Of a stretch of DNA of 64,000 bases, positions 1 through 64,000 are shown piece by piece. Source of the DNA: an uncultured Eisenbergiella sp. GTDB lineage: Bacteria > Bacillota > Clostridia > Lachnospirales > Lachnospiraceae. Position numbers and translations under genes: made by a program. Under the pieces are notes generated by a model, which saw only the letters and a list, made by a program, of their open reading frames with translations, was not told the origin of the DNA and searched no databases. Location of the stretch: positions 59,234 through 123,233 of the forward strand of contig CANQUI010000001.1 in NCBI GenBank assembly GCA_947626995.1, in the 5' to 3' direction. How positions within the stretch are numbered: position 1 is the first letter of the stretch; each line of letters starts with the position of its first letter.

Positions 1-582
1 GATCCCCAGGTCCTGACCCGGGAGCCCGCTCTGCTTTTGGGCTGTTTCCAGTCGGAAAAATATTTTTCGGATATCGCCGACCGGGTGCGGGAGGCCTTCC
101 GGTTTCGGAATTTCGTCCCCGACGCCAGGACGCTTGACTGGGAGCGGCAGATCCAAAACAGCCTTTCGGTAGGGGTGCACATTCGCCGGGGAGATTATCT
201 GGACCCCAAATACAGCGCCCTTTATCAGGGCATCTGCGACGACGCTTATTATGAAAGAGCCATCGCGTATCTGAAAAAGTCGTTGACGGGCGCGCGGTTT
301 TTCTTTTTTTCCAACGACCCGGAATGGGTGAAGGCGCATTACCGGGGAGCGGACTATACGGTGGTGGAAGGAAACGGGGAGGACGCCGGGTACGCGGATC
401 TGTACCTGATGCGAAGCTGCCGGCATCAGATCATCGCCAACAGCTCCTTTTCCTGGTGGGCGGCCTGGCTCAACGACGATCCGCACAAGAAGGTGATCGC
501 GCCCGGACGCTGGCTCAATGTGGCGGGGCCCGTACGGGAGCCCTGCGTCGATATTTATACCAAAGAGATGATACGGCTGTAA
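1..582 (+). CDS. GT11 alpha-1,2-fucosyltransferase-like protein, 5' end cut by window
   Basis: The frame is open from base 1, so the ORF-track start (a TTG at 37) is internal and the N-terminus lies outside the window. The visible part holds the family-11 motif HIRRGDYLDP and the C-terminal block ANSSFSWWAAWL, both typical of GDP-fucose-dependent alpha-1,2-fucosyltransferases. The missing part should carry the GGLGNQ motif. It is a soluble cytoplasmic enzyme expected to add fucose or another GDP-activated 6-deoxy sugar to a lipid-linked glycan. A 25-base gap separates it from the ABC exporter, so it is probably in the same operon. The family is clear; the donor and acceptor are inferred. Confidence 0.9.
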   Translation, partial: DPQVLTREPALLLGCFQSEKYFSDIADRVREAFRFRNFVPDARTLDWERQIQNSLSVGVHIRRGDYLDPKYSALYQGICDDAYYERAIAYLKKSLTGARFFFFSNDPEWVKAHYRGADYTVVEGNGEDAGYADLYLMRSCRHQIIANSSFSWWAAWLNDDPHKKVIAPGRWLNVAGPVREPCVDIYTKEMIRL

Positions 583-607
583 ATCCGGTGAAAACAGGAG
601 AGAACAA

Positions 608-2368
608 ATGCTTGCGATATTACGAAAACTGATGGGAATTTTAAATAAAAAGCAAAAGGGAAAGGTAGCGGGCCTTCTGATCATGATTTTTATCGGGGCC
701 ATGCTGGAAATGATGGGCGTGGGGCTGATCATTCCCGTGGTGGAAGGCGTCATGGAGCCGAACCGGCTTTTGCAAAAGGAGTACATTCAGATTCTGGGGC
801 GGTTCCTGCCGTTTGAAAAGGCCGGAGACTGGCTGCTGTTTCTTATCGTGACCATCATCGCCATTTTCTTCCTGAAAAATTTTTATCTGCTGCTGCAGAT
901 CTATGTGCAGAGCAGATTCGTCAACCGCAACCAGTCGGACACCATCAGCTACATGCTGGAGGAGTACCTCAACCGCCCCTACGAATATTATCTGAACGCG
1001 GATATCCCTACGATCTTTCGGACCATTGACGGCGACGTGCCCAAGGTCTTTTCGGTTCTGATGGAATTTATCCAGCTTGCCACGGAGCTGATGGTCTCGG
1101 CGGTGCTGGTGGTCACGCTGCTGGTGGTGGACCCGGTGATGACCGTGATGATTATGGTGATCATGGTGGGCCTGACGATGCTGGTGATCACCGTGTTAAA
1201 GCCGACCCTGAACCGCCTGGGAACCGCTTCCCAGAAGCTGCAAAGCCAGATGGGAAAGTGGAGGCTGCAGTCCATCTATGGCATCAAGGACGTCAAAATC
1301 CTCAACAAGGAGCATTATTTCGCCTCCAGCTTCGGAAAGTATTCCGAGCGCAACGCAAACCTGCAGACCCGGTACATGGTGCTAAACAATATGCCAAGGC
1401 TTTTGATCGAGACCTTCAGCATCAGCGGGATTCTGGGATATCTGGCTTTTTGCATCATCAGCGGCGCGGATCTGTCGGAACTGGTGCCGCATATTTCCGC
1501 TTTCGCCGTGGCGGCGATGCGGCTGATGCCTTCCGTGAACCGGATCAACACCCACATGAGCAATATTGCCTTTTACGAGCCCAGCGTCAACTATGTCTAT
1601 GAGAACGTGGACTTTACGTCCTACCGGCTGCACGGAAAGTACCAGAGGGAGGAAACGCATCGGGCGGAGCCCATGGCTTTGCATACGGAGATCCGGATGG
1701 AGGACGTAAGCTATGTGTATCCCGGGACGGATAAGCTGATTTTGGACCATGCGCAGATGGTGGTGCCCATGGGCAAGTCCGTGGGGATCATGGGCCCTTC
1801 GGGAGCGGGAAAATCCACGGCGGTGGACGTGCTTTTGGGGCTGCTTTCCATCCGCGGCGGACGGATCCTCTGCGACGGCCGGGACATTTTTGAGAATTAC
1901 GAATCCTGGCTGTCCCATATCGGTTATATTCCCCAGACCATTTATCTGACGGACGATTCCATCCGGGAGAATATCGCCTTTGGCGTGGGACGGGATCAGA
2001 TCGACGATAAGAGGATCTGGGAAGTATTAAAAGAGGCGCAGCTGGAGGAATTTGTGCGGGAGCTGCCGGAAGGGATCCATACCACCATCGGAGATCGGGG
2101 CGTCCGTATTTCCGGCGGGCAAAGACAGCGGCTGGGTATTGCGCGGGCGCTGTATCACAATCCGGAAATCCTGGTGTTTGACGAGGCCACCAGCGCGCTG
2201 GATACGGACACGGAAAGCGCCATCATGGAGGCCATCGACAGCTTCCACGGCCGCAAGACGCTGATCATCATCGCCCACCGGCTGCGCACGATTGAAAATT
2301 GTGATATCATATATAAGGTGGACAAGGGCAAGATTACGGAGACTACCCTGAGCGCCGAGCAGCATTGA
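608..2368 (+). CDS. ABC exporter, PglK/MsbA-like lipid-linked oligosaccharide flippase
   Basis: A 586-residue half-transporter with the membrane domain first (about residues 15-320) and the nucleotide-binding domain after it (about 350-586). The Walker A GPSGAGKST lies near residue 395, the signature ISGGQRQR near 500, then Walker B LVFDEATSALD and the H-loop IIAHRL. The fused membrane-NBD layout, expected to work as a homodimer, matches PglK, MsbA and related lipid-linked glycan exporters. It sits between glycosyltransferases, which supports flipping of a lipid-linked saccharide over drug export. ATG 608 has AGGAGAG five bases upstream. A related exporter is encoded at 56111-57862. The substrate is not visible from sequence. 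Confidence 0.9.
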   Translation: MLAILRKLMGILNKKQKGKVAGLLIMIFIGAMLEMMGVGLIIPVVEGVMEPNRLLQKEYIQILGRFLPFEKAGDWLLFLIVTIIAIFFLKNFYLLLQIYVQSRFVNRNQSDTISYMLEEYLNRPYEYYLNADIPTIFRTIDGDVPKVFSVLMEFIQLATELMVSAVLVVTLLVVDPVMTVMIMVIMVGLTMLVITVLKPTLNRLGTASQKLQSQMGKWRLQSIYGIKDVKILNKEHYFASSFGKYSERNANLQTRYMVLNNMPRLLIETFSISGILGYLAFCIISGADLSELVPHISAFAVAAMRLMPSVNRINTHMSNIAFYEPSVNYVYENVDFTSYRLHGKYQREETHRAEPMALHTEIRMEDVSYVYPGTDKLILDHAQMVVPMGKSVGIMGPSGAGKSTAVDVLLGLLSIRGGRILCDGRDIFENYESWLSHIGYIPQTIYLTDDSIRENIAFGVGRDQIDDKRIWEVLKEAQLEEFVRELPEGIHTTIGDRGVRISGGQRQRLGIARALYHNPEILVFDEATSALDTDTESAIMEAIDSFHGRKTLIIIAHRLRTIENCDIIYKVDKGKITETTLSAEQH

Positions 2369-2393
2369 GCAAAGGAGCGTGCGAAACGATCGT

Positions 2394-3950
2394 ATGGATT
2401 TTTGGAACAAGGGATGGATGCGAATCAAAAAAGAACCGGACAAACGGATCATGAGGCTGTGGGCGCTGGCGTTTTTGGGCAGCCTGATCCCGCTTTTGTA
2501 TCTGGCGCGATACAGTGTGCCGGGCTGCGACGACTATACCTACGGAATCCGGACCCACGGCGCCTGGCTGGCCGACGGTTCCCTTTTGTCGGTGGGCAGG
2601 GCGGCCCTTGAGACCACCGCAGAATACTGGCACAACTGGCAGGGAACCTATTCTTCCATCTTCCTGATGACGCTTTCTCCGGGGATCCTGGATGAAAGGT
2701 GGTATTTTCTGACGACGTTTCTCATGACGGGGATGCTGTGCGTAAGCCTTGGGACATTGCTGCGCACCGTCTTTGAAAAATATGTCTGCAAGCGGCCTGA
2801 CGGAGAAGAAAAGCCGGAACGGAACCGGGCGCAGTCCTGCCGCATTGCGCTGTGTATTCTGGTGCTTTGCTTTTTGTCGTTACAGACTATGGTGGCGCCC
2901 TCCGACGGACTGTACTGGTATAACGGCGCGGTGCATTATGTGTTTATGGAATCGGTGCTGTTTTTCCAGGCGGCGGTTCTTCTGACCTTTTGCAGGGCAA
3001 AAAAGGGAAGGGCCGGGTGGCTTGCGCTTTCCGTTTTTCTGGCCGCCGTACTGGGAGGCGCCAATCTGCTCACCGGGCTGCAGTCCTGTATCCTGACGAC
3101 GTTTCTGGTGCTGTTTTTGTTCGGGAAGCGCTGTAGGGAAAAACGGACCGCCTTTTGGCTCCTTTTGCCCTGGGGGGTCAATCTTTTGGGCTTTGCTCTG
3201 AATGTGCTGGCGCCCGGCAATGCAATTCGGGAAACGACGGCGCAGGGAATGGGGGCCGTGCGCGCCATCGCCCTGTCCTTTTACTGGGCCGCGGTTTTTG
3301 TGACGGAGTGGATGACCCCCATCGTACTGGCAGGATTTGTGCTGCTGCTTCCCGTGATCTGGAAGTTGGTGTCCGGCTCTGCAGCCCGGTTCTTTTCCCC
3401 GTTTTGGGCGGCGGCGGCCAGCGCCTGCGTCTTTGCCGCCATGTTTACCCCCACCTTGTTTGCCACCTCCAGCGAGGGACCGGACCGGTGTAAAAACATC
3501 ATGCGCATCGTCCTTTATTTGCTGGTGTTTTTGAATCTGGTCAACGATCTGGGCTGGCTTGGGGCAAACAGGCCCTCCCATCCTTTCTGCCGCCTGCTGC
3601 GGATCGTGGAGGAAAGTTACGCGGCCTGGCTTTTGTGCGCCAGCCTGCTGATCGGGCTGATCTTCCTGCTTCCCGCGGATAAAAACAGTTATACCTCTGT
3701 CTCCGCCCTGCGCAGCCTGCTCAATGGGGAAGCGGCGGCGTATTATGAGGAAAACGCGGCGCGGATCGAGCTGTACCGGGACCCGGCGCAGCCGGATGTG
3801 ACGATCCGGCCGCTGACGGCCAGACCCTATCTGCTGTTTAAGGCGGACGTGGGGAACGAAGGCAGCAACGATTACTGGATCAACCTTTCCATTTTGGGGT
3901 ATTATGGGAAAAACAGTGTGACGGTGATTGAGACCGACGCGGAGGAATGA
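2394..3950 (+). CDS. polytopic membrane protein, DUF6056-like
   Basis: About 518 residues with many hydrophobic segments. Early extracytoplasmic motifs PGCDDYTYG and EYWHNWQGTYSS and a later SDGLYWYNGAVHY resemble DUF6056 membrane proteins, which are thought to be GT-C-fold glycosyltransferases. The acidic CDDY just after the first membrane helix is where GT-C enzymes keep their catalytic acid. The start is uncertain: AAAGGAG at 2371-2377 is one base from the GTG at 2379 (the ORF-track start) and 16 from the ATG at 2394. I prefer ATG. It follows the ABC exporter closely and precedes a GT11. The catalytic role is inferred. Confidence 0.7.
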   Translation: MDFWNKGWMRIKKEPDKRIMRLWALAFLGSLIPLLYLARYSVPGCDDYTYGIRTHGAWLADGSLLSVGRAALETTAEYWHNWQGTYSSIFLMTLSPGILDERWYFLTTFLMTGMLCVSLGTLLRTVFEKYVCKRPDGEEKPERNRAQSCRIALCILVLCFLSLQTMVAPSDGLYWYNGAVHYVFMESVLFFQAAVLLTFCRAKKGRAGWLALSVFLAAVLGGANLLTGLQSCILTTFLVLFLFGKRCREKRTAFWLLLPWGVNLLGFALNVLAPGNAIRETTAQGMGAVRAIALSFYWAAVFVTEWMTPIVLAGFVLLLPVIWKLVSGSAARFFSPFWAAAASACVFAAMFTPTLFATSSEGPDRCKNIMRIVLYLLVFLNLVNDLGWLGANRPSHPFCRLLRIVEESYAAWLLCASLLIGLIFLLPADKNSYTSVSALRSLLNGEAAAYYEENAARIELYRDPAQPDVTIRPLTARPYLLFKADVGNEGSNDYWINLSILGYYGKNSVTVIETDAEE

Positions 3951-3954
3951 AGCG

Positions 3955-5004
3955 ATGATCGGAACGAAACTGACAAAAGGGCAGGGGCTGGGCAATCAGC
4001 TTTTCTGTTACGTGACCTGCCGGTGCCTGGCCATGAAAAAAGGCGTGGACTTTTCCATTTTGGGGAGCGATACGCTGGCCAACAATATCCACAGTCAGTG
4101 CGGCCTGTATTTCATGGATCTGGACTTTGGAAAGGAAGCGTCGGAACAGGATTTTGCCCGGGTGTATCAGGAACGGGAGGACCGCCTTTTTACAGGCGAT
4201 TCCCGGCACGATATGAAACACGGCTGTTATGTGACCGGCACGGATGAAAAGATGTTGGATGTGCCGGACGGCACGTTGGTGATGGGCAACATGCAGGCGG
4301 AGGATTATTTTTACGCCTATCGGGACCGGATCCGGGACTGGCTTAAGGTAAAGCCGGAATACGACTGCCGGGAATATTCCCGGGAGCACCTTTGCATTTT
4401 ACATCTGCGCTGTTCGGACTATCTGGATTTTCCGGAGATGTATCTGGAAAAAAAGTACTGGCGCAACGGCATGAAGCAGATGAAGCGGATCGATCCCAAG
4501 ATGGAGTTTCTCATCGTCACAAACGATGTGAAGGAGGCCTCCCGGATCCTGCCCGGCGTGGCCGCCTGTCATTTCGATCTGGCAAAGGACTATACCATTT
4601 TAAAAAACGCCCGTTATCTTTTGCTTTCCAACTCGTCCTTCGCGTATTTTCCGGCGCTGTGCTCGGATACGGTGCAGTATATCCTGGCCCCCAAATACTG
4701 GGCCCGGCACAATGTGTCCGACGGCTACTGGGCGTCCGAGCAGAATATTTATACGGGCTGGCACTATATGGACAGAAAGGGCCGGGTGTTTTGCGCGCAG
4801 GAATGTCGCCGGGAGCTGGAGGAGTACAAAAAAAGGTCCGGGCGGTACCGTAGTTTAAACCGGCGTCCCACCGGCGCCAGACGGCTGTTGTGGACGGCAA
4901 AGAGCCGGCTGCTGTACGGACGCTACCGGCTGCTCAGGCTCTACCGCGGCCTGATGCGCAAGGCGCGCATCGCACTGGGAAGGGGGCAGGACAATGGAGT
5001 ATAA
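3955..5004 (+). CDS. GT11-like fucosyltransferase family protein
   Basis: 349 residues. The N-terminal GQGLGNQLFCYVTCRCLA is the glycine-rich GDP-binding motif of GT11, and LHLRCSDYLDF takes the place of the usual HxRRGDY. LLSNSSFAYFPALC corresponds to the C-terminal ANSSFSWW block. The motifs are more divergent than in the other three GT11 proteins of the window, so donor or linkage may differ. ATG 3955 has GGAGGA eight bases upstream; the ORF-track start at 3928 lies inside the preceding gene and is less likely. The C-terminus is very basic (repeated Arg-Leu), perhaps for membrane contact. The 3' end overlaps the DUF5672 gene by 11 bases. Confidence 0.82.
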   Translation: MIGTKLTKGQGLGNQLFCYVTCRCLAMKKGVDFSILGSDTLANNIHSQCGLYFMDLDFGKEASEQDFARVYQEREDRLFTGDSRHDMKHGCYVTGTDEKMLDVPDGTLVMGNMQAEDYFYAYRDRIRDWLKVKPEYDCREYSREHLCILHLRCSDYLDFPEMYLEKKYWRNGMKQMKRIDPKMEFLIVTNDVKEASRILPGVAACHFDLAKDYTILKNARYLLLSNSSFAYFPALCSDTVQYILAPKYWARHNVSDGYWASEQNIYTGWHYMDRKGRVFCAQECRRELEEYKKRSGRYRSLNRRPTGARRLLWTAKSRLLYGRYRLLRLYRGLMRKARIALGRGQDNGV

Positions 5005-5734
5005 AAACGGAAAGCTTCAGCTTCCCAATGTGACGCTGCTGGCGGTGACCAGCGTAAAGGTCCCGGAGACGATCCAGGCCATGCGTTACAGTATGCGGGG
5101 CATCGACTTTGGGGACTGCGTGCTGGTGACCCATAAAAGGCCGCTGTTTCTGCCCCGAAAGATCCGTTACGAAAAAACGAAGAAGCTTGACAACATCGAT
5201 TGCTTTAATTATCAGATGTTATACGAGATGGGCAAATACGTCCGGACGGACTTTGTGATGCTGGTGCATTACGACGGTTTTGTGGTGCATCCGGAAATGT
5301 GGCGGGACGAGTTTCTGGACTATGATTATATCGGCGCCCCATGGCCGGTGCCCGACGATGATTTTACCTATCGGGACCGGGACGGCAATCTCTGCCGGGT
5401 GGGAAACAGCGTGGGAATCCGCAGCCGGCGTCTGCTGGAATTTCCAAAGAAGGCCGGGATTCCCTTTGAGGCCGATCACGGATTTTTTCATGAGGACGGA
5501 TTTTTGTGCTGTAAGAACCGGCATCTGGTGGAGGCGGCCGGGATGCGCATCGCGCCGCTTGAGGTGGCGAAATATTTTTCCCATGAGACCATGATCCCGG
5601 AGATTCAGGGCATCACGCCCTTTGCGTTTCATAAATGGGCCGGAACCAACGCCGGGTATCCGAAGTTTAAGGGGACGCCGGAGCTTTTGCGCCGGATTGG
5701 GCGGCGGCTGTCGCGGCTTCAAAAAGGAGAATAG
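4994..5734 (+). CDS. DUF5672 family protein, probable glycosyltransferase
   Basis: 246 residues matching the DUF5672 pattern: NVTLLAVTSV at the start, FNYQMLYEMGKYV, then LVHYDGFVVHPEMW and YDYIGAPWP. DUF5672 proteins are common in polysaccharide loci and look like small GT-A transferases; HYDGF may be the metal or nucleotide site. No signal peptide or membrane segment is visible. It overlaps the preceding GT11 by 11 bases and is followed one base later by the GT17 gene, so the three are co-translated. The biochemical activity of the family is inference. Confidence 0.8.
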   Translation: MEYKNGKLQLPNVTLLAVTSVKVPETIQAMRYSMRGIDFGDCVLVTHKRPLFLPRKIRYEKTKKLDNIDCFNYQMLYEMGKYVRTDFVMLVHYDGFVVHPEMWRDEFLDYDYIGAPWPVPDDDFTYRDRDGNLCRVGNSVGIRSRRLLEFPKKAGIPFEADHGFFHEDGFLCCKNRHLVEAAGMRIAPLEVAKYFSHETMIPEIQGITPFAFHKWAGTNAGYPKFKGTPELLRRIGRRLSRLQKGE

Positions 5735-5735
5735 T

Positions 5736-6617
5736 ATGGTATACGACTGCTTTCAGTTTTTCAACGAACTGGATATCTTAAAACTGCGGATGCATGTTTT
5801 GAAGGATGTGGTGGATCGTTTTGTCATCAGCGAATCCACGGTGACTTTTTCGGGGGATCCCAAGCCGCTTTATTTTCAGGAGAACCGGGAAATGTTCGCC
5901 GAATTTGAGGATAAGATCATACATCAGGTGGTGGAGGATACGCCCATGGACGTAAGCGCGTTTCTGCGGGACAGTCACCAGAAATGCGCGGTGGCCAGAG
6001 CCCTTGACGGGGCGCGGCCCGAGGATGTGATCCTCTTTTCCGATGTGGACGAGATTCCCAATCCGGAAGCGGTAAAACAGGTTCTGGCGCATTTTGACGG
6101 AAGTAAAATCTATGCCCTGGCGCAGCGGAATTTTTACTGCTATCTGGATATGGAGGAAACCTCGGGCAATCTGCTTTCCATCACGGGAGAATTTGACGGC
6201 TTTGAAGGAAGCGCCCGGAAATGGCTGGGCACCAAGATCTGTCAATACCGTATGCTGGAACGCTATACCACGGAACAGCTGCGCGATAAGGCGCAGAAAC
6301 CCCTGATGGTGCGCGTGCCGGACGGCGGATGGCATTTCTCCTATATGGGAGGGACAAAGGACGAGTCCGTGGAAGAACGGGTAAAATATAAGATCAAAAG
6401 CGCGGCCCATCAGGAATATAACAACCGCGCCACCCTTTCCCGGGTGCGGAAGAATATCCGCAGTCACCAGGATATTCTGGGACGGGAAAGCCGGTTTGAG
6501 ATCGTGCCCGTGGACGAAAGCTACCCGGTCTATCTGCGGGAGCACCTGGAGGAATACCGGTACCTGTTGTATCCGCAGAAGGCTTCCTTCTGGGACCGTC
6601 TGATGGGAAAGGGATGA
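5736..6617 (+). CDS. GT17 family glycosyltransferase (MGAT3-like)
   Basis: 293 residues from ATG 5736, with AAGGAGA just upstream; the ORF-track start at 5622 runs back into the previous gene. The sequence follows GT17: MVYDCFQFFNELDILKLRM, then FVISESTVTFSG, then ILFSDVDEIPNP holding the acidic DVDE metal site, and GWHFSYMGG. Eukaryotic GT17 is the bisecting beta-1,4-GlcNAc transferase, but bacterial members sit in capsule or EPS clusters and their sugars are mostly unknown. It is cytoplasmic, with no membrane segment. Linkage and donor cannot be read from the sequence. Confidence 0.88.
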   Translation: MVYDCFQFFNELDILKLRMHVLKDVVDRFVISESTVTFSGDPKPLYFQENREMFAEFEDKIIHQVVEDTPMDVSAFLRDSHQKCAVARALDGARPEDVILFSDVDEIPNPEAVKQVLAHFDGSKIYALAQRNFYCYLDMEETSGNLLSITGEFDGFEGSARKWLGTKICQYRMLERYTTEQLRDKAQKPLMVRVPDGGWHFSYMGGTKDESVEERVKYKIKSAAHQEYNNRATLSRVRKNIRSHQDILGRESRFEIVPVDESYPVYLREHLEEYRYLLYPQKASFWDRLMGKG

Positions 6618-6621
6618 TACG

Positions 6622-7530
6622 ATGCCAAAGGTTTCCATTTGCATCCCGGCCTACGGCAATCCGGAGGGAATAAAACGGCTGCTTTCTTCCGTCAGGGAGC
6701 AGACCTATACGGATTATGAGGTGGTGGTGACGGACGATTCCCCGGACGATGCGGTAGAAAAGGCCGTGCGCCAGGCAGCGATCCCGGCTTTGCGTTATTA
6801 TAAAAACCGGACCCGGCTGGGCGCGTCCGCGAACTGGAACGAGGCGGTGCGCCGCTCGGAAGGCGCCTATATCAAAATGATGCACCATGACGACTGGTTC
6901 GCATCGCCGGACAGTCTTTTTCGCTTTGTGTCGCTGCTTGAGCAGACGCCGGGCTCTGTCCTGGCTTTTTCCGGTACCCGGCAGGTGGATCTGACGGGGC
7001 GGGAGGCGCCCTATGAACGCGGGATCGGGCAGGAACAGCTTTGCCTGATCCGAGAGGACTGGAGAAACCTGTTTCTGGGCAATTATATCGGCGCGCCCAG
7101 CGCGGTGCTTTATAAAAGAAACGGACAGGAATACGCGCCTGAGCTGACCTGGCTTGTGGATGTGGAATACTATATGCGGCTGCTCAAAGAGACGCCGCGC
7201 TTTGCCTGTCTGACAGAGCCTCTTGTCTGTATCGGCGTCAGCGAAAGCCAGCTGACGCAGCAGTGCCGGCGGGATAAGGATCTGAACCTGTATGAGTACG
7301 GGTTTCTCTTTCGGGAATTTTTCCTGCTGGGAAACAAAGCGTACGAAACGAAACTGATCGAGGTGGCGCTGACGTATGGCATACCGTATCGAATGATAGC
7401 GCCCTATGGCATCGAAAGAGGCGCGTATGCCAAAGCGGCCTGTCAAAAGAGACGGGCCGACATCCGATCCCTGGCCGGCGCAGCGCGGCGGAAGCTGTGG
7501 GGACGAAAGAATAACGGAGAACAAACATGA
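6622..7530 (+). CDS. GT2 family glycosyltransferase
   Basis: 302 residues. The N-terminal VSICIPAYGNPEGIKRLLSS and VVVTDDSPDD are the nucleotide-binding strand motifs of GT-A family 2. MMHHDDWF supplies the DxD-like metal site, and the domain ends with a basic helical tail. It is a soluble inverting transferase working on the cytoplasmic face. It begins four bases after the GT17 stop and overlaps the next gene by four bases (ATGA). The donor sugar is unknown. Confidence 0.88.
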   Translation: MPKVSICIPAYGNPEGIKRLLSSVREQTYTDYEVVVTDDSPDDAVEKAVRQAAIPALRYYKNRTRLGASANWNEAVRRSEGAYIKMMHHDDWFASPDSLFRFVSLLEQTPGSVLAFSGTRQVDLTGREAPYERGIGQEQLCLIREDWRNLFLGNYIGAPSAVLYKRNGQEYAPELTWLVDVEYYMRLLKETPRFACLTEPLVCIGVSESQLTQQCRRDKDLNLYEYGFLFREFFLLGNKAYETKLIEVALTYGIPYRMIAPYGIERGAYAKAACQKRRADIRSLAGAARRKLWGRKNNGEQT

Positions 7531-8705
7531 CGGATACGGGCAGATATGACAGCAGAATAGAGAAGTTTGGCCGGATCTGTTTTACCATCGGCCTTTTTTG
7601 GGAGGTCCTGATCGTCATTCTGGACAAAAGCTCCTGGATCAACGGGGTGGAAGGGCAGATGTTCCGCGTCACATTTCTGTTGTTTGCGCTCAAGGCATGC
7701 TGTACAAAATATACGGCAAAGGAATGGGGCGCCATCTTATTGGCGGGCGCCGTCGCGGCGCTCTGTTATCTGATCTCCACCCGGGACGAGGCGGTGCGGG
7801 CCGTGGTCTTTGTGGTCTCCATGAAGGGGATCGATCATAAAAAGGCCATGAAGCTGGTCTTTTGGGGCACGATAGCAGGTATGGCCGTCCTGGCGGCGCT
7901 GGCCTTTGCCGGCATACTGGGAGAAGTGGTAGACGCGGGGGCAGGCTATGGCTTTAAGGCGGATATTCCCAGGCTGTGTCTGGGCGTGGGCAACGCCAAC
8001 GCGCTGGCATGCATGATCTGGGCGCTGATGACGCTGGGAATTTATCTGTATCATGAAAAGATGCGCTGGCAGCATTTCGCCCTGCTGTTTTTGCTGTGTG
8101 CGGCTGTGTACGCGGCCACGGTGACCAGGACGGCGCTGGTGGTCATGCTGGCCACGGTGGCGGGAGCGGCGCTTTTTCACTATGTTCCCCGGCTCCGAAA
8201 CGCCGCATGGGTCTATCGGGGCGGCATCGTCCTGCTGCTGGCCGGAGTCCTGTTTTCCGTATACGCCGCCCATATCTCCACCTGGTACGAATTTCTGGAG
8301 GACTGGCAGGTAACGCTGGATCGGATCCTGACGGGAAGGATCACCAGCATCTATGCGTATGAAAACGGCGGCGGCGTGTTAAGAAACTGGAAACTGTTCG
8401 GGGATCCGGACTATGTGCAGTATTTTGATATGGGCTACGTGCGTCTGTTTTACTGGTACGGGATCATACCGGGAATCTGCTGTATCCTGCTGCTGTGTCT
8501 GCTGATTTATCAGTGTCAAAAGCAGGGGGACTACATGGGATTTTTGCTCGTCCTGTCCTTTTGCGTCTATACGGTCATCGAGGCGCACGCGGTTTCCGTT
8601 TATCTGGCAAGAAACTACGTCCTGCTTTTGCTGGGCGCGTATTGGACGGCAATTGTGAACACGGGTCCAAAGAAGGGAGCGACTGTTTATGCGGTTGGTG
8701 ATTGA
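7527..8705 (+). CDS. O-antigen polymerase-like membrane protein (Wzy/EpsE-type)
   Basis: 392 residues, about ten hydrophobic segments. A large loop near residues 250-300 contains LDRILTGRITSIYAYENG followed by LFGDPDYVQYFDMGYVRLFYWYG, the usual layout of Wzy-family repeat-unit polymerases (Arg-rich loop, LFG, then a D..Y..L..YG helix). It would join lipid-linked repeat units at the outer face. ATGA overlap with the GT2 upstream and a 17-base overlap with the GT4 downstream indicate coupled translation. A second protein of this type is encoded at 22365, so the window has two polymerase candidates. Wzy proteins are poorly conserved, and the call rests on topology and this loop. Confidence 0.75.
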   Translation: MTDTGRYDSRIEKFGRICFTIGLFWEVLIVILDKSSWINGVEGQMFRVTFLLFALKACCTKYTAKEWGAILLAGAVAALCYLISTRDEAVRAVVFVVSMKGIDHKKAMKLVFWGTIAGMAVLAALAFAGILGEVVDAGAGYGFKADIPRLCLGVGNANALACMIWALMTLGIYLYHEKMRWQHFALLFLLCAAVYAATVTRTALVVMLATVAGAALFHYVPRLRNAAWVYRGGIVLLLAGVLFSVYAAHISTWYEFLEDWQVTLDRILTGRITSIYAYENGGGVLRNWKLFGDPDYVQYFDMGYVRLFYWYGIIPGICCILLLCLLIYQCQKQGDYMGFLLVLSFCVYTVIEAHAVSVYLARNYVLLLLGAYWTAIVNTGPKKGATVYAVGD

Positions 8706-9792
8706 CTGTTACAAGCTGGTAAAGGGCGCGGGAAAGAGCATTGGAATTTATAACCTGACCAGGAGCCTGGTACAGAATCTGGCGCGTTCGCAGGAAGTTC
8801 GTCTGCGGACGGACGAGATCGTGGTACTGGGCAATTCCTACAACCGGGACGATTTTGCAATAGAAGGCGTTCGTTTTGTGCAGGTGCCGGGCAACCCGCT
8901 CAGCAGAGGCAACGTTTTGCTGTGGGAGCTGTTTGGCGTGGTCTTTTGGGGCAAAAAGGAACGGGCGGACCGGATCCTGTTCCCCCGAGGGTTCCGGCCG
9001 CTTTTCTGCACGATCCCGGACGCGATCATCGTACACGATCTGATCCCCTTTTATTATCATGAGACGTTTCCCCACACGCTTAACAGGCTGGAAAACGCCT
9101 ATATCATGAACCGCCTGAAAGCGTCCATCAAACGGGCGGATCGGGTAATTACCATTTCGGAATTTTCCAGAAAGGAGATACAGAGGATCTGTCCGGGATG
9201 TATGGAACGGGTGCGGGTCATTCATAACGGATATAACGATGTCAGCTGCGGAACGCCGGACAGGACGGCGGCGCCGTATCTATACGCTACCACGACCCAA
9301 ATGCCCCACAAGAACGCCGGAGGAATCCTGAAGGCATATCAGGAGTACCGCAGGATCAGCGACCGGCCTTTGGATTTGGTGGTGGTGGGGATTCCCGATA
9401 CAAAACCGTATGGGATCGACGAGGAGACGGCGGCGCATATCCGATGTTATCCCTATATCCGGGAATTTGAGACCATGTGTAAACTCCTGAAGGGAGCCAG
9501 CGCCTTTTTGTTTCTTTCTTTGATGGAGGGGTTTGGATTTCCCCCTCTGGAGGCGATGCAGCTGGGAGTCCCCGTGGTATGTTCCAATTCCAGCTCTCTG
9601 CCGGAAGTCACGGCGGATGCGGCGCTTCTGGTAGATCCCCAAAAACCGGAGGAGGCGGCAAGGGCGCTGCAGCGGGTTCTGACGGACCAGGCGCTCCGGG
9701 AGGAACTGATTCAAAAGGGATATGAGAATATCGGCAGATTTTCCTGGGACAGCCGGGCAAAACTCTATTGGAAGGCGCTAAAGGAAGCATAA
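8689..9792 (+). CDS. GT4 family glycosyltransferase
   Basis: 367 residues with the two-domain GT-B layout. The C-terminal half holds EGFGFPPLEAMQLGVPVV, the E-x7-E signature of retaining family 4. The middle part AIIVHDLIPFYYHETFP and the ATTTQMPHKNAGGILKAY block resemble mannosyl- and rhamnosyltransferases of EPS clusters. No membrane segments. It overlaps the Wzy-like gene by 17 bases and runs directly into another GT4. Donor and acceptor are unknown. Confidence 0.9.
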   Translation: MRLVIDCYKLVKGAGKSIGIYNLTRSLVQNLARSQEVRLRTDEIVVLGNSYNRDDFAIEGVRFVQVPGNPLSRGNVLLWELFGVVFWGKKERADRILFPRGFRPLFCTIPDAIIVHDLIPFYYHETFPHTLNRLENAYIMNRLKASIKRADRVITISEFSRKEIQRICPGCMERVRVIHNGYNDVSCGTPDRTAAPYLYATTTQMPHKNAGGILKAYQEYRRISDRPLDLVVVGIPDTKPYGIDEETAAHIRCYPYIREFETMCKLLKGASAFLFLSLMEGFGFPPLEAMQLGVPVVCSNSSSLPEVTADAALLVDPQKPEEAARALQRVLTDQALREELIQKGYENIGRFSWDSRAKLYWKALKEA

Positions 9793-9794
9793 AA

Positions 9795-10955
9795 ATGGCC
9801 GGAAGACTGATTTTATACGATACCAGCAATTTCAGAGATTATCCCATCGGCGGACAGCTTACCAGTATTCGAAATTTTCTGCGCTATCTGGCGGAAAACA
9901 GGAGACAGGATCTAAAGAAGGTCCTTCTGGTGGGCGCCTCTCAAAATGAGGACGAGGTGGGACGAATATGCGAGATTCGGATCGAAGACGCCCCCTTTTC
10001 GTTTTTGGCGGTGACAGGGCTGGAAACGGATCTGAGCAATGTCAAAAAGTCCCTGCGGATGCAATATGTGAAGGGACTGTGGAAATACAGGGCTTTGTAC
10101 CGGCCAAAGAAAGCGGACTGCTGCTATTTTCATACGCCGGAGGCTTTCGGCGTGGTGAAGCTGATTTGTCCTGGGGCGTACTGCTGCGTTATGTCCCACG
10201 GCTCCTATATCGGAATGTGGGAAAAACTGCGGTTCTTTCGTTCTATGCCCATTGTTCGAAAATTGTTTCAGCAATATCTGATCCAGGTGATCAGACGATG
10301 CGACAAAAACTTCGTACTGGATCAGAAAACGGCAAACGAATACGCCAGATACAGCCAATCCGTGACGCAGGTGAGCAATTCCATCCGCTGCCGGGCGTTT
10401 TTGGAAAAAGAAAAACCGGCGGGGAAAATCCGGCTGCTCTATGCGGGCCGGCTTTCGGAGGGAAAAAATCTTCTTCCCGTTATCCGGGCCGTACGGGAAT
10501 CGGAGCGAATCTCCCGTTTTACCATCGTAGGGGACGGGGAGGAGCGCGGCAGGCTGGAGGCGGAAGCAAAAGGGGACGACCGGATCGTGTTTACGGGCGC
10601 CGTGTCCCCCAATCAGGTGGGAAATTATCTGCAGACCTCCGACGTGATGATCATGAATTCCAAATATGAAGGGATTCCCATGACGATCCTGGAAGCGCTC
10701 AGTTATGGCCTGCCCGTGATCAGTACAAACGTGGGAGGCATCGGCGAGGTCCTTCATTTCGGGGAGGATTCGGAATGTACGGACGGGACGGAGGAAAGCA
10801 TCCGCCTGGCGCTGGAACGAATCGAGAAAGACTACAGAAAGTATGAACGTGCGGCGTATCAGACCTCCCTGGCCTATGATTACCGAACGGTGAACCAAAA
10901 AATATTCCGCGTGCTCAACGAACAGCTCAGATGGCAGGAGGGGGATCCCGTATGA
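9795..10955 (+). CDS. GT4 family glycosyltransferase
   Basis: 386 residues from ATG 9795, preceded by AAAGGAAG; the ORF-track start at 9768 is inside the previous gene. The C-terminal domain contains LLYAGRLSEGKNLLPVI and YEGIPMTILEALSYGLPVI, the nucleotide-sugar binding and E-x7-E motifs of GT4, followed by STNVGGIGEV. It is a cytoplasmic retaining transferase. The stop overlaps the start of the following GT2 (ATGA). The N-terminal acceptor-binding half is unremarkable. Confidence 0.9.
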   Translation: MAGRLILYDTSNFRDYPIGGQLTSIRNFLRYLAENRRQDLKKVLLVGASQNEDEVGRICEIRIEDAPFSFLAVTGLETDLSNVKKSLRMQYVKGLWKYRALYRPKKADCCYFHTPEAFGVVKLICPGAYCCVMSHGSYIGMWEKLRFFRSMPIVRKLFQQYLIQVIRRCDKNFVLDQKTANEYARYSQSVTQVSNSIRCRAFLEKEKPAGKIRLLYAGRLSEGKNLLPVIRAVRESERISRFTIVGDGEERGRLEAEAKGDDRIVFTGAVSPNQVGNYLQTSDVMIMNSKYEGIPMTILEALSYGLPVISTNVGGIGEVLHFGEDSECTDGTEESIRLALERIEKDYRKYERAAYQTSLAYDYRTVNQKIFRVLNEQLRWQEGDPV

Positions 10956-11968
10956 AACAGGTGAGCGTGATCGTGCCGGTTTACCGGACGCAGGCGTGGC
11001 TGGATCGCTGTGTGGAAAGCATAACCCGGCAGACCTTTACGGATCTGGAGATCCTTTTGATCGACGACGGTTCTCCCGACGACTGTCCGGCAATCTGCGA
11101 CCGGTGGGCGAAAAAGGATGCGCGTATCCGGGTGCTGCACAAAAAAAACGGCGGCCTGATGGCGGCCTGGATGGACGGGGTGCGCATGAGCACAGGCAGA
11201 TACCTGTGCTTTGTGGACAGCGACGACTGGATCGACGCCTGTATGGTGGAAAAGCTGATGGAGGCGGCGTCGGACGGCGTCAGAGAGATCCTCTGCGGCA
11301 ATTACGTGCAGGAAGAGAAAAACCGGAGCCTTTGCATAATCCAGCCCATGCCTCCGGGCGTATATGAGGGGGAGGCGTTAAAAACCCGGCTGTTTGGCAG
11401 GCTGCTGGGGGAGGAAAAGCGTCCGGTTACGCTCTCCCGCTGTATGAAGCTGTTTTCCCGGGAGCTCATCGAAGAAAATCTGCAATGGTGCGATCCGGCT
11501 CTTGTCATGGCGGAGGATGTAAACATCACCCTCCCGGCTTTTCTGGACGCGCGCCGGGTTGTGTTGTTGGAAGGCGCGTGTTATTATCATTATCTGTATC
11601 TGCGCGAATCCATGGCGCACCGGTATGACGCAGGGCTGGCGGACAACGTGGAACGGTTCTGCAACACGGCGGAAAAAATCCTGCGGGCAAAGAACGCCCC
11701 CGACCGGGAGGGGCAGCTGGCGCGAGAAAGACTTTTGATGACCTTTTTGGTGATCAAAAATGAGGCGAGGGGCAGGCGACCGGGCTTTCGGAAACGGCTG
11801 TGCGCCATCGGCCGAAAGGACTCGATCAGAAAAGCGGTGGAAACCTATCCGCTTTCCCTTGCCACCCTTGAAAACCGGATTCTGTACCTGGCGCTGCGTC
11901 ATCCCACTCCGGCGCTGTTTGAGGGAGTGGCGGCGCTGCTTTGGCTGCGTGATCTGAGAAAACGGTAG
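10952..11968 (+). CDS. GT2 family glycosyltransferase
   Basis: 338 residues from ATG 10952, with a purine-rich GGAGGGGG ribosome site upstream and an ATGA overlap with the GT4. VSVIVPVYRTQAWLDRCVES, LLIDDGSPDDCP and the DxD site CFVDSDDWI are classic GT2 motifs. No membrane segment, so it is a cytoplasmic inverting transferase. It is paired with another GT2 of similar size 24 bases downstream. The C-terminal 120 residues are variable and likely set acceptor choice. Confidence 0.9.
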   Translation: MKQVSVIVPVYRTQAWLDRCVESITRQTFTDLEILLIDDGSPDDCPAICDRWAKKDARIRVLHKKNGGLMAAWMDGVRMSTGRYLCFVDSDDWIDACMVEKLMEAASDGVREILCGNYVQEEKNRSLCIIQPMPPGVYEGEALKTRLFGRLLGEEKRPVTLSRCMKLFSRELIEENLQWCDPALVMAEDVNITLPAFLDARRVVLLEGACYYHYLYLRESMAHRYDAGLADNVERFCNTAEKILRAKNAPDREGQLARERLLMTFLVIKNEARGRRPGFRKRLCAIGRKDSIRKAVETYPLSLATLENRILYLALRHPTPALFEGVAALLWLRDLRKR

Positions 11969-11992
11969 GCAGCGGAAAGGAAAGAAAGCGGC

Positions 11993-12985
11993 ATGGAAAA
12001 TGAAACGATCAGCGTCATCCTGCCGGTTCGAAACGGAGAGAAGTGGATCGGCGCGTGCCTGGAAAGTATTTTGGCCCAGACGTATGACCGCTTTGAGGTG
12101 CTGGTTTTGGACGATCATTCCCAGGACGGCACCCGGGATATTGTGGAGGCGCTGTGCAGAAAGGACGGGCGGATCCGTCTTTTGCAGCCGGAGAAACGAG
12201 GCGTTTCCTGCGCGCGCAACCTGGGGCTGGAGGAGGCAAAGGGAGCGTACGTCACATTTGTGGACGCCGACGACTGGCTGGATCCGGGAATCTTTGCGCT
12301 CTGGCGAAAGATCCTGCACGAATCCGGCGGGGATATGGTTTTGTGCGGCCATGCGATGTGCACGGACAACGGCCCCAAAAAAGCAGAGCCTTTTGGCCTT
12401 TCCGCCCACGACGGGGAAAATATAAGCGCGAAGGAATATTTATCCCGGTATCTTCTGCACGGCAATTCGCACTGCTGGGGGATTCTGTACCGGCGGCCTG
12501 TCATCGGAAGCGTCCGTTTCCGGGAAAACCTGACCATCGGAGAGGATCTGATGTTTTTGGTGGATCTGCTGCCTGCCCTGCGGCGGGTGAGCGTTACGGA
12601 TGCCTGCGGATATTATTACCGGATCAATCAGAGCGGGGCCATGCTCTGTCCCTTCCTTCCTGCCTATATGAACGAAATGGAAAGCTGGCGGCTGGCGGCA
12701 GAGAGGATCCAAAAGGATTATCCGGAGCTGTACGGCAGGGTCAGCGCAATCCTGGCCGTTTCCGCCGTTCTGACGGCAGGCAAGCTGGCTTTGCTGAGCC
12801 GAAAGGAACGAAGGCGGTACGGCGATTTTGTGCGCGTCTGCCAACAAACGGTGCGGGAGGCGTTAAAGACTGCGGGAGCAAGGAAGGAGCTGCCCAAAGG
12901 ATACGGGATCAAGACCGCCCTGGTGAAACGATGCCCCAAGTTGTATATGAGCCTGTATCATGCCTGGAAGCTGGCAGGAAAGTGA
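11993..12985 (+). CDS. GT2 family glycosyltransferase
   Basis: 330 residues. ISVILPVRNGEKWIGACLES, VLDDHSQDGTRDIV and the metal site TFVDADDWLDPG mark family 2; YLSRYLLHGNSHCWGILYRR and TIGEDLMFLVDLL are the usual acceptor-side motifs in capsule GT2 proteins. It is cytoplasmic. A GGAAAGGAAAG purine stretch lies just before ATG 11993. The gene lies between another GT2 and the pyruvyl transferase, so it probably builds the repeat unit that is later pyruvylated. The sugar is unknown. Confidence 0.9.
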   Translation: MENETISVILPVRNGEKWIGACLESILAQTYDRFEVLVLDDHSQDGTRDIVEALCRKDGRIRLLQPEKRGVSCARNLGLEEAKGAYVTFVDADDWLDPGIFALWRKILHESGGDMVLCGHAMCTDNGPKKAEPFGLSAHDGENISAKEYLSRYLLHGNSHCWGILYRRPVIGSVRFRENLTIGEDLMFLVDLLPALRRVSVTDACGYYYRINQSGAMLCPFLPAYMNEMESWRLAAERIQKDYPELYGRVSAILAVSAVLTAGKLALLSRKERRRYGDFVRVCQQTVREALKTAGARKELPKGYGIKTALVKRCPKLYMSLYHAWKLAGK

Positions 12986-12994
12986 GAACCGATC

Positions 12995-14173
12995 ATGAGA
13001 GAGGACCAGACTGTTTTATATATGCATGCGGGGAGCAAAAACCACGGCTGCGAGGCCATCGTCAACGGTCTTTGCACGCTGCTGGATAAGCCGCCGCTGC
13101 TGCTGAGCACCCGGGCGCAGGAGGACGAATGTTATTCTCTCCGGGGGCGATGCCAACAGATTTTGCAGGAAAGAAATCTGGAACAAAACCCGGCAGCGCA
13201 CGTTTTTTATTATGCGCGGCGAAAGCTGTTTGGCGATTCGGAGGGCGGGATGCGCTACCGTTACCGGGACGTATGCGGTAAAAACGCCCGGCTTTTGAAT
13301 ATCTCCATCGGCGGCGATAACTACTGTTATGAAAATATGATAGACCGGTTGCTTACCGCCAACCGGATGTTCCACAGACAGGGCGGCAGGACGGTGCTTT
13401 ACGGCTGTTCCATCGAGCCGGCGCTTTTAAAAAGAGCGGAGATTCTGGAGGATATGAAGCGGTACGATCTGATCGCAGCGCGGGAAAGCATTACCTATCA
13501 GGCGCTCCTTAACGCCGGGGCAGATCAAAACACGGTCCTGTGTCCGGATCCGGCGTTTCTGATGGAGAAAGAAGAGCTGCCGCTGCCCGACGGATGGGTC
13601 GAGGGCAGGATGCTGGGCGTGAACGTCAGCCCCATGATCGTAGACAACGAGACCAGGACAGGCATCACCATGGAAAACTACAAAGAACTGATCGCGCATG
13701 TGCTGCGGGATACCGATCTTTGCGTGGCGCTGATCCCCCACGTGGTATGGGAAAACAACGACGACCGAAAGCCGCTGGAAGAGCTGTATGGGACCTTTGC
13801 GCAGACCGGGCGGGTGGTCCGTATCCCGGATGCCTCGGCGCCGCAGTTAAAGGGGTATATCAGCCGCTGCAGAATGTTTGTGGGCGCCAGGACGCACGCC
13901 ACCATCGCCGCGTATTCCAGCTGCGTTCCCACGCTGGTGGTGGGCTATTCGGTCAAGGCCCGGGGAATCGCCCGGGATCTGTTTGGTACGCAGGAACATT
14001 ACGTGCTGCCCGTGCAGCGTCTTGGACAGGCACAGGAGCTGGCCGACGCCTTTGACTGGCTGGCGGATCGGGAGACAGCGACGCGGGATTTGCTGCGCCG
14101 GAAGATGCCGGCGTATCTGGACAGAGCGGCGGCGGGCGCAGAATGGATCGAAAGGGTGAGAACAACGGGATGA
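12995..14173 (+). CDS. polysaccharide pyruvyl transferase family protein
   Basis: 392 residues of the PS_pyruv_trans family (CsaB/WcaK). The N-terminal GSKNHGCEAIVNGL, the central SIGGDNYCYE and YDLIAARESITYQAL, and the C-terminal MFVGARTHATIAAYSSCVPT are the family's conserved stretches, the last holding the GxRxH motif. Such enzymes transfer pyruvate from phosphoenolpyruvate to a sugar as a 4,6- or 3,4-ketal, adding negative charge. It is cytoplasmic, so modification would occur on the lipid-linked unit. Nine bases after the GT2, with an ATGA overlap with the GH88/105 gene. Some family members have other roles, so pyruvylation is likely but not certain. Confidence 0.88.
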   Translation: MREDQTVLYMHAGSKNHGCEAIVNGLCTLLDKPPLLLSTRAQEDECYSLRGRCQQILQERNLEQNPAAHVFYYARRKLFGDSEGGMRYRYRDVCGKNARLLNISIGGDNYCYENMIDRLLTANRMFHRQGGRTVLYGCSIEPALLKRAEILEDMKRYDLIAARESITYQALLNAGADQNTVLCPDPAFLMEKEELPLPDGWVEGRMLGVNVSPMIVDNETRTGITMENYKELIAHVLRDTDLCVALIPHVVWENNDDRKPLEELYGTFAQTGRVVRIPDASAPQLKGYISRCRMFVGARTHATIAAYSSCVPTLVVGYSVKARGIARDLFGTQEHYVLPVQRLGQAQELADAFDWLADRETATRDLLRRKMPAYLDRAAAGAEWIERVRTTG

Positions 14174-15303
14174 ACGAGCTGAAGCATATGATGGAGAACG
14201 CGGAGGAGCAGCTGTTTTTGTATCCTGATCTATCGGCTTGTGAAAAAGGGAAACGGATGCTCAAAAAGGCGCTGCTGCACCAAAAGATCGCTCCCATAGA
14301 CCGGTATTCCTGGCCCAACGCCATGCTGGCGGAAGGACTGCTGGCGGCGTTTACGGCCACCGGAGACCGGCAGGCGCTGCTGGAGGTTTGCGCCTACCTG
14401 GAACGCTGGGGGAAAAAAGAATACCGGATTCATACGGCGGACAATATCATGAACGGCTCGCTGGCTTTGTGGATCGAAGGGCTGATGGATCCCGGCCTGA
14501 TGTTGGAGGAAGCCAGGCCAAAGGCCGGGGGGCTGCAGCAGACCTGCGAACAGGCGCGGGAGCGCTGCGCGGACTGGCTGAGAAAGGCGCCCAAAACCAC
14601 CGGGGGGCTGCTTGCGTACCGAAACTGGCATCCGGACTGGCTGTTTGCGGATACCATAGGGATGATCTGCCCTTTTTTGTGCCGTTACGGCGCCCGGATG
14701 AAAGACGAGGCGCTTCTGGATCTGGGGATTGCACAGCTGGAAGGCTTTTTGGAGCGGGGTATGGACCCGGACACGGGACTGCCTTATCATGGATATGATG
14801 AGAAGACCGGCGAAAAATACAGCATTGTGGGATGGGGAAGGGCCTGCGGCTGGCTGTTAAAAGGACTTTCCGGAAGCCTGCCCTGGCTGATCGGGCGGCC
14901 GGCAGCGTTTCGGCGGCTGCTGGACGCTTATCGAAAGCTGACGCGCAGCGTGCTTTCCTATCAGCGTCCGGACGGAGGTTTTTCCTGGCAGCTGCCCGCG
15001 CGGGAAGGACACCGGGATACCTCTGCGGAAGGAATGATCGGCGCGGCGCTTGCTTTTGGGCTGCGGATGGGGTATGATCAGGAGAAAGGGACGGCAGAGG
15101 AAGCGATGCAAAGGCTGTTTTTGGCCATGCAGACCTCTCTGGAAAACGGGGATATTACAGACTGCCTGGGAGAGTGCCGGGGGTTTGGAGAATATCCGCA
15201 GAGCTATCGCGCCTATCCCTGGGGGCTTGGCAGCGCCCTTTCCTTTTTCGGGGAAAAGCTGGCTTACGAAAAAACAGTATCAGAGCAAAAGGCAGACAAG
15301 TAA
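14170..15303 (+). CDS. GH88/GH105-like unsaturated uronyl hydrolase family protein
   Basis: 377 residues from ATG 14170, which overlaps the preceding stop. Motifs fit the GH88/GH105 (alpha/alpha)6 barrel: YSWPNAMLAEGLLAAF, WHPDWLFADTIGMICPFLC with the conserved Asp, LPYHGYDEKTGEKYSIVGWGRACGWLLKG, and YQRPDGGFSWQ followed by DTSAEGMIGAALA. Known members hydrate unsaturated uronic acids left by polysaccharide lyases. No signal peptide is visible, so it acts in the cytoplasm. A degradative fold between a pyruvyl transferase and a flippase is odd; it may remodel or proofread the glycan. The fold is clear and the role is not. Confidence 0.85.
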   Translation: MNELKHMMENAEEQLFLYPDLSACEKGKRMLKKALLHQKIAPIDRYSWPNAMLAEGLLAAFTATGDRQALLEVCAYLERWGKKEYRIHTADNIMNGSLALWIEGLMDPGLMLEEARPKAGGLQQTCEQARERCADWLRKAPKTTGGLLAYRNWHPDWLFADTIGMICPFLCRYGARMKDEALLDLGIAQLEGFLERGMDPDTGLPYHGYDEKTGEKYSIVGWGRACGWLLKGLSGSLPWLIGRPAAFRRLLDAYRKLTRSVLSYQRPDGGFSWQLPAREGHRDTSAEGMIGAALAFGLRMGYDQEKGTAEEAMQRLFLAMQTSLENGDITDCLGECRGFGEYPQSYRAYPWGLGSALSFFGEKLAYEKTVSEQKADK

Positions 15304-15308
15304 AACGA

Positions 15309-16844
15309 ATGGAACGACAAATGGGCCGGGTGCGGTACGCAGCGAAAAACATCATATTCGGAATGGGCGGCAACGTGATCACCATGTTGCTGCGCTTTGC
15401 GTTACGCACCATTTTCATCGCCAGGCTGGGGGAAACGTTAAACGGCGTGGAGGATCTGTACACGGAAGTGCTCACCCTCCTTTCCCTGGCGGAGCTGGGC
15501 GTCGGGACCGCTTTAAATTTCAGTCTGTACGGCCCCGTGGCCAGAGGGGAAAAGGAAAAGGTAAAGTCCTATATGCGCCTCTATCGGCAGGCGTACCGCG
15601 TCATTGCCCTGGTCATTGCGGCGGCGGGACTGCTGCTGGTGCCGTTTTTGCCGTATATCATCCGCGACCCCGGAAGTCTGACGCTGTCCCAGCTGCGGAT
15701 TTATTATCTCGTCTTTTTGTTCAATACGGTCAGTTCCTATTTTGTGGCGTATAAATACAGTCTGGCCAATGCGGAGCAAAAAAACTATATCCAGACCAAT
15801 ACCATCACCGTGACCAAAATGGTCTCTGTGTCGCTGCAGATCCTGGGGCTTTTGCTTTTGCCCAATTACATGCTCTATCTTCTGACCCAGGCGGCGGTGG
15901 AGCTTTTCCAGAAGATTTTTATCAGCCGGTACTTAGACCGGCGCTATCCTCTGTTAAAGGAAAAGGATGTGCAGCCGCTTTCGACGCGGGAGCGCACGGA
16001 AGTCGTAAAAAAGACCAAGGCGCTTTTGCTGCACCGGATCGGGGATATGGCCCGCCTGCAGACGGACGCGGTGATCATATCCGCGTTTCAGAACGTGGCG
16101 GCGGTGGGTTTTATCGGAAATTATAAGCTGGTGGTCAACTCGGTTTCCAATTATGTGAACGTGATCTTTAATTCCGTGATCTCCAGTTTCGGCAATCTGA
16201 TCGCCACGGAAAGCCGGGAAAAACAATTCGCGCTGTTTAAGGTGTACCGTTTTTTTGCAATCTGGATCTACGGATTTTCGGCAGTGGGCTTTTTCCTGCT
16301 GCTTTCGCCGCTGATTGAAATGGTGCTGGGAAAAAGCTGGGTGCTGTCTTCTTCCATTATCTCCTGGTTTTTGATCGATTACTTTCTCAAAGGGGAACGG
16401 ATCGTGCTTTCCAATTTCAAGACGGCGGCCGGCGTATTTGAGCAGGATAAATACCTGACCCTGATCCAGGGGATTGTGAACCTGGTGGTTTCCATCGCGC
16501 TGGTCCGTCCGCTGGGGCTGGCCGGCGTGTATATCGGCACCGTGGTTTCGGGACTGATCGCCAATATCACAAAGCCCATCATCATTTACCGGGTCTGCTT
16601 TGAACGGGCCGCCTGGTCCTATTTCAGGGATTTTGTCAAATATCTGGCCGTAATCGGCGCAGCGCTGCTTTTTTTGATCCCGCTTGAGAACCTGCTGATG
16701 CCGCGGGTGAGTCTTGCAGGCTTTCTTTTGATGATGGTTGTGATTACAGTGGTGTTTAACGGCCTGTTTTTACTGGTCTTTAGCCGGACAGAGGAATTTC
16801 GGTATTTGTATCATATGGTAAGCGACAGATGGAGGAGCCGGTAA
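15309..16844 (+). CDS. Wzx-like polysaccharide flippase (MOP superfamily)
   Basis: 511 residues from ATG 15309; the ORF-track start at 15174 lies within the upstream gene. The protein is hydrophobic throughout with 12-14 predicted helices. The N-terminus ARLGETLNGVEDLYTEVLTL and LSLAELGVGTALNFSLYGP resemble PST-type oligosaccharide transporters, as does the later FIGNYKLVVNSVSNYVN. It would flip undecaprenyl-linked repeat units to the outer face. Its neighbours (pyruvyl transferase upstream, acyltransferase downstream) fit export of a finished unit followed by outer-face decoration. The Shine-Dalgarno is weak. Confidence 0.9.
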   Translation: MERQMGRVRYAAKNIIFGMGGNVITMLLRFALRTIFIARLGETLNGVEDLYTEVLTLLSLAELGVGTALNFSLYGPVARGEKEKVKSYMRLYRQAYRVIALVIAAAGLLLVPFLPYIIRDPGSLTLSQLRIYYLVFLFNTVSSYFVAYKYSLANAEQKNYIQTNTITVTKMVSVSLQILGLLLLPNYMLYLLTQAAVELFQKIFISRYLDRRYPLLKEKDVQPLSTRERTEVVKKTKALLLHRIGDMARLQTDAVIISAFQNVAAVGFIGNYKLVVNSVSNYVNVIFNSVISSFGNLIATESREKQFALFKVYRFFAIWIYGFSAVGFFLLLSPLIEMVLGKSWVLSSSIISWFLIDYFLKGERIVLSNFKTAAGVFEQDKYLTLIQGIVNLVVSIALVRPLGLAGVYIGTVVSGLIANITKPIIIYRVCFERAAWSYFRDFVKYLAVIGAALLFLIPLENLLMPRVSLAGFLLMMVVITVVFNGLFLLVFSRTEEFRYLYHMVSDRWRSR

Positions 16845-18341
16845 ATGCTTTTTAATTCATTCCCTTTTCTTATTTTTTTCCCCATTGTGGTACTCGTCTA
16901 TTATGCGATCCCTCATCGTTTCCGATATCTTTGGCTCTTGGTGACAAGTTATTATTTTTACATGAGCTGGTATCCCAAATGGGCGATCCTGCTGTTGTTT
17001 TCAACCGTCATAACCTGGTTGAGCGGACTGATTTTGGAGCGGATCAAGTGTCAGGACTGGGAGGAATCCAAAAAGACTTTCTGGAAAAAATGGTGCGTTT
17101 TTTTCAGCTTTGGCGCCAATCTGGCCATGCTGGGCGTGTTCAAGTACACGAATTTCGTGTTGGAAAATCTCAATCGGCTGCTGGCCGTATGCCGGATGGA
17201 GGCGCTGGACGTCAGCTTTGGGCTGGCGCTGCCGGTGGGAATTTCCTTTTATGTCTTTCAGGCGTTAAGCTATACGATGGACGTCTATCGGGATGATATT
17301 TACGCCGAGAAGAATTTCCTGAAATATGCGCTGTTCGTTTCCTTTTTTCCCCAGTTGGTAGCCGGCCCCATTGAGCGGTCGAAAAATCTGCTCCGTCAGA
17401 TCGACACGAAAAAACGGTTGACCCGGGACCGTTTTTTAGAGGGGATGTTGTTGATGCTGTGGGGGTATTTTCTAAAGCTGGTCATTGCGGATCGGATTGC
17501 GCTTTTTGTGGATCCCGTATATGAACAGGACACGGTGTTTACGGGCTGGTATCTGATCGTGGCCAGCGTGCTGTTTGCGTTTCAGATCTACTGTGACTTC
17601 GCGGGTTATTCCACCATCGCCGTGGGAGCGGCGAAAGTGATGGGATTTGAACTGATGGAAAATTTTGACTGTCCTTATTTTTCCAGAAGCGTTGCGGAAT
17701 TTTGGAGAAGATGGCATATTTCCCTCACCAGCTGGTTTCGGGACTATCTCTATATCCCGCTGGGCGGCAGCCGGAAAGGGAAAGGGAAAAAATACAGAAA
17801 TATTATGATCGTGTTTCTGGTCAGCGGATTGTGGCACGGCGCCAACTGGACATACGTAATCTGGGGTGGGTTAAACGGCGTCTTTCAGGTTCTTGGGGAA
17901 CTGACAAAACGGTTTCGCAGGAAACTGGGAGCGGTTTTTGGGGCCAGGCCGGACACCACAGGACATAAGCTGCTTGAAGCAGGCATTACCTTCGCGTTGG
18001 TGGATTTTGCCTGGATCTTCTTCAGAGCGGAATCGCTGCCGTCCGCGGTTCGGATCTTAAACAGTATTTTCCATGCAAGGAATATCTGGATCCTGTTTGA
18101 CGGTTCGCTCTATGAGGCCGGTCTGGATCAGAAAAATTTCTGGATCCTGCTGCTTTCTCTGGCGATCCTGTTTTTCGCAGACGCCCTGAAACACCGCGGC
18201 GTCCGGCTGAGCAAGTCGCTTTTGCGGCAGGAATGGTGGGTTCTGTATGCGGTTTTCTTTGTGGGTGTTTTCAGCATTTTGGTATTCGGCATCTGGGGTT
18301 CGTCCTATAGCGCCGGAAGCTTTATTTATTTTCAGTTCTGA
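16845..18341 (+). CDS. MBOAT family O-acyltransferase (DltB/AlgI-like)
   Basis: 498 residues, about ten membrane segments. RRWHISLTSWFRDYLYIPLGG and VSGLWHGANWTYVIWGGLNG include the conserved histidines of membrane-bound O-acyltransferases; the WHG histidine is the presumed catalytic one. ATG 16845 follows the Wzx stop with no gap and has GGAGGAG seven bases upstream. The family passes acyl groups across the membrane to a partner SGNH protein, which here is encoded immediately downstream. A second MBOAT/SGNH pair lies at 61573-63907. The acyl group is probably acetyl, by analogy with AlgI and PatA. Confidence 0.95.
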   Translation: MLFNSFPFLIFFPIVVLVYYAIPHRFRYLWLLVTSYYFYMSWYPKWAILLLFSTVITWLSGLILERIKCQDWEESKKTFWKKWCVFFSFGANLAMLGVFKYTNFVLENLNRLLAVCRMEALDVSFGLALPVGISFYVFQALSYTMDVYRDDIYAEKNFLKYALFVSFFPQLVAGPIERSKNLLRQIDTKKRLTRDRFLEGMLLMLWGYFLKLVIADRIALFVDPVYEQDTVFTGWYLIVASVLFAFQIYCDFAGYSTIAVGAAKVMGFELMENFDCPYFSRSVAEFWRRWHISLTSWFRDYLYIPLGGSRKGKGKKYRNIMIVFLVSGLWHGANWTYVIWGGLNGVFQVLGELTKRFRRKLGAVFGARPDTTGHKLLEAGITFALVDFAWIFFRAESLPSAVRILNSIFHARNIWILFDGSLYEAGLDQKNFWILLLSLAILFFADALKHRGVRLSKSLLRQEWWVLYAVFFVGVFSILVFGIWGSSYSAGSFIYFQF

Positions 18342-18352
18342 GGGTGGATGCG

Positions 18353-19711
18353 ATGAGGAAAGTGAGAAAGAGGATCCAAACAGCGGTGTGCCTGGTAGTC
18401 TGTCTGGCGGTCGCCTGGCTTGCGTTTCTTCGCGTTACGGCACTGGTACAGCGCAAAGACAGCCTGGAAAAATATCAGCCGTTTTATGAGCAGAAGGAGG
18501 ATTTCGACGTACTGCTCATCGGGACCAGCCATATGATCAACGGCGTTTTCCCGATGGAGCTGTGGGCGGATTACGGTATTGTTTCCTATAATTTCGGAGG
18601 ACACGACAATCAGCCGGCTACCACATACTGGGTTTTGCAGAACGCGCTGCAATACACGAACCCCAAAATGGTGGTGCTGGATGTGTTCGGCGCCGCGTCC
18701 CAGTCGAAAGCCTCGGATGATCTGTCCTATCTGCATCTGTCTACGGACAGTATGCCGTTTTCCGAGGTAAAGGTAAAGATGCTTCAGGATATTCTGCCCG
18801 AATACGGAAATATTACGGATTTCCTGTTCGATTTTTCTCTCTATCACAACCGATGGAACGAACTGGAAGAACGTGACTTTTTCCCCAATATCACCCGGGA
18901 AAAAGGAGCCGAATCCAGGATCAACGTGGGCGAGCCCCAGGTGTCCGCCAGGGTGGGTATGCAGGAGCGGTTTGAAGACGAAAGCCTGGGGAAAGAATAT
19001 ATTGAAAAGATCGTCGCGCTATGTCAGGAGAGAGGGATTGAAATCCTTCTGGTCAATCTGCCGTTTCCCGCCAGCGTGGAAAAGCAGAGAAATGCCAACA
19101 GCGTGTATCCCATTGCGGAAAAATACGGGGTTTCTTATGTGAATTATCTGTATCAGGACGGGATTGTAAACTATGACACGGATGTCTACGATTCCGACGC
19201 GCATCTCAATCCATCCGGCGCCAGAAAAGTGACGCGGGACCTGGGACGGATTTTATCGGAAGAGTATCATATGCCGGATCACCGGCAGGACGAAAAATAC
19301 GCGGGCTGGTGGGAGGACTATGAGGCATATCTGGAATTCAAGGCCGAAAAGCTGAAGGAACAGAACTTAAAGGAGTATCTGATGATGCTTTCGGACGATG
19401 ATTACGACTGTTATCTGTATCTGCCCCGGGGGCTGAGCTGGGATGAGACCGGAATCTTCCAAAAGCTGCTGGGCAATATTGCCGAAATCAACGAGGCCGA
19501 TCTGACGGGAACGGACGCCGTCTATCTTTCTTTGAAACGCAGCGACCGTGCTTCTTTTCAGAGCGGAAAAAAGGAAATCCCCAGGGAAATTTTGCAGCGG
19601 TTGGAAAAGGAAACGGACGATATTCTCACCGCCGTGGTGGTAGACAGCAAAAATGGGACCATTGTGGATGAGACAGGTTTTGACGAGAAAAAAAGGAGGG
19701 ATCCCGCTTGA
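18353..19711 (+). CDS. SGNH-type acyltransferase partner protein with C-terminal extension
   Basis: 452 residues from ATG 18353, with AGGGTGG five bases upstream; GTG 18344 is the alternative start. A single N-terminal membrane anchor (VCLVVCLAVAWLAFL) is followed by an extracytoplasmic domain with the nucleophile block LLIGTSHMINGVFP and the Asp-His block DAHLNPSGARK, as in AlgX/AlgJ/DltD-like proteins working with MBOAT enzymes. After about residue 310 there is an extra region of about 140 residues, beginning with a charged helix and ending in VVVDSKNGTIVDETGFD. That end vaguely resembles ILEI-type domains, but I am unsure. It should transfer acyl groups to the exported glycan. Confidence 0.8.
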   Translation: MRKVRKRIQTAVCLVVCLAVAWLAFLRVTALVQRKDSLEKYQPFYEQKEDFDVLLIGTSHMINGVFPMELWADYGIVSYNFGGHDNQPATTYWVLQNALQYTNPKMVVLDVFGAASQSKASDDLSYLHLSTDSMPFSEVKVKMLQDILPEYGNITDFLFDFSLYHNRWNELEERDFFPNITREKGAESRINVGEPQVSARVGMQERFEDESLGKEYIEKIVALCQERGIEILLVNLPFPASVEKQRNANSVYPIAEKYGVSYVNYLYQDGIVNYDTDVYDSDAHLNPSGARKVTRDLGRILSEEYHMPDHRQDEKYAGWWEDYEAYLEFKAEKLKEQNLKEYLMMLSDDDYDCYLYLPRGLSWDETGIFQKLLGNIAEINEADLTGTDAVYLSLKRSDRASFQSGKKEIPREILQRLEKETDDILTAVVVDSKNGTIVDETGFDEKKRRDPA

Positions 19712-20715
19712 TCTTGATAGAGGTGATGGGCGGACTGGGCAATCAGCTTCAGCAATACGCGCTCTTTCGGAAAATGCAATATCTGGGAAAAGAAGCGAAA
19801 CTGGATCTTTCCTGGTTTGCAGACCAAAAGCGGCAGGAAAATGTGCTGGCGCGCCGCCGGTTGGAGCTTTCCCGGTTTCCGGGCCTTTGGATGGAGGTCT
19901 GTACAGACCGGGAGCGCAGCGCGCTTTTGGGAAACGACAGCGGTTGGAAACGACGGCTCAAGAGCGCGTTTGGCGTGAAAGGGCCGCGGTTTTATGAAAC
20001 CGGGATGTATCATCCGGAAATCTTTTCGTTTACGGACCGATATCTGACAGGTTTTTGGGCCTGTGAGAAATATTACGCGGATCTTCTTCCTCTGCTGCGC
20101 AGGGAAATCGTGTTTCCGGGATTTAATTCCGCCGATCCGGGGGATCCTTTTGCGGGAATGAAGTCTGAAAACTCTGAAAACTCAGTTAATTCTGGTAATT
20201 CTGGAAATAAAACAAATAATACAGGAAAAGAAAACAACAATAAAAATAGACAGATAATGGAAGAAATGAGGCGCGAAATGTCTGTCAGCCTGCACGTCAG
20301 AAGAGGGGATTATCTGGATCCCCAAAACGCCGCGCTGTTTGGCGGGATCTGTACGGAGGCCTATTATGAGGGAGCGATCCGTTATCTTTTAGAGCGGTAT
20401 CCGGAGGCGCATTTTTATGTATTTTCCGATGACAGCGAATATGTACGGGAAAAATACGCGGGGGAGCGGTATACCGTGGTGGACTGGAACCGGGGCGACG
20501 ACAGCATTTATGACATGCAGCTTATGAGCTGCTGCAAGCATAATATCTGCGCCAATTCCACGTTCAGCTTCTGGGGAGCGCGCTTAAATCCCAATTCTGA
20601 CCGGATTGCGATTCGGCCCGCCAGACACAAAAACGGCCAGCCGGCGGATGCCGCCCTGCTGCATGAGCTGTGGGAGGGCTGGGTGATCGCAGATGAGGCC
20701 GGACGTATCCTTTGA
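19708..20715 (+). CDS. GT11 alpha-1,2-fucosyltransferase-like with low-complexity insert
   Basis: 335 residues. TTG start at 19708 with AAAGGAGG eight bases upstream, overlapping the previous stop (TTGA). MGGLGNQLQQYALFRKMQYLG, SLHVRRGDYLDPQN and ICANSTFSFWGARLN are the three GT11 blocks. Between the second and third of these expected landmarks, just before the HVRRGDY motif, the protein carries about 40 extra residues rich in Ser, Asn and Lys, encoded by A/T-rich DNA with five in-frame 9-base repeats (Ser-x-Asn). The 55149 homolog has only a short linker there. It is the last plus-strand gene before the inverted GT-C gene. Confidence 0.88.
   Translation: MILIEVMGGLGNQLQQYALFRKMQYLGKEAKLDLSWFADQKRQENVLARRRLELSRFPGLWMEVCTDRERSALLGNDSGWKRRLKSAFGVKGPRFYETGMYHPEIFSFTDRYLTGFWACEKYYADLLPLLRREIVFPGFNSADPGDPFAGMKSENSENSVNSGNSGNKTNNTGKENNNKNRQIMEEMRREMSVSLHVRRGDYLDPQNAALFGGICTEAYYEGAIRYLLERYPEAHFYVFSDDSEYVREKYAGERYTVVDWNRGDDSIYDMQLMSCCKHNICANSTFSFWGARLNPNSDRIAIRPARHKNGQPADAALLHELWEGWVIADEAGRIL
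20164..20208 (+). repeat. five tandem 9-bp repeats encoding Ser-x-Asn
   Basis: Five consecutive 9-base units read tctgaaaac, tctgaaaac, tcagttaat, tctggtaat and tctggaaat, in frame within the GT11 gene, giving SEN-SEN-SVN-SGN-SGN. The flanking DNA to about 20270 is also A/T rich and codes for Asn/Lys/Thr. Unit length is a multiple of three, so changes in copy number would alter linker length without a frameshift. Confidence 0.9.
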
Positions 20716-20733
20716 CGCGGGAACCGAAAAGGA

Positions 20734-22188
20734 CTATCGGAGATAAAGCATATTTCCGGCGTCCGGAGAGGATTCCCACAAAAGACGGTATCCGTGATCG
20801 TTTAAAAATGCGAGGATCCGCTCGTCCGCGTATCCGCCCTGGACAACGATCATGCGCGGCAGTTCCTCCTGCAGTTCTTTCATATATTCGTCCATGATCT
20901 CCGGCCTGATCCGGCCGATCGGAAACTGGTAGGGGAATCGCGTCGCATGTTTTCTGTGGGAGGCCACATAGACGTCGCCCCAATTGCCGTAAACGGAAAT
21001 GGATTCCTCCTCCGGCACGTTTTCCATAACGTAGCGGGATACGGTTTCGATCATCCCGGACCGGTGCGTTTCGTTGCGGGTCTGATATCGCCGGGGAACG
21101 GTCCCAAGCAGTCTGCCCCATCCCGGAAGAATCAAAAGGAGGATCGCCAGAAGGAAAAAGGCCCGGGAGACAACGGGATTATTTGTCCGCTCCATTTTTG
21201 AGCACAGCAGCGCCATCGGATAAATTACGGCAGGGACCAGGATCATTCCATAGTGTGGGAACAAATAGCCCGACAGGGAAAGGAGCAGGAGATCGAGGAT
21301 CAGATAGAGCAAAAAAACACCGTTTAGAAAACGGTCTTCTTTTTTCAGAAAGAATAAAAGGCTGAGAAAGGAACCCAGACAGACGGGAGTGAAGAAGAAA
21401 AAGGAGAAGACATGCCATCTGTCCTGCAGACTGGCTGCGCTGTACGTCATATTAAACAGGATATAGGCGTCAAACCAGTCGAAAAGAGCGTTGTGGACCG
21501 CGAAATAGAGGAACGCAGGGCAAAGGATAACCGCCATACCGAGCAAAAACCACAGGACAAACTGCAGCAGCCGCGGCCAATTGCGTTTTGCCAGCGTCTG
21601 AAAGAATATTGCCGGACACAGAACCGCCCAGAGGGCGATCATATTCGGGCGCAGCAACAGTACGGCGCCCAGACAGGAACCGCATAACAGCAGTCGGAGC
21701 GGGCTGATCTTTTCTCTTTTGAGGTAATCCAGAAAAAGAAACAGCGATCCGGCCAAAAACGGCAAAGCGTACTCCTCCACCAGATTGCCGCCTTCAAAGT
21801 ATTGGAACAGCAGCGAAAGAGAAAGAAAAGTGGCCACGGCTGCGGCGCCCTTTTGGCAGAAAAGCCTGGCTGTCCGATAAAGCAGAAAAATGGTGACCGT
21901 CAAAAAGAAAAGCTCGATCACCCATACGCCCCGGTATGCAGAGATCCGATCCCCCAGCCAGTTGATCAGGTAGATCAGCGGTCCTTTATGATCGAAGGAA
22001 TCCCGGTAGGGTACGGCTCCCTTTTCGATCATCATCGAAATCGCTTTGAGCATGGCGGAATCCGTACCGGGATCTTCGCCCCTCCACGGATGAAGGGGGC
22101 TGTTCAATAAAAAAAATCCTGCGGCCAAAAGTGCGGCGGACAGTGCGGCTATATTCTCCAGAGCGTGATTCTTTTTTATCCGGTTCAT
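20734..22188 (-). CDS. GT-C fold membrane glycosyltransferase (PMT/ArnT-like)
   Basis: 484 residues, the only confident minus-strand gene. After the first helix the outer loop reads GEDPGTDSAMLKAISMM and then GAVPYRDSFDHKGPLIYLIN, the acidic motif plus YRD..DHKGP pattern of GT-C transferases that use polyprenyl-phosphate sugars. Many further helices follow, with a soluble C-terminal tail. ATG is at 22188, with AGGAAA upstream on the minus strand and a near-perfect sigma-A promoter at 22231-22259. It converges on the GT11 gene with only 18 bases between. Expected to add one sugar to an exported glycan; substrate unknown. Confidence 0.8.
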   Translation of the reverse strand: MNRIKKNHALENIAALSAALLAAGFFLLNSPLHPWRGEDPGTDSAMLKAISMMIEKGAVPYRDSFDHKGPLIYLINWLGDRISAYRGVWVIELFFLTVTIFLLYRTARLFCQKGAAAVATFLSLSLLFQYFEGGNLVEEYALPFLAGSLFLFLDYLKREKISPLRLLLCGSCLGAVLLLRPNMIALWAVLCPAIFFQTLAKRNWPRLLQFVLWFLLGMAVILCPAFLYFAVHNALFDWFDAYILFNMTYSAASLQDRWHVFSFFFFTPVCLGSFLSLLFFLKKEDRFLNGVFLLYLILDLLLLSLSGYLFPHYGMILVPAVIYPMALLCSKMERTNNPVVSRAFFLLAILLLILPGWGRLLGTVPRRYQTRNETHRSGMIETVSRYVMENVPEEESISVYGNWGDVYVASHRKHATRFPYQFPIGRIRPEIMDEYMKELQEELPRMIVVQGGYADERILAFLNDHGYRLLWESSPDAGNMLYLR

Positions 22189-22230
22189 TTGAATTTCCTG
22201 AATTCCTTCGTTATTTTTATTTAAAATAAT

Positions 22231-22259
22231 ATTATAATCAATTCCGGGTTTTGTGTCAA
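22231..22259 (-). promoter_or_regulatory. sigma-A promoter for the minus-strand GT-C gene
   Basis: On the minus strand the sequence reads TTGACA, 17 bases, TATAAT, a perfect match to the sigma-70/sigma-A consensus (-35 at 22259-22254, -10 at 22236-22231). It lies about 43 bases upstream of the ATG at 22188. Confidence 0.88.
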
Positions 22260-22295
22260 TGGCGGCGCAGGCTGTGACAATGCTGTGAATTTAAG

Positions 22296-22324
22296 TTGAA
22301 TCTTGTCCTGATTTTGCATATAAT
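22296..22324 (+). promoter_or_regulatory. sigma-A promoter for the 22365 operon
   Basis: TTGAAT, 17 bases, TATAAT, with the -10 ending 40 bases before ATG 22365. It is divergent from the minus-strand promoter; the two -35 boxes are about 36 bases apart, so a regulator bound between them could affect both. No clear palindromic operator is visible. Confidence 0.85.
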
Positions 22325-22364
22325 AAACACAGTAAAAAAGGATGGATGAAATGGGGACGTACGG

Positions 22365-23963
22365 ATGAGACAAGGGCCGGAGGCAGATCATATCATTTTC
22401 ACCAGGAGCGAGATCCTGTTTTACGTGTTTTTTTGCGTGATGCTGTTTTCCAAAGGGATGGGCTGGTATGACGGGATGCCGCAATATCGGATCTGTCTGC
22501 TCATCGGCGCCGCATGTCTGATGGCGAAGCTGCTTTTGTCGCGTTACACGCTGCAGCAGTTTTGCATGGCGGCGGTTTTGGGGGGCCTGGGGCTGATCAG
22601 CTATCTGCTGTCTGGGGAAAAGGGAATGTTCGTCTGCATGATGGTCGTCATCGGCATGAAGGATGTGCCCGTGCGCCGGGCGTTTCTGGCGGGAGGCCTG
22701 GTATGGGGCGGCGTGTTTGCCTGCCGCGTCCTGCTTTTTTTGACCGGCATACAGCGGGGCATCCCGTTGGTGCACAATAAGCTGGGGCTGGGACATATTT
22801 TCCGCTGGAGTATGGGATATCCGCATCCCAATGTGTTTCATATCTCTTATGTGATCCTGACGGCGTTTTTGTTCTACCTGATCCGCTGGAATCAGAAAAA
22901 GAAATTGTTCGCGGCCGTTCTCGCCGCCTTTTTGGGCAATTGCCTGATCTTTCTGTACTCGGTAAGCTTTACGGGGTTTCTCCTGACTGGCATCTATCTG
23001 GCGGGAGTGGCCTATTTTGAACTGCGGCCGCGGTTTTTGAAATGGGAAAAACGGGGGATCCTATGCGTGTTTCCCCTCTGTCTGATATTTTCCCTGGCGG
23101 CGCCTTTTCTGCCTCAGGGCCGGCTGTTTGAGCTGCTCAATAAAATGATGAATACCAGGCTTTCCCTGTCCCGGTATTTTTTGTTTACCTATCCGGTTTC
23201 GCTCTTCGGACAGCGGATCACGGTGCAAAATTCGGATCTGACCATGGACAACTCCTATGTGTTTGCGCTGATGACGTATGGAGCGGTGCTCTTTCTTTTG
23301 TTGATGGGAATTTATTTCTTCCTGATCCGGTATATGGTAAGGGAAGAAAAAAGAAAGGAACTGGCCATTACGCTGGGGTTTCTGATCGCCGGCATTTCGG
23401 AACCGTTTTTGTTTAATACGTCGTTTAAAAATATCAGCCTGCTCTTTGTGGGACATTATCTCTATCATCAGGCGGGATATTTAAAGACCGGGCTTCCTGC
23501 CGTGCAGATCGGGATTTGGGACTGGGACAAAAGCACCGTCCGGATGCCGGAGACAGCGGCCGCATGGCTTTTTCGGCAAAAGGAGAGAGGAAAACAAATC
23601 CGGCGCGGGGCGGCAGGGCATAAGGCTCTTGTGACGGCCTTTTGCCTGACGGCCGGTCTTTGCGGCGGGCTCTTTTATGCAGAAAAGACGGAAGCGCCCC
23701 GCTCCTATCTGGTGCCTGTGGAGCTCTGTGATTTTTCACAACAGAAGCCTTTTAAGCTGACACAGCAGGAAAGAATCCGGGAGGAAGAGGCGGGCGCTTC
23801 GATCCCGGTTTTGGTGGATGACAAAACGCGATTGTATCGGTTCGACGGAAATCTGATCCTGCTGGAACGGCTGCGCGGAACGATGGGAGCCGTCCTCTTG
23901 TCCGGCCTGTGCGGTCTGATACCGGGCGTGGGCGTTTCGCTTTTACTGGAAAAAAGAAAGTAG
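22365..23963 (+). CDS. O-antigen polymerase-like membrane protein with C-terminal extension
   Basis: 532 residues. The first roughly 375 are hydrophobic with Wzy-like features: HNKLGLGHIFRWSMGYPHPN, then MMNTRLSLSRYFLFTYPVSLFG and LTMDNSYVFALMTYG, the same R-loop/LFG/D.SY..L..YG pattern as the protein at 7527. Past about residue 420 there is an added tail with one helix, an outer loop of about 65 residues (RSYLVPVELCDFSQQKPFKL), and a final helix ending in basic residues. That tail resembles Wzz/chain-length co-polymerase topology, but this is only suggestive. ATG 22365 has GGGGA seven bases upstream and its own promoter. First gene of the second operon. Confidence 0.72.
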   Translation: MRQGPEADHIIFTRSEILFYVFFCVMLFSKGMGWYDGMPQYRICLLIGAACLMAKLLLSRYTLQQFCMAAVLGGLGLISYLLSGEKGMFVCMMVVIGMKDVPVRRAFLAGGLVWGGVFACRVLLFLTGIQRGIPLVHNKLGLGHIFRWSMGYPHPNVFHISYVILTAFLFYLIRWNQKKKLFAAVLAAFLGNCLIFLYSVSFTGFLLTGIYLAGVAYFELRPRFLKWEKRGILCVFPLCLIFSLAAPFLPQGRLFELLNKMMNTRLSLSRYFLFTYPVSLFGQRITVQNSDLTMDNSYVFALMTYGAVLFLLLMGIYFFLIRYMVREEKRKELAITLGFLIAGISEPFLFNTSFKNISLLFVGHYLYHQAGYLKTGLPAVQIGIWDWDKSTVRMPETAAAWLFRQKERGKQIRRGAAGHKALVTAFCLTAGLCGGLFYAEKTEAPRSYLVPVELCDFSQQKPFKLTQQERIREEEAGASIPVLVDDKTRLYRFDGNLILLERLRGTMGAVLLSGLCGLIPGVGVSLLLEKRK

Positions 23964-23971
23964 GGTATGGG

Positions 23972-25867
23972 ATGGAAGAAGAACTGAAATACTGCAGGAT
24001 ACTGGGGACAAAGATCCACGTAATCACCATGGATAAGACCGTGGAATATCTGGACAGGCATCTGGAGCGGATACGGGGCGGATATGTGTGCGTCTCCAAC
24101 GTGCATACCACCGTTATGGCGTTTCGGGATCCGGATTATCAGAAAATCCAAAACGGCAGCGTACTGAATCTGCCGGACGGCAAGCCCCTGTCCATCGTGT
24201 GCCGTCACAGGGGATTCAAAGAGGCCGCCCGGGTGCCGGGACCGGATCTGATGCCGCGGATCTTTGCGCTTTCCGAAAAGAGGGGATACCGGCATTACTT
24301 TTACGGCAGTTCGCCGGAGACCTTAAAAAAACTGCGGGAGATGCTTCAAAAAACCTATCCGGATATGGTGATCGCCGGCATGGAATCCCCGCCTTACCGG
24401 CCGCTTTCCAGGGAGGAAGACGAAGCGGCGGTGGAGCGGATCAATGAAAGCAGACCGGATTTTATCTGGGTGGGGCTGGGCGCCCCCAAACAGGAAATCT
24501 GGATGGCCAAACACATGGGAAAGGTATCCGGCGTGATGCTCGGCGTGGGAGCGGGATTTGACTTTCTGGCAGGGACCGTGAAACGGGCGCCGAAATGGAT
24601 GCAGGAAGCCTGTCTGGAATGGCTGTTTCGGCTGCTGCAGGATCCCAGACGGCTGATCCCCCGATATGTGGACACCAATTTTACGTTTCTTCATGAGGTG
24701 GCCAGGGAAAACCGACGGCGCAGGAAGGAAAAGCCGTTTCGGATCGCCATGATCGGGCATAAACGGATCCCTTCCCGGGAGGGCGGCGTGGAAATGGTGG
24801 TGGATGCGCTGGCCACCCGGCTGGTGCGCATGGGATATCAGGTGGACGCCTACAATCGCTCCGGATATCATGTCTCCGGGAAACAGTTTGATAAGAGAAG
24901 GGGAAAGTATTATAATGGGATCCGGGTCTATACGATCCCGACTTTTAATTGCAGCAGCCTAAACGCCATCGTCTATGCGGCGCTGGCTTCCGTCCGGGCG
25001 CTGTTTGGCCGCTACGACGTGATCCATTTCCATGCGGAAGGCCCCTGCATTATGCTCTGGCTGCCGAAACTGTTCGGGATCCGGACGGTGGCGACGATAC
25101 ACGGGCTGGACTGGCAGCGTTCCAAATGGGGGAATTTTGCATCCGCCATGCTGCGGCGGGGGGAGAAAACCGCGGCGCGCTGTGCGGATGAAGTCATTGT
25201 GCTTTCCGAAAACATGCAGCGGTATTTTTGGGAAACCTATGGGCGCCGGACCGTTTTTATCCCCAACGGGATAGAAAGACCGGAGCGCAGAGATCCGGAA
25301 TTCATCCGGGAAACCTACGGCCTGAACGGACGGGATTATATTCTGTTTCTGGCGCGTATCGTGCCGGAAAAAGGACTGCATTACCTCATCGAAGCCTTTT
25401 TGGGCATCGAGACGGACAAGAAGCTGGTGATCGCCGGCGGCAGCAGCCATTCCCAGGAATATATGAAAAAGATTACGGATATGGCGACGCAGGACGAACG
25501 GATCCTTATGACCGGCTTTGTACAGGGAGAAATGCTGGCGGAGCTGTATTCCAACGCATACTGTTTTGTCCTGCCCAGCGATGTGGAGGGAATGGCTTTA
25601 AGCCTTCTGGAGGCCATGAGCTACGGAAACTGCTGCATCGTCAGCGACATCCGGGAAAATACGGAGGTCGTGGGAGAAAAGGCGCTGCGCTTTGAAAAAG
25701 GGAATGTAGAATCCCTGCGGGCGGTTTTAAAAAGGGCGCTGGACGAGGAGCGGCTGTGCGAACAATACCGTTTGGAAAGCGCCGACTATATTTGTCAGAA
25801 ATACGATTGGGATAAAGTCGTCTTGCAGACGGCGGCGCTGTATGCGGGAAAGGATAAAAACGCATGA
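23972..25867 (+). CDS. fused GT26 (WecG/TagA/CpsF) - GT4 glycosyltransferase
   Basis: 631 residues from ATG 23972. Residues 1 to about 245 form a complete GT26 domain: VSNVHTTVMAFRDPDYQK, LNLPDGKPLSIV, and WVGLGAPKQEIWMAKH. From about 265 a full GT4 protein follows: IGHKRIPSREGGVEMVVDAL, IIHFHAEGP-type acceptor motifs, LFLARIVPEKGLHYLIEA and the E-x7-E block VEGMALSLLEAMSYG. GT26 members usually add the second sugar (ManNAc-type) to a polyprenyl-PP-sugar, and the fused GT4 could add the next. The two normally occur as separate proteins. There is no sign of a sequencing fusion: the linker is continuous and charged. Confidence 0.9.
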   Translation: MEEELKYCRILGTKIHVITMDKTVEYLDRHLERIRGGYVCVSNVHTTVMAFRDPDYQKIQNGSVLNLPDGKPLSIVCRHRGFKEAARVPGPDLMPRIFALSEKRGYRHYFYGSSPETLKKLREMLQKTYPDMVIAGMESPPYRPLSREEDEAAVERINESRPDFIWVGLGAPKQEIWMAKHMGKVSGVMLGVGAGFDFLAGTVKRAPKWMQEACLEWLFRLLQDPRRLIPRYVDTNFTFLHEVARENRRRRKEKPFRIAMIGHKRIPSREGGVEMVVDALATRLVRMGYQVDAYNRSGYHVSGKQFDKRRGKYYNGIRVYTIPTFNCSSLNAIVYAALASVRALFGRYDVIHFHAEGPCIMLWLPKLFGIRTVATIHGLDWQRSKWGNFASAMLRRGEKTAARCADEVIVLSENMQRYFWETYGRRTVFIPNGIERPERRDPEFIRETYGLNGRDYILFLARIVPEKGLHYLIEAFLGIETDKKLVIAGGSSHSQEYMKKITDMATQDERILMTGFVQGEMLAELYSNAYCFVLPSDVEGMALSLLEAMSYGNCCIVSDIRENTEVVGEKALRFEKGNVESLRAVLKRALDEERLCEQYRLESADYICQKYDWDKVVLQTAALYAGKDKNA

Positions 25868-27066
25868 AGGTATTGATCGTCAATAAATTCCTGCATCCCA
25901 ACGGCGGATCGGAAACCTACATTTTCGAATTGGGCAGACAGCTTGCGCGCATGGGCCATTCGGTGCAATATTTCGGGATGGAGCATGAGGGGCGTATCGT
26001 GGGCAACCGCATCGGCTGCTATACGGACGACATGGATTTTCATTCGGGGAAATGGGAAAAGCTTTTCTATCCGTTCCGGATCCTGTATTCCCGTCAGGCG
26101 TCGGCCCGGATGAAAAAAGTGCTTTCGGATTTTGATCCGGACGTGGTGCATCTGAATAATTTTAATTTTCAGCTCACGCCGTCGGTGATCTATGCGGTGC
26201 GCAAATACGAAAAACGCACCGGAAAAAAGATTCGGATCGTCTATACGGCTCACGACTATCAGTTGGTTTGTCCCAATCATCAGCTGTTGGTTCCCGGCAC
26301 GGGGGAGTTGTGCACGCGCTGTCTGGGAGGCAGGCAGTGGAACTGCGCCAAATACCGCTGCATCCACAATTCCCGGGTAAAGAGCCTGCTGGGGAGCCTG
26401 GAGGGGAGGCTGTACGAGCGGCTGAAAACATACCGTTATCTGGATGTGATCGTCTGCCCCAGCCGCTTTATGGAAGGAATGTTGCGGCAAAACAGCACGC
26501 TTTGCGGGCGGACGGTGGTGCTGCACAATTTTATCGGCGCCATCGAACCTCCTGTAGCCGACAAGAAAGATTATGTGTTGTATTTCGGACGGTATTCCCG
26601 GGAAAAGGGAATCGATACGCTGCTGGAGGCCTGCCGGCGGCTGCCCCACATTCCTTTTGTGTTTGCGGGGAAGGGGCCGTTGGAGGAGCAGGTGAATTCC
26701 ATGGAGAATATCGAAAACAAAGGATTTTTAAACGGCCCGGAATTATACGCCCTCATCGCCGGTGCCCGCTTCACCGTTTTTCCGTCCGAGTGGTATGAAA
26801 ACTGTCCGTTTTCGGTGATGGAGTCCCAGGTCTGCCGGACGCCGGTGATCGCCTCCCGTCTGGGCGGGACGCCGGAACTGCTTTTGGAAGAAAAAACCGG
26901 GGAATTTTTTGAAGCGGGGAACGCAGCGCAGCTGGCGGAACGCATCCAAAAGCTCTGGGAAGACCGAAAGAAGCTGGCGCGGTATACGGAAAACTGCCGG
27001 GCGGTTTCCTTTGCCGGGGCGCCGCAATACTGTGAAAAACTGCTGCAACTCTATCAGGAGGGATGA
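25864..27066 (+). CDS. GT4 family glycosyltransferase
   Basis: 400 residues, ATGA overlap with the GT26-GT4 gene. The N-terminus VNKFLHPNGGSETYIFELGRQL is the Gly-rich acceptor-domain motif and the C-terminus has YFGRYSREKGIDTLLEA and SEWYENCPFSVMESQVCRTPVI, the GT4 donor-site and E-x7-E regions. A central Cys-containing stretch (CPNHQLL, then CTRCLGG, then CAKYRCIHNS) is typical of one EPS GT4 subgroup and may bind a metal structurally. It is cytoplasmic. The donor sugar is unknown. Confidence 0.9.
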   Translation: MKVLIVNKFLHPNGGSETYIFELGRQLARMGHSVQYFGMEHEGRIVGNRIGCYTDDMDFHSGKWEKLFYPFRILYSRQASARMKKVLSDFDPDVVHLNNFNFQLTPSVIYAVRKYEKRTGKKIRIVYTAHDYQLVCPNHQLLVPGTGELCTRCLGGRQWNCAKYRCIHNSRVKSLLGSLEGRLYERLKTYRYLDVIVCPSRFMEGMLRQNSTLCGRTVVLHNFIGAIEPPVADKKDYVLYFGRYSREKGIDTLLEACRRLPHIPFVFAGKGPLEEQVNSMENIENKGFLNGPELYALIAGARFTVFPSEWYENCPFSVMESQVCRTPVIASRLGGTPELLLEEKTGEFFEAGNAAQLAERIQKLWEDRKKLARYTENCRAVSFAGAPQYCEKLLQLYQEG

Positions 27067-27068
27067 GA

Positions 27069-28076
27069 ATGGCAAGAAGAACGTTATACGGAACCGTCAT
27101 CGTGACGTATCGCTGCAATGCGCGCTGTAATATGTGCGACTGTTTTAAGGATCCTTCCCGGCCGGAAGAGGAGATCACGTTAGAGGAGATCAAAAAACTG
27201 CCGGAGATGGCCTTTACCAATATCACGGGAGGAGAGCCGTTCATCCGGCGGGACATCCCGGACATCGTGAGGGAACTTTATAAAAAATCGGACCGGATCG
27301 TGATCTCCACCAACGGATATTTTACGGACCGGATCATCGCGCTGTGCAAAGAGTTCCCGCAGGTGGGCATCCGGATCAGCATCGAGGGCCTGCAGGAGAC
27401 CAACGATAAGATCCGCGGGATCCCGGACGGCTTTCAAAGAGGATATCAGACGTTAAAGACGCTGGTGGAAATGGGACACCCGGACGTGGGCTTTGGGATG
27501 ACCGTACAGGACATGAACTGCGAGGATCTGGTGCCGCTGTATCATATCGCCAACGACATGGGGATGGAATTTGCCACGGCCGCGCTGCATAATTCGTTCT
27601 ATTTTCGAAAGACGGACAATCGCATCGAAAACAAAAGGAAGGTGGCCGAAAATTTTGAGAAACTGATCAACGAGCTGCTGGCCAGTTCTTCCCCCAAAAA
27701 GTGGTTCCGCGCCTACTTTAATCACGGACTGATCAATTATATTTACGGGAACAAACGGCTGCTTCCCTGCGATATGTCCCAAAACGCCTTTTTTATCGAT
27801 CCGTTCTGCGACGTGATTCCCTGCAACGGCATGGAGAAAAAAGCGGTTATGGGCAATCTGCGCAGGCAAAGCTGGGAGGAGCTGTGGAATTCCAGGCAGG
27901 CGCAAAAGGTGCGCGAATGTACCAAAAACTGCGACCGGAACTGCTGGATGATCGGCAGCGTGTCCCCGGCCATGCACAAGTATATCTGGGTGCCGGGCTG
28001 GTGGGTGATCCGGCATAAGTTTTTCAAGGGAGGGAAATATTCATTAAATGAAAATGATTTCATACGGGAAAAATAA
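27069..28076 (+). CDS. radical SAM protein with C-terminal cysteine-rich (SPASM-like) region
   Basis: 335 residues from ATG 27069; the ribosome site AGGAGGG sits six bases upstream of it and directly abuts the alternative ATG 27063. C16-x3-C20-x2-C23 (RCNARCNMC) is the [4Fe-4S]/SAM triad, followed by NITGGEPFIRRDI and ISTNGYF. The C-terminal part has more Cys residues (LPCDM, FCDVIPCNG, CTKNCDRNCW), as in SPASM/Twitch proteins that hold extra Fe-S clusters. Its place between a GT4 and a GtrII-like transferase suggests sugar modification (epimerisation, dehydration or C-methyl chemistry), but peptide modification cannot be excluded. Strict anaerobiosis fits. Confidence 0.88.
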   Translation: MARRTLYGTVIVTYRCNARCNMCDCFKDPSRPEEEITLEEIKKLPEMAFTNITGGEPFIRRDIPDIVRELYKKSDRIVISTNGYFTDRIIALCKEFPQVGIRISIEGLQETNDKIRGIPDGFQRGYQTLKTLVEMGHPDVGFGMTVQDMNCEDLVPLYHIANDMGMEFATAALHNSFYFRKTDNRIENKRKVAENFEKLINELLASSSPKKWFRAYFNHGLINYIYGNKRLLPCDMSQNAFFIDPFCDVIPCNGMEKKAVMGNLRRQSWEELWNSRQAQKVRECTKNCDRNCWMIGSVSPAMHKYIWVPGWWVIRHKFFKGGKYSLNENDFIREK

Positions 28077-29689
28077 GCTCCGTCTTATGGGGGAAGAACT
28101 GGGAAGGTATCAAAAGGAATTGGGGATCCTGTTTGTCGTCGCTTTTGTCGTTTATTTTCCTTTCTGGGGAGGACAGCTGAATAATGCGGACGGTTTTTTA
28201 TATGGAGTGATCCGTCATGGACAGAATTATGGCTGGGAGGATGCGCAGGGAAGATTTTTGCTTCGCTGGCTGGATGAATGGAGGGACGGATTTATCATCC
28301 CGCCCATGATAATTGGGATCAGCATCCTCTTGCTTTTGATGTCGGCTGTGCTTATCTGGCATATTTTTTCCTGTGAAAGTACCGCAGAACGTATTCTGGT
28401 CGGGGCTTTTGTGATTTTCTCACCTTCTGTGATGAACACATTTACTTACTATTACTGTGCGGATTCCTATATGCTGTCTTATTTTCTGGCGGTACTTGCG
28501 GCGGCGTTGCTGATTCGAGGGGGGGGGTAAAATCTCGCTGGTCATCTCCGTGCTTTTGCTGATCTGCTCTATGAGCATTTATCAGGCTTATTTTGTGGTG
28601 ACGGTAATCCTGTGCCTCATATGGACGATTCGGGAGATTTTATCAAATAGATGGGAATGGAAAGCGCTGGCGGGGAGGATCCTTCGACAGGTTTTTGGAG
28701 GAATTGCCGCATGTCTTGGGTATTTATTCTTGTTGTTTTTGCTGGAACGGACAGGCTATCTTGGACTTACAAAAACCCGGGGAATGAACAGGATGTTTCA
28801 GAATATGTTTCTATGGCTGCTGCAATCCGTAAAAGACGCCTATCGTGTATTTTATGAATACTATTTTACGGATGTCCTGATCTGCAATTCCTGGAGAAGG
28901 AGAGACTTTTTTAATGCGATTGTCCTGTTGCTGATCCTTTTTTCACTGGGGATCCTTTTCAAAGAAAGGAAAACACACTCTCTTGTCAATTTGGGGCTTC
29001 TGGTCTGTCTGGTGTCGTTTTTCCCGATCTCTCTGACGCTGATCGTGATTCTCGCTCCGGGAGCGTCCGTTTATGCGGAAACGGGCATGTTGATGCTGAC
29101 GGGAATGAATTATTTCTATATTTTTTTGCTGTTGCTTATGTCCGCAATCAAAAAGAAATCAGCCGGCTTTCGGTTGATCCAAACAGCCGCCGTAGGAGTA
29201 TGTTCGGTGCTGCTTTTGATTCAGATCGTTTTTGCGGGCGTTTTTGCGAAGTCGATTCAGATGGAGCAGACAAAGGTGCAGATGTTGGCGTATCAGATAG
29301 AAAACAGGATAGAAACTCTGGACGATTATGCGTCAGGACAGACGGTGCTTGTAACGGGGAGACCACAATGGGGCAATTATCCCGCAACGCAGGATCGGAC
29401 CGGCAATATTACAAAGGGTATGATCAGCGCCTATACGCTCACTTTTGGCGCGGATGAGCAGGTGAGCGCAGGTTGGATCAGTCTGTTTGCGTATTTTTGC
29501 GGAGTACGATATGAAGAATGTAATGCGGAGGACAGAAATTGCATTTTGGCCTCCAAGGAATTCGCCCGGATGAACGATTTCCCTGCAAAGGATTCTGTGA
29601 AAAGGATAGGGAATGTAATCGTAGTCAGGCTCAGTCCTGGGGTGGATACGATCCAGCGAAAGCTGAAGGAAGCGGAAAACGGAGTATGA
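28048..29689 (+). CDS. GtrII-like membrane glucosyltransferase, split by a G9 tract (probable phase-OFF)
   Basis: Two ORFs, 28048-28530 (160 residues) and the open frame around 28550-29689, are the two halves of one protein. The first frame runs into nine G and stops at once at TAA 28528. Removing one G (G8) joins them into one 546-residue protein reading LLIRGGGKISLVISVLLL across the join. The N-terminal half (NNADGFLYGVIRHG, RFLLRWLDEWRDG, SPSVMNTFTYYYCADSYMLS) and SIYQAYFVV after the join match GtrII-type membrane glucosyltransferases, which use Und-P-sugar to modify exported glycan. ATG 28048 overlaps the radical SAM gene; AGGGAGGG lies 13 bases upstream. Slippage is the likely switch; a plain mutation or a base-calling error is the alternative. 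Confidence 0.8.
28519..28527 (+). repeat. G9 homopolymer, putative slippage (phase-variation) tract
   Basis: Nine consecutive G bases inside the coding region of the GtrII-like gene. Read in the upstream frame they give Gly-Gly-Gly followed by TAA; with eight G the gene is open to 29689. This is one of only two G runs above six that I found in the window. Confidence 0.9.
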
Positions 29690-29690
29690 C

Positions 29691-30782
29691 ATGAAGGTTC
29701 TGATGCTGGTAAACTGGAAAATGGAATATAAAGACGCTGTGCCGGAGGACAAACAGCCGCCGGATTATTATGTGAAAGGCGTTCCCTACTGGTTTTTCCG
29801 CTATTTTAAAGACACAAAGGACTGGGACGTGGACGTGGTGGACTGCCGTTCGTTCGGGGCGCTGGAGCGCCTGGAACAAGAGAAGATCCGGTTTTATATC
29901 TGGCAGACGATAAAATGCCTGCCGCGGTTGAAGCGCTATGACCTTGTCCTTTCCCACGGCATGCAAAGCGGCATCGTCCTGTGTTTGTGGCGGCGTCTGT
30001 TTGGCAAAGGAACGTACCGGCATGTGGTCTTTGATATCGGGGCGTTTAACAGCGCCCGAGAATCGGGGGGCTCCTTGCGCCTCATGCAGTTTGCGGGCAA
30101 ATCCCTGGACGGCGTGATCTACCACACCAGAGAGCAGCGGGGCTATTATGAGAGATGTCATCCGTGGCTTTTGGATAAGATCCGGTATATTCCCTTTGGG
30201 ACGGATACGGATTTTTTTACGCCGGGCGCAGAAAAGAAAGCGGAGGGAGCGCCCTATATACTTTGTCTTGGTCATAACAAGCGGGACTGGGAGACGCTGC
30301 TTGCCGCCTACGCGCTCCTGCGCAAAAGATGGGACCACATACAGCGGCTGCCCGACTTAAAGCTGATCGGAAAAGGAAAGATCGACGCTGCCATAGACGG
30401 CGTGACTGCGCTGCCGTCCGTACCGGTGCGGCGTATGATGGAAGAAATGGAAAACGCCTGTTTTTGCGTCCTGCCCCTGCAGTCCTTTCCCTACTCTTTC
30501 GGCCAGATGACGCTTTTGCAGCAGATGCTTTTCCAAAAGGCGGTGATTGCCGCGGATGTGCCTTCCCTGCGGGACTATGTGCAGGACGGACAGGACGCCC
30601 TGTTATACGAACCGCAGAACGCGGCCATGCTGGCGGAACAAATGGAACGGCTCATTCTGGATCCAACGCTGTGCCAACAGATCGGCGGCAGGGCGGCGCA
30701 ATCGGTGCGCACCAAGTGGAACGAGCGGCGGATGGCCGGGGAAATACAGGAATATCTGACGACGGTATTGCAGTCGTCGTAA
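29691..30782 (+). CDS. GT4-like glycosyltransferase
   Basis: 363 residues, starting one base after the stop of the split GtrII-like gene. GT-B layout: VLSHGMQSGIVLCLW and VVFDIGAFNSARE in the N-terminal half, ILCLGHNKRDWETLLAAYALL and FPYSFGQMTLLQQMLFQKAVI in the C-terminal half. The usual E-x7-E glutamates are replaced (SFGQMTLLQQ), a pattern of one GT4 subgroup, so the mechanism or donor contact differs from the other GT4 proteins here. It is cytoplasmic and has no membrane helix. Donor unknown. Confidence 0.8.
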   Translation: MKVLMLVNWKMEYKDAVPEDKQPPDYYVKGVPYWFFRYFKDTKDWDVDVVDCRSFGALERLEQEKIRFYIWQTIKCLPRLKRYDLVLSHGMQSGIVLCLWRRLFGKGTYRHVVFDIGAFNSARESGGSLRLMQFAGKSLDGVIYHTREQRGYYERCHPWLLDKIRYIPFGTDTDFFTPGAEKKAEGAPYILCLGHNKRDWETLLAAYALLRKRWDHIQRLPDLKLIGKGKIDAAIDGVTALPSVPVRRMMEEMENACFCVLPLQSFPYSFGQMTLLQQMLFQKAVIAADVPSLRDYVQDGQDALLYEPQNAAMLAEQMERLILDPTLCQQIGGRAAQSVRTKWNERRMAGEIQEYLTTVLQSS

Positions 30783-30812
30783 CTACCGACGGTATCGGAG
30801 GGGGAGGACAGG

Positions 30813-31850
30813 ATGGAAGACCCTATCGTAAGCGTGATCGTGCCGGTCTACAATGTGGAAAAATATCTGGAAAGATGTATCCGTTCCCTGCAGAAACAGA
30901 CGCTCAAACAGATCGAGATCCTGCTCATTGACGACGGATCCACGGACGGCAGTGGACAACTTTGCGATACGCTGGCAAAGACGGACGAGAGGATCCATGT
31001 GCGGCATAAAAAAAACGCGGGACAGGGGCTTGCCAGAAACGACGGGCTTTTCGCCGCGAAAGGCGATTATGTGCTGTTTGTGGACTCGGACGATTATATT
31101 GAACCGGATACCTGCCTTCGCCTGTCCCGGGTGATGCGGGAGCAGAAGGCGGATCTTTGCTGCTTTGGCTACCAGATCGAGACGCCGGAAGGAGAGCTGT
31201 TTTATCGGGCGCGTCTGACGGCGGACTGCTATGAGGGCGAAGCGGTGCGCAGGCGCTTTGCGCTGCATTTTTTCGGAGACGATCCAAAAGACGAAAAGCT
31301 GCGGGGCGTCTCGGCCTGCATGACCATGTTTCGCCGCAGCATCATTCAAGAGCACGGAATCCGGTTTCCCTCGGAACGGGAGTTTTTAAGCGAGGACACC
31401 ATTTTCAATCTGGATTTTTGCCTGTACGCGCAAAAAGCCGTGGTGCTGCCGTCCTATTTTTACCATTACTGCCAGAATCCGGATTCTTTTTCCCATGCGT
31501 ACCGCCCGGATCGCTTCGCGCTTACCGTGGTGCTTTGCCGGACGCTGTTTTCGTACGCTGCGCGCTACGGAGTGGAGGAAGAAACCAAAAACCGCATCCG
31601 CATGTCGCTGTGGGTCAGCCTGATGGAGTGTATCAAACAGGAGACGAAAAGGATCGGGCAGGTCCCTTTAAAGACCGTCCGGCAGAGAGTGAAAGAATTC
31701 TGCGACGATCCGTTGACTCAGGATGCGCTGAACGGATTGTCCGCCGGGGAATTTCCGGCAAAACAGAGGATGTTCCGGATGCTGCTGCGCCGCCGGATGT
31801 TTTTGGCGGTGCTGTTTGCCGCATGGCTTCGTAACCGACAGGGATTATAA
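30813..31850 (+). CDS. GT2 family glycosyltransferase
   Basis: 345 residues. VSVIVPVYNVEKYLERCIRS, LLIDDGSTDGSGQLCD, KKNAGQGLARNDGL and the DxD site LFVDSDDYI are textbook GT2. GAGGGGGAGGACAGG immediately upstream supplies a strong ribosome site. The C-terminal part has FLSEDTIFNLDFCLYAQ and a helical tail, usual for capsule GT2 proteins. It lies between a GT4 and another GT2. Sugar specificity is not deducible. Confidence 0.9.
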   Translation: MEDPIVSVIVPVYNVEKYLERCIRSLQKQTLKQIEILLIDDGSTDGSGQLCDTLAKTDERIHVRHKKNAGQGLARNDGLFAAKGDYVLFVDSDDYIEPDTCLRLSRVMREQKADLCCFGYQIETPEGELFYRARLTADCYEGEAVRRRFALHFFGDDPKDEKLRGVSACMTMFRRSIIQEHGIRFPSEREFLSEDTIFNLDFCLYAQKAVVLPSYFYHYCQNPDSFSHAYRPDRFALTVVLCRTLFSYAARYGVEEETKNRIRMSLWVSLMECIKQETKRIGQVPLKTVRQRVKEFCDDPLTQDALNGLSAGEFPAKQRMFRMLLRRRMFLAVLFAAWLRNRQGL

Positions 31851-31863
31851 GAAAGGACCGAAC

Positions 31864-32877
31864 ATGGGAAAAGAACCTTTGATCAGTGTGATCATGTCGG
31901 TTTATAACGACAGGGATTATATCCGACAGGCGCTGGACAGCCTGTTTGCCCAGACTGAACAGGACTTTGAGATCATCCTTGTGGACGACTGTTCCACGGA
32001 CGATACGGTTTCGATCATAGAGACATATCAGGACGAGCGGATCAGGCTGTACCGGAATGAAAAAAACCTCGGACTGACCCGAAACCTAAACCGAGCGTTA
32101 CAGCTGGCCCGGGGACAGTTTATCGCCCGGATGGACGGGGACGACATCTGCAGGCCCCGGCGCTTTGAAAGGCAGCTTGCCTTTCTGCGCGCCAATCCGT
32201 CGCTGATGCTGATCAGCTGCCGGACCCACATGTTTGGACAGCAGGATCTGATCTCGGATATATCCGGGAGCGGAGAAAAACTCAAGGCGATGATGCTGGT
32301 CCGTCCGGTGCTGGCCCATCCGGGCTTTATGATGCGGGCGGAGCTGATCCGCCGGGAGGGATTCTCCTATGATGAGACCTTTCGAAGCGCCCAGGATTAT
32401 GACTTCGCGGCCAGGGTAGCGCAGAAATTTCCCATCGGCGTGACGCAGGAGGTTCTGTTGGACTACCGCGTACACAAAAAGCAGGTGTCTTGTCAGGACG
32501 GCGAGAAACAGTTTTCCAACGCGGACCGGGTCAGGCAGATGCAGCTGGAGCGGCTGGGCGCAGCGCTGACTCCTTTGCAGTGGGCGGCCTATCGGGACTG
32601 GGCCGGGGAAAAAAGAAACTGCGCAAAGGACGTCTATCGGCAGGCGGCCTCCGTAATTGATACGCTGATGGCCGCCAATTCGCGGACAGGCCTTTACGAT
32701 CCGGACACGCTGGAGACGGAGCTGAAAAAACTGCTGTTTCAGTGGATGCTGCGAAGCCGCTCCTGGTCCGTCTGCCTGCAGGCCGTCACGGTATGCGGCG
32801 TTTCCGGACGGAACCTGAAGCTGCTTACGGAAAAGGCGGGGCAGATCCTGTCGCATAAGCGGAAAGGGGAAGCATAA
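31864..32877 (+). CDS. GT2 family glycosyltransferase
   Basis: 337 residues from ATG 31864, AAAGGA six bases upstream; the track start at 31816 is within the previous gene. ISVIMSVYNDRDYIRQALDS, ILVDDCSTDDTVSII, LTRNLNRALQLARGQFIARMDGDD give the full GT2 signature, with the DxD as DGDD. SAQDYDFAARVAQ is the conserved acceptor-side motif. Cytoplasmic. One base separates it from the ATP-grasp gene, so the two are coupled. Confidence 0.9.
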   Translation: MGKEPLISVIMSVYNDRDYIRQALDSLFAQTEQDFEIILVDDCSTDDTVSIIETYQDERIRLYRNEKNLGLTRNLNRALQLARGQFIARMDGDDICRPRRFERQLAFLRANPSLMLISCRTHMFGQQDLISDISGSGEKLKAMMLVRPVLAHPGFMMRAELIRREGFSYDETFRSAQDYDFAARVAQKFPIGVTQEVLLDYRVHKKQVSCQDGEKQFSNADRVRQMQLERLGAALTPLQWAAYRDWAGEKRNCAKDVYRQAASVIDTLMAANSRTGLYDPDTLETELKKLLFQWMLRSRSWSVCLQAVTVCGVSGRNLKLLTEKAGQILSHKRKGEA

Positions 32878-32878
32878 G

Positions 32879-33766
32879 ATGGAGAAGGAACCAATCTCGC
32901 TGAAACGAAGACTATATCGAAAACTCTGCCGGCTCTTTGGGAAACGGATGCCGGACCGGCTGTATCTGAAGCTGCTTTATCAGGTCCGCATGGGGAAACC
33001 CCTGCATCTGGATCCGCCGGAGGATTTTAACGAAAAGCTGCATTGGCTGAAGCTGTATGACCGAAACCCGGCCTATTCCAAAATGGCGGACAAGTACGAG
33101 GTCAGAAGCTTTGTGAAGGAAAAACTGGGAGAAGAATATCTGATCCCGCTTCTGGGCGTATGGGACGACGTGGACGAAATCGACTTTAACGCTCTGCCGG
33201 ATCAGTTTGTGCTCAAATGTACCCACGATTCCGCCAGCGTCTGTATCTGTAAGGACAAAAAGACGTTTGACCGCAGGGCGGTATCGGACCGGCTCAGACA
33301 GGCCATGGGCAGAAATTATTTTTATGCCGCCCGGGAATTCCCGTATCGGGACATAACCCCGAGAATCCTTGCGGAGACCTACATGGTGGATGAATCCGGC
33401 ACGGAGCTGAAGGATTACAAGGTATATACCTTTCACGGAGAACCCTACCTGATTCAGGTGGACTTTGACCGGTTTGAGAACCACAGGAGGAATCTCTATA
33501 CGACGGACTGGCAGTTTATTGATGAAACCATCGAATATCCCAAGGATCCTACGGTCCAAATTCCCAGGCCCCAGAGGCTTTCCGAAATGCTGGAATGTGC
33601 GAAAAAGCTGGCGGAGGGGACGCGCAGCCTGCGCACGGATTTTTACAGTATCAACGGGAAGATTTATTTTGGAGAGATCACCTTTTATCAGGAGGCCGGA
33701 TTCGCCCACTTTGAACATCAGGCTTACGCAAAGAAACTGGGAGAGATGATCCGGCTGCAGGATTGA
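32879..33766 (+). CDS. TupA-like ATP-grasp family protein
   Basis: 295 residues of the TupA-like ATP-grasp family seen in teichuronic acid and capsule clusters. Markers are FNEKLHWLKLYDR, MADKYEVRSFVKEKLG, FVLKCTHDSASVCICKDK, LKDYKVYTFHGEPYLIQVD and FYSINGKIYFGEITFY. ATP-grasp enzymes form C-N or C-O acyl bonds through an acyl phosphate, so this protein may attach an amino acid or other carboxylate to the glycan, although some members are annotated as glycosyltransferases. Last gene of this operon; a 498-base gene-free stretch follows. Family placement is solid, the reaction is inferred. Confidence 0.85.
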   Translation: MEKEPISLKRRLYRKLCRLFGKRMPDRLYLKLLYQVRMGKPLHLDPPEDFNEKLHWLKLYDRNPAYSKMADKYEVRSFVKEKLGEEYLIPLLGVWDDVDEIDFNALPDQFVLKCTHDSASVCICKDKKTFDRRAVSDRLRQAMGRNYFYAAREFPYRDITPRILAETYMVDESGTELKDYKVYTFHGEPYLIQVDFDRFENHRRNLYTTDWQFIDETIEYPKDPTVQIPRPQRLSEMLECAKKLAEGTRSLRTDFYSINGKIYFGEITFYQEAGFAHFEHQAYAKKLGEMIRLQD

Positions 33767-33837
33767 GTGCACAGAATTACAGAAATCGTTTCATGGCGAT
33801 AATTTGACGGTCATAGAGTTCTAAAGTATCGGTTTTT

Positions 33838-33990
33838 TGTTATCTTGTATTGAAAAATCATGGTTTCCTTGGTATATTTAACTATGATTTTTAAGTTGCA
33901 AAGAAGATTTCGGAATCCTTTTGCAGATAACCCTACAAATGGGATCATATTACAAAGCGGGAAAAAAATGAAGAAGAAATCGTGAATAAT
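33838..33990 (+). pseudogene. remnant 1 of a GT-C paralog promoter and leader
   Basis: This stretch of the 498-base gap (33767-34264) resembles the region ahead of the intact GT-C gene at 49794. tattgaaaaatc, then ttccttg, then tatatttaactatgattt and gaagaag occur in the same order and spacing, and a ggaaaaaaatgaagaagaaa segment matches the first codons (MEKKMRKKP). It then diverges into a frame with stops. I read it as the promoter plus a few codons left after deletion of a copy. The rest of the gap, outside the two remnants, holds no gene I can support. Confidence 0.6.
33850..33878 (+). promoter_or_regulatory. promoter, TTGAAA-17-TATATT
   Basis: TTGAAA, 17 bases, TATATT, followed by taactatgattt. 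Boxes, spacing and downstream bases are almost the same at 49703-49731 ahead of the intact GT-C paralog. It may now drive the heptose operon from about 390 bases upstream. Confidence 0.7.
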
Positions 33991-34048
33991 TTCACCAAAA
34001 TCACTTTTTTTGGGGGTTGAGAAATGTTTAGAATTTATGCAATAAGCC

Positions 34049-34077
34049 TTGAAATTAGTATTTTATTTTGGTATGTT
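34049..34077 (+). promoter_or_regulatory. promoter, TTGAAA-17-TATGTT
   Basis: Second promoter-like copy in the gap, with the same -35 and 17-base spacer as the one at 33850 and a slightly weaker -10. It is the nearest recognisable promoter to the heptose operon, about 190 bases ahead of its first ATG. Confidence 0.6.
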
Positions 34078-34235
34078 TATACCTGAACCGTACGGCTTTT
34101 TATTTTTGTGGCATGGGAAAGGGATACCATAACTAAGGTGAAGAAACGGGGATCCGATTTCTATTCGTCCTGCTTTTATTGGACGCCGGTTATTTTGTTT
34201 CGCGGACAAAACCCGACTATCTGGAATAAAAGCAC
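34049..34235 (+). pseudogene. remnant 2 of a GT-C paralog promoter and N-terminus
   Basis: A second copy. TTGAAA-17-TATGTT (34049-34077) precedes DNA that from about 34137 aligns with the N-terminal helix of the 49794 gene. The clearest stretch, tcgcggacaaaacc followed by tatctggaata, is nearly identical to the bases coding for SRTKPVYLEY there. Similarity ends at about 34235, 30 bases before the dehydratase ATG. No open frame survives. Confidence 0.65.
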
Positions 34236-34264
34236 AAAAAACAAGAGACAGGAGCAAAAGTAGA

Positions 34265-35242
34265 ATGAAAAAAGTACTCATTACAGGAATCACCGGATTC
34301 GCGGGAAGTCATTTGACAGACTATCTTTTGGAAAATACCGACTACGAGATCCATGGAATAAAACGGATGAACTCCAATCTGAGAAACATCCGTCACGTGC
34401 TGGACAGGATCAGCCTGCACGACGGGGATCTGCTGGACGAGAGCAGCCTGATCAACATCCTGCAAAACGTGCAGCCGGATCAGATCTATCATCTGGGCGC
34501 ATTGAGCTGGGTTACGCCTTCCTGGACCATGCCTGCGGTATATATGCAGACAAACGCCATTGGCACCATCAATCTGTTTGAGGCGATGCGTGTGACGGGA
34601 TGCCATGCACGGGTGCTGACCAGCGCCACGCCGGAAGAATTCGGGGATGTTCCTCCCGAGATGATCCCGATTACGGAGGAGACAAGGATTGCGCCCATCA
34701 ATCCCTATGCCGCCAGCAAGGCGGCGCAGGATATGGTCTGCATCACTTATCATGCCAGCTACGGGATGGATATTGTCAGGACCAGAGCGTTTAATCATGA
34801 AGGGCCGCGCCGGGATATCCACGGCGCCATCGCATCGTTCGCATATCAGATCGCCCGGATCGAAAACGGGCTGCAGGAGCCGGTCATCAAGGTAGGAAAC
34901 CTTGGCGCCACCCGCAATTTTACAGATGTAAGAGATACGGTCCGCGCCTACTATCTGGCGATGGAAAAGGGCGTGAGCGGTGAATTGTATGTGATCGGTA
35001 CGGATCAGATTCATACGATGAAAGAAATGCTGGATATGCTGGTGGCCTCTTCCGAGAGGGCGGCCGACATCCGGATCGAAGTGGATCCCGCCCGGGTAAG
35101 ACCGACGGAACTGATGACTTTTATCGGCGATTACAGCAAGTTCAGGTCCCTGACGGGCTGGGAGCGTCGGTACAGCCTGGAGGAGACATTAGAGAGCGTA
35201 CTGAACTATTGGCGCGATTTTGTCAAAAAAGGGATGTATTAG
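34265..35242 (+). CDS. GDP-sugar 4,6-dehydratase-like SDR (GMD family; possibly GDP-heptose)
   Basis: 325 residues. Rossmann motif TGITGFAGSHL, catalytic pair NPYAASK (Y-x3-K), and TSATPEEFGDVP where dehydratases carry the Thr-x-Glu catalytic site. RTRAFNHEGPRR and VGNLGATRNFTDVRD are typical of the GMD/RMD group. It is shorter than usual GMD (about 370) and lacks its long C-terminal part. Because the next genes make GDP-D-glycero-D-manno-heptose, GDP-heptose is a likely substrate, as for DmhA/WcbK; GDP-mannose is the alternative, which would lead to fucose or rhamnose. The start at ATG 34265 has CAGGAG upstream. First gene of the heptose module. Confidence 0.82.
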   Translation: MKKVLITGITGFAGSHLTDYLLENTDYEIHGIKRMNSNLRNIRHVLDRISLHDGDLLDESSLINILQNVQPDQIYHLGALSWVTPSWTMPAVYMQTNAIGTINLFEAMRVTGCHARVLTSATPEEFGDVPPEMIPITEETRIAPINPYAASKAAQDMVCITYHASYGMDIVRTRAFNHEGPRRDIHGAIASFAYQIARIENGLQEPVIKVGNLGATRNFTDVRDTVRAYYLAMEKGVSGELYVIGTDQIHTMKEMLDMLVASSERAADIRIEVDPARVRPTELMTFIGDYSKFRSLTGWERRYSLEETLESVLNYWRDFVKKGMY

Positions 35243-35266
35243 ACAATGGACCCGGGAGGACGGCGC

Positions 35267-36181
35267 ATGAAAATACTGATCACAGGAGCAGGGGGATTTA
35301 TAGGCAAAAGACTGGCCAAAAGGCTGTCGGAAATACCGGGGATGGAAATTTACGGCCTTTCCCGGGAAGGAACAAATCTGTTTCCGGGCGTTGTGCCTGT
35401 CCGGTGCGATATACTGGATGCCGACGGAGTGGAACGGACGTTTCAAAACTGCCGGTTTGACAGAGTCATTCACCTTGCCGCCATTACGGAACATAAGGAA
35501 GTCGTAGACCGGAAGCTAAAAACGTTGGAAATCAATTTGCAGGGGACCATGAACCTTCTGGACAGTTTTAACAGACACTGTACGGGAAGCCAGTTCCTCT
35601 ATGCGTCCACGGGAAAGGTTTACGGAGAAACCGATGAAATGCCCATATCGGAACGGGCGCTGGTCAATCCCACGACCGTTCTGGGAAAGGCAAAGCGGAT
35701 TACGGAAAATATCGTGGATTTTTATGCGGTGCCAGCCAACCGATATTTAATTTGCCGGATCTTCAATATCTATGGGGAATTTCAGAAAAGGAATTTCGTG
35801 GTGCCGACCATTCTGGATCAGTTGGACAGTCCGGCGATCCACCTCGGGAACCTGCATGACAAGCGGGATTATCTGTATATTGACGATCTGATCGCTGCGT
35901 TTCTTGCCTGCATCCGTTCTCCTTTCAAATTTGAGAACGTGGACTATGTAAATATCGGAAGCGGGACGGCTGTCAGCGTGGCCGATATTCTGAAAGAAAT
36001 GGAGACGCTTCTGGGAAGAAAGCTGCAGGTGGAAACGGATGCTTCCCGGTTTCGTAAGGATGAGACATCGGTGGAGATCTGCGACCATGGCAGGCTCACC
36101 GAACGGACGGGATGGGAACCGGAGTTTTCGCTGCGGGAAGGGATGGAGAGAACGCTGAAAAAAGAGGGGCGTCTTCCATGA
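35267..36181 (+). CDS. NAD-dependent epimerase/reductase-like SDR lacking the catalytic Tyr
   Basis: 304 residues from ATG 35267, GGGAGGA six bases upstream; ATG 35246 is the longer option. Rossmann motif TGAGGFIGKRLAKRL, then HLAAITEHKEVVD, YASTGKVYGE and IFNIYGEFQKRNFV follow the extended-SDR pattern. The segment that should read Y-G-x-S-K-x-x-x-E reads LGKAKRITE, so the catalytic tyrosine is Leu (codon ctg) while Lys and Glu are kept. It could use another acid, act with the upstream dehydratase, or be a structural partner. By position it would be the reductase or epimerase completing a GDP-6-deoxy sugar. Confidence 0.75.
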   Translation: MKILITGAGGFIGKRLAKRLSEIPGMEIYGLSREGTNLFPGVVPVRCDILDADGVERTFQNCRFDRVIHLAAITEHKEVVDRKLKTLEINLQGTMNLLDSFNRHCTGSQFLYASTGKVYGETDEMPISERALVNPTTVLGKAKRITENIVDFYAVPANRYLICRIFNIYGEFQKRNFVVPTILDQLDSPAIHLGNLHDKRDYLYIDDLIAAFLACIRSPFKFENVDYVNIGSGTAVSVADILKEMETLLGRKLQVETDASRFRKDETSVEICDHGRLTERTGWEPEFSLREGMERTLKKEGRLP

Positions 36182-36212
36182 CGTTTGGGATGCAGTGTGA
36201 AAAGGCGAAAAG

Positions 36213-38249
36213 ATGACCAAAAAGACAGGGATCCTGTGTATCCTGATTCTGATTCTGTCAGGCATCGGATATGGAGCAGCATGGATCAGGCCGGCCTATC
36301 TGGAATATCAGACGATAGGCGGGCAGGAGGGAGCAATCGTTTCTGCGGAAGACGGGAAACAAGAAAATGTCGTGTCATTTCGGATGCCGTATGATATTTT
36401 ATGCGGCGTAGTGACGGATTCGGATAACGGCGCCCAATCGTATACGATTGTAGAGGCAAAGACCCAAAAGACCCTTTTGAAAAGCAGGGCAGAGAATGGG
36501 GTTTTTGTGCAAAGGCTTACCCATAACGTGCCGGTAAAGAAGAATGAAATCTATGAACTGCATCTGGAGGCAGGCAAAGCTCCAAAACCGTCCGGGGTGG
36601 GGATCGGGGGCGGGCCGCTCCTTCGGATCTACGGGGGCGACCGCAGCCGGTGGTGGTTTGCATGGACGACTTTGCTTGCCGTCTTGCTGTTTGCCTTTGG
36701 ATTCTGCCGGATCCGACTGATGAAGAAGGGGCGGGATTGGAGACAGAGCCGGGTTTTTTGCAGTCTGCTTCTTTTCTTTCTTATTTTATCCCTTTGGTCC
36801 GTATTTGCCTTACAGGACCGCCATGGCGACGAAACCGCCGTGATTATGGAAGGCATGCTTCTGGCAAAGGGGAAGGTGCTGTATCGGGACTGCATTGAAC
36901 AGCATATGCCGTTGGCCTCCTATTTGTGCGCGGTCTTTGCCGGATTGGGGGCGGAAACAATTTTGCAGTTTCGTCTTTCCTGGTATCTGTTGTTATCCGC
37001 GATCTGGGGATGCCTGTACTGGCGTCATGGGGGCCGTTTCAAAAAAAGGATATTTTTTCTTCCCCTCCTGCATGCCCTGTTCGTTCCTTCCGGCGTGGTC
37101 CCCTATGGGTACGTGTTACTGGGAGACGGCATATTTGAGATCAGTATGATCGCTTTTATTCTGGAATTTCTCCGGTACCTGGAGGACCAAAGGCTGGGCT
37201 GGGGACGTTGCGCTATTTTCTCGGTCTGTTTCCTGGGATGTTTCGGTACGGAGTTTGTCAGCCTTTACGCCCTGTTTGGCCTTTTCCTGTTCGCGCTTTA
37301 TAAAGAGGCGGGATATTGGAAAGGGACAGGCCCCGGGATCCGAAAGGTGATCGGGCGATATGGCAGGCTGGCGATCTGCTTTTTGATACCGGCCGCTGCC
37401 GTTGCCGCATATTTTATGTCTCATCACGCCCTCCACGATCTGTATGATCAAACCTACCGGTTTAATACGGAAGTTTATTCCGCGTATAATGGAGGACTCG
37501 GGATCAATAAGATCACGCCGTTTTTTTACGGGATTCAAAACTGCCTCAAATTTGCGGTCATGCAGATCCGATCTTTTTTGAACCCGTACGGTCTGATGCG
37601 TCTGCTGATATTCGCGGGGGCTGCGTTCTCCGTATTTTCGCTGATAAAGAGCAAAAGATATGAGACCGCGACCTGTCTTGGTTTGTGTATTTGCCTGTGC
37701 GCCATCCGATTGATCAACAATAAGAATGATCTTTCTTATCACGGGGCCTGCGCGTGGGGGCTTATGATTCTTGCTGCGGCGCTTTATTGGAAGCCGTTTC
37801 CGGGAAGAAGCGGAAGGATTTTGACCGCCTGTGTTCTGCTTCTGGCGGTTGGGATTTATACGGGATCCTTTTATAAGGCGCTGTGCAACCCGGAACCGAC
37901 GGTCTCGGACCTTGAGCACGCGGTGGTGGAACGGACGGAGGAAGGAGAAGCCGTTTTTATGGACGCTTTTGATACCCTCTCCCCCTACCTGCTCTATCGG
38001 AACCGGTATCCGGCCAACCGGCTGCTTTGGATGCTGCCGTGGTACCTGGACCGGTATGAACAGACGGCGATCGACGATTTAAACGCGCATCAGCCCGGAC
38101 TTGTTATTTTTGATGAATCGAGAAGAATATGGGGATCCCCGGTGCGTTTCGATGCACTGCCGGATGCGCTGCGGGAGAATTATACCCAACTTTCCGATGA
38201 TGAGGCGGATGGCTGGAAGTATCGGGTCTGGGTGCGAAACGCTCCATGA
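36213..38249 (+). CDS. GT-C fold membrane glycosyltransferase, paralog 1
   Basis: 678 residues. One N-terminal helix, then an outer segment of about 110 residues (RPAYLEYQTIGG, SFRMPYDILCGV, NVPVKKNEIYELHL) ending at RIYGGDRSRWWFAW, then a multi-helix domain. The outer loop RHGDETAVIMEGMLLAKGKVLYRDCIEQHMP looks like the GT-C acidic motif followed by a YRD..hP lipid-phosphate site. The tail LLYRNRYPANRLLWMLPWYLDRYEQ is strongly shared with the proteins at 47474 and 49794. It should transfer a sugar from Und-P to the exported glycan. No G tract is present here. AAAGGCGAAAAG precedes ATG 36213. Confidence 0.75.
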   Translation: MTKKTGILCILILILSGIGYGAAWIRPAYLEYQTIGGQEGAIVSAEDGKQENVVSFRMPYDILCGVVTDSDNGAQSYTIVEAKTQKTLLKSRAENGVFVQRLTHNVPVKKNEIYELHLEAGKAPKPSGVGIGGGPLLRIYGGDRSRWWFAWTTLLAVLLFAFGFCRIRLMKKGRDWRQSRVFCSLLLFFLILSLWSVFALQDRHGDETAVIMEGMLLAKGKVLYRDCIEQHMPLASYLCAVFAGLGAETILQFRLSWYLLLSAIWGCLYWRHGGRFKKRIFFLPLLHALFVPSGVVPYGYVLLGDGIFEISMIAFILEFLRYLEDQRLGWGRCAIFSVCFLGCFGTEFVSLYALFGLFLFALYKEAGYWKGTGPGIRKVIGRYGRLAICFLIPAAAVAAYFMSHHALHDLYDQTYRFNTEVYSAYNGGLGINKITPFFYGIQNCLKFAVMQIRSFLNPYGLMRLLIFAGAAFSVFSLIKSKRYETATCLGLCICLCAIRLINNKNDLSYHGACAWGLMILAAALYWKPFPGRSGRILTACVLLLAVGIYTGSFYKALCNPEPTVSDLEHAVVERTEEGEAVFMDAFDTLSPYLLYRNRYPANRLLWMLPWYLDRYEQTAIDDLNAHQPGLVIFDESRRIWGSPVRFDALPDALRENYTQLSDDEADGWKYRVWVRNAP

Positions 38250-38252
38250 CCG

Positions 38253-38286
38253 GATGCCTGTCCCGGTTCCGGCATCAAACATTTTT
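38253..38286 (+). terminator. possible weak terminator or attenuator hairpin
   Basis: GATGCC, a 12-base loop and GGCATC form a six-base-pair stem between the GT-C gene and gmhA, followed by aaac and five T. The stem is short and the U-tract interrupted, so only partial termination is plausible. Confidence 0.3.
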
Positions 38287-38315
38287 CGAAGGAAGAGAAA
38301 GGAATATTCACCGAT

Positions 38316-38903
38316 ATGGAATATCAGGAGATGATCCGAAAATATATCGCAGATGAGATGGATGTGCTCAGCAGGCTGGATGTGGAGGCGATCAACGCCG
38401 TGATGCGGGAGTTAAAAGGCGCGTTTGACCGCGGCAGCACCGTTTACGTATTCGGCAACGGCGGCAGCAGCGCCACGGCCAGCCATTATCAGAATGATTT
38501 CAATAAAGGGATCTCGGAGCATACGGAGCAAAAATTCCGTTTCTGCTGTCTGAACGACAATATCGCCACGGTCATGGCGGTTGCCAACGATATCGGGTTT
38601 GAAGAGGTGTTTCGTTTTCAGCTGCGCGGGCGGTTAAAGCCGGGAGATCTGGTGTTGGCAATTTCCGGAAGCGGCAACAGCAAAAATGTGCTCAATGCGG
38701 CGGAATATGCCAAAGAGCAGGGAAATACCGTCGTGGCGATCACCGGATATGACGGCGGCAGGCTGGATGAACTGGCGGACTGTCATTTGCATGCCCCCGT
38801 TATGAGCATGCAGATCACGGAAGATATTCATATGATCTTTGATCATCTGATGATGAGTATATTCTGTAAAACCATGTGTCAGATCGATCATTTGAAAAAA
38901 TAG
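38316..38903 (+). CDS. gmhA: sedoheptulose-7-phosphate isomerase (GmhA-like SIS protein)
   Basis: 195 residues. FGNGGSSATASHYQNDF and LAISGSGNSKNVLNAAEYAKEQG are the two phosphosugar-binding SIS motifs, and QITEDIHMIFDHLMMSIF is the C-terminal helix with the conserved Glu/His of GmhA. It converts sedoheptulose 7-phosphate to D-glycero-D-manno-heptose 7-phosphate in the cytoplasm. Length matches GmhA (about 190). The downstream HddA-like kinase and the HddC-GmhB fusion complete the route to GDP-heptose, which supports this over other SIS functions. Confidence 0.9.
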   Translation: MEYQEMIRKYIADEMDVLSRLDVEAINAVMRELKGAFDRGSTVYVFGNGGSSATASHYQNDFNKGISEHTEQKFRFCCLNDNIATVMAVANDIGFEEVFRFQLRGRLKPGDLVLAISGSGNSKNVLNAAEYAKEQGNTVVAITGYDGGRLDELADCHLHAPVMSMQITEDIHMIFDHLMMSIFCKTMCQIDHLKK

Positions 38904-38951
38904 ACGAAAGACGAAGACGGGAGATATTGTCTTTCCTGCTGTGTGGCAGCG

Positions 38952-38976
38952 CATATTTACCTATGATTATGGCCAG
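38952..38976 (+). promoter_or_regulatory. degenerate copy of the shared promoter box
   Basis: In the 151-base gap after gmhA, catatttacctatgatta resembles the tatatttaactatgatt found at the GT-C promoters. An upstream TTGTCT is 19 bases from CATATT, so promoter strength is doubtful. It may mark where a promoter/leader unit once lay ahead of the GT2 gene. Confidence 0.35.
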
Positions 38977-39054
38977 TCGGTTTTTTATCGTTAATTTGCG
39001 GGAAAATAATGATTGCGTCAGCACAATGCCAAATGAGAAAGGATGAGGGAAATC

Positions 39055-39798
39055 ATGGGAAAAAGCATTTCTATCGTGATGTTGGTTTATAACGAAGCAG
39101 AGATCATTGAGAAAGTCATACGCGAGTATTATGAAAAGGTTTTTGTAAAGCTGGAGGATGCGGAGTTTATCGTGGCGGAAGACGGCAGCCGGGACGGCAC
39201 AAAGGAGATTCTGGCCCGTCTGGCGCAGGAACTGGATATCCGTCTGGTCAGCGGCGAGGAACGCAAAGGATACGTAAAAGCGTACCAGGATTCCATCCGT
39301 CTGCCCCGGAAGGATTATATTTTTTTCACCGATTCCAGCGGGAAGCATCTGCCGGAGGATTTCTGGGAGATGTATCCGTTTACGGAAACGTATGACGTGA
39401 TTTCCGGGTATAAAGTCAAACGTAAGGATCCGTTTTACCGGATTGTGATGACGCGGGTGTTCAATACATTGGTCAATTTGTATTTCGGGACAAAGTTTAA
39501 GGATATTGACAGCGGCTTTAAGCTGATCCGGCGTGAAGCGATGCTGGATATCCTGCAGGACGACTGGATCTGTACGGATCTGATCTCGTTTGAAACGATG
39601 GTACGGCTTTCCTATCGCGGGTATCGGATTAAGGAGGTTCCGGTGCGGCACCGTCCCCGGGAAAACGGTCCGTCCAGAGGACTGCCTTTGAAAAAGATTC
39701 CCAAAGTGATTCGGATGGTGCTGTCCAATTTCGCCGCCGTCAAGAAAGACGCCAGAATCTGCGCGGCCAAAAGCAGAAAACAGGGGGACGAGAAATAA
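39055..39798 (+). CDS. GT2 dolichol-phosphate mannosyltransferase-like protein (polyprenyl-P sugar synthase)
   Basis: 247 residues from ATG 39055 (GAGGGA four bases upstream); ATG 39043 is four codons earlier. SIVMLVYNEAEIIEKVIREYY, FIVAEDGSRDGTKEIL, and FKDIDSGFKLIRREAMLDIL are DPM1-type motifs. The usual DxD region reads FFTDSSGKH. No C-terminal membrane helices, as in soluble DPM1 enzymes. Such proteins load a sugar onto undecaprenyl phosphate, supplying donors for GT-C transferases like those encoded around it. It sits between gmhA and hddA with a TAATG overlap, so the sugar may be a heptose; this is inference. Confidence 0.82.
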   Translation: MGKSISIVMLVYNEAEIIEKVIREYYEKVFVKLEDAEFIVAEDGSRDGTKEILARLAQELDIRLVSGEERKGYVKAYQDSIRLPRKDYIFFTDSSGKHLPEDFWEMYPFTETYDVISGYKVKRKDPFYRIVMTRVFNTLVNLYFGTKFKDIDSGFKLIRREAMLDILQDDWICTDLISFETMVRLSYRGYRIKEVPVRHRPRENGPSRGLPLKKIPKVIRMVLSNFAAVKKDARICAAKSRKQGDEK

Positions 39799-40790
39799 TG
39801 ATTATTACCAGAACCCCGTTTCGCATCAGCTTCGCGGGCGGCGGCAGCGATCTCCCGTCTTTTTACCGGCGGCACGAGGGCTGCGTACTGTCCACTACGA
39901 TCAACAAGTATATGTATGTGATGATCCATCCTACTTTTAACCGGCTGGATACCGTGGTAAAATACAACCAGACCGAGACCGTGCAGGACATCCGCATGAT
40001 ACGCCACCCTATCGCCCGACAGCTTTTGCTGGACCATAAAGTATGTGGGGTCGAGATCGTCAGCACCGCCGACATCCCTTCCGGTACGGGCCTGTCCACC
40101 TCCAGCGCGTATACGGTGGGCCTGATCCACGCGCTGCATGCGTTTTCGGGCAAGTTCTGTTCGCAGGAGCGTATCGCCCGGGAGGCCTGCGAACTGGAAA
40201 TTGAAAAGCTGGGAGAGCCCATCGGCAAGCAGGATCAGTACGGAACGGCCGTGGGCGGCATAAAGTTCATCCGTTTCTGTCAGGACGATTCCGTGGAAGT
40301 CGATCCGCTCCCCGTTTCCCGCAGGACGTTAGAGGAGCTTGACAACAATCTGCTGCTGTTTTATACGGGAATCACCCATTCGGCAGGAGAGATACTCAGA
40401 GAGCAAAACGCCAACCTGACAGGCGAACAGGAAAAGTTCCGGAATCTCGTCCGCATGACGGAGCTGGCGTACGAGATGCGGGACGCGCTGCTGCGGGCGG
40501 ATCTGGACGGATTCGGCCATATCCTGAATGAAAACTGGCTGTTAAAACGCCGGCTGGCCAGTCAGATCTCCAATGATGTGATCGAGAAATACTACAGGCT
40601 GGCCCTGGATAACGGGGCGCTGGGCGGAAAGCTGCTGGGCGCGGGCGGCGGCGGGTTTTTGCTGTTTTATTGCCCGAAGGAGAAGCAGAAACGCCTGCGC
40701 AGCGCGCTGAGCGATCTGGTGGAGCTGCCCTTTCACATGGAGACCAGCGGCACGAAGGTAATCTATATCGGAGAAAAGGATTGGGACTGA
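39798..40790 (+). CDS. hddA: D-glycero-alpha-D-manno-heptose 7-phosphate kinase (HddA-like GHMP kinase)
   Basis: 330 residues. ITRTPFRISFAGGGSDLPSFY at the start, the GHMP ATP-binding motif IPSGTGLSTSSAYTVGLIHAL near residues 95-115, and LGAGGGGFLLFY near the C-terminus are the three kinase motifs; the N-terminal GGGSDLP is typical of the HddA/fucokinase-like branch. It phosphorylates heptose 7-phosphate at O-1 to the alpha-1,7-bisphosphate, the form leading to GDP-heptose. The start overlaps the GT2 stop (TAATG) and its stop overlaps the next gene. The context of gmhA and hddC-gmhB makes the substrate assignment strong. Confidence 0.9.
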   Translation: MIITRTPFRISFAGGGSDLPSFYRRHEGCVLSTTINKYMYVMIHPTFNRLDTVVKYNQTETVQDIRMIRHPIARQLLLDHKVCGVEIVSTADIPSGTGLSTSSAYTVGLIHALHAFSGKFCSQERIAREACELEIEKLGEPIGKQDQYGTAVGGIKFIRFCQDDSVEVDPLPVSRRTLEELDNNLLLFYTGITHSAGEILREQNANLTGEQEKFRNLVRMTELAYEMRDALLRADLDGFGHILNENWLLKRRLASQISNDVIEKYYRLALDNGALGGKLLGAGGGGFLLFYCPKEKQKRLRSALSDLVELPFHMETSGTKVIYIGEKDWD

Positions 40791-42124
40791 TGGAGAAAAA
40801 GAAAGAGATACTGATTTTGGGCGCCGGCCTTTCCGGCATTACCACAGCGTATTTTTTACAGGACGATCCGTCGATCGGCTCGATCACGCTTCTGGAAAAG
40901 GAAAGCGTTCCCGGGGGGCTTTGCCGCAGCATCCGAAAGGACGGATACCTTTACGATATCGGCCCGCACATCCTGTTCAGCAAGGATAAGGAAATGCTGG
41001 AGCTGATGCTGAGCGTGCTGGACGAAGGGCGCAACGATCTGGTGCGCAGCAACCAGATCCTGTACCAGGGACGGCGGATCCAGTATCCGTTTGAAAACGA
41101 CCTGTCCAAGCTCCCGGAGAAGGATTTGAAATATTGCATCAACGCCTTTAATCATAATCCCTACGAGGCGTACGAAGCGGACAATATGATCCAGTTCTTC
41201 TTAAAGACCTTTGGCGAGGGCATCACCAATACCTATCTGCGTCCCTATAATGAAAAGATCTGGAAATATGATCCGGCTTTTATGAACACCAGTATGGTGG
41301 AGCGCATCCCCAAGCCGACACAGGAAGAGATCCGGCGCAGCGCCGCCGGAGAGACCGTGCAGGGGTATCTGCATCAGCTGTATTTTTCCTATCCGTCCCA
41401 CGGCGGGATCCAGGCGGTTCCGGACGGCTTTTTGCGGCGCCTGAAGCCCGAAAAGTGCAGACTGGTATGCAATGCCTGCGTGGAATCGGTGGAACCGGCG
41501 GGAGAACGGTATCGTGTGACGGCGGGCGGACAGGTTTACAGTGCCGATGAGATCATTTCGACCATTCCGGTGCAGGCGCTGACGGAGGCGTACGCTTTGG
41601 CGACGCAGGAACTGAAAGAACATGTGGACAAGCTGCGTTATAATTCGATTCTCATCAGTTTCGTGCGGCTGCCCTATGACCTTTGCGGCGAGAACTTTGC
41701 GTTTATGATTCCGGATAAAAACGTCATCTTCCACCGTATCTCCAAGATGGATTTCCTGGGCGAGGCTTATCACCATGCGCCGCAGGAGGCGACCTATATG
41801 ATCGAGGTGACCTACCGGAAAAACGATCAGGTAGACCGTCTGGACGACGCAGCGTTCCGGGATGCGATCTGTCAGGGACTGATAGAGATCGGTTTTGCGA
41901 GGCAAAAGGAGGATGTGGAATTTATTGATATCACCCGGTATCCGTACGCCTATGTGATTTATGATCTTTCCCATACCGACAATATGGCTTTTATACGCAG
42001 CTTTTATGAAAGCTGCGGGATCCGGCTGAACGGGCGTTTCGGCAACTTTGAATACTGGAATATGGACAGGATCCTGCGGGAAAGCCTGACGCTTTGCCAG
42101 AAGATTACACGGGAGGAATCGTAA
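40790..42124 (+). CDS. FAD-dependent amine-oxidase/UDP-galactopyranose-mutase-like protein
   Basis: 444 residues from ATG 40790 (TGATG overlap with hddA; GGAGAAAAGG upstream); the ORF-track start is inside hddA. LILGAGLSGITTAYFLQ is the FAD-binding GxGxxG motif, followed by LLEKESVPGGLCRSIRKDGYLYDIGPHILF. IISTIPVQALTEAY and the closing FGNFEYWNMD are also seen in protoporphyrinogen-oxidase-like proteins of glycan loci. Possible roles are ring contraction of a nucleotide sugar, as in UDP-Gal mutase, or oxidation/reduction of a sugar. UGM hallmark residues are not clear enough to call. No membrane helix. Confidence 0.8.
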   Translation: MEKKKEILILGAGLSGITTAYFLQDDPSIGSITLLEKESVPGGLCRSIRKDGYLYDIGPHILFSKDKEMLELMLSVLDEGRNDLVRSNQILYQGRRIQYPFENDLSKLPEKDLKYCINAFNHNPYEAYEADNMIQFFLKTFGEGITNTYLRPYNEKIWKYDPAFMNTSMVERIPKPTQEEIRRSAAGETVQGYLHQLYFSYPSHGGIQAVPDGFLRRLKPEKCRLVCNACVESVEPAGERYRVTAGGQVYSADEIISTIPVQALTEAYALATQELKEHVDKLRYNSILISFVRLPYDLCGENFAFMIPDKNVIFHRISKMDFLGEAYHHAPQEATYMIEVTYRKNDQVDRLDDAAFRDAICQGLIEIGFARQKEDVEFIDITRYPYAYVIYDLSHTDNMAFIRSFYESCGIRLNGRFGNFEYWNMDRILRESLTLCQKITREES

Positions 42125-42125
42125 A

Positions 42126-43589
42126 ATGGATGTGAACAGTAAAAAACTGACCTTTGCAGCCGTATGCTACAGTTGGGCGGCGGTACTTATCTTCCTGTTT
42201 GGATGGCTGCGCTGGTATTGGGCGCTGGTCTCCATAGCCCTGTCTTTGGCAGCGCTGTACCGGTATAAAAGGGATCTGGACCGCCAGCCTGACAGAGAAC
42301 CCCTCAGGGTAAAGAAAAGTGTGCTCGTCTTTCTGGGAGTGTCGATGCTGGTCTGGCTGCTGATAACAGGCAGCGGCGCTTTTTTCGTACAGGCTTTTGA
42401 CTGGGAAAAACACAACGCCATTTTAAATGATCTGATCCAGCGGGACTGGCCGGTGTATTATCATAACGGCGAAGAAAACGCCATGCTGACTTATTATGTG
42501 GGGATGTATCTGATCCCGGCCCTTTTCGGCAAGATATTCCACAGTTTCCGTGCAGCGGAAATCGTCATGCTCTGCAATAACTGGATCGGCATGTGTTTGG
42601 CGGCGCTGCTTCTCCTGCGGCTTCTTGGAGCCCGCACGGCAAAAAAACAGATCGTCGCCATTTTGGTTTTTATGCTTTTTGGAACGGTAGCGTGGCCCGG
42701 TCAGAGTCTGTACGATGCGGTCAGAATCGCTTATCCGAATCATCTGTTTCAGTTAAAATGGGCTTTTCAGCAAACGATCGTTCCCTGGATTTTGACGGCT
42801 CTGTTTGTGGACAGCGAGGAAAAAAGCGAACACTATCTGTTTTTGGCGGCGCCCCTGCTGATTCATACCGTGTTTGGCCTTCTGGGAATCGCTCTTTTGA
42901 TGTTGGGCCTTTTCGGCTGGCGCGTCGTGACGGAAAAGGATCCCTGGAAGTGCATAAAACGCGCGTTCAGCATCCCTAATCTGTGCGCTGCGGGAACCAT
43001 GCTTGTTTTGTTTTTCTATCTGAGCGGAAATATCTTCAGCGAGAAACCGGAAATGGCGGGAATGGGGCTGTCCTGGATCGGAAGGGACAAAATGGCGATC
43101 TATCTGATTTTTATCACTACCTTCCTGTGCTATTCGGTGGTTATTTTCAGAGAGTACGAGAAAACCCCGCTGTATTATGTCACCAACGCGGTTTTGCTCT
43201 TTCTGCCCTTCTGGCGGGTGGGAATGTGGAACGATTTGTGCCAGCGCGCCTCGCTGCCGGCCATGTTTGTGCTGATGGTGCTGGTCCTCCGGGCGCTGTT
43301 TGCGTTTGTGCGGCGCGGGAGTACGGGCCGGACCGCCATACTGGTTCTTTTACTGGCTTTGGCCGCGTGGTTCCCGATTTTTATCGTTTTGCATCCCTAT
43401 TATGATACTTATGCGGGAACGCCGCTTGTCAGCGTGGACGGCAGTTCCAGATACCCCGGCGAAAGCCTGGAAAAATATGTGTGCAGAGACGGAAGCGTCC
43501 GGGATGATCTGGCCTATAATTATTATACCTATGACTATGAAGACAGCGTGTTTGTAAAATATTTTGCGAGACACGAAAGAGAAGAATAA
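42126..43589 (+). CDS. polytopic membrane protein, GT-C-like; tandem paralog A
   Basis: 487 residues with about ten or more helices. The first outer loop reads FDWEKHNAILNDLIQRDWPVYYHNGEENAMLTYYVGMYLIPALFGK, an acid-then-KHN pattern followed by YY.G.YL.PALFGK that recalls GT-C enzymes, although I do not recognise a named family. It starts one base after the FAD gene stop. The next gene, two bases on, encodes a close relative, so this is a tandem duplication. Expected to act on the outer face with Und-P-linked substrates; this is inference. Confidence 0.65.
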   Translation: MDVNSKKLTFAAVCYSWAAVLIFLFGWLRWYWALVSIALSLAALYRYKRDLDRQPDREPLRVKKSVLVFLGVSMLVWLLITGSGAFFVQAFDWEKHNAILNDLIQRDWPVYYHNGEENAMLTYYVGMYLIPALFGKIFHSFRAAEIVMLCNNWIGMCLAALLLLRLLGARTAKKQIVAILVFMLFGTVAWPGQSLYDAVRIAYPNHLFQLKWAFQQTIVPWILTALFVDSEEKSEHYLFLAAPLLIHTVFGLLGIALLMLGLFGWRVVTEKDPWKCIKRAFSIPNLCAAGTMLVLFFYLSGNIFSEKPEMAGMGLSWIGRDKMAIYLIFITTFLCYSVVIFREYEKTPLYYVTNAVLLFLPFWRVGMWNDLCQRASLPAMFVLMVLVLRALFAFVRRGSTGRTAILVLLLALAAWFPIFIVLHPYYDTYAGTPLVSVDGSSRYPGESLEKYVCRDGSVRDDLAYNYYTYDYEDSVFVKYFARHEREE

Positions 43590-43591
43590 AA

Positions 43592-45094
43592 ATGAACATT
43601 AACAGTAAAAAAGTAACGTTTGGCGCGGTTTGCTACTGTTGGATTGGGATTGTCGTTTTCCTGTTGGGCTGGGTGCGTTGGTACTGGGCGCTGCCTGCCG
43701 TTGCGGCGATTGTGTTCGGGCTTTATCAGTATGGACGGAATCTGTGGGGACAGCCTGCAGGAGAGCCGCTGTACGTCAGCCGGAAAATGCTCGTCTTTTT
43801 TGCGGCGGTGATGTTTTTCTGGCTGATCGTCAGCGGAAGCGGCGGATTGATCGGCCAGGCCGAGGCCGTGGACTGGACGAAACATAATCTGATCTTAAGC
43901 GACCTGGTCGCCTACGACTGGCCGGTATACTATCATAATGAGCAGGAAGACGCCATGCTGTCCTACTATGTGGCGCAGTATCTGGTTCCGGCTCTTTTCG
44001 GCAAGGTGTTTCACAGCCTACGCGCAGCGGAGCTTGCGATGCTTTGTTATAACTTTATCGGGCTTTTTCTGGCGGCGCTTCTGCTGTTGCGTCTTGTGAA
44101 GGCCGTTACGCCGAGCCGGCAGCTGGTTGCAATTTTCATTTTTGTATTCTTTGGCGTGGCGCTGTTTTTGGGAAAGGCGCTGTACGGCGCTACGGCCATA
44201 GGCAGCACGGATATGCCACCTTCCTTTGAAAACGGTTATTGGATTTCCAACCATATTCCGTTACAGTATCCGTATAATTATTCTCATCTGCGATGGGCTT
44301 TCCCCCAGACCATCACGCCGTGGATTGTGACCGCCCTGTTTGCACAAAACAAAGAAAAATACGAATATTATCTGCTGTGGGCCGCGCCGCTTCTGCTGCA
44401 CGCCACGTTTCCGTTTTTGGGGATCGCGCTTTTCATGATCGGATATTTCGGCTTTTCAATGATTACCGGTAAGAATCCTCTTGCCTGCATCCGGAAGGCC
44501 TTCAGCCTGCCCAACATCTGTGCGGGGCTGGGAGGAATTTTGATTCCTCTTGTGTATCTCTACGGGAATTTCGGCGGCACAAAGCCTCCGATGACCGGGC
44601 TTACCATTATAAGATATGATGCAGATACGGTGCTGTATTTCTGTTTCTGCGCCTCTTTCCTGTGTTATTCGGTTGTTTTGTTTGACCGATACAAAAAGAA
44701 TATTCTGTTTTATCTGGTAAACGGTATCTTACTGTTTCTGCCTTTTTTAAAAGGCGGCAGTTATAATGACCTTTGCATGCGCGCATCGGTTCCGGCCACT
44801 TTTCTTTTGATGGTCTTTTGCATCGACGGACTGTTTGCTTTTGCCAGGGACAAGCAGAAAACCGGACGCGCGGTGATTCTGGCCCTGCTGTTGTGCCTTG
44901 GCATGTATTATCCTGTTTTTTGCATGCAGGATGTGCTGCGGAATGATCCAGGAGGAAGAAGAATCGACAACCGCTGGCAAAGCCTGTCGGAATGGGCGTA
45001 CAAAGACGGAAAGGTACCTGATGACTCCGCTTACAATTACTTTGCTTATGATTATACCTGGACTCATTTTTACAGGTGGTTTGCAAAAAAATAA
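43592..45094 (+). CDS. polytopic membrane protein, GT-C-like; tandem paralog B
   Basis: 500 residues, clearly homologous to the preceding protein from its first residues (MNINSKKVTFGAVCYCW against MDVNSKKLTFAAVCYSW) to the end. VDWTKHNLILSDLVAYDWPVYY and the YLVPALFGK motif are kept. It has an extra stretch of about 20 residues (TAIGSTDMPPSFENGYWISN) in the central loop ahead of the WAFPQTITPWIVTALF segment that aligns with paralog A. Such a loop difference may change sugar specificity. Function as for paralog A, by inference. Confidence 0.65.
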   Translation: MNINSKKVTFGAVCYCWIGIVVFLLGWVRWYWALPAVAAIVFGLYQYGRNLWGQPAGEPLYVSRKMLVFFAAVMFFWLIVSGSGGLIGQAEAVDWTKHNLILSDLVAYDWPVYYHNEQEDAMLSYYVAQYLVPALFGKVFHSLRAAELAMLCYNFIGLFLAALLLLRLVKAVTPSRQLVAIFIFVFFGVALFLGKALYGATAIGSTDMPPSFENGYWISNHIPLQYPYNYSHLRWAFPQTITPWIVTALFAQNKEKYEYYLLWAAPLLLHATFPFLGIALFMIGYFGFSMITGKNPLACIRKAFSLPNICAGLGGILIPLVYLYGNFGGTKPPMTGLTIIRYDADTVLYFCFCASFLCYSVVLFDRYKKNILFYLVNGILLFLPFLKGGSYNDLCMRASVPATFLLMVFCIDGLFAFARDKQKTGRAVILALLLCLGMYYPVFCMQDVLRNDPGGRRIDNRWQSLSEWAYKDGKVPDDSAYNYFAYDYTWTHFYRWFAKK

Positions 45095-45127
45095 CGGTCG
45101 CCATGCAAAATAAAAAGGAGGCAGAAA

Positions 45128-46075
45128 ATGAAGGCACTGGTCGCGGGAGGCGCGGGCTTTATCGGAAGTCATTTGGTGGACGAATTGCTCAAACAGGGGC
45201 ATACAGTGGTATGCGTGGACAACTTTTTTATCGGGACGCGGGAAAACATCTCGCATTTGAAAGGAAATCCCGACTTTATCTTTTATGAGCAGGACCTGAC
45301 GGAGTTAGAAAAGCTCAAACAGATTTTCCGGGCGGAAAAGCCGGATTACGTATTTCATATGGCGGCCAACTCGGATATTCAGGCCAGCGCCAACGATCCG
45401 ACCATTGAATACGCCAATACGTATACGACCACGTTCCATCTGTTGGAATGTATGCGCCTATATGGGGTGAAAAGGCTGTTTTTCTGCTCTACAAGCGCGG
45501 TGTACGGAGACGCTCAGGGGCAGTACGTGGATGAAAATTATACGCCCATGCGCCCTATTTCCTATTATGGCGCGTGCAAACTGGGAAGCGAGGCGCTCAT
45601 CAGCGCCTATTCCTATATGAACGACCTGCACGCGCTGGTCTTCCGTTTCCCCAATGTGATCGGGCCCCGTCTGACCCACGGGGTGATTTTCGATTTCATC
45701 CGGCGTCTGCAGGCGGATCCTGCGCAGCTGACCATTCTCGGAGATGGGACGCAGTGCAAGCCGTACGTGCATGTGCTGGATCTGGTGGCCTGTATCGCGC
45801 ATCTGATGGACAACGTGCCGCAGGGCGTTTCGGTCTATAACGTGGGAGATATGAGCTTTAGTACCGTGACGCATATCGCCGAGCTTGTGGTACGCGGGAT
45901 GGGACTGGAAAACGTAACATTTCATTATACCGGCGGACGGGGCGGCTGGAAGGGAGACGTGCCGGTCTTTGGGTATCGGCTTGAGAAGATACATGAGACA
46001 GGATGGAAGGCCAGCATGACCAGCGATGAGGCGGTAGCGCGTACCGTTGTGGAATTCTTAAAAAAGAAGGTGTGA
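45128..46075 (+). CDS. NAD-dependent epimerase/dehydratase (UDP-glucose 4-epimerase-like SDR)
   Basis: 315 residues, AAAGGAGG upstream of ATG 45128. Rossmann motif AGGAGFIGSHLVDELL, catalytic FCSTSAVYGDAQ and SYYGACKLGSEALI (Y-x3-K with Ser/Thr), RFPNVIGPRLTHGVI, and CKPYVHVLDLVACI are those of extended SDRs. The Ser-Thr-Ser-Ala active-site segment suits an epimerase or reductase, not a dehydratase. It lies beside hddC-gmhB, so its substrate may be a GDP-heptose or GDP-hexose, but sequence alone does not decide. Confidence 0.82.
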   Translation: MKALVAGGAGFIGSHLVDELLKQGHTVVCVDNFFIGTRENISHLKGNPDFIFYEQDLTELEKLKQIFRAEKPDYVFHMAANSDIQASANDPTIEYANTYTTTFHLLECMRLYGVKRLFFCSTSAVYGDAQGQYVDENYTPMRPISYYGACKLGSEALISAYSYMNDLHALVFRFPNVIGPRLTHGVIFDFIRRLQADPAQLTILGDGTQCKPYVHVLDLVACIAHLMDNVPQGVSVYNVGDMSFSTVTHIAELVVRGMGLENVTFHYTGGRGGWKGDVPVFGYRLEKIHETGWKASMTSDEAVARTVVEFLKKKV

Positions 46076-46082
46076 ACAGAAG

Positions 46083-47387
46083 ATGCAGGCAGTGATCATG
46101 GCGGGCGGAAAGGGCACCCGCCTTCGCAGTATAACGGGGGATGAGATTCCAAAGCCCATGGCGACCGTTTCCGGGAAACCCATTTTGCAGTGGCAGGTGG
46201 AAACCCTGCGGGACCAGGGCGTCGACCGGATCCTTCTGGTGGTCGGTTATCAGGGACAGGTCATCGTCGATTATTTTGGAGACGGCGCTGACTTTGGCGT
46301 ATCCATCACCTATTATCAGGAGAAGGAACCGCTCGGAACGGCAGGGGCGCTGCCCGCCTTGCTGCCGGAGCTGGAGCCGTTTTTTTTGCTGGTATTCGGC
46401 GATGTGATCTTTGATATCGATCTTTCCCGAATGACGGCGTTTCATAAAGAACATCAGGCGCTGGCGACTTTGTTTGTCCATCCCAACAGCCACCCGTTTG
46501 ATTCCGATCTGATCCTGACGGATCCTTCCCATCGTGTCTGCGGCATCCACCGAAAAACCATGCCCCGAAATTTCTGGTACCCAAACTGTGTCAACGCGGG
46601 ATTTTATCTGTTTGAAAAGGATGTTTTTGCCCGGATTCCCGCCGGGAAGAAATATGATCTGGAAAAGGATGTGCTGCTGCCGCTGATTAAGGAGGGACAG
46701 GCGGTCTATGCCTATCGTTCCCCGGAATATATCAAGGATGTGGGGACGCCGGACCGGATTCAAAAAGCACAGGAAGAACTTGACCGCGGGATCGTAAAAG
46801 CACGCTGTCTGAAAAACCGGCAGAAGTGCGTTTTCCTGGATCGGGACGGTACGATCAATCAGTATCGCGGGCTCATCAGCCGGGAAGAGGATCTGGCGCT
46901 GGAGCCCTGCGCGGCCCGGGCGATCCGTCTGCTCAATGAAGCCGGGTATCTGGTGATTGTCGTGACCAATCAGCCGGTGGTGGCGCGCGGGCTGTGCAGC
47001 ATAGAGGATGTGGAGCGGATCCATAACAAGATGGAAACGCTTTTGGGTCTGGAAGGGGCGTATCTGGACGCGATTCGTTTCTGCCCGCATCATCCGGATA
47101 AGGGTTACCCGGAAGAAAATCCGCGCTATAAGATCCCCTGCACCTGCCGGAAACCCCAAACCGGCATGATCGACGACTGCCTGAAAAAATACAATATTGA
47201 CCCGGAAAAAAGCTGGATGGTGGGCGATACCACCATGGATATCCGGACCGGTCTTAATGCGGGCCTGCATACCGCCCTGGTACGCACCGGAGAGGCGGGA
47301 AAGGACGGAAAATATCCCGTCCGTCCGCAGATGGTGGGAGACGATCTGCTTTCTGTCGCGCAAAACATCGTACAGGGCCGCGTCTGA
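46083..47387 (+). CDS. fused heptose-1-P guanylyltransferase (HddC) and heptose bisphosphate phosphatase (GmhB)
   Basis: 434 residues, two complete domains. Residues 1 to about 235: nucleotidyltransferase with MAGGKGTRLRSITGDEIPKPM, GTAGALPAL and LVFGDVIFDID, the HddC-type GDP-heptose synthase. Residues about 245-434: HAD phosphatase with FLDRDGTINQYRG (DxDGT), VVTNQPVVARG, and the zinc loop CPHHPDK then CTCRKPQTGM, ending in WMVGDTTMDIRTG, as in GmhB. Together they remove the C7 phosphate from the 1,7-bisphosphate and couple heptose 1-phosphate to GMP. These are usually two proteins. With gmhA and hddA the pathway to GDP-D-glycero-alpha-D-manno-heptose is complete. Confidence 0.92.
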   Translation: MQAVIMAGGKGTRLRSITGDEIPKPMATVSGKPILQWQVETLRDQGVDRILLVVGYQGQVIVDYFGDGADFGVSITYYQEKEPLGTAGALPALLPELEPFFLLVFGDVIFDIDLSRMTAFHKEHQALATLFVHPNSHPFDSDLILTDPSHRVCGIHRKTMPRNFWYPNCVNAGFYLFEKDVFARIPAGKKYDLEKDVLLPLIKEGQAVYAYRSPEYIKDVGTPDRIQKAQEELDRGIVKARCLKNRQKCVFLDRDGTINQYRGLISREEDLALEPCAARAIRLLNEAGYLVIVVTNQPVVARGLCSIEDVERIHNKMETLLGLEGAYLDAIRFCPHHPDKGYPEENPRYKIPCTCRKPQTGMIDDCLKKYNIDPEKSWMVGDTTMDIRTGLNAGLHTALVRTGEAGKDGKYPVRPQMVGDDLLSVAQNIVQGRV

Positions 47388-47403
47388 TATTTCAAACCTT
47401 CGG

Positions 47404-47409
47404 TATATT
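47404..47409 (+). promoter_or_regulatory. degenerate copy of the GT-C promoter (-10 TATATT)
   Basis: ccttcggtatatttaacaataattt downstream of hddC-gmhB resembles ccttggtatatttaactatgattt at 33871. The -10 TATATT is kept, but the six bases 17 upstream (cgtctg) are a poor -35. It lies about 65 bases ahead of ATG 47474. Confidence 0.45.
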
Positions 47410-47473
47410 TAACAATAATTTCAAGTCTTCATATTTTGAGCATTGTTGGGAAAGGTACAAAAATAGAGAGAAA

Positions 47474-49640
47474 ATGACGAAAAAAATTTTGTGTGTTATA
47501 TGTATCATATCGGCTCTGCTGCTAGGGGGGGGGTATTTATATATCGCAGAGGCGGCCGGTCTATCTGGAGTATGAAACGGTAAATGATCAGAGAGATGCG
47601 ATCTTTTGTATGAACAGTTCGCGGCAGGAGATCATTCAGACGTTTCATATGCCGTACAGCATTTTATACGGTATTGCTTTCAGCTCGGATCTTTATGACA
47701 GGGTCAATCATTCTATCTGGCAGTGTGCGGTTGTGGAGGCAAAAACCGGAAAAACTGTCTGCCGGAAAACCTTTTTGGGCAACGATGCGGGATATTATTT
47801 TCCGATTTTGAAATTCAACCATTCGGTGCCGGTAAAAAAAGGTGAGATTTATGAATTGCATTTGTGGCCGCAGAAGGTTTCAGAGCAGAGTGCGTTGGGA
47901 TTCTTTTATTCTTTACAGGAAAGCGCGGAAGAGGAGCTGCTTTTGAACGGAAATCCTGTTTCAGGGCAGTTATGTTTTCGTATCTATGGAGGAGACGGTA
48001 GTTTCTGGTGGAGCGGGCTGGCGATATTGCTTTCCGCTTTTGTTGTACTTTTCGGATTACGGTTGTGCCGGCTTTTGGAGAAGGGGAAAAGCTGGCGCAA
48101 AGATCGTCTTTTAGGATGCATCCTGATTATTCTGTGTTCCTTCCTTATGTGGTCCGCTTTTTCTTCCCAGAATTTCTACGGTGATGAAACTGCCGCTATC
48201 ATAGAGGGCATGATCCTGTCTGAAGGCGGCGTATTGTATCGGGATTGTGTCGAACAGCATATGCCGGTTGTGTCTTATCTGTGTGCCGTTTTTTCCTGGT
48301 TGGGAGCAGAGACGGTTCAGCAGTTTCGGCTTTCCTGGTATCTGTTTTTGTCCGTAATATGGGGCGGCCTGTACTGGCGGCATGCGATGCGGTTTGGGAA
48401 AAGGCTGTTTTTTCTTCCTTTTTTGTATGCGCTGCTAGTTCCATCCGGAGTGGTTCCTTACGGATATGTATTATTGGGGGACGGAATTCAGGGAATTTGC
48501 ATGATTGCCCTCTTTTTGGAATTCCTTCGATATTGGGAGGATCAAAAATTGGACTGGGGACGGTCTGCTGTTTTGGCAGCATGTATCCTGGGATGTGTCG
48601 GTACAGAGTTCATAAGTCTTTATGTGCTTTTCGCCGTTTTTTTGTTTGCTCTTTGCCGGGAGATCGGCTGCTGGAAAAGGCGGGGTTTTTACGTTCGGAA
48701 TCTAATCGAAAGATATTATAAAATTGCGGTATTGATTCTGGTCCCGGTTCTGATTGCCTGTATTTATTTTGCGGCGAACCACGCTCTGAGAGAGATGTAT
48801 GAACAAGCGTATCGCTTTAATGTGGATATTTATTCCCAATATGTTGCGGACGGACTTGGGAACAATAAGATTGCGCCGTTTATATTAGGATTTCAGCAGT
48901 ATTTTGGTTGTTTCACAGCGCATCTGAAACAGGTTCTGTCGGGGCAGGCTGAGGTATCGGCATTTGTCCGACTGGCTCTGATGTTCGGAACCGGTTTTTC
49001 TGTTTTTTCGCTGTTTCGGACAAAAAAGTATGGGGTTGCCGCTTGCCTGGGGATTTGTATTTGCCTTTGTTCTATTCGGATTATGGAAGAACCGTCATAT
49101 CTTTCCGGAGTATGGTATTCTTTTCACGGACAGCCTGCCTGGGGACTTATGATCCTGACCAATGCGCTTTATTTGAGGCCTTCCGTTGTGAAAGGCGGGA
49201 AATTGATGACCTGGGGTGTTTTATTTACGGCGGTGGGAATCTTTGTTACATCTTTCTGCAGTTTTTGTTTGCAGCCGCAATCGGCGGTCGGGGAACTGGA
49301 GCATGCGGTAGTGGAACTGACGGATGCCGGTGAGGCTGTTTTTATGGATGCCTATGAAACCGTTTCTCCTTATCTGTTGTACAAAAAGCGTTATCCGGTC
49401 AACCGTCTGCTTTGGATGTTTCCATGGTATCTGGATCGCTATGAACAGCAAACGATAGACGATTTAAATACAGGGCTGCCCAGGATTGTTATTTTTGATG
49501 AATCAAGGCAGGTATGGGAATATCAGGATTATTTCGGCGCTCTGCCGGATGCGCTGCGGAAAAAATATATACGGTTTTCGGATAATGAAGAAGAAGGATG
49601 GCCGTATCGGATATGGATGCTGACGAACCCGGACGGCTGA
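47474..49640 (+). CDS. GT-C fold membrane glycosyltransferase, paralog 2, split by a G9 tract (probable phase-OFF)
   Basis: ATG 47474 opens MTKKILCVICIISALLLGGG, a first membrane helix, but nine G shift the frame and translation ends at TGA 47573 after 33 residues. The rest is open from there in the +1 frame (the ORF track starts it at ATG 47610, with no ribosome site). With G8 the gene reads LLLGGGIYISQRRPVYLEYETVND and gives 721 residues, the same length within one as paralog 3 (720) and colinear with it. The outer domain, the GDETAAIIEGM and YRDCVEQHMP motifs and the LLWMFPWYLDRYEQQ tail are intact, with no other damage. That argues for a reversible switch and against decay. Confidence 0.85.
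47525..47533 (+). repeat. G9 homopolymer, putative slippage (phase-variation) tract
   Basis: Nine G bases within the first membrane helix of GT-C paralog 2, coding Gly-Gly-Gly. Out of frame by one base as given; G8 restores the gene. Paralog 3 codes the same three glycines as ggc ggc ggt, which cannot slip in this way. Confidence 0.92.
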
Positions 49641-49702
49641 GGTTTTCTCTGCAAAAGGAAGGGTCGGTATCCGTATAGCAGGAAGAAAATTGGTTTTCTG
49701 TA

Positions 49703-49731
49703 TTGAAAAATCAGGGCTTCCTTGTTATATT
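49703..49731 (+). promoter_or_regulatory. promoter for GT-C paralog 3, TTGAAA-17-TATATT
   Basis: TTGAAA, 17 bases, TATATT. The ATG at 49737 and the ORF-track start at 49722 lie at or before the expected transcription start, so the true start must be further downstream. Nearly the same sequence occurs at 33850-33878. Confidence 0.72.
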
Positions 49732-49793
49732 TAACTATGATTTTGAAATTGCGAAGAAGGGCACGGAACCAGTTTATGAAGGATAATACAAAA

Positions 49794-51956
49794 ATGGAAA
49801 AGAAAATGAGGAAGAAACCGTGGAACTGGTTTTTGTGGATCGTTGTCCTCATTTGCCTGGGCGGCGGTTATTACCTGTCGCGGACAAAACCGGTTTATCT
49901 GGAATATAAAACGGTAAACGACGAGAAGGAAGATACGTTTATCCTTGACGACACGCAGCAGGAAATTGTACAGACCTTTCGTATGCCGTATCATATTCTG
50001 TCCGGCGTTCATTTTTTTACGGATGATCGTGGGAAAGACAATAATTCTACCTGGCAGTGCACGGTCATAGAAGCGGACACACAAAAGACAGTTGCCTCCA
50101 TGACTTTTTTGGGAGATGAAAATGGTTCCGATTTTCCGATTCCGAGGTTTTCGCATCCTGTGCCGGTAAAAAAGGGCGCGATCTATGAGCTGCATTTGCG
50201 GGCATTGTCCGTATCCCAACAGACTGCGCCGGGATTTTTTTATACGAAAAATGAGGGATCGGATGGACCGCTGACTCTAAACGGAAAATCAGTGGGCGGT
50301 CAGTTGTGCTTCGAGATCTATGGGGGAGACGGCAGTTTTTGGTGGCTGGGCTTTTCCGGCGTGCTGGCCATTTTGCTGTATGCTTTTTTGCGGCGCCTGA
50401 AAAGGCTTGCTCTTGAAAGGGCGGACTGGCGCGGCGACCGCCTGCTTTGCAGTTTGGCGCTTACGCTGCTCACCTTTCTTATGTGGTCCGCGTTTTCTCT
50501 GTTTGAGGCGCATACGGATGAGATCGCAGCAATGCTGGAAGGAATGATCGTTGCAAAGGGCGGCATCTTGTACAGGGACTGTATTGAACAGCATATGCCG
50601 ATCATATCCTATTTGTATGGGTTTTTCACCCTGCTGGGAGCAAAGAACATCGTGCAGTACCGGCTTTCCTGGTATTTGCTTATATCCGTGGCCTGGGGTG
50701 GACTGTACTGGCGTCATGCAGAACGATTCGGAAAAAGGATGTTTATTCTTCCCCTGCTGCAGGCTTTGCTGATTCCGTCCGGGATACTTCCCGAAGGATA
50801 TTTATTGATGGGGGATATGATCTTTGCAAACTGCATAATCCTGCTTTTCCTGGAATTTATTCGATATTGGGAGGACGGAAAGCTGGGATGGGGACGTTCC
50901 GTTATTCTGGCGATTTCTGTCTTAGGATGTATTGGAACGGAATTTCTCAGTCTGTATGCGCTCTTTATCGTTTTTCTTTTTGGCTTGTATCGGGAAATCC
51001 GGTATTGGAAACAGACAGGCCTGCACCTTCGTAGTTTTCTGGAAAGATACTATAAACTTGTCGTTTGTATTTTTGGCCCGGTACTGATTGCATGTATTTA
51101 TTTTAAGGCAAACCATGCCCTGCGGGATATGTATGAACAGGTGTACCGATTCAATACGGAAGTATATCCTCTGTACTGCGGCGGATTGGGCAACAATAAG
51201 ATCGCGCCGTTTCTGCAGGGGATCAGGAACTGCTTTTATTTTATTCAGGTTCAAACGGAGCGGATCTTTTCTGCCCAATCGGATCTGGCGGGCGTCCTGC
51301 GGCTGGCAGTTTTGTTGGGCGCCGGATTGTCCCTGAAGAGATTGATCGGGCAAAAAAAATATGGGATCGCCGTCTGTTTGGGACTTTGTATTTGCGCCTG
51401 TGCCGTCAGGCTGATTAATGACCAGATGACGGTTTCTCTGCATGGTCAGCCGGCATGGCATTTAATGGTTCTGACAAATGTGTTATTTCTGAAGCCCGTT
51501 TCTGCGAAACCGGAAAAGATAGCGGCGGGGCTTTTCGGAATTATGTCCCTGGGAATCTATGCGGCAACTTTTTTCAACCTGTTGCTGCAGCCGCAGCCCG
51601 TAGTGAATGAGGTTGAGCATGCGGTAGTGGAGTTGACAGAGGAAGGAGAACCTGTTTTTCTGGATGCTCTTGCTGTGGAATCACCATATTTACTTTACAG
51701 GGACCGGTATCCGGTGAATCGGCTGCTTTGGATGATGCCATGGTACATGGATCGATACGAAGAAATCGCCGTAGATGATCTGAACGAGAAGCTGCCCGGA
51801 ATTGTTATTTTTGATGAGTCAAGACCAAGCTGGATATATGAACACTATTACAGTGCTCTGCCGGATGCATTGCGCAAAAAGTATACTCGGTTTTCTGATA
51901 ATGAAGAAGAGGGATGGCCGTATCGGATTTGGATACTGACAAATCCGAACGGTTAA
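49794..51956 (+). CDS. GT-C fold membrane glycosyltransferase, paralog 3 (intact)
   Basis: 720 residues from ATG 49794, chosen because AAGGAT lies about nine bases upstream and earlier codons overlap the promoter. MEKKMRKKPWNWFLWIVVLICLGGGYYLS is a first helix; residues about 45-190 form an outer, beta-rich looking domain (VQTFRMPYHILSG, HPVPVKKGAIYELHL, CFEIYGGDGSFWW). Helices then follow, with AHTDEIAAMLEGMIVAKGGILYRDCIEQHMP as the presumed GT-C catalytic loop and a shared C-terminal tail RYPVNRLLWMMPWYMDRYEE. Likely uses an Und-P-sugar made by a DPM1/GtrB-like enzyme. Last gene before a terminator. Confidence 0.78.
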   Translation: MEKKMRKKPWNWFLWIVVLICLGGGYYLSRTKPVYLEYKTVNDEKEDTFILDDTQQEIVQTFRMPYHILSGVHFFTDDRGKDNNSTWQCTVIEADTQKTVASMTFLGDENGSDFPIPRFSHPVPVKKGAIYELHLRALSVSQQTAPGFFYTKNEGSDGPLTLNGKSVGGQLCFEIYGGDGSFWWLGFSGVLAILLYAFLRRLKRLALERADWRGDRLLCSLALTLLTFLMWSAFSLFEAHTDEIAAMLEGMIVAKGGILYRDCIEQHMPIISYLYGFFTLLGAKNIVQYRLSWYLLISVAWGGLYWRHAERFGKRMFILPLLQALLIPSGILPEGYLLMGDMIFANCIILLFLEFIRYWEDGKLGWGRSVILAISVLGCIGTEFLSLYALFIVFLFGLYREIRYWKQTGLHLRSFLERYYKLVVCIFGPVLIACIYFKANHALRDMYEQVYRFNTEVYPLYCGGLGNNKIAPFLQGIRNCFYFIQVQTERIFSAQSDLAGVLRLAVLLGAGLSLKRLIGQKKYGIAVCLGLCICACAVRLINDQMTVSLHGQPAWHLMVLTNVLFLKPVSAKPEKIAAGLFGIMSLGIYAATFFNLLLQPQPVVNEVEHAVVELTEEGEPVFLDALAVESPYLLYRDRYPVNRLLWMMPWYMDRYEEIAVDDLNEKLPGIVIFDESRPSWIYEHYYSALPDALRKKYTRFSDNEEEGWPYRIWILTNPNG

Positions 51957-52063
51957 GGACAGAAAAGTTGCGGAAGATTTGATGATACTTCAGAGGACGT
52001 TACAGAAAGAAAAAGGAATCCGGTGATCAACTGGCATTTTGCATATCAAATTTGTGGATAACC

Positions 52064-52093
52064 GAGGGGGAGCAGGGATCCCCCTCCTTTTTT
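52064..52093 (+). terminator. rho-independent terminator ending the heptose operon
   Basis: GAGGGGGA, a seven-base loop (gcaggga) and TCCCCCTC form an eight-base-pair G/C-rich stem, followed after one C by TTTTTT. It lies about 110 bases after GT-C paralog 3. This is the clearest transcription stop in the window. The gap 51957-52349 holds, besides this, an inverted repeat and the next promoter, but no gene. Confidence 0.9.
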
Positions 52094-52133
52094 GCGGCAA
52101 ATTCGAGGATTTGACAATGAAACAGACTATTTT

Positions 52134-52156
52134 CTCATCCGGCAGATACGGATGAG
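52134..52156. repeat. perfect 8-bp inverted repeat, possible operator
   Basis: CTCATCCG, seven bases, CGGATGAG. No T-run follows, so it is not a terminator. It lies between the terminator and the promoter of the CDP-sugar operon and could be an operator or an mRNA hairpin. The role is unknown. Confidence 0.5.
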
Positions 52157-52288
52157 CTGATGATTCTTTCACGGGCCGTTTTTCATTGACCGCCTCCCGT
52201 ATTTTCTCCGCAGAAAGCGTCCGGACAGGGGAATCCGGAAAAAGGCCGCATGAGAATCAAAAAAAGAGATGAAATCCGGGGGGTAAAA

Positions 52289-52297
52289 TGGTATAAT
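52289..52297 (+). promoter_or_regulatory. extended -10 promoter for the CDP-sugar operon
   Basis: TGGTATAAT is a perfect extended -10 (TGn-TATAAT), 52 bases ahead of ATG 52350. The -35 region (atgaaa) is poor, as is common with extended -10 promoters. Confidence 0.7.
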
Positions 52298-52349
52298 ATA
52301 AACGAGTGTGTATCGGATGGATTCTGAAGAAGAAAAGGAACAGGATAAA

Positions 52350-53132
52350 ATGAAAGTCGTAATCTTAGCCGGCGGGTTCGGCACACGGATCTCAGAGGAA
52401 TCTCAGTTTAAGCCAAAGCCGATGGTGGAGCTGGGCGGCAAGCCGATTCTGTGGCATATCATGAAGCTGTACAGCCATTACGGGTTTCATGAGTTTGTGA
52501 TCTGCGCCGGGTATAAGCAGCATGTCATCAAAGAGTATTTTGCCAATTATTACCTGCATACATCGGATATCACGTATGATTTCACCGACGGCCGGGGAGA
52601 GATGATCGTGCATCACAGCACGCCCGAGCCGTGGAAGGTGACTATTGTGGATACGGGGCTGCACACGCAGACCGGCGGCCGGGTCAGGCGGGTCCGCGAT
52701 TATCTTGACGGGGAGCCTTTTTTGCTGACGTACGGAGACGGGATCGCGGATCTGGACATCGGCAGGCTGGTGGCGTTCCATCAGTCCCATGGCAAAACCA
52801 TCACCATGTCCGCTTACAATGCCGGCCAGCGTTTCGGCGTGCTGGATATCGGAAAGGACGGACAGATCCGGGAATTTCGGGAGAAGACGCAGGGAGACGG
52901 CAACATGATCAACATCGGGTTTATGGTCTGTCAGCCGGAATTTATTGATTATATCGACGGGGACGACACGGTGCTGGAGCGCGAGCCCATGGAGCGGGCC
53001 GCCGCAGACGGCGAACTCATGGCGTATAAGCATGAAGGCTTCTGGCAGTGTATGGATACCCTGCGCGAAAAAGAACAGTTGGAAAAGCTCTGGAATACCG
53101 GGCGGGCGCCCTGGAAAGTATGGGAGGACTGA
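52350..53132 (+). CDS. rfbF: glucose-1-phosphate cytidylyltransferase
   Basis: 260 residues from ATG 52350; the ORF-track start at 52308 is close to the promoter and less likely. LAGGFGTRISEESQFKPKPM is the exact nucleotidyltransferase motif of RfbF, followed by YSHYGFHEFVICAGYK, TYGDGIADLD and EGFWQCMDTLREKEQLEKLW. Length fits RfbF (about 257). It makes CDP-glucose from CTP and glucose 1-phosphate. The next gene encodes CDP-glucose 4,6-dehydratase, with a TGATG overlap, which confirms the role. Confidence 0.95.
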   Translation: MKVVILAGGFGTRISEESQFKPKPMVELGGKPILWHIMKLYSHYGFHEFVICAGYKQHVIKEYFANYYLHTSDITYDFTDGRGEMIVHHSTPEPWKVTIVDTGLHTQTGGRVRRVRDYLDGEPFLLTYGDGIADLDIGRLVAFHQSHGKTITMSAYNAGQRFGVLDIGKDGQIREFREKTQGDGNMINIGFMVCQPEFIDYIDGDDTVLEREPMERAAADGELMAYKHEGFWQCMDTLREKEQLEKLWNTGRAPWKVWED

Positions 53133-54199
53133 TGGGAACGGCGGATTTGGAATTTTTCAGGGGAAAGCGGATATTTGTGACCGGGCATACCGGTTTTAAG
53201 GGATCCTGGCTGTGCCGGATCCTGACGAACGCGGGCGCTTTGGTCACCGGATACAGCCTTGCGCCGCCGGAAGAGGACAATCTGTATTGTCTGGCCGGTC
53301 TGGAGACAAGAATGTCCTCTGTGATCGGCGACGTACGGGACTTTGCTTCCCTGAAAACGGCTTTCGACGCCAGCCGTCCGCAGATCGTTCTCCATCTTGC
53401 CGCGCAGCCCATCGTCCGGGACAGTTACCGGGACCCCGCCTATACTTACGGGGTCAACGTCATGGGAACGGTGAATCTGCTGGAGTGCGTCCGTCAGAGT
53501 TCCTGTGTGCGCAGCTTTTTAAACGTCACCACCGATAAAGTATATCTGAACGACGAACGGCAGGCAGGATACCGGGAGGAGGATCCGCTGGACGGCTACG
53601 ATCCGTATTCCAATTCCAAATCCTGTGCGGAGCTGATTACGCACAGTTACCAGAAAAGCTTTTTTACCGCCTCCGGACCGGCCGTTTCCACCGCGCGGGC
53701 GGGAAACGTCATCGGCGGCGGGGACTTTGCCCACGACCGTATCCTGCCCGACTGTGTCCGTGCGGCCAGGGCCGGCCGGCCCGTGATGGTGCGCAATCCC
53801 CATTCCATCCGTCCTTATCAGCATGTGCTGGAGCCGCTGTTTGCGTATCTGCTGATCGCCCGACGGCAGTATGAGGATCCGTCCCTGGCCGGCTGGTACA
53901 ACGTGGGTCCCGACGAATGTGACTGTATCACCACAGGGGAACTGGTGGATCTGTTCTGCCGCTTCTGGAAGGACGGCGCGTCCCGGTGCGACCGGGCCCA
54001 GGAAGGCGCTCCCCATGAGGCGAATTCTCTCAGGCTGGACTGCGCCCGGATCAAATCCGTTTTCGGCTGGGCGCCCCGGTGGCATATTGATGAGGCCGTA
54101 CAAAAGACGGTGGAGTGGGAAAAGGTGAGAAACGCCGGAGGAGACGTGGCCGCCGAAATGGACCGGCAGATCGTTGCATACGGAAAGGAGACGGCATGA
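53132..54199 (+). CDS. rfbG: CDP-glucose 4,6-dehydratase
   Basis: 355 residues from ATG 53132, overlapping the rfbF stop; GGAGG lies four bases upstream. RIFVTGHTGFKGSWLCRIL, HLAAQPIVRDSYRDPAYTYGVNVMGTVNLLE, VTTDKVYLN, YDPYSNSKSCAELI (Y-x3-K), ARAGNVIGGGDFAHDRILPD and RPYQHVLEPLFAYLLI are all hallmark RfbG sequences. It yields CDP-4-keto-6-deoxy-D-glucose. The downstream SDR would process this further. Length and motif order leave little doubt. Confidence 0.95.
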   Translation: MGTADLEFFRGKRIFVTGHTGFKGSWLCRILTNAGALVTGYSLAPPEEDNLYCLAGLETRMSSVIGDVRDFASLKTAFDASRPQIVLHLAAQPIVRDSYRDPAYTYGVNVMGTVNLLECVRQSSCVRSFLNVTTDKVYLNDERQAGYREEDPLDGYDPYSNSKSCAELITHSYQKSFFTASGPAVSTARAGNVIGGGDFAHDRILPDCVRAARAGRPVMVRNPHSIRPYQHVLEPLFAYLLIARRQYEDPSLAGWYNVGPDECDCITTGELVDLFCRFWKDGASRCDRAQEGAPHEANSLRLDCARIKSVFGWAPRWHIDEAVQKTVEWEKVRNAGGDVAAEMDRQIVAYGKETA

Positions 54200-55122
54200 G
54201 AACAGCCATTGTTTCCGGGGCCAACGGCTTTGTGGGAAGCGCGCTGGTACGGGAGCTTTTAAAGGAAAATTATGGCGTTATCGCGCTGGATCAGGAAGGG
54301 CACTGTGAGAATCTTCCCGACGATGCGCGCCTTGTTTTTGTCCCCTGCGATCTTTCCGAAACGGCGCGGCTGCCGGACAGGATCGCGGCAGCGGAATACG
54401 ACTTCTTCTTCCATTTTGCCTGGGTGGGGAGCGCGGGGCCAAAAAGGGCCGATACCGCGGTTCAGCTGCAGAATGCGCAGTGGACGGTGGACGCCCTGCG
54501 GGCAGCCAAAAAGCTGGGCTGCCGGCGTTTTCTGTGCGCCGGGAGCATCATGGAGCAGGAGGCGATGGCGGCGGCCTGGACGCAGGGCAACAGACCCGGT
54601 CCGGGATATATTTACGGCGGCGGGAAACTGATTGCGCACATGATGTGTATGTCCGTGGCGGCCCAGATCGGTATCGACCTGGTCTGGCCGCAGATCACCA
54701 ACGCCTACGGCGTGGGGGAAAGAAGCCCCCGTCTGGTAAACACCACGCTGCAAAAGTGCATCCGTGGGCAGATCCCTTCCTTTACCGCCGGCACGCAGAA
54801 TTATGATTTTGTTTATATCGACGATGTGGCCCGCGCCTTTTTACAGATCGCCCAAAAAGGCAAGCCCTTTCATTCCTATCTGATCGGCAGCGGACAAGCC
54901 CGCCCGCTGCGGGAATTTCTGCTGGAAATGAAGGAAGCCGTGGCGCCGGATCTGGATTTTTCTTTCGGAAGCGTCCCGTTTACGGGCATCAGCCTTCCCA
55001 GGGAAGTGTTTGATACGTCCGCTACGGAGGAAGACACGGGCTTTCGGGCCGGGATCGGGTTTGCCGATGGCTGCCGGCGGACGATGGCGTGGCTGAAGAC
55101 GCTGGAAGGAGAACAGACATGA
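54196..55122 (+). CDS. NAD-dependent SDR, probable CDP-4-keto-6-deoxyhexose reductase/epimerase
   Basis: 308 residues from ATG 54196 (ATGA overlap; AAAGGAG five bases upstream). SGANGFVGSALVRELL is the Rossmann motif and YIYGGGKLIAHMMC the Y-x3-K site; QNYDFVYIDDVARAFLQIA is the extended-SDR C-terminal motif. Its place after rfbF-rfbG suggests it reduces the 4-keto group of CDP-4-keto-6-deoxyglucose, or of a derivative. The 3-dehydrase (RfbH/DdhC) needed for 3,6-dideoxy sugars is not in the window, so the product may be a plain 6-deoxyhexose. This is inference. Confidence 0.8.
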   Translation: MRTAIVSGANGFVGSALVRELLKENYGVIALDQEGHCENLPDDARLVFVPCDLSETARLPDRIAAAEYDFFFHFAWVGSAGPKRADTAVQLQNAQWTVDALRAAKKLGCRRFLCAGSIMEQEAMAAAWTQGNRPGPGYIYGGGKLIAHMMCMSVAAQIGIDLVWPQITNAYGVGERSPRLVNTTLQKCIRGQIPSFTAGTQNYDFVYIDDVARAFLQIAQKGKPFHSYLIGSGQARPLREFLLEMKEAVAPDLDFSFGSVPFTGISLPREVFDTSATEEDTGFRAGIGFADGCRRTMAWLKTLEGEQT

Positions 55123-55148
55123 ACGTCTGGGGAAAATGAGAGGCTGCT

Positions 55149-56009
55149 ATGGTAATTGTTGGGATGTCGGGAGGTCTGGGGAACCAGATGTTCCAATTCG
55201 CGCTTTATGAGAAACTGAGACATTTGGGAAAGGACGTATATTTGGATCGCAGTGCATTTGAAACAGGATGGAGTCCCTGCGATTTTGCACTGGACCCGTT
55301 TGGGATATCCTATCGCACCGCTGAAAAGAAAGACGTTTACAGATTGTCGGAACGTTCCTTCCATCCTGCCGATAAGCTCCGGCGCAGGCTGTTCGGAGCC
55401 AGAAAGAGCTATTATACGGAAGATATCCCCAAAGGGTATCAGCCGGAGATCCTGTCAATGGAAAATGTGTATCTGGACGGTTATTGGCAATGCGAAAAAT
55501 ACTTTCTGGATATCAGAGATGAGATTGTGAGGGATTTTTCTTTTCCGGGTGCGGTCAGCGCATCGGCGAAAGCGTGGGAAAAGCGGATCGACAGCGGGCT
55601 TTCGGTCAGCGTCCATATACGAAGAGGGGATTATCTTACCCCCGGCAATGCCAGGGTCTACGGAGGGATCTGTACGCTCGCATACTATAGGAAAGCGATG
55701 GAATGGTGCCGTCGGAAGTTTGACGCGCCGGTCTTTTATATTTTTACAAACGACGGTCCCTGGTGCGAGTCAAATTTTTCCGACGCGGATATCAGGATCA
55801 TCCCGCAGCAGGAGGGACGCGGGGACTATGAGGATATGTACCTGATGACCCGTTGTGCCCATCATATTGTTGCGAACAGCAGTTTTAGCTGGTGGGGTGC
55901 ATGGTTGGGGCAAAACCCGGGGAAATGCGTATTGGCTCCCGAAAGGTGGTTTGCACATCTTCCGGTTTCCGATGCGATATGCGATACATGGATACGGGTG
56001 GCCGGCTAG
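55149..56009 (+). CDS. GT11 alpha-1,2-fucosyltransferase-like protein
   Basis: 286 residues, a full and typical GT11 protein. MSGGLGNQMFQFALYEKLRHLG, YLDGYWQCEKYF, SVHIRRGDYLTPGN and VANSSFSWWGAWLGQNPGK are all present. It is cytoplasmic and uses a GDP-6-deoxysugar, normally GDP-fucose. Compared with the 19708 gene it lacks the Ser/Asn-rich insert and so serves as the reference length. It follows the CDP-sugar genes by 26 bases. Confidence 0.92.
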   Translation: MVIVGMSGGLGNQMFQFALYEKLRHLGKDVYLDRSAFETGWSPCDFALDPFGISYRTAEKKDVYRLSERSFHPADKLRRRLFGARKSYYTEDIPKGYQPEILSMENVYLDGYWQCEKYFLDIRDEIVRDFSFPGAVSASAKAWEKRIDSGLSVSVHIRRGDYLTPGNARVYGGICTLAYYRKAMEWCRRKFDAPVFYIFTNDGPWCESNFSDADIRIIPQQEGRGDYEDMYLMTRCAHHIVANSSFSWWGAWLGQNPGKCVLAPERWFAHLPVSDAICDTWIRVAG

Positions 56010-56016
56010 AAAAATG

Positions 56017-56045
56017 TTGCGAAACAGAAGGGCGCATTTTATAAT
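56017..56045 (+). promoter_or_regulatory. candidate promoter, TTGCGA-17-TATAAT
   Basis: TTGCGA, 17 bases, TATAAT, in the 101-base gap ahead of the second ABC exporter, ending about 65 bases before its ATG. It marks the start of a more A/T-rich block of genes. Confidence 0.6.
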
Positions 56046-56110
56046 ATTTGATGCAAATCATTATAAGGGAATGTTCTTTTATAAGGATATTGAAAGGATA
56101 CGGGAGATAG

Positions 56111-57862
56111 ATGCTATACAAATTCAACTATGTTCTCAAAAAAAAGGAGAAGATCAAATTATTGGTATTGACAGTGATGATGCTGATCGGAAGCGCATTG
56201 GAATTGCTGGCAGTTGCCGTATTTGAGCCTTTTACAAAGGTACTGATGCAAACGCCTATTAACCCTGATGACCATCTTCTGCTTTTTATATTTGATTATT
56301 TTCACTTTTCAGGAATAGAGGGATATTTGATTTTTTTTGCAGCGGTCATCGGTGTTGTTTATCTGATTAAGAATGTATACCTGGGGATACTGCAGAATGC
56401 GATTCTTTCATTCTCTTATAAGATGAGGATGGATCTTGCGGTGAAATTGCTCGTAACGTATATGAATGAACCATATACGTTTCATCTTTCTAAAAATATA
56501 GCGGAAATGCAAAGAAGCCTGCAGACGGATACCACCCAGTTCATGATGTTCGTTAATTCCATTCTTCAGATGATGGTTGAAGTGGCAGTCTGTATCGTAC
56601 TTGGCCTGTATTTGTTCCATACAAGCCATTCGATTACTTTGATTATTGTTGGCCTTTTATTATTCTGCGTGGGGATATTCGGCATGGTATCCAAAAAGGT
56701 GTCCTATCGTATCGGACAGCAGAATGAGGCCTATAATGCCAAGCTTTTCCAATGGATCAACCAGTCGCTGAGTGGGATCAAAGAAGTTAAAATATTGCAG
56801 AGAGAGAATTACTTTATCGATGCATACAGTTCCAACTATAAGAAATTGATCAAAGGGGCCAAACTGAACGAATTGCTGGCTGCGATTCCCAAATATATTA
56901 TCGAATCCGTATGTATGATCGGGCTTTTGGCAGCAATTGTCATAAAACTTTTGTTTGGACATGGGGAACTGTCAACGTTTATTCCGCAGCTTACGGCCTT
57001 TGCGATCTCGGCGATCCGCCTGCTGCCTTCTGTGGGAAAGATTAATGCGTATCTCAACAACATTATGTACAGCAGAGCATCCCTGGATATGATTTACGAT
57101 GATCTAAAGGAGATAGAGGGGAACCAGCCCATCTGCAAAAAACCAAAAGATACGGGCTTACAGGAGTGGCAATTACGTGAAGGAATTTATTTGGAAAATG
57201 TCTCTTATCACTATCCTGATACAGAAATTGAGGTATTACAACACATAAATTTATTCATTCCAAAAGGAAAAGCGGTAGCCCTGATCGGAGCGTCAGGCGC
57301 CGGGAAAACCACATTGGCGGATATCATCCTTGGCCTGCTTCCGCCTGTAGAGGGCAGGATATTGATGGATGATAAAAATATTTATGATAATCTGGAGATA
57401 TGGAGGAAAAAATTGGGGTATATTCCTCAGAATATTTATTTATCTGACGATACGATCAGAAACAACATTGCTTTTGGAGTCCGCGAGGAAGAGATTGACG
57501 ATCGGGCAATCTGGAACGCTTTGGAAAAAGCCCAGCTCAAAAAATTTGTGGAGGAACTGGAAAACGGTCTGGATACCTATGTGGGAGACCGGGGAGTGCG
57601 ATTATCAGGGGGTCAGCGTCAGAGGATCGGAATCGCGAGGGCCTTGTATCATGATCCGGAAGTGATCGTTTTGGATGAGGCTACCTCAGCCTTGGATAAC
57701 GAAACGGAAACTGCGGTGATGGAATCTATAGAAAATCTGCATGGTATGAAGACAATGATCATGATTGCGCACAGATTGACTACAATAAAAAAGGCTGATC
57801 TGTTTTATGAGGTTTCAAATGGAACTTTGGTGAAAAGAGACAGAACAGATATTTTTCAGTGA
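56111..57862 (+). CDS. ABC exporter, PglK/MsbA-like lipid-linked oligosaccharide flippase
   Basis: 583 residues, membrane domain then NBD. Walker A GASGAGKTT near residue 393, signature LSGGQRQRIGIARAL near 500, Walker B VIVLDEATSALD and H-loop MIAHRL. Its N-terminal half (LIGSALELLAVAVFEPF) and the KEVKILQRENYF coupling segment resemble the 608 protein, so the window carries two related exporters. DNA is clearly more A/T rich than in the 608 gene, suggesting separate origins. Likely flips a lipid-linked saccharide made by the neighbouring enzymes; the substrate is inferred. Confidence 0.9.
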   Translation: MLYKFNYVLKKKEKIKLLVLTVMMLIGSALELLAVAVFEPFTKVLMQTPINPDDHLLLFIFDYFHFSGIEGYLIFFAAVIGVVYLIKNVYLGILQNAILSFSYKMRMDLAVKLLVTYMNEPYTFHLSKNIAEMQRSLQTDTTQFMMFVNSILQMMVEVAVCIVLGLYLFHTSHSITLIIVGLLLFCVGIFGMVSKKVSYRIGQQNEAYNAKLFQWINQSLSGIKEVKILQRENYFIDAYSSNYKKLIKGAKLNELLAAIPKYIIESVCMIGLLAAIVIKLLFGHGELSTFIPQLTAFAISAIRLLPSVGKINAYLNNIMYSRASLDMIYDDLKEIEGNQPICKKPKDTGLQEWQLREGIYLENVSYHYPDTEIEVLQHINLFIPKGKAVALIGASGAGKTTLADIILGLLPPVEGRILMDDKNIYDNLEIWRKKLGYIPQNIYLSDDTIRNNIAFGVREEEIDDRAIWNALEKAQLKKFVEELENGLDTYVGDRGVRLSGGQRQRIGIARALYHDPEVIVLDEATSALDNETETAVMESIENLHGMKTMIMIAHRLTTIKKADLFYEVSNGTLVKRDRTDIFQ

Positions 57863-57902
57863 AGGGGATAAGGCTTTAGAAAGGTGTGGAGAAAGAAGAA
57901 AA

Positions 57903-58478
57903 ATGACAAGTCGGTGGAAATTTCAGGAAACACAGATCGCAGGACTTTTTGAAATTGATTTTTTCCGGGCTGACGATGTGAGAGGTTCTTTTGTCAAGGA
58001 CTATTCCAAAGAAGTCTTTGAAAATAACGGAATCCGGCATGATCTAAAGGAAGTATTTTATACAATCAGCCATAAAGGGGTGATACGGGCCCTGCATTTT
58101 CAACGCGTCAAACAACAGTCGAAGCTGGTGCGGTGCGTTTCGGGTCATGTGTGGGATGTGGTGGTGGATCTGCGTAAGGACAGTCCGACCCATAAAAGCT
58201 GGGTCGCCTTTGAGTTATACGGGGAAAAGACCAAAGAAATTCTGATACCGGCAGGCTGCGCTCACGGGTATCTGGTGCTGGAGGATTCTGTTGTTTCCTA
58301 TAAATGTTCAGAATTGTTTTTTGCACAGTACGATGACGGAATTCTTTGGGATGATCCGGATATCGGGATAGAGTGGCCGTTAGAGCGGGTCGGCGGACGC
58401 GATAAGATCATACTCGCGCCAAAAGACCAGTCATTACAAACCTACCGAGAATTTATGGAGGCATATGGCGGATTTTAA
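57903..58478 (+). CDS. RmlC-like nucleotide-sugar 3,5-epimerase family protein
   Basis: 191 residues of the cupin-fold RmlC family. GSFVKDYSKEVFENNGI, the catalytic-His stretch VIRALHFQRVKQQSKLVR, SGHVWDVVVDLRKDSPTHKSW, IPAGCAHGYLVLEDS and WDDPDIGIEWPL match closely. The usual Tyr-Tyr after the KxT/S-D/E motif is FF here (SELFFAQYDD). No RmlA/B/D genes are near, so the substrate is probably not dTDP-linked; the CDP-4-keto-6-deoxyglucose of this operon or a GDP-4-keto-heptose is more plausible. An rfbC symbol would over-specify. Confidence 0.85.
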   Translation: MTSRWKFQETQIAGLFEIDFFRADDVRGSFVKDYSKEVFENNGIRHDLKEVFYTISHKGVIRALHFQRVKQQSKLVRCVSGHVWDVVVDLRKDSPTHKSWVAFELYGEKTKEILIPAGCAHGYLVLEDSVVSYKCSELFFAQYDDGILWDDPDIGIEWPLERVGGRDKIILAPKDQSLQTYREFMEAYGGF

Positions 58479-58499
58479 AAACCGGGAAGGGTATCAGGG

Positions 58500-59453
58500 A
58501 TGAAGACGATTACGGTGGTAGTGCCGACTTATAATGAAGAGGCGAATATCATGAAGCTCTATCAGCGGACGAAAAAGGTGTTTGCCGAGCAGTTGCCTGA
58601 TTATATTTGCAATATTCAGTTTATTGATAACGCCTCCAAAGATGGGACGAGGGCATTGATCCGGGAACTTTGCAGGAAGGATAAAACCGTTACGGCTATT
58701 TTCAATGCCACAAACTTCGGGTTTGTGCGTTCTCAGTTTTATGGCCTTTCTCAGGCCATGGGAGATTGCGCCATAATGCTCTGCGCCGATATGCAGGATC
58801 CGCCGGAAGTGATTCCACAGTTTGTGAAAGAATGGGAAAACGGTTATAAAATTGTGGTGGGGATTAAAAATAAGAGCCGGGAGAATCCGTTTATTTACCA
58901 TGCGCGGGGATTATATTATAAACTGATTCGCAAAATTGCCAATATTGATCATATCAACCAGTTTGACGGCTTTGGTTTGTATGATAAAGCATTTATCAAT
59001 GTTTTGAAGGATATGCGCGATCCGCTGCCCTATCTGCGGGGGATTGTTTCAGAACTGGGATTTGAACGGAAAGAGATTCTCTACATGCAGGATCGGCGCA
59101 GGGATGGAAAAAGTAAAGAACTTCATTTTTTGTCGTTATATGATCTTTCCATGCTGGGGATTACCAGTTATTCGAAAGTCCTGATGCATATCTGTACTCT
59201 GTTGGGGGCATTTGTTTCCGGCTGTTCCATGCTTGTGGCGATCTATGTATTGATCAAGAAACTTTTCTTTTGGGATTTGTATGAAATGGGAGGTGCGGCT
59301 GTTCAGGTGGGGATCTTCTTTTTGGGTTCTCTGCAGTTGTTTTTTATCGGGTTTATCGGAGAATATATTGTCAATATGAATATCCGAATTATGCAGCATC
59401 CGATGGTGGTAGAAGAAGAAAGGATCAATTTCGGTACAGAGAAAGGGAAATAA
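58500..59453 (+). CDS. GtrB/ArnC-like undecaprenyl-phosphate glycosyltransferase
   Basis: 317 residues. VVVPTYNEEANIMKLYQR, FIDNASKDGTRALI and the diagnostic CADMQDPPEVIPQFV are those of polyprenyl-phosphate glycosyltransferases (GtrB, ArnC, DPM1 type I). Two C-terminal helices (near residues 225-250 and 265-290) end in EYIVNMNIRIM, as in GtrB. It loads one sugar onto Und-P, which is flipped and used by GtrII/GT-C transferases such as those at 28048, 36213, 47474 and 49794. It starts 21 bases after the RmlC-like gene. Confidence 0.92.
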   Translation: MKTITVVVPTYNEEANIMKLYQRTKKVFAEQLPDYICNIQFIDNASKDGTRALIRELCRKDKTVTAIFNATNFGFVRSQFYGLSQAMGDCAIMLCADMQDPPEVIPQFVKEWENGYKIVVGIKNKSRENPFIYHARGLYYKLIRKIANIDHINQFDGFGLYDKAFINVLKDMRDPLPYLRGIVSELGFERKEILYMQDRRRDGKSKELHFLSLYDLSMLGITSYSKVLMHICTLLGAFVSGCSMLVAIYVLIKKLFFWDLYEMGGAAVQVGIFFLGSLQLFFIGFIGEYIVNMNIRIMQHPMVVEEERINFGTEKGK

Positions 59454-59458
59454 TAAAA

Positions 59459-60415
59459 ATGTCGGTTATCAGTATGCTGGTGAAAGCAAGGGATAAGATT
59501 CGCAATTATCCTAAAATTATTAAAAAAAGAAGCCGCAAATATACATTTGAGGATCGGAGGAAAAACAGCGCGCATTTGATATATGTTTTGTCAGGGTATA
59601 AGGCCGAATTATGGACGAATGTATTTGGAAGATTGCGCGAGGCCGCACCGGAGGAATATGATTTTTGTATTGTTTCGGCCGGAAAATACGTTAAAGAACT
59701 ATCGGAACTCGCAGCGAATAACGGTTGGTCTTATCTGGCGACAGTCGCCAATAATGTGCCGTATATACAAAATCTGGTTATAGAATTGCATCCAAATGCC
59801 CGATATATCTGGAAATTTGATGAAGATATGTATATTTATCGTGATTATTTCAAAGATATGTTCCTGACCTATCAAAAGGCAAATGACGAGCTCAATTATC
59901 GGATATGTTTTACCGCTCCGCTGATTCCGATAAATAGTTATGGGTTTGTGAAGTTTTTAAAAGAGATTGGTAAACTGGAAGAATATGAAAATATTTTTTT
60001 GGGAGGGCATAAAGCGGTTATTGGAGATTCAAAAGGGAAATATAGCGGCGTCTTATGGACCGCGGACGCGCAAAAATATATCTGGGATGTTACCGGGAAT
60101 TTTGATGATATGGCCCGGAAAATCCAAAAAAACCAGATAGGTTATACAATTTGCCCGGTAAGATTCAGTATAGGCGCTATCATGTTTAGGAGAGATATGT
60201 GGAAGGAAATGGAGGGATTTTCGGAAACATATGCGCATCATTACAATGATGGCGAGGATGAAGTTACGATAAATCTGAATTGTATGAAGAATGCAAGAGT
60301 TATCGTGTGTTGCGATAATGTACTTGCCGCGCATTTTTCGTTTGGAGGAGTTTATGACGCCGTATTGGAACATTTAAGAAAACAGAATTATCTGGAGAGA
60401 AAAAATGGAGTGTAA
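59459..60415 (+). CDS. putative GT-A glycosyltransferase, family not recognised
   Basis: 318 residues, no membrane segment. HLIYVLSGYKAELWTNVFGRL starts the fold, YIWKFDEDMYIYRDYFKDMF holds an acidic FDEDMY site like a metal-binding DxD, and YNDGEDEVTINLNC near the C-terminus may carry the catalytic acid. I do not recognise a CAZy family with confidence. The DNA is A/T rich. It overlaps the GT10 gene by 11 bases, and its other neighbours are glycosyltransferases, so a role in sugar transfer is likely. Confidence 0.6.
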   Translation: MSVISMLVKARDKIRNYPKIIKKRSRKYTFEDRRKNSAHLIYVLSGYKAELWTNVFGRLREAAPEEYDFCIVSAGKYVKELSELAANNGWSYLATVANNVPYIQNLVIELHPNARYIWKFDEDMYIYRDYFKDMFLTYQKANDELNYRICFTAPLIPINSYGFVKFLKEIGKLEEYENIFLGGHKAVIGDSKGKYSGVLWTADAQKYIWDVTGNFDDMARKIQKNQIGYTICPVRFSIGAIMFRRDMWKEMEGFSETYAHHYNDGEDEVTINLNCMKNARVIVCCDNVLAAHFSFGGVYDAVLEHLRKQNYLERKNGV

Positions 60416-61499
60416 ATATAAAGTTGCGTGGATCCCCTGGTCAAGTTCCCTGGTCAACGATTGTATTTTCAGAGGCGATGAGAACGACTACCATGTAAAA
60501 ATTGCCAGCGAATGTCAAAAAACAGGAATAGAAATCCATACAATCGATATGTATGAAGATTTGAATAAGGTTGATGCGTTTCTCTTTTCTGTGATTGATT
60601 ATAAATACTTACTTCTGTTGGACGAAAAGGGATTACTTTCTAAAACGATATATTTTTCGGGGGAGCCGCCTGTCGTTGAACCTCTCAATTCCCGAGAGGG
60701 GTATGAAGTTCTGAAAAAATATTTTGCCAACATTATGACATGGGATAAAAATCTTGTCGACAATGTCAGGATTTTTCACAGAAACATACCTTATTTCTTT
60801 ATTGAAAGATATGGAAACCCGAAGGGCCCCCAAAAGCTTCTTGTAAATATGTCGGGAAATAAACATTCTGAGCACCCGTTGGAATTATACAGTACCAGGG
60901 AAGAAATTGTCAGCTGGTTTGAAAAAAACCATTTGGATCAAATAGAATTATATGGTCCCGGATGGGATATAAAAACACATCCGTCCTGGAAAGGATGCGC
61001 GGAAGACAAATATGAAGTATATCATAATTTTAAATTTGCCCTGGCGCTGGAAAACACACATGGAGTAAGCGGATATTTGTCAGAAAAACTGCCGGATTGC
61101 CTGTGCGCCGGAATTGTTCCGGTATATTGGGGACCGGTAAACATAGATGAGTTTGTGCCATCTTCCTGCTATATAGACTATAGCAGATTTTCCAATCCCG
61201 AGGAACTTTATGACTATTTGGCCAATATGCCTGAGCGCGAATATTTGAATTATTTAAAGGAAATAGATCAATTTTTAAAAAGTGAAAAGAGCGAATTGTT
61301 CAGTCATAAGTATTTGGCAAAATGTATATGGAACGTCATTGAAAAAGGATATAAAGAAGATCTAAAATTGAGCCTTCATAGTAAAATTCGGTTCAAGATG
61401 AAGGTGGATTTACAACTGCTGTATCATCGTATGATAGATGTGAAGCACAGGCTGCTTGGCAATCTCAAAAAAGACCGGATAGGAAGACCGGATCGATAA
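60405..61499 (+). CDS. GT10 family fucosyltransferase (alpha-1,3/1,4-type)
   Basis: 364 residues. The donor-binding motif FALALENTHGVSGYLSEKL then AGIVPVYWGPVNIDEFVP is the GT10 signature (usual form FENS..YvTEKl..a..vPvYwG). IYFSGEPPVVEPL upstream is also typical. The C-terminal 60 residues are basic and helical, like the tails of Helicobacter-type GT10 enzymes. Uses GDP-fucose or a related GDP-sugar in the cytoplasm. Overlap of 11 bases with the upstream GT. Confidence 0.88.
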   Translation: MECKYKVAWIPWSSSLVNDCIFRGDENDYHVKIASECQKTGIEIHTIDMYEDLNKVDAFLFSVIDYKYLLLLDEKGLLSKTIYFSGEPPVVEPLNSREGYEVLKKYFANIMTWDKNLVDNVRIFHRNIPYFFIERYGNPKGPQKLLVNMSGNKHSEHPLELYSTREEIVSWFEKNHLDQIELYGPGWDIKTHPSWKGCAEDKYEVYHNFKFALALENTHGVSGYLSEKLPDCLCAGIVPVYWGPVNIDEFVPSSCYIDYSRFSNPEELYDYLANMPEREYLNYLKEIDQFLKSEKSELFSHKYLAKCIWNVIEKGYKEDLKLSLHSKIRFKMKVDLQLLYHRMIDVKHRLLGNLKKDRIGRPDR

Positions 61500-61572
61500 A
61501 ACGCGGCGTGCGAGGTCTATGGAGTTTATGCGAAACGATAAAATTGAGGAAGGAACGGGGAGCGGCTGAACC

Positions 61573-62946
61573 ATGGTATTTCATTCCATCAATTATCTGT
61601 TCTTTTTTGCGGCGTTCGTCCTGATCTATTATCTGGTCCCGCCCCGGTACCGGTACGTACCGCTGCTTTTGGGAAGCTATTTCTTTTATGCCTGTCAGGG
61701 CGCTGCGTTTATCGGGTTCCTTTTGTATATCACCCTTGTCACTTATCTGGCCGCCCTGGCTGCGCGCCGGTTTTTGGGAAAAGGAAAGAGCCGGGTGCTG
61801 ACGGCGGTTTCCGCCTGTCTGACCCTGGCGCCGCTTCTCTTTTTGAAAGGGACGAAAGCAGCCGTACCGGTGGGCCTTTCCTTTTATACGTTTCAGGCGC
61901 TGGGGTATGTGTTTGATGTGGAGCGGGGAAAGACGCCGGTGGAAAAGAATCTGCCCAGGTATGCGGCGTTTGTTTCTTTTTTCCCGAATCTGCTTTCCGG
62001 CCCCATCGAGAGGGCGGATCGTCTTTTAACGCAGATCCGGAAAGGGGCCGTATGGAATCTGGAAAAGGTCCGGCGGGGTCTTTTGGAAATTGCCTGGGGG
62101 CTTTTTTTAAAAGTCGTCTGTGCCAATCACATTTCGCAGGCGGTGGATCCCATATTCGATCATTTCTCCAACTACAGAGGGATCGAGTTTGCGATTGCCA
62201 CCGGATTGTTCGCAATCCAGATCTACTGCGACTTTGCGGGATATTCCCTGATGGCGATCGGAAGCGCCCGGGTGCTGTCCATCGATCTGGCGGATAATTT
62301 CCGTCTTCCGTACTTTTCCGATTCCACGGGAGAGTTCTGGAGAAGATGGCACATCTCCCTGACCGGCTGGTTTCGGGATTATCTGTATATTCCGTTGGGC
62401 GGGAACCGAAAAGGGACGTTTCGCAAATATCTCAATACGATGATTGTATTTGTGGTCAGCGGTCTGTGGCACGGCGTCAGTTGGGGATTTGTTTTCTGGG
62501 GTGCCTTAAACGGCCTGTTTGTGGTCCTGGGGGATTTGAAAAAGAAGCTCCGGAAAACAAAGAGAGTTCCCCGCGTGGTTTCTGTCCTCCTTACGTTTGT
62601 GCTGGTGGATTATGCCTGGCTGTTTTTCCGGGCGGACAGCCTGAGACAGGGATTTGCCATGACAAAGGCGATGCTGGTAAACTTCTATCCGGCGGGCCTG
62701 TCGGGTGCAGATGTGATAAGGGAATTTGGCGGTACGCCGGCGGTTCTGTTTCTGGCGGCGATTCTGCTTTTCCTTTTCCTTGTGGATTTTTTGCAGGATA
62801 AGACGGGCGATCTGATCGGAAGGATTTTTCGCCTGCCTTTGGCGGCGCGTTGGGGAATTTATCTGGGCCTTTTGTTTTTGATCATTGTTTTTGGAATTTA
62901 CGGGTATTCGTATGAGCAGACGCAGTTCATCTATTTCGATTTCTGA
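61573..62946 (+). CDS. MBOAT family O-acyltransferase (DltB/AlgI-like)
   Basis: 457 residues, about ten helices. FWRRWHISLTGWFRDYLYIPLGG and VVSGLWHGVSWGFVFWGALNG contain the conserved His residues. It is homologous to the protein at 16845 but shorter by about 40 residues. The 73-base gap upstream contains GAGGAAGGAACGGGGAG just before the ATG and no obvious promoter. Its partner SGNH-like gene overlaps it by 35 bases. Together they should acylate (probably acetylate) the exported polymer. Confidence 0.95.
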   Translation: MVFHSINYLFFFAAFVLIYYLVPPRYRYVPLLLGSYFFYACQGAAFIGFLLYITLVTYLAALAARRFLGKGKSRVLTAVSACLTLAPLLFLKGTKAAVPVGLSFYTFQALGYVFDVERGKTPVEKNLPRYAAFVSFFPNLLSGPIERADRLLTQIRKGAVWNLEKVRRGLLEIAWGLFLKVVCANHISQAVDPIFDHFSNYRGIEFAIATGLFAIQIYCDFAGYSLMAIGSARVLSIDLADNFRLPYFSDSTGEFWRRWHISLTGWFRDYLYIPLGGNRKGTFRKYLNTMIVFVVSGLWHGVSWGFVFWGALNGLFVVLGDLKKKLRKTKRVPRVVSVLLTFVLVDYAWLFFRADSLRQGFAMTKAMLVNFYPAGLSGADVIREFGGTPAVLFLAAILLFLFLVDFLQDKTGDLIGRIFRLPLAARWGIYLGLLFLIIVFGIYGYSYEQTQFIYFDF

Positions 62947-63907
62947 CTTTACTTTTTTCCTAAAGTGTATTATTTTGTTGGTGATCCTTTTTCTGTTCTG
63001 TTTTGAGGGGATTATGCCGCAGTATCGGTACGGTTTTAACGCCGCGATACTGGATAAGACAAAACGGGCGGAAGAAATCTCATCCCCCAAGATCATCCTC
63101 TGCGGCAATTCCAATCTGGTTTTCGGGATCGATTCTGCCGAAATGGAAGAAAAGCTGGGGATGCCGGTGGTGAACATGGGCCTGCATGCAGGGCTTGGCA
63201 ATGCCTTTTTGGACCGGATCGCGCCTTATTATGTAAAGGAAGGGGATCTGGTGATCTACTGTCATACAGAATATGCGGACGACGACAGGATCCTAAACGA
63301 ACAGCTGGCCTGGATCACGCTGGAAAATCATTTTTCGCTCTGGAAGTTTTTGCGGCCGAAGGATATTCCGGGGATGATCAAGGCGTATCCCACTTATCTG
63401 AAAGGGTGCATTGACCTGTGGCTGGCAGGAGAGGGAAATCAGAAAACCGGAGAGGCGTATTCCCGGGAATATTTCAATTCCTATGGAGACAACGTCTTTC
63501 CGCGCCGCGAGCAGCAGATGGAATTTCAGGAGGGACAGATCCAGGTGCCGGTCATAAACGATCTTTGCGTAGACCGGATGAACAGGATTGAGGCGCAGAT
63601 CCGGGAAAAGGGCGGGACTATGCTGGTGGCCGCCTATCCCGTGGTAGACTGCGCGTACACGCCGCCCAGGGAAGAATACGACGCGTTCTGGAACCGGCTC
63701 AAAGAGGCGCTTTCGTGCGAGGTCATATCGGAGATCAACGATTACCGGCTGGATGAAACCTGCTTTTTCGATTCCGCTTATCACCTCAACGACCGGGGGG
63801 TCAGCCTGCGGACGAGGCAGTTGATTTCGGATATCCAAAACTGGAGGCGCGGCAAAGGAAAAGCGGAGGAGGATTTTTATGAATCTGAGAACAATGTGGA
63901 AGGATAA
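62912..63907 (+). CDS. membrane-anchored SGNH-like acyltransferase partner
   Basis: 331 residues from ATG 62912, overlapping the MBOAT gene; the track start at 62885 is an alternative. An N-terminal anchor (FTFFLKCIILLVILFLFCF) is followed by ILCGNSNLVFGIDSAEM, where GNSN stands in for the GDSx nucleophile block, and by FFDSAYHLNDRGVSLR with the Asp/His of the last SGNH block. It lacks the extra C-terminal region of the 18353 protein. Extracytoplasmic acyl transfer is inferred from pairing with MBOAT. Confidence 0.82.
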   Translation: MSRRSSSISISDFTFFLKCIILLVILFLFCFEGIMPQYRYGFNAAILDKTKRAEEISSPKIILCGNSNLVFGIDSAEMEEKLGMPVVNMGLHAGLGNAFLDRIAPYYVKEGDLVIYCHTEYADDDRILNEQLAWITLENHFSLWKFLRPKDIPGMIKAYPTYLKGCIDLWLAGEGNQKTGEAYSREYFNSYGDNVFPRREQQMEFQEGQIQVPVINDLCVDRMNRIEAQIREKGGTMLVAAYPVVDCAYTPPREEYDAFWNRLKEALSCEVISEINDYRLDETCFFDSAYHLNDRGVSLRTRQLISDIQNWRRGKGKAEEDFYESENNVEG

Positions 63908-64000
63908 GCGGGAAAGGACGGGCCTGGTGCTGGCGGCGGCGGTTTTAGGCGTCAGTCTGATCTTTTTTTACAGCTTTATCTATAACGACATTCTGGAGAC
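63879..64000 (+). CDS. N-terminus of a membrane protein, cut by window end
   Basis: ATG 63879 has GGAGGAGG six bases upstream and overlaps the SGNH gene. The 40 visible codons read MNLRTMWKDKRERTGLVLAA and then a hydrophobic helix ending FFYSFIYNDIL. This is a basic cytoplasmic start plus one membrane segment. The family cannot be told; an acyltransferase accessory, polymerase or GT-C protein would all fit. Confidence 0.6.
   Translation, partial: MNLRTMWKDKRERTGLVLAAAVLGVSLIFFYSFIYNDILE

Follow-up and report, generated by a model that had tools for sequence, protein, structure and literature searches.

The window, by which we mean the whole 64-kb stretch of DNA analysed, is the end of contig C1 in a draft genome of an uncultured Eisenbergiella species (2.50 Mb, 95% complete, 125 contigs), and it contains a polysaccharide locus (Table 1). 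Pfam assignments within the locus include a WecG/TagA-GT4 fusion, GT2 and GT4 enzymes, a TupA ATP-grasp protein, GDP-mannose dehydratase-type epimerases and a nucleotidyltransferase-HAD fusion; no structured RNA (Rfam) or tRNA was found in the window. The radical SAM/SPASM protein encoded just upstream of the GtrII-like gene is 87-92% identical across 80 Lachnospiraceae loci and forms a conserved anchor near glycan clusters.

Table 1. Coordinates of the features discussed, given as positions in the window
Feature	Position	Strand	Basis
Polysaccharide locus around the GtrII gene	22365..47387	+	Pfam
Radical SAM/SPASM protein just 5' of the GtrII gene, overlapping its start	27063..28076	+	
GtrII-like glucosyltransferase gene (PF14264), interrupted by the first G9 tract; product of 546 residues in phase	28048..29689	+	Pfam on both parts
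G9 tract within the GtrII gene, OFF phase	28519..28527	+	Direct sequence reading
TAA stop met immediately in the OFF phase	28528..28530	+	Direct sequence reading
Glycosyltransferase directly 3' of the GtrII gene	29691..30782	+	
Intact membrane protein paralog of 678 residues, tract-free	36213..38249	+	
Membrane protein gene (~721 residues), interrupted by the second G9 tract	47474..49640	+	
Second G9 tract, OFF phase, 17 codons past the ATG	47525..47533	+	
Intact tract-free paralog; GGC GGC GGT (Gly-Gly-Gly) at the tract site	49722..51956	+	

The GtrII-like gene is divided by nine consecutive G residues followed at once by a TAA stop, exactly where the original prediction had placed them. At the observed tract length, the reading frame (28048-28530) closes after 160 residues, the state referred to here as OFF, while the other phase is open through to 29689 with no additional stop. 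Each part separately exceeds the PF14264 curated cut-off of 30 bits (63.6 and 47.4 bits, respectively), and the two are collinear on the profile, covering positions 20-118 and then 130-311, which bears out the earlier proposal that the two ORFs join as one GtrII-like protein. An alignment of ~30 homologues at ~25% identity confirms the joined frame on either side of the tract; the coding sequence is otherwise intact, as had been claimed. In the joined frame, a strongly conserved S-x-G-x-Y-Q-x-Y motif starts just 3' of the tract, and the tract itself encodes part of a short hydrophilic loop linking one membrane helix to the next, a region in which the homologues are variable. The repeat is unbroken and lies inside the ORF, and its length sets the frame, an effect observed directly.

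No relative of solved structure was found for the GtrII protein by sequence, and its product is a predicted transferase that would add one sugar to the surface polysaccharide. An SD-like sequence, AGGGAGGG, precedes the ATG at 28048, and none stands ahead of the GTG at 28550, the first start of the downstream piece; because of this absence, the OFF state probably lacks the second GtrII half. Polarity could also affect the glycosyltransferase gene immediately downstream while the GtrII gene is OFF.

The only further run of at least seven G residues in the window is a second G9 tract, located 19 kb from the first and in the same polysaccharide locus. This tract breaks a large membrane protein gene near its start, leaving a 33-residue peptide that ends at a TGA (47573-47575). 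The broken protein shares 56% and 51% identity with two intact paralogs in the window, one of which encodes three glycines at the tract site and has the same spacing as the broken copy from that site to a conserved P-V-Y-L-E-Y motif. The glycine codons and the equal spacing together fix which phase of the broken copy is the intact one, and therefore both G9 tracts of the window are displaced from the intact phase in one and the same direction. Both genes are broken solely at their G9 tracts and are otherwise intact over 389 and ~700 codons.

Tract length in the window departs from what shorter runs predict. The counts fall by a factor of ~0.22 with each extra G (217 G4, 45 G5 and 9 G6 runs, with no G7 or G8), so that ~0.12 runs of nine or more would be expected and two are observed (P ~0.007). 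Two of the four G9 runs in the genome also fall within the window, which makes up 2.6% of the genome (P ~0.004). A shuffle test on G8 alone in the window gave no significant result, owing to a general avoidance of G runs. Genome-wide, the eight runs of at least eight G are unremarkable in number, and only five sit in apparently intact or joinable genes. Three of these five are G8 tracts that keep the frame: one is in the gene for a membrane protein of 712 residues, another in that for a sugar-transfer ATP-grasp protein (PF14397), and the third in a glycoside hydrolase gene; the remaining three of the eight are non-coding or lie within a doubtful gene. The strength of the case is in the placement of the tracts, not in their number.

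Placement is also non-random in sister species, sampled as one genome per species, with the reading frame checked at each tract in the regions examined. Runs of at least eight G occur in all 13 genomes of the genus; G209 has 33 of them and G207 about eight or nine. A tract lies inside the ORF or at its start in 6 of the 15 acyltransferase-3 genes of G209 (P ~1e-9, assuming ~3,800 genes) and in 3 of the 10 of G207 (P ~2e-6, assuming ~2,950 genes). Further tract-bearing genes encode FkbM methyltransferases, MBOAT acyltransferases, GT8 and GT2 enzymes, a sugar transferase and an epimerase. Sister-species tract genes are concentrated in surface-structure functions, and the focal locus is likewise glycan-related. 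Both phases are represented: a G11 FkbM gene (G209 C6) and a G10 acyltransferase gene (G207 C4) are in frame, and two MBOAT genes (G208 C12 and G201 C69), an epimerase gene (G209 C27) and an acyltransferase gene (G207 C100) are out of frame. No orthologous coding genes with differing tract length were found: a BLAST of tract flanks recovered just one such case, an intergenic element whose run is G8, G9 or G10.

Taken together, these features make it probable that the G9 runs are contingency tracts for slipped-strand phase variation, most likely acting as reversible ON/OFF switches. Replication slippage in living cells would gain or lose one G in the tract, and cell lineages would then alternate between a complete GtrII-type transferase and the 160-residue stub. 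The second tract would toggle the membrane protein likewise, and two tracts in one locus would allow up to four surface-glycan combinations. Phage or host selection may favor such variation. The ON/OFF switch of the original prediction gains support from the tract anatomy, the second G9-broken gene, the in-frame tracts elsewhere in the genome and the enrichment in sister-species glycan genes, while its notion of a single switch gives way to at least two in the locus.

Several points count against phase variation, the ordinary genome-wide number of G runs among them. MutS and MutL are both encoded in the genome, and loss of mismatch repair was accordingly rejected; the pair should slow slippage at nine G residues, and switching may therefore be slow, as with the G10 tract of Bifidobacterium breve (PMC9187656). 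Campylobacter jejuni differs in this respect, as it is not known to have the MutS/MutL repair pair. In addition, no close GtrII homologues with a tract or with other tract lengths were found in the 13 genus or 200 family genomes; the nearest GtrII relatives are ~27% identical and have no tract.

The alternative that survives best, though unlikely, is recent gene decay, by which each G9 run would mark an irreversible frameshift in a gene in the course of being lost. A G run is an ordinary hotspot for frameshifts, and the same genome has a G8 run in an apparently shortened phosphoesterase gene. Decay does not readily account, however, for two large genes of one locus that are broken at G9 and nowhere else, nor for the enrichment of intact, in-frame tracts in the glycan genes of sister species.

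Long G runs extend beyond the genus. Among 200 family genomes, one per genus, 51 contain G10 runs, complete genomes included, and the distribution is uneven, with none in most genomes and ~20 in each of two. In the loci examined, these runs are found in surface proteins, in promoter spacers and in membrane proteins of glycan function, the last in one phase or the other. On a 3.5 Mb contig (L298; G149 C1:519700-531000), two adjacent, large, paralogous surface proteins each carry a G10 right after the N-terminal leader, and both are out of frame in the assembly. Intergenic G9 or G10 tracts lie between TTGACA-like and TATAAT-like boxes at five loci (L222, L228, L236, L246 and L073), which are candidate phase-variable promoters.

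These genomes bear on a second alternative, which we consider quite improbable: an assembly or base-calling error, with the true tract one G shorter and both genes simply intact. The genome is a draft in 125 pieces, and reference homopolymer lengths can be wrong, as for bbr_0113 of Bifidobacterium breve (PMC9187656). Yet the same offset occurs at two independent sites while the three G8 tracts of the same assembly noted above are in frame, and complete genomes also hold out-of-frame G10 tracts. The presence of a long tract within a glycan gene stands even if its length is wrong. The occurrence of tracts in complete genomes likewise argues against a short-read artefact. A dark-cycle artefact in particular, replacing other bases with G one for one, was rejected as a general cause on the grounds that tracts occur in complete genomes and tend to fall at glycine- or purine-rich sites, and it is further contradicted by the frame shifts at the two window tracts. 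Finally, RNA polymerase is prone to slip on long homopolymers, and slippage at the G run during transcription or translation might yield some full-length protein, bypassing the frameshift with no genetic switch involved, but this is very improbable, as it leaves the scatter of tracts over many glycan genes, in different phases, unexplained.

Several other family tracts merit description in their own right. CotH-like proteins of Lachnospiraceae (L170, L175, L189 and L206; named by eye) contain in-frame G9 runs at differing positions, and tract-free CotH-like paralogs are purine-rich at the tract sites; the tracts seem to have arisen repeatedly. A conserved non-coding element, CTATATAATGTATT-G8..10-TTACGAGTATTATAATAG, is common to several genera (L006 at G000 C17:34989-34997, L100, L102, L104, L216 and L235) and lies 3' of an ftsH-like gene and 5' of an amylase-like gene on the opposite strand, both named by eye; no Rfam match was found for L006 and three of its relatives. 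One reduced or incomplete family member (G146; L262-L275) has 19 G10 runs, many in apparent housekeeping genes (MurB-, AroC-, DapB- and UvrD-like, named by eye) and often where glycine stretches are native, which departs from the placement in surface genes seen in other genomes.

Long G runs in these bacteria also often share a 3' flank. T is the next base after 27 of 34 G9 runs in the genus, mostly with A after it, compared with T after 215 of 1,600 G4 runs (P ~2e-17); the count for G8 runs is 15 of 40. Among family G10 runs, a sample dominated by a few tract-rich genomes, T follows in 64 of 86, versus 44 of ~150 G10 runs elsewhere in the phylum, where flanks were counted by hand (P ~3e-11). 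Both window tracts have the 3' TA. Because the flank is found outside coding sequence as well as within it, and is not tied to a single codon phase, an amino-acid effect is not its cause. Nor is selection for an instant stop codon supported as the cause, given that TAT is the commonest triplet and that TA appears in both frames and at promoters. It is conceivable, though rather doubtful, that the surface genes and promoters of Lachnospiraceae host poly-G switches maintained across the whole family, and that a process specific to the lineage creates or preserves them; its trace would be a 3' TA on long runs, at coding and promoter sites alike, not on short ones, and much rarer on the G10 runs of other families in the phylum.

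Lachnospiraceae dominate among gut bacteria; should many of the polysaccharides and proteins on their surface flicker with tract length, annotation from a single genome would often score switchable genes as broken, and both phage susceptibility and immune recognition would vary inside one strain. The mechanism itself is already known, from poly-G genes of Campylobacter and Neisseria and from B. breve pili; for its occurrence in Lachnospiraceae or their glycan loci, no earlier report of poly-G phase variation was found in open-literature searches, which reach just a portion of what is published.

The GtrII family is typified by phage-borne O-antigen glucosylation genes. The gene described here resembles them in that its joined frame matches the family profile along most of the length, and differs in its setting, a Lachnospiraceae polysaccharide locus. 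The promoter-spacer tracts of other Lachnospiraceae resemble the poly-G of the Neisseria meningitidis porA promoter (PMC3639595); both tracts of the window differ from it in lying within coding sequence. A closer parallel in glycan genes is found in Campylobacter jejuni, in which a change from G8 to G9 switches the glycan gene Cj1295, so that runs as long as those of the window are known to switch there (PMC3068675). Like the Lachnospiraceae tracts, those of the C. jejuni flagellin-glycan genes are intragenic (G8-G10), set the frame by their length, cluster in surface-glycan loci and are seen in both states (PMC3068675). C. jejuni is Gram-negative and its switching has been demonstrated, whereas the Lachnospiraceae tracts are known here from their sequence. 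For a Gram-positive gut anaerobe, the relevant comparison is B. breve, where G-tract slippage in the pilus genes bbr_0113 and bbr_1889 has been measured by deep sequencing and a G10 tract is far stabler than a G11 tract (PMC9187656). These tracts lie in actinomycete pilus genes, not in glycan genes, and share with those of the window an intragenic position (G10-G12 in B. breve) and ON/OFF control by frame (PMC9187656). The remark in the original prediction that reports of such switches are scarcer for Gram-positive anaerobes accordingly needs qualifying, as the B. breve pilus tracts provide a direct experimental precedent (PMC9187656).

Follow-up and report, generated by a model that had tools for sequence, protein, structure and literature searches.

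Directly ahead of a cluster of heptose-type genes in an uncultured Eisenbergiella sp. lies a gap in which sequences resembling the starts of glycosyltransferase-type genes stand without the genes themselves, and this raises the question of how they came to be there and what became of the rest. The gap spans 498 bp (33767-34264) of the window, by which we mean the whole stretch of 64,000 nucleotides that was analyzed, and lies between the end of a TupA-like gene (33766) and the start of an SDR gene (34265); its GC content is 35% compared with 51-53% in the genes on either side. From the DNA letters, an initial sequence-only reading had placed here, at 33838-34235, two successive copies of the promoter and N-terminal codons of the gene that starts at 49794, an extent that is right within about 20 bp. 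The features of the gap and its left border are as follows.

32879-33766, forward strand: TupA-like ATP-grasp gene (PF14305, E 4e-74), the last left-side gene shared with the congener G009, whose protein is 76% identical
33836-33985, forward strand: relic A, the start of a GT-C-type gene from promoter through 5' leader to the first codons (blastn and alignment to the 49794 gene)
33850-33880, forward strand: relic A promoter, TTGAAA-17-TATATT with TG extension (promoter scan and alignment)
33986-34048, forward strand: A/T-rich spacer, 30% GC, to which none of the segments tried proved related
34049-34254, forward strand: relic B, whole extent including its promoter-like motif
34049-34079, forward strand: relic B promoter-like motif, TTGAAA-17-TATGTT with TG extension (pattern match)
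34140-34254, forward strand: relic B N-terminal codons, ..LLLLDAGYFVSRTKPDYLE-TAA (TAA at 34227-34229), no intact start in the same frame (blastn and peptide)

Both halves of the gap are related to the 49794 gene. In local alignments with 49641-50000, 33767-34010 scored 130 (300 shuffles: mean 26.6, sd 4.6, maximum 49) and 34011-34264 scored 89 (mean 26.2, sd 4.2, maximum 43), and three blastn matches within the window are collinear between the gap and the region of the 49794 gene. These scores far exceed those of the shuffles, and the homology is therefore real and no effect of base composition; together with the blastn E values, they rule out a chance likeness of A/T-rich DNA.

Relic A aligns overall with 49690-49823 and keeps about 16 codons. 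Its first part, 33836-33906, corresponds to 49690-49759 (87% over 71 bp, E 1.3e-18) and includes a promoter identical in 28 of 31 bases to the promoter at 49703, while 33947-33984 corresponds to 49783-49822 (80% over 40 bp, E 0.002). The start codon is gone: the counterpart of ATG 49794 is CGG, followed by a 2-base gap. From a second ATG (33968) the relic reads AAG AAG AAA TCG TGA, against AGG AAG AAA CCG TGG in the intact gene, and thus ends at an in-frame TGA (33983-33985). The relic could be read as a leader-peptide ORF (MIFKLQRRFRNPF..KKKS-stop), a possible ORF for which a separate explanation is superfluous because the same frame of the intact gene continues into protein. Past 33985, no further gene-body homology was detected (33986-34045 against 49800-49960, P 0.74). 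Relic A shows little likeness to the 47390-47620 leader of another GT-C-type gene, 47474, except in the -10 region. A widespread leader motif was also considered and rejected: the pattern CCTTN{2,3}TATATTTAACNATNATTT has 13 matches in the genome contigs, in unrelated-looking surroundings, and tblastn revealed no GT-C relative encoded at any of them.

In relic B, it is the N-terminal codons that are recognizable. Overall it aligns with 49811-49930, and the expected match to the SRTKPVYLEY codons is borne out by 34167-34231, which corresponds to 49845-49909 (77% over 65 bp, E 2.8e-8) and ends in ..SRTKPDYLE-stop. The frame from 34146 reads TGIRFLFVLLLLDAGYFVSRTKPDYLE followed by a stop, and about 27 codons are kept. 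Aligned with the intact N-termini, this peptide reaches a score of 70 with the 49794 protein, 52 with that of the 36213 gene (ungapped, full stretch) and 48 with that of 47474, and none of 5,000 shuffles attains any of these values. The 15 differences from 49845-49909 are distributed 3, 5 and 7 over codon positions 1, 2 and 3, compared with 243, 149 and 354 when the 47474 and 49794 genes are aligned over their intact parts; with 15 differences, this pattern is only suggestive. The upstream half of relic B is a different matter, and here the claim of two promoter-plus-N-terminus copies holds for all of A and for the codons of B, but less securely for the promoter half of B, which aligns no better than shuffles with A or with the 49703 promoter (P 0.3 and 0.8). 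Its candidate promoter is a TTGAAA-17-TGnTATnTT motif at 34049, 199 bp past that of relic A. The fixed pattern TTGAAA-N14-TGnTATATTTA, derived from relic A and the 49703 promoter alone, fits this site with one mismatch, which was equalled by 1 of 20,000 shuffles of the insert. The leader behind it is weakly similar to the leader of the 47474 gene (P about 0.01), so that the comparison with that leader, also proposed at the outset, yields little for A beyond the -10 region and a weak likeness for B. The promoter half of B is thus a putative one, the support for which consists of a short motif and the weak 47474-leader match.

The limits of the two alignments make it conceivable that A and B are parts of one decayed 5' end, with A continued by B and an insertion of about 155 bp between them. 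A matches 49690-49823 and B 49811-49930, with little overlap, and the promoter half of B fails to align with A. Yet the interrupting stretch carries the promoter-like motif near the expected distance from the N-terminal codons and a leader weakly like that of 47474, and no further copy of it, as would point to a mobile element, was found in the assembly; the search for such a copy covered 33986-34166 and ruled out a mobile element there. We consider a single interrupted relic a distinctly less probable but still credible alternative. Because B has its own promoter-like motif and some likeness to the 47474 leader, we prefer, without certainty, two distinct relics, and two lost copies, as the sequence-only reading had it, fit the decayed 5' ends better than one.

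That neither stretch has a gene body was confirmed, as no homology to the body of a GT-C gene was found within the gap. Their above-chance likeness to the start of an intact family member, their disrupted frames and their missing bodies place A and B among 5' pseudogene fragments of GT-C-type genes. No structured RNA family matched the window at the Rfam gathering threshold, which rules out a known structured RNA or riboswitch in the gap, and a tRNA search found no tRNA, which rules out a tRNA-borne integration site. A search of the literature returned nothing on point.

Where, then, are the bodies? Searched with the 49794 protein, the assembly yielded exactly three copies (36213, 47474 and 49794), all in the block of genes that follows the relics.

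34265-36181, forward strand: two SDR genes (GDP-mannose-4,6-dehydratase-like and epimerase/reductase-like; PF16363/PF01370; NCBIfam matches below curated cut-offs), the first genes after the relics
36213-38249, forward strand: intact GT-C-type paralog, 678 aa, third gene past the relics (52% to the 49794 protein, E 1e-215)
38316-47387, forward strand: heptose-type genes, among them gmhA-like 38316, hddA-like 39798 and hddC/gmhB-like fusion 46083
47474-49640, forward strand: GT-C-type gene whose front and body lie in different frames, with a 9-G run at 47525-47533 (57% to the 49794 protein)
49690-51956, forward strand: intact GT-C-type gene (ATG 49794), whose promoter and leader are the match of relic A
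52064-52095, forward strand: terminator-like hairpin, 8-pair stem (52064-52086) followed by CTTTTTT, which closes the module

The label GT-C is a working one. The predicted order of elements in the protein (N-terminal membrane helix, strand-rich region, many helices and mixed C-terminal region) fits polytopic membrane glycosyltransferases of the GT-C type in a low-confidence model (mean pLDDT 42); unlike those enzymes, the family has no Pfam (at 0.001), NCBIfam or PDB sequence match. Heptose likewise denotes NCBIfam matches to gmhA, hddA and hddC/gmhB, all under the curated equivalog cut-offs. The best functional NCBIfam matches of 38316, 39798, 46083 and 34265 are those of GDP-heptose/6-deoxyheptose clusters (GmhA, HddA, HddC, GmhB and a Gmd-like dehydratase), but because they lie below those cut-offs, the sugar product is putative. 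Among the same genes, 42126-43589 and 43592-45094 are adjacent and mutually related (stretches of 67% and 70% DNA identity), with no Pfam match.

The number of copies bears on the proposal that two complete GT-C genes stood here until homologous recombination between their leaders removed or relocated them. The leader homology is real, and the 47474 and 49794 genes show that such genes stand in tandem and in the same orientation. A crossover between leaders, however, deletes everything between them and leaves one hybrid; no single hybrid leader was found at the junction, where two partial 5' ends remain, and so the two leaders would need other events, either a minimum of two deletions that ended elsewhere or a deletion combined with an insertion. 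Nor does the assembly hold a fourth or fifth copy to which a body could have moved, and the corresponding site of a syntenic congener lacks a GT-C gene. Loss or movement through the leaders is therefore improbable. The intact paralog at 36213-38249 in the downstream operon, absent from the sequence-only reading, sits behind the relic promoters; its own N-terminus is complete, and it is not just the body that A or B lost.

The expectation that relatives carry a GT-C gene at this site was disappointed. The family occurs in none of 12 congeners, and no related locus was confirmed in the genome contigs; in a wider search, G351 and G724 each yielded one full-length relative, and G878 and G967 yielded partial ones, none with leader homology, and the neighbors of the G351 copy resemble unrelated genes. 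No intact counterpart at the gap site was thus found in a relative, which would have been a supporting rather than a strictly defining mark of a pseudogene fragment, and its absence leaves the sequence match of the relics standing.

The congener G009 is syntenic with the flanks. Window 22400-33750 corresponds to approximately positions 7990-17830 of its stretch L084, with the order of two adjacent genes swapped, and the next match, 23 bases on, is to window 55134-57889 at 90%, followed by 53115-55135 and 57887-61463. In its stretch L085, the TupA-like ORF extends to 858, and a homolog of the 55149 gene (Pfam GT11) follows as the next ORF from 868, within 10 bp. By tblastn, the genes of 22365-33766 and 52308-61499 have counterparts in G009 that are 58-96% identical, except the GtrII-type gene 28048-29689, and the G009 stretch read has no orthologs of 34265-51956, with distant SDR matches at 26-28% only. 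At the site of the gap, G009 has neither a relic nor a GT-C gene. Because the flanks are shared and 34265-51956 is absent, the limits of the block lie at about 33767 and 51957-52307, with relics and GT-C genes both part of a variable module that was gained or lost as a unit. By this alignment of gene orders, the relics form the left edge of a variable module of 18.5 kb (from 33767 to about 52300) with heptose-type genes and three surviving GT-C-type paralogs; at its right end lies a promoter-like site at 52269, and no direct repeats longer than 9 bp were found at both edges. In the right flank, segments 53115-55135 and 55134-57889 are swapped in order relative to G009, and L085 (G009 C2:69000-88900) carries homologs of 55149-61499 behind its TupA-like gene, mostly at 89-96% protein identity. 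Left-flank identity to G009 is mostly 62-92%, below that of the right-side genes, which suggests that the two halves may have been exchanged separately.

Two genes of this region contain runs of nine G, of which the assembly has four in all. The run at 28519-28527 lies inside a GtrII-type glucosyltransferase gene (28048-29689), whose halves match PF14264 in consecutive parts of the profile and which is missing entirely from G009; the run at 47525-47533 lies inside the 47474 gene, between the heptose genes and 49794. In both cases, the reading frame shifts by one base across the run, which would fit either phase-variable switching or an assembly fault.

Altogether, we think it probable that two GT-C-type genes once began in the gap and left their 5' ends there as scars, their bodies having been cut away during assembly of the module and their promoters kept as its leading promoters. 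In this model, the two genes would have stood in tandem on the same strand as the operon. While GT-C genes were being combined with heptose-type genes into the module, A and B would have been severed from the bodies that followed them and the SDR genes joined behind the surviving promoters, which would have been retained as the leading promoters of the module. This order of events, and gain of the module rather than its loss, which is drawn from comparison with one congener, are what we infer from the present arrangement. Alternatively, the leaders may have been duplicated alone, without bodies, since no piece of either body remains. Remnants and truncated glycosyltransferase-type genes are found at the borders of exchanged blocks in surface-polysaccharide clusters such as those for O-antigen and capsule. 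The relics resemble these in their position; unlike the usual remnants, they are tandem 5' ends with promoters whose bodies are gone.

Three promoter-like sites lie in the gap region compared with 1.7 expected, and the relic A promoter is the best of them (10/12). No terminator-like site was found between it and 34265. As the best site with no intervening terminator, it may serve the module, and from their sequence and placement the relic promoters may drive the heptose module today. One could go further and see the gap as a working regulatory leader, in which two promoters and untranslated leaders were copied from GT-C genes and selected to control the heptose operon. In A, conservation is highest (87%) in the promoter core and early leader, in front of interrupted codons, and both motifs retain hexamers, 17-bp spacing and TG. 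The well-kept part of A is, however, equally expected of a fairly recent copy, the difference between 87% and 77% is small, no Rfam family matched at the gathering threshold, and this explanation overlaps that of severed genes, where promoters are likewise kept. We regard it as the least probable of those weighed here.

Relic A and the leader at 49690 form a pair of direct repeats, separated by 15.9 kb, that flank the heptose genes and two of the three GT-C genes, making deletion by recombination between them conceivable. We speculate, while considering it unlikely, that the leaders are kept as tandem promoters of the 18.5-kb module and act as a reusable docking site. If so, rare recombination between A and the 49690 leader could remove the greater part of the module, after which a single intact GT-C gene would follow the same promoter. 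Ultimately, the relics are ordinary gene turnover in a fast-changing polysaccharide cluster: they mark the left border of a species-variable sugar module and offer a simple case of promoters outliving the genes they once served.
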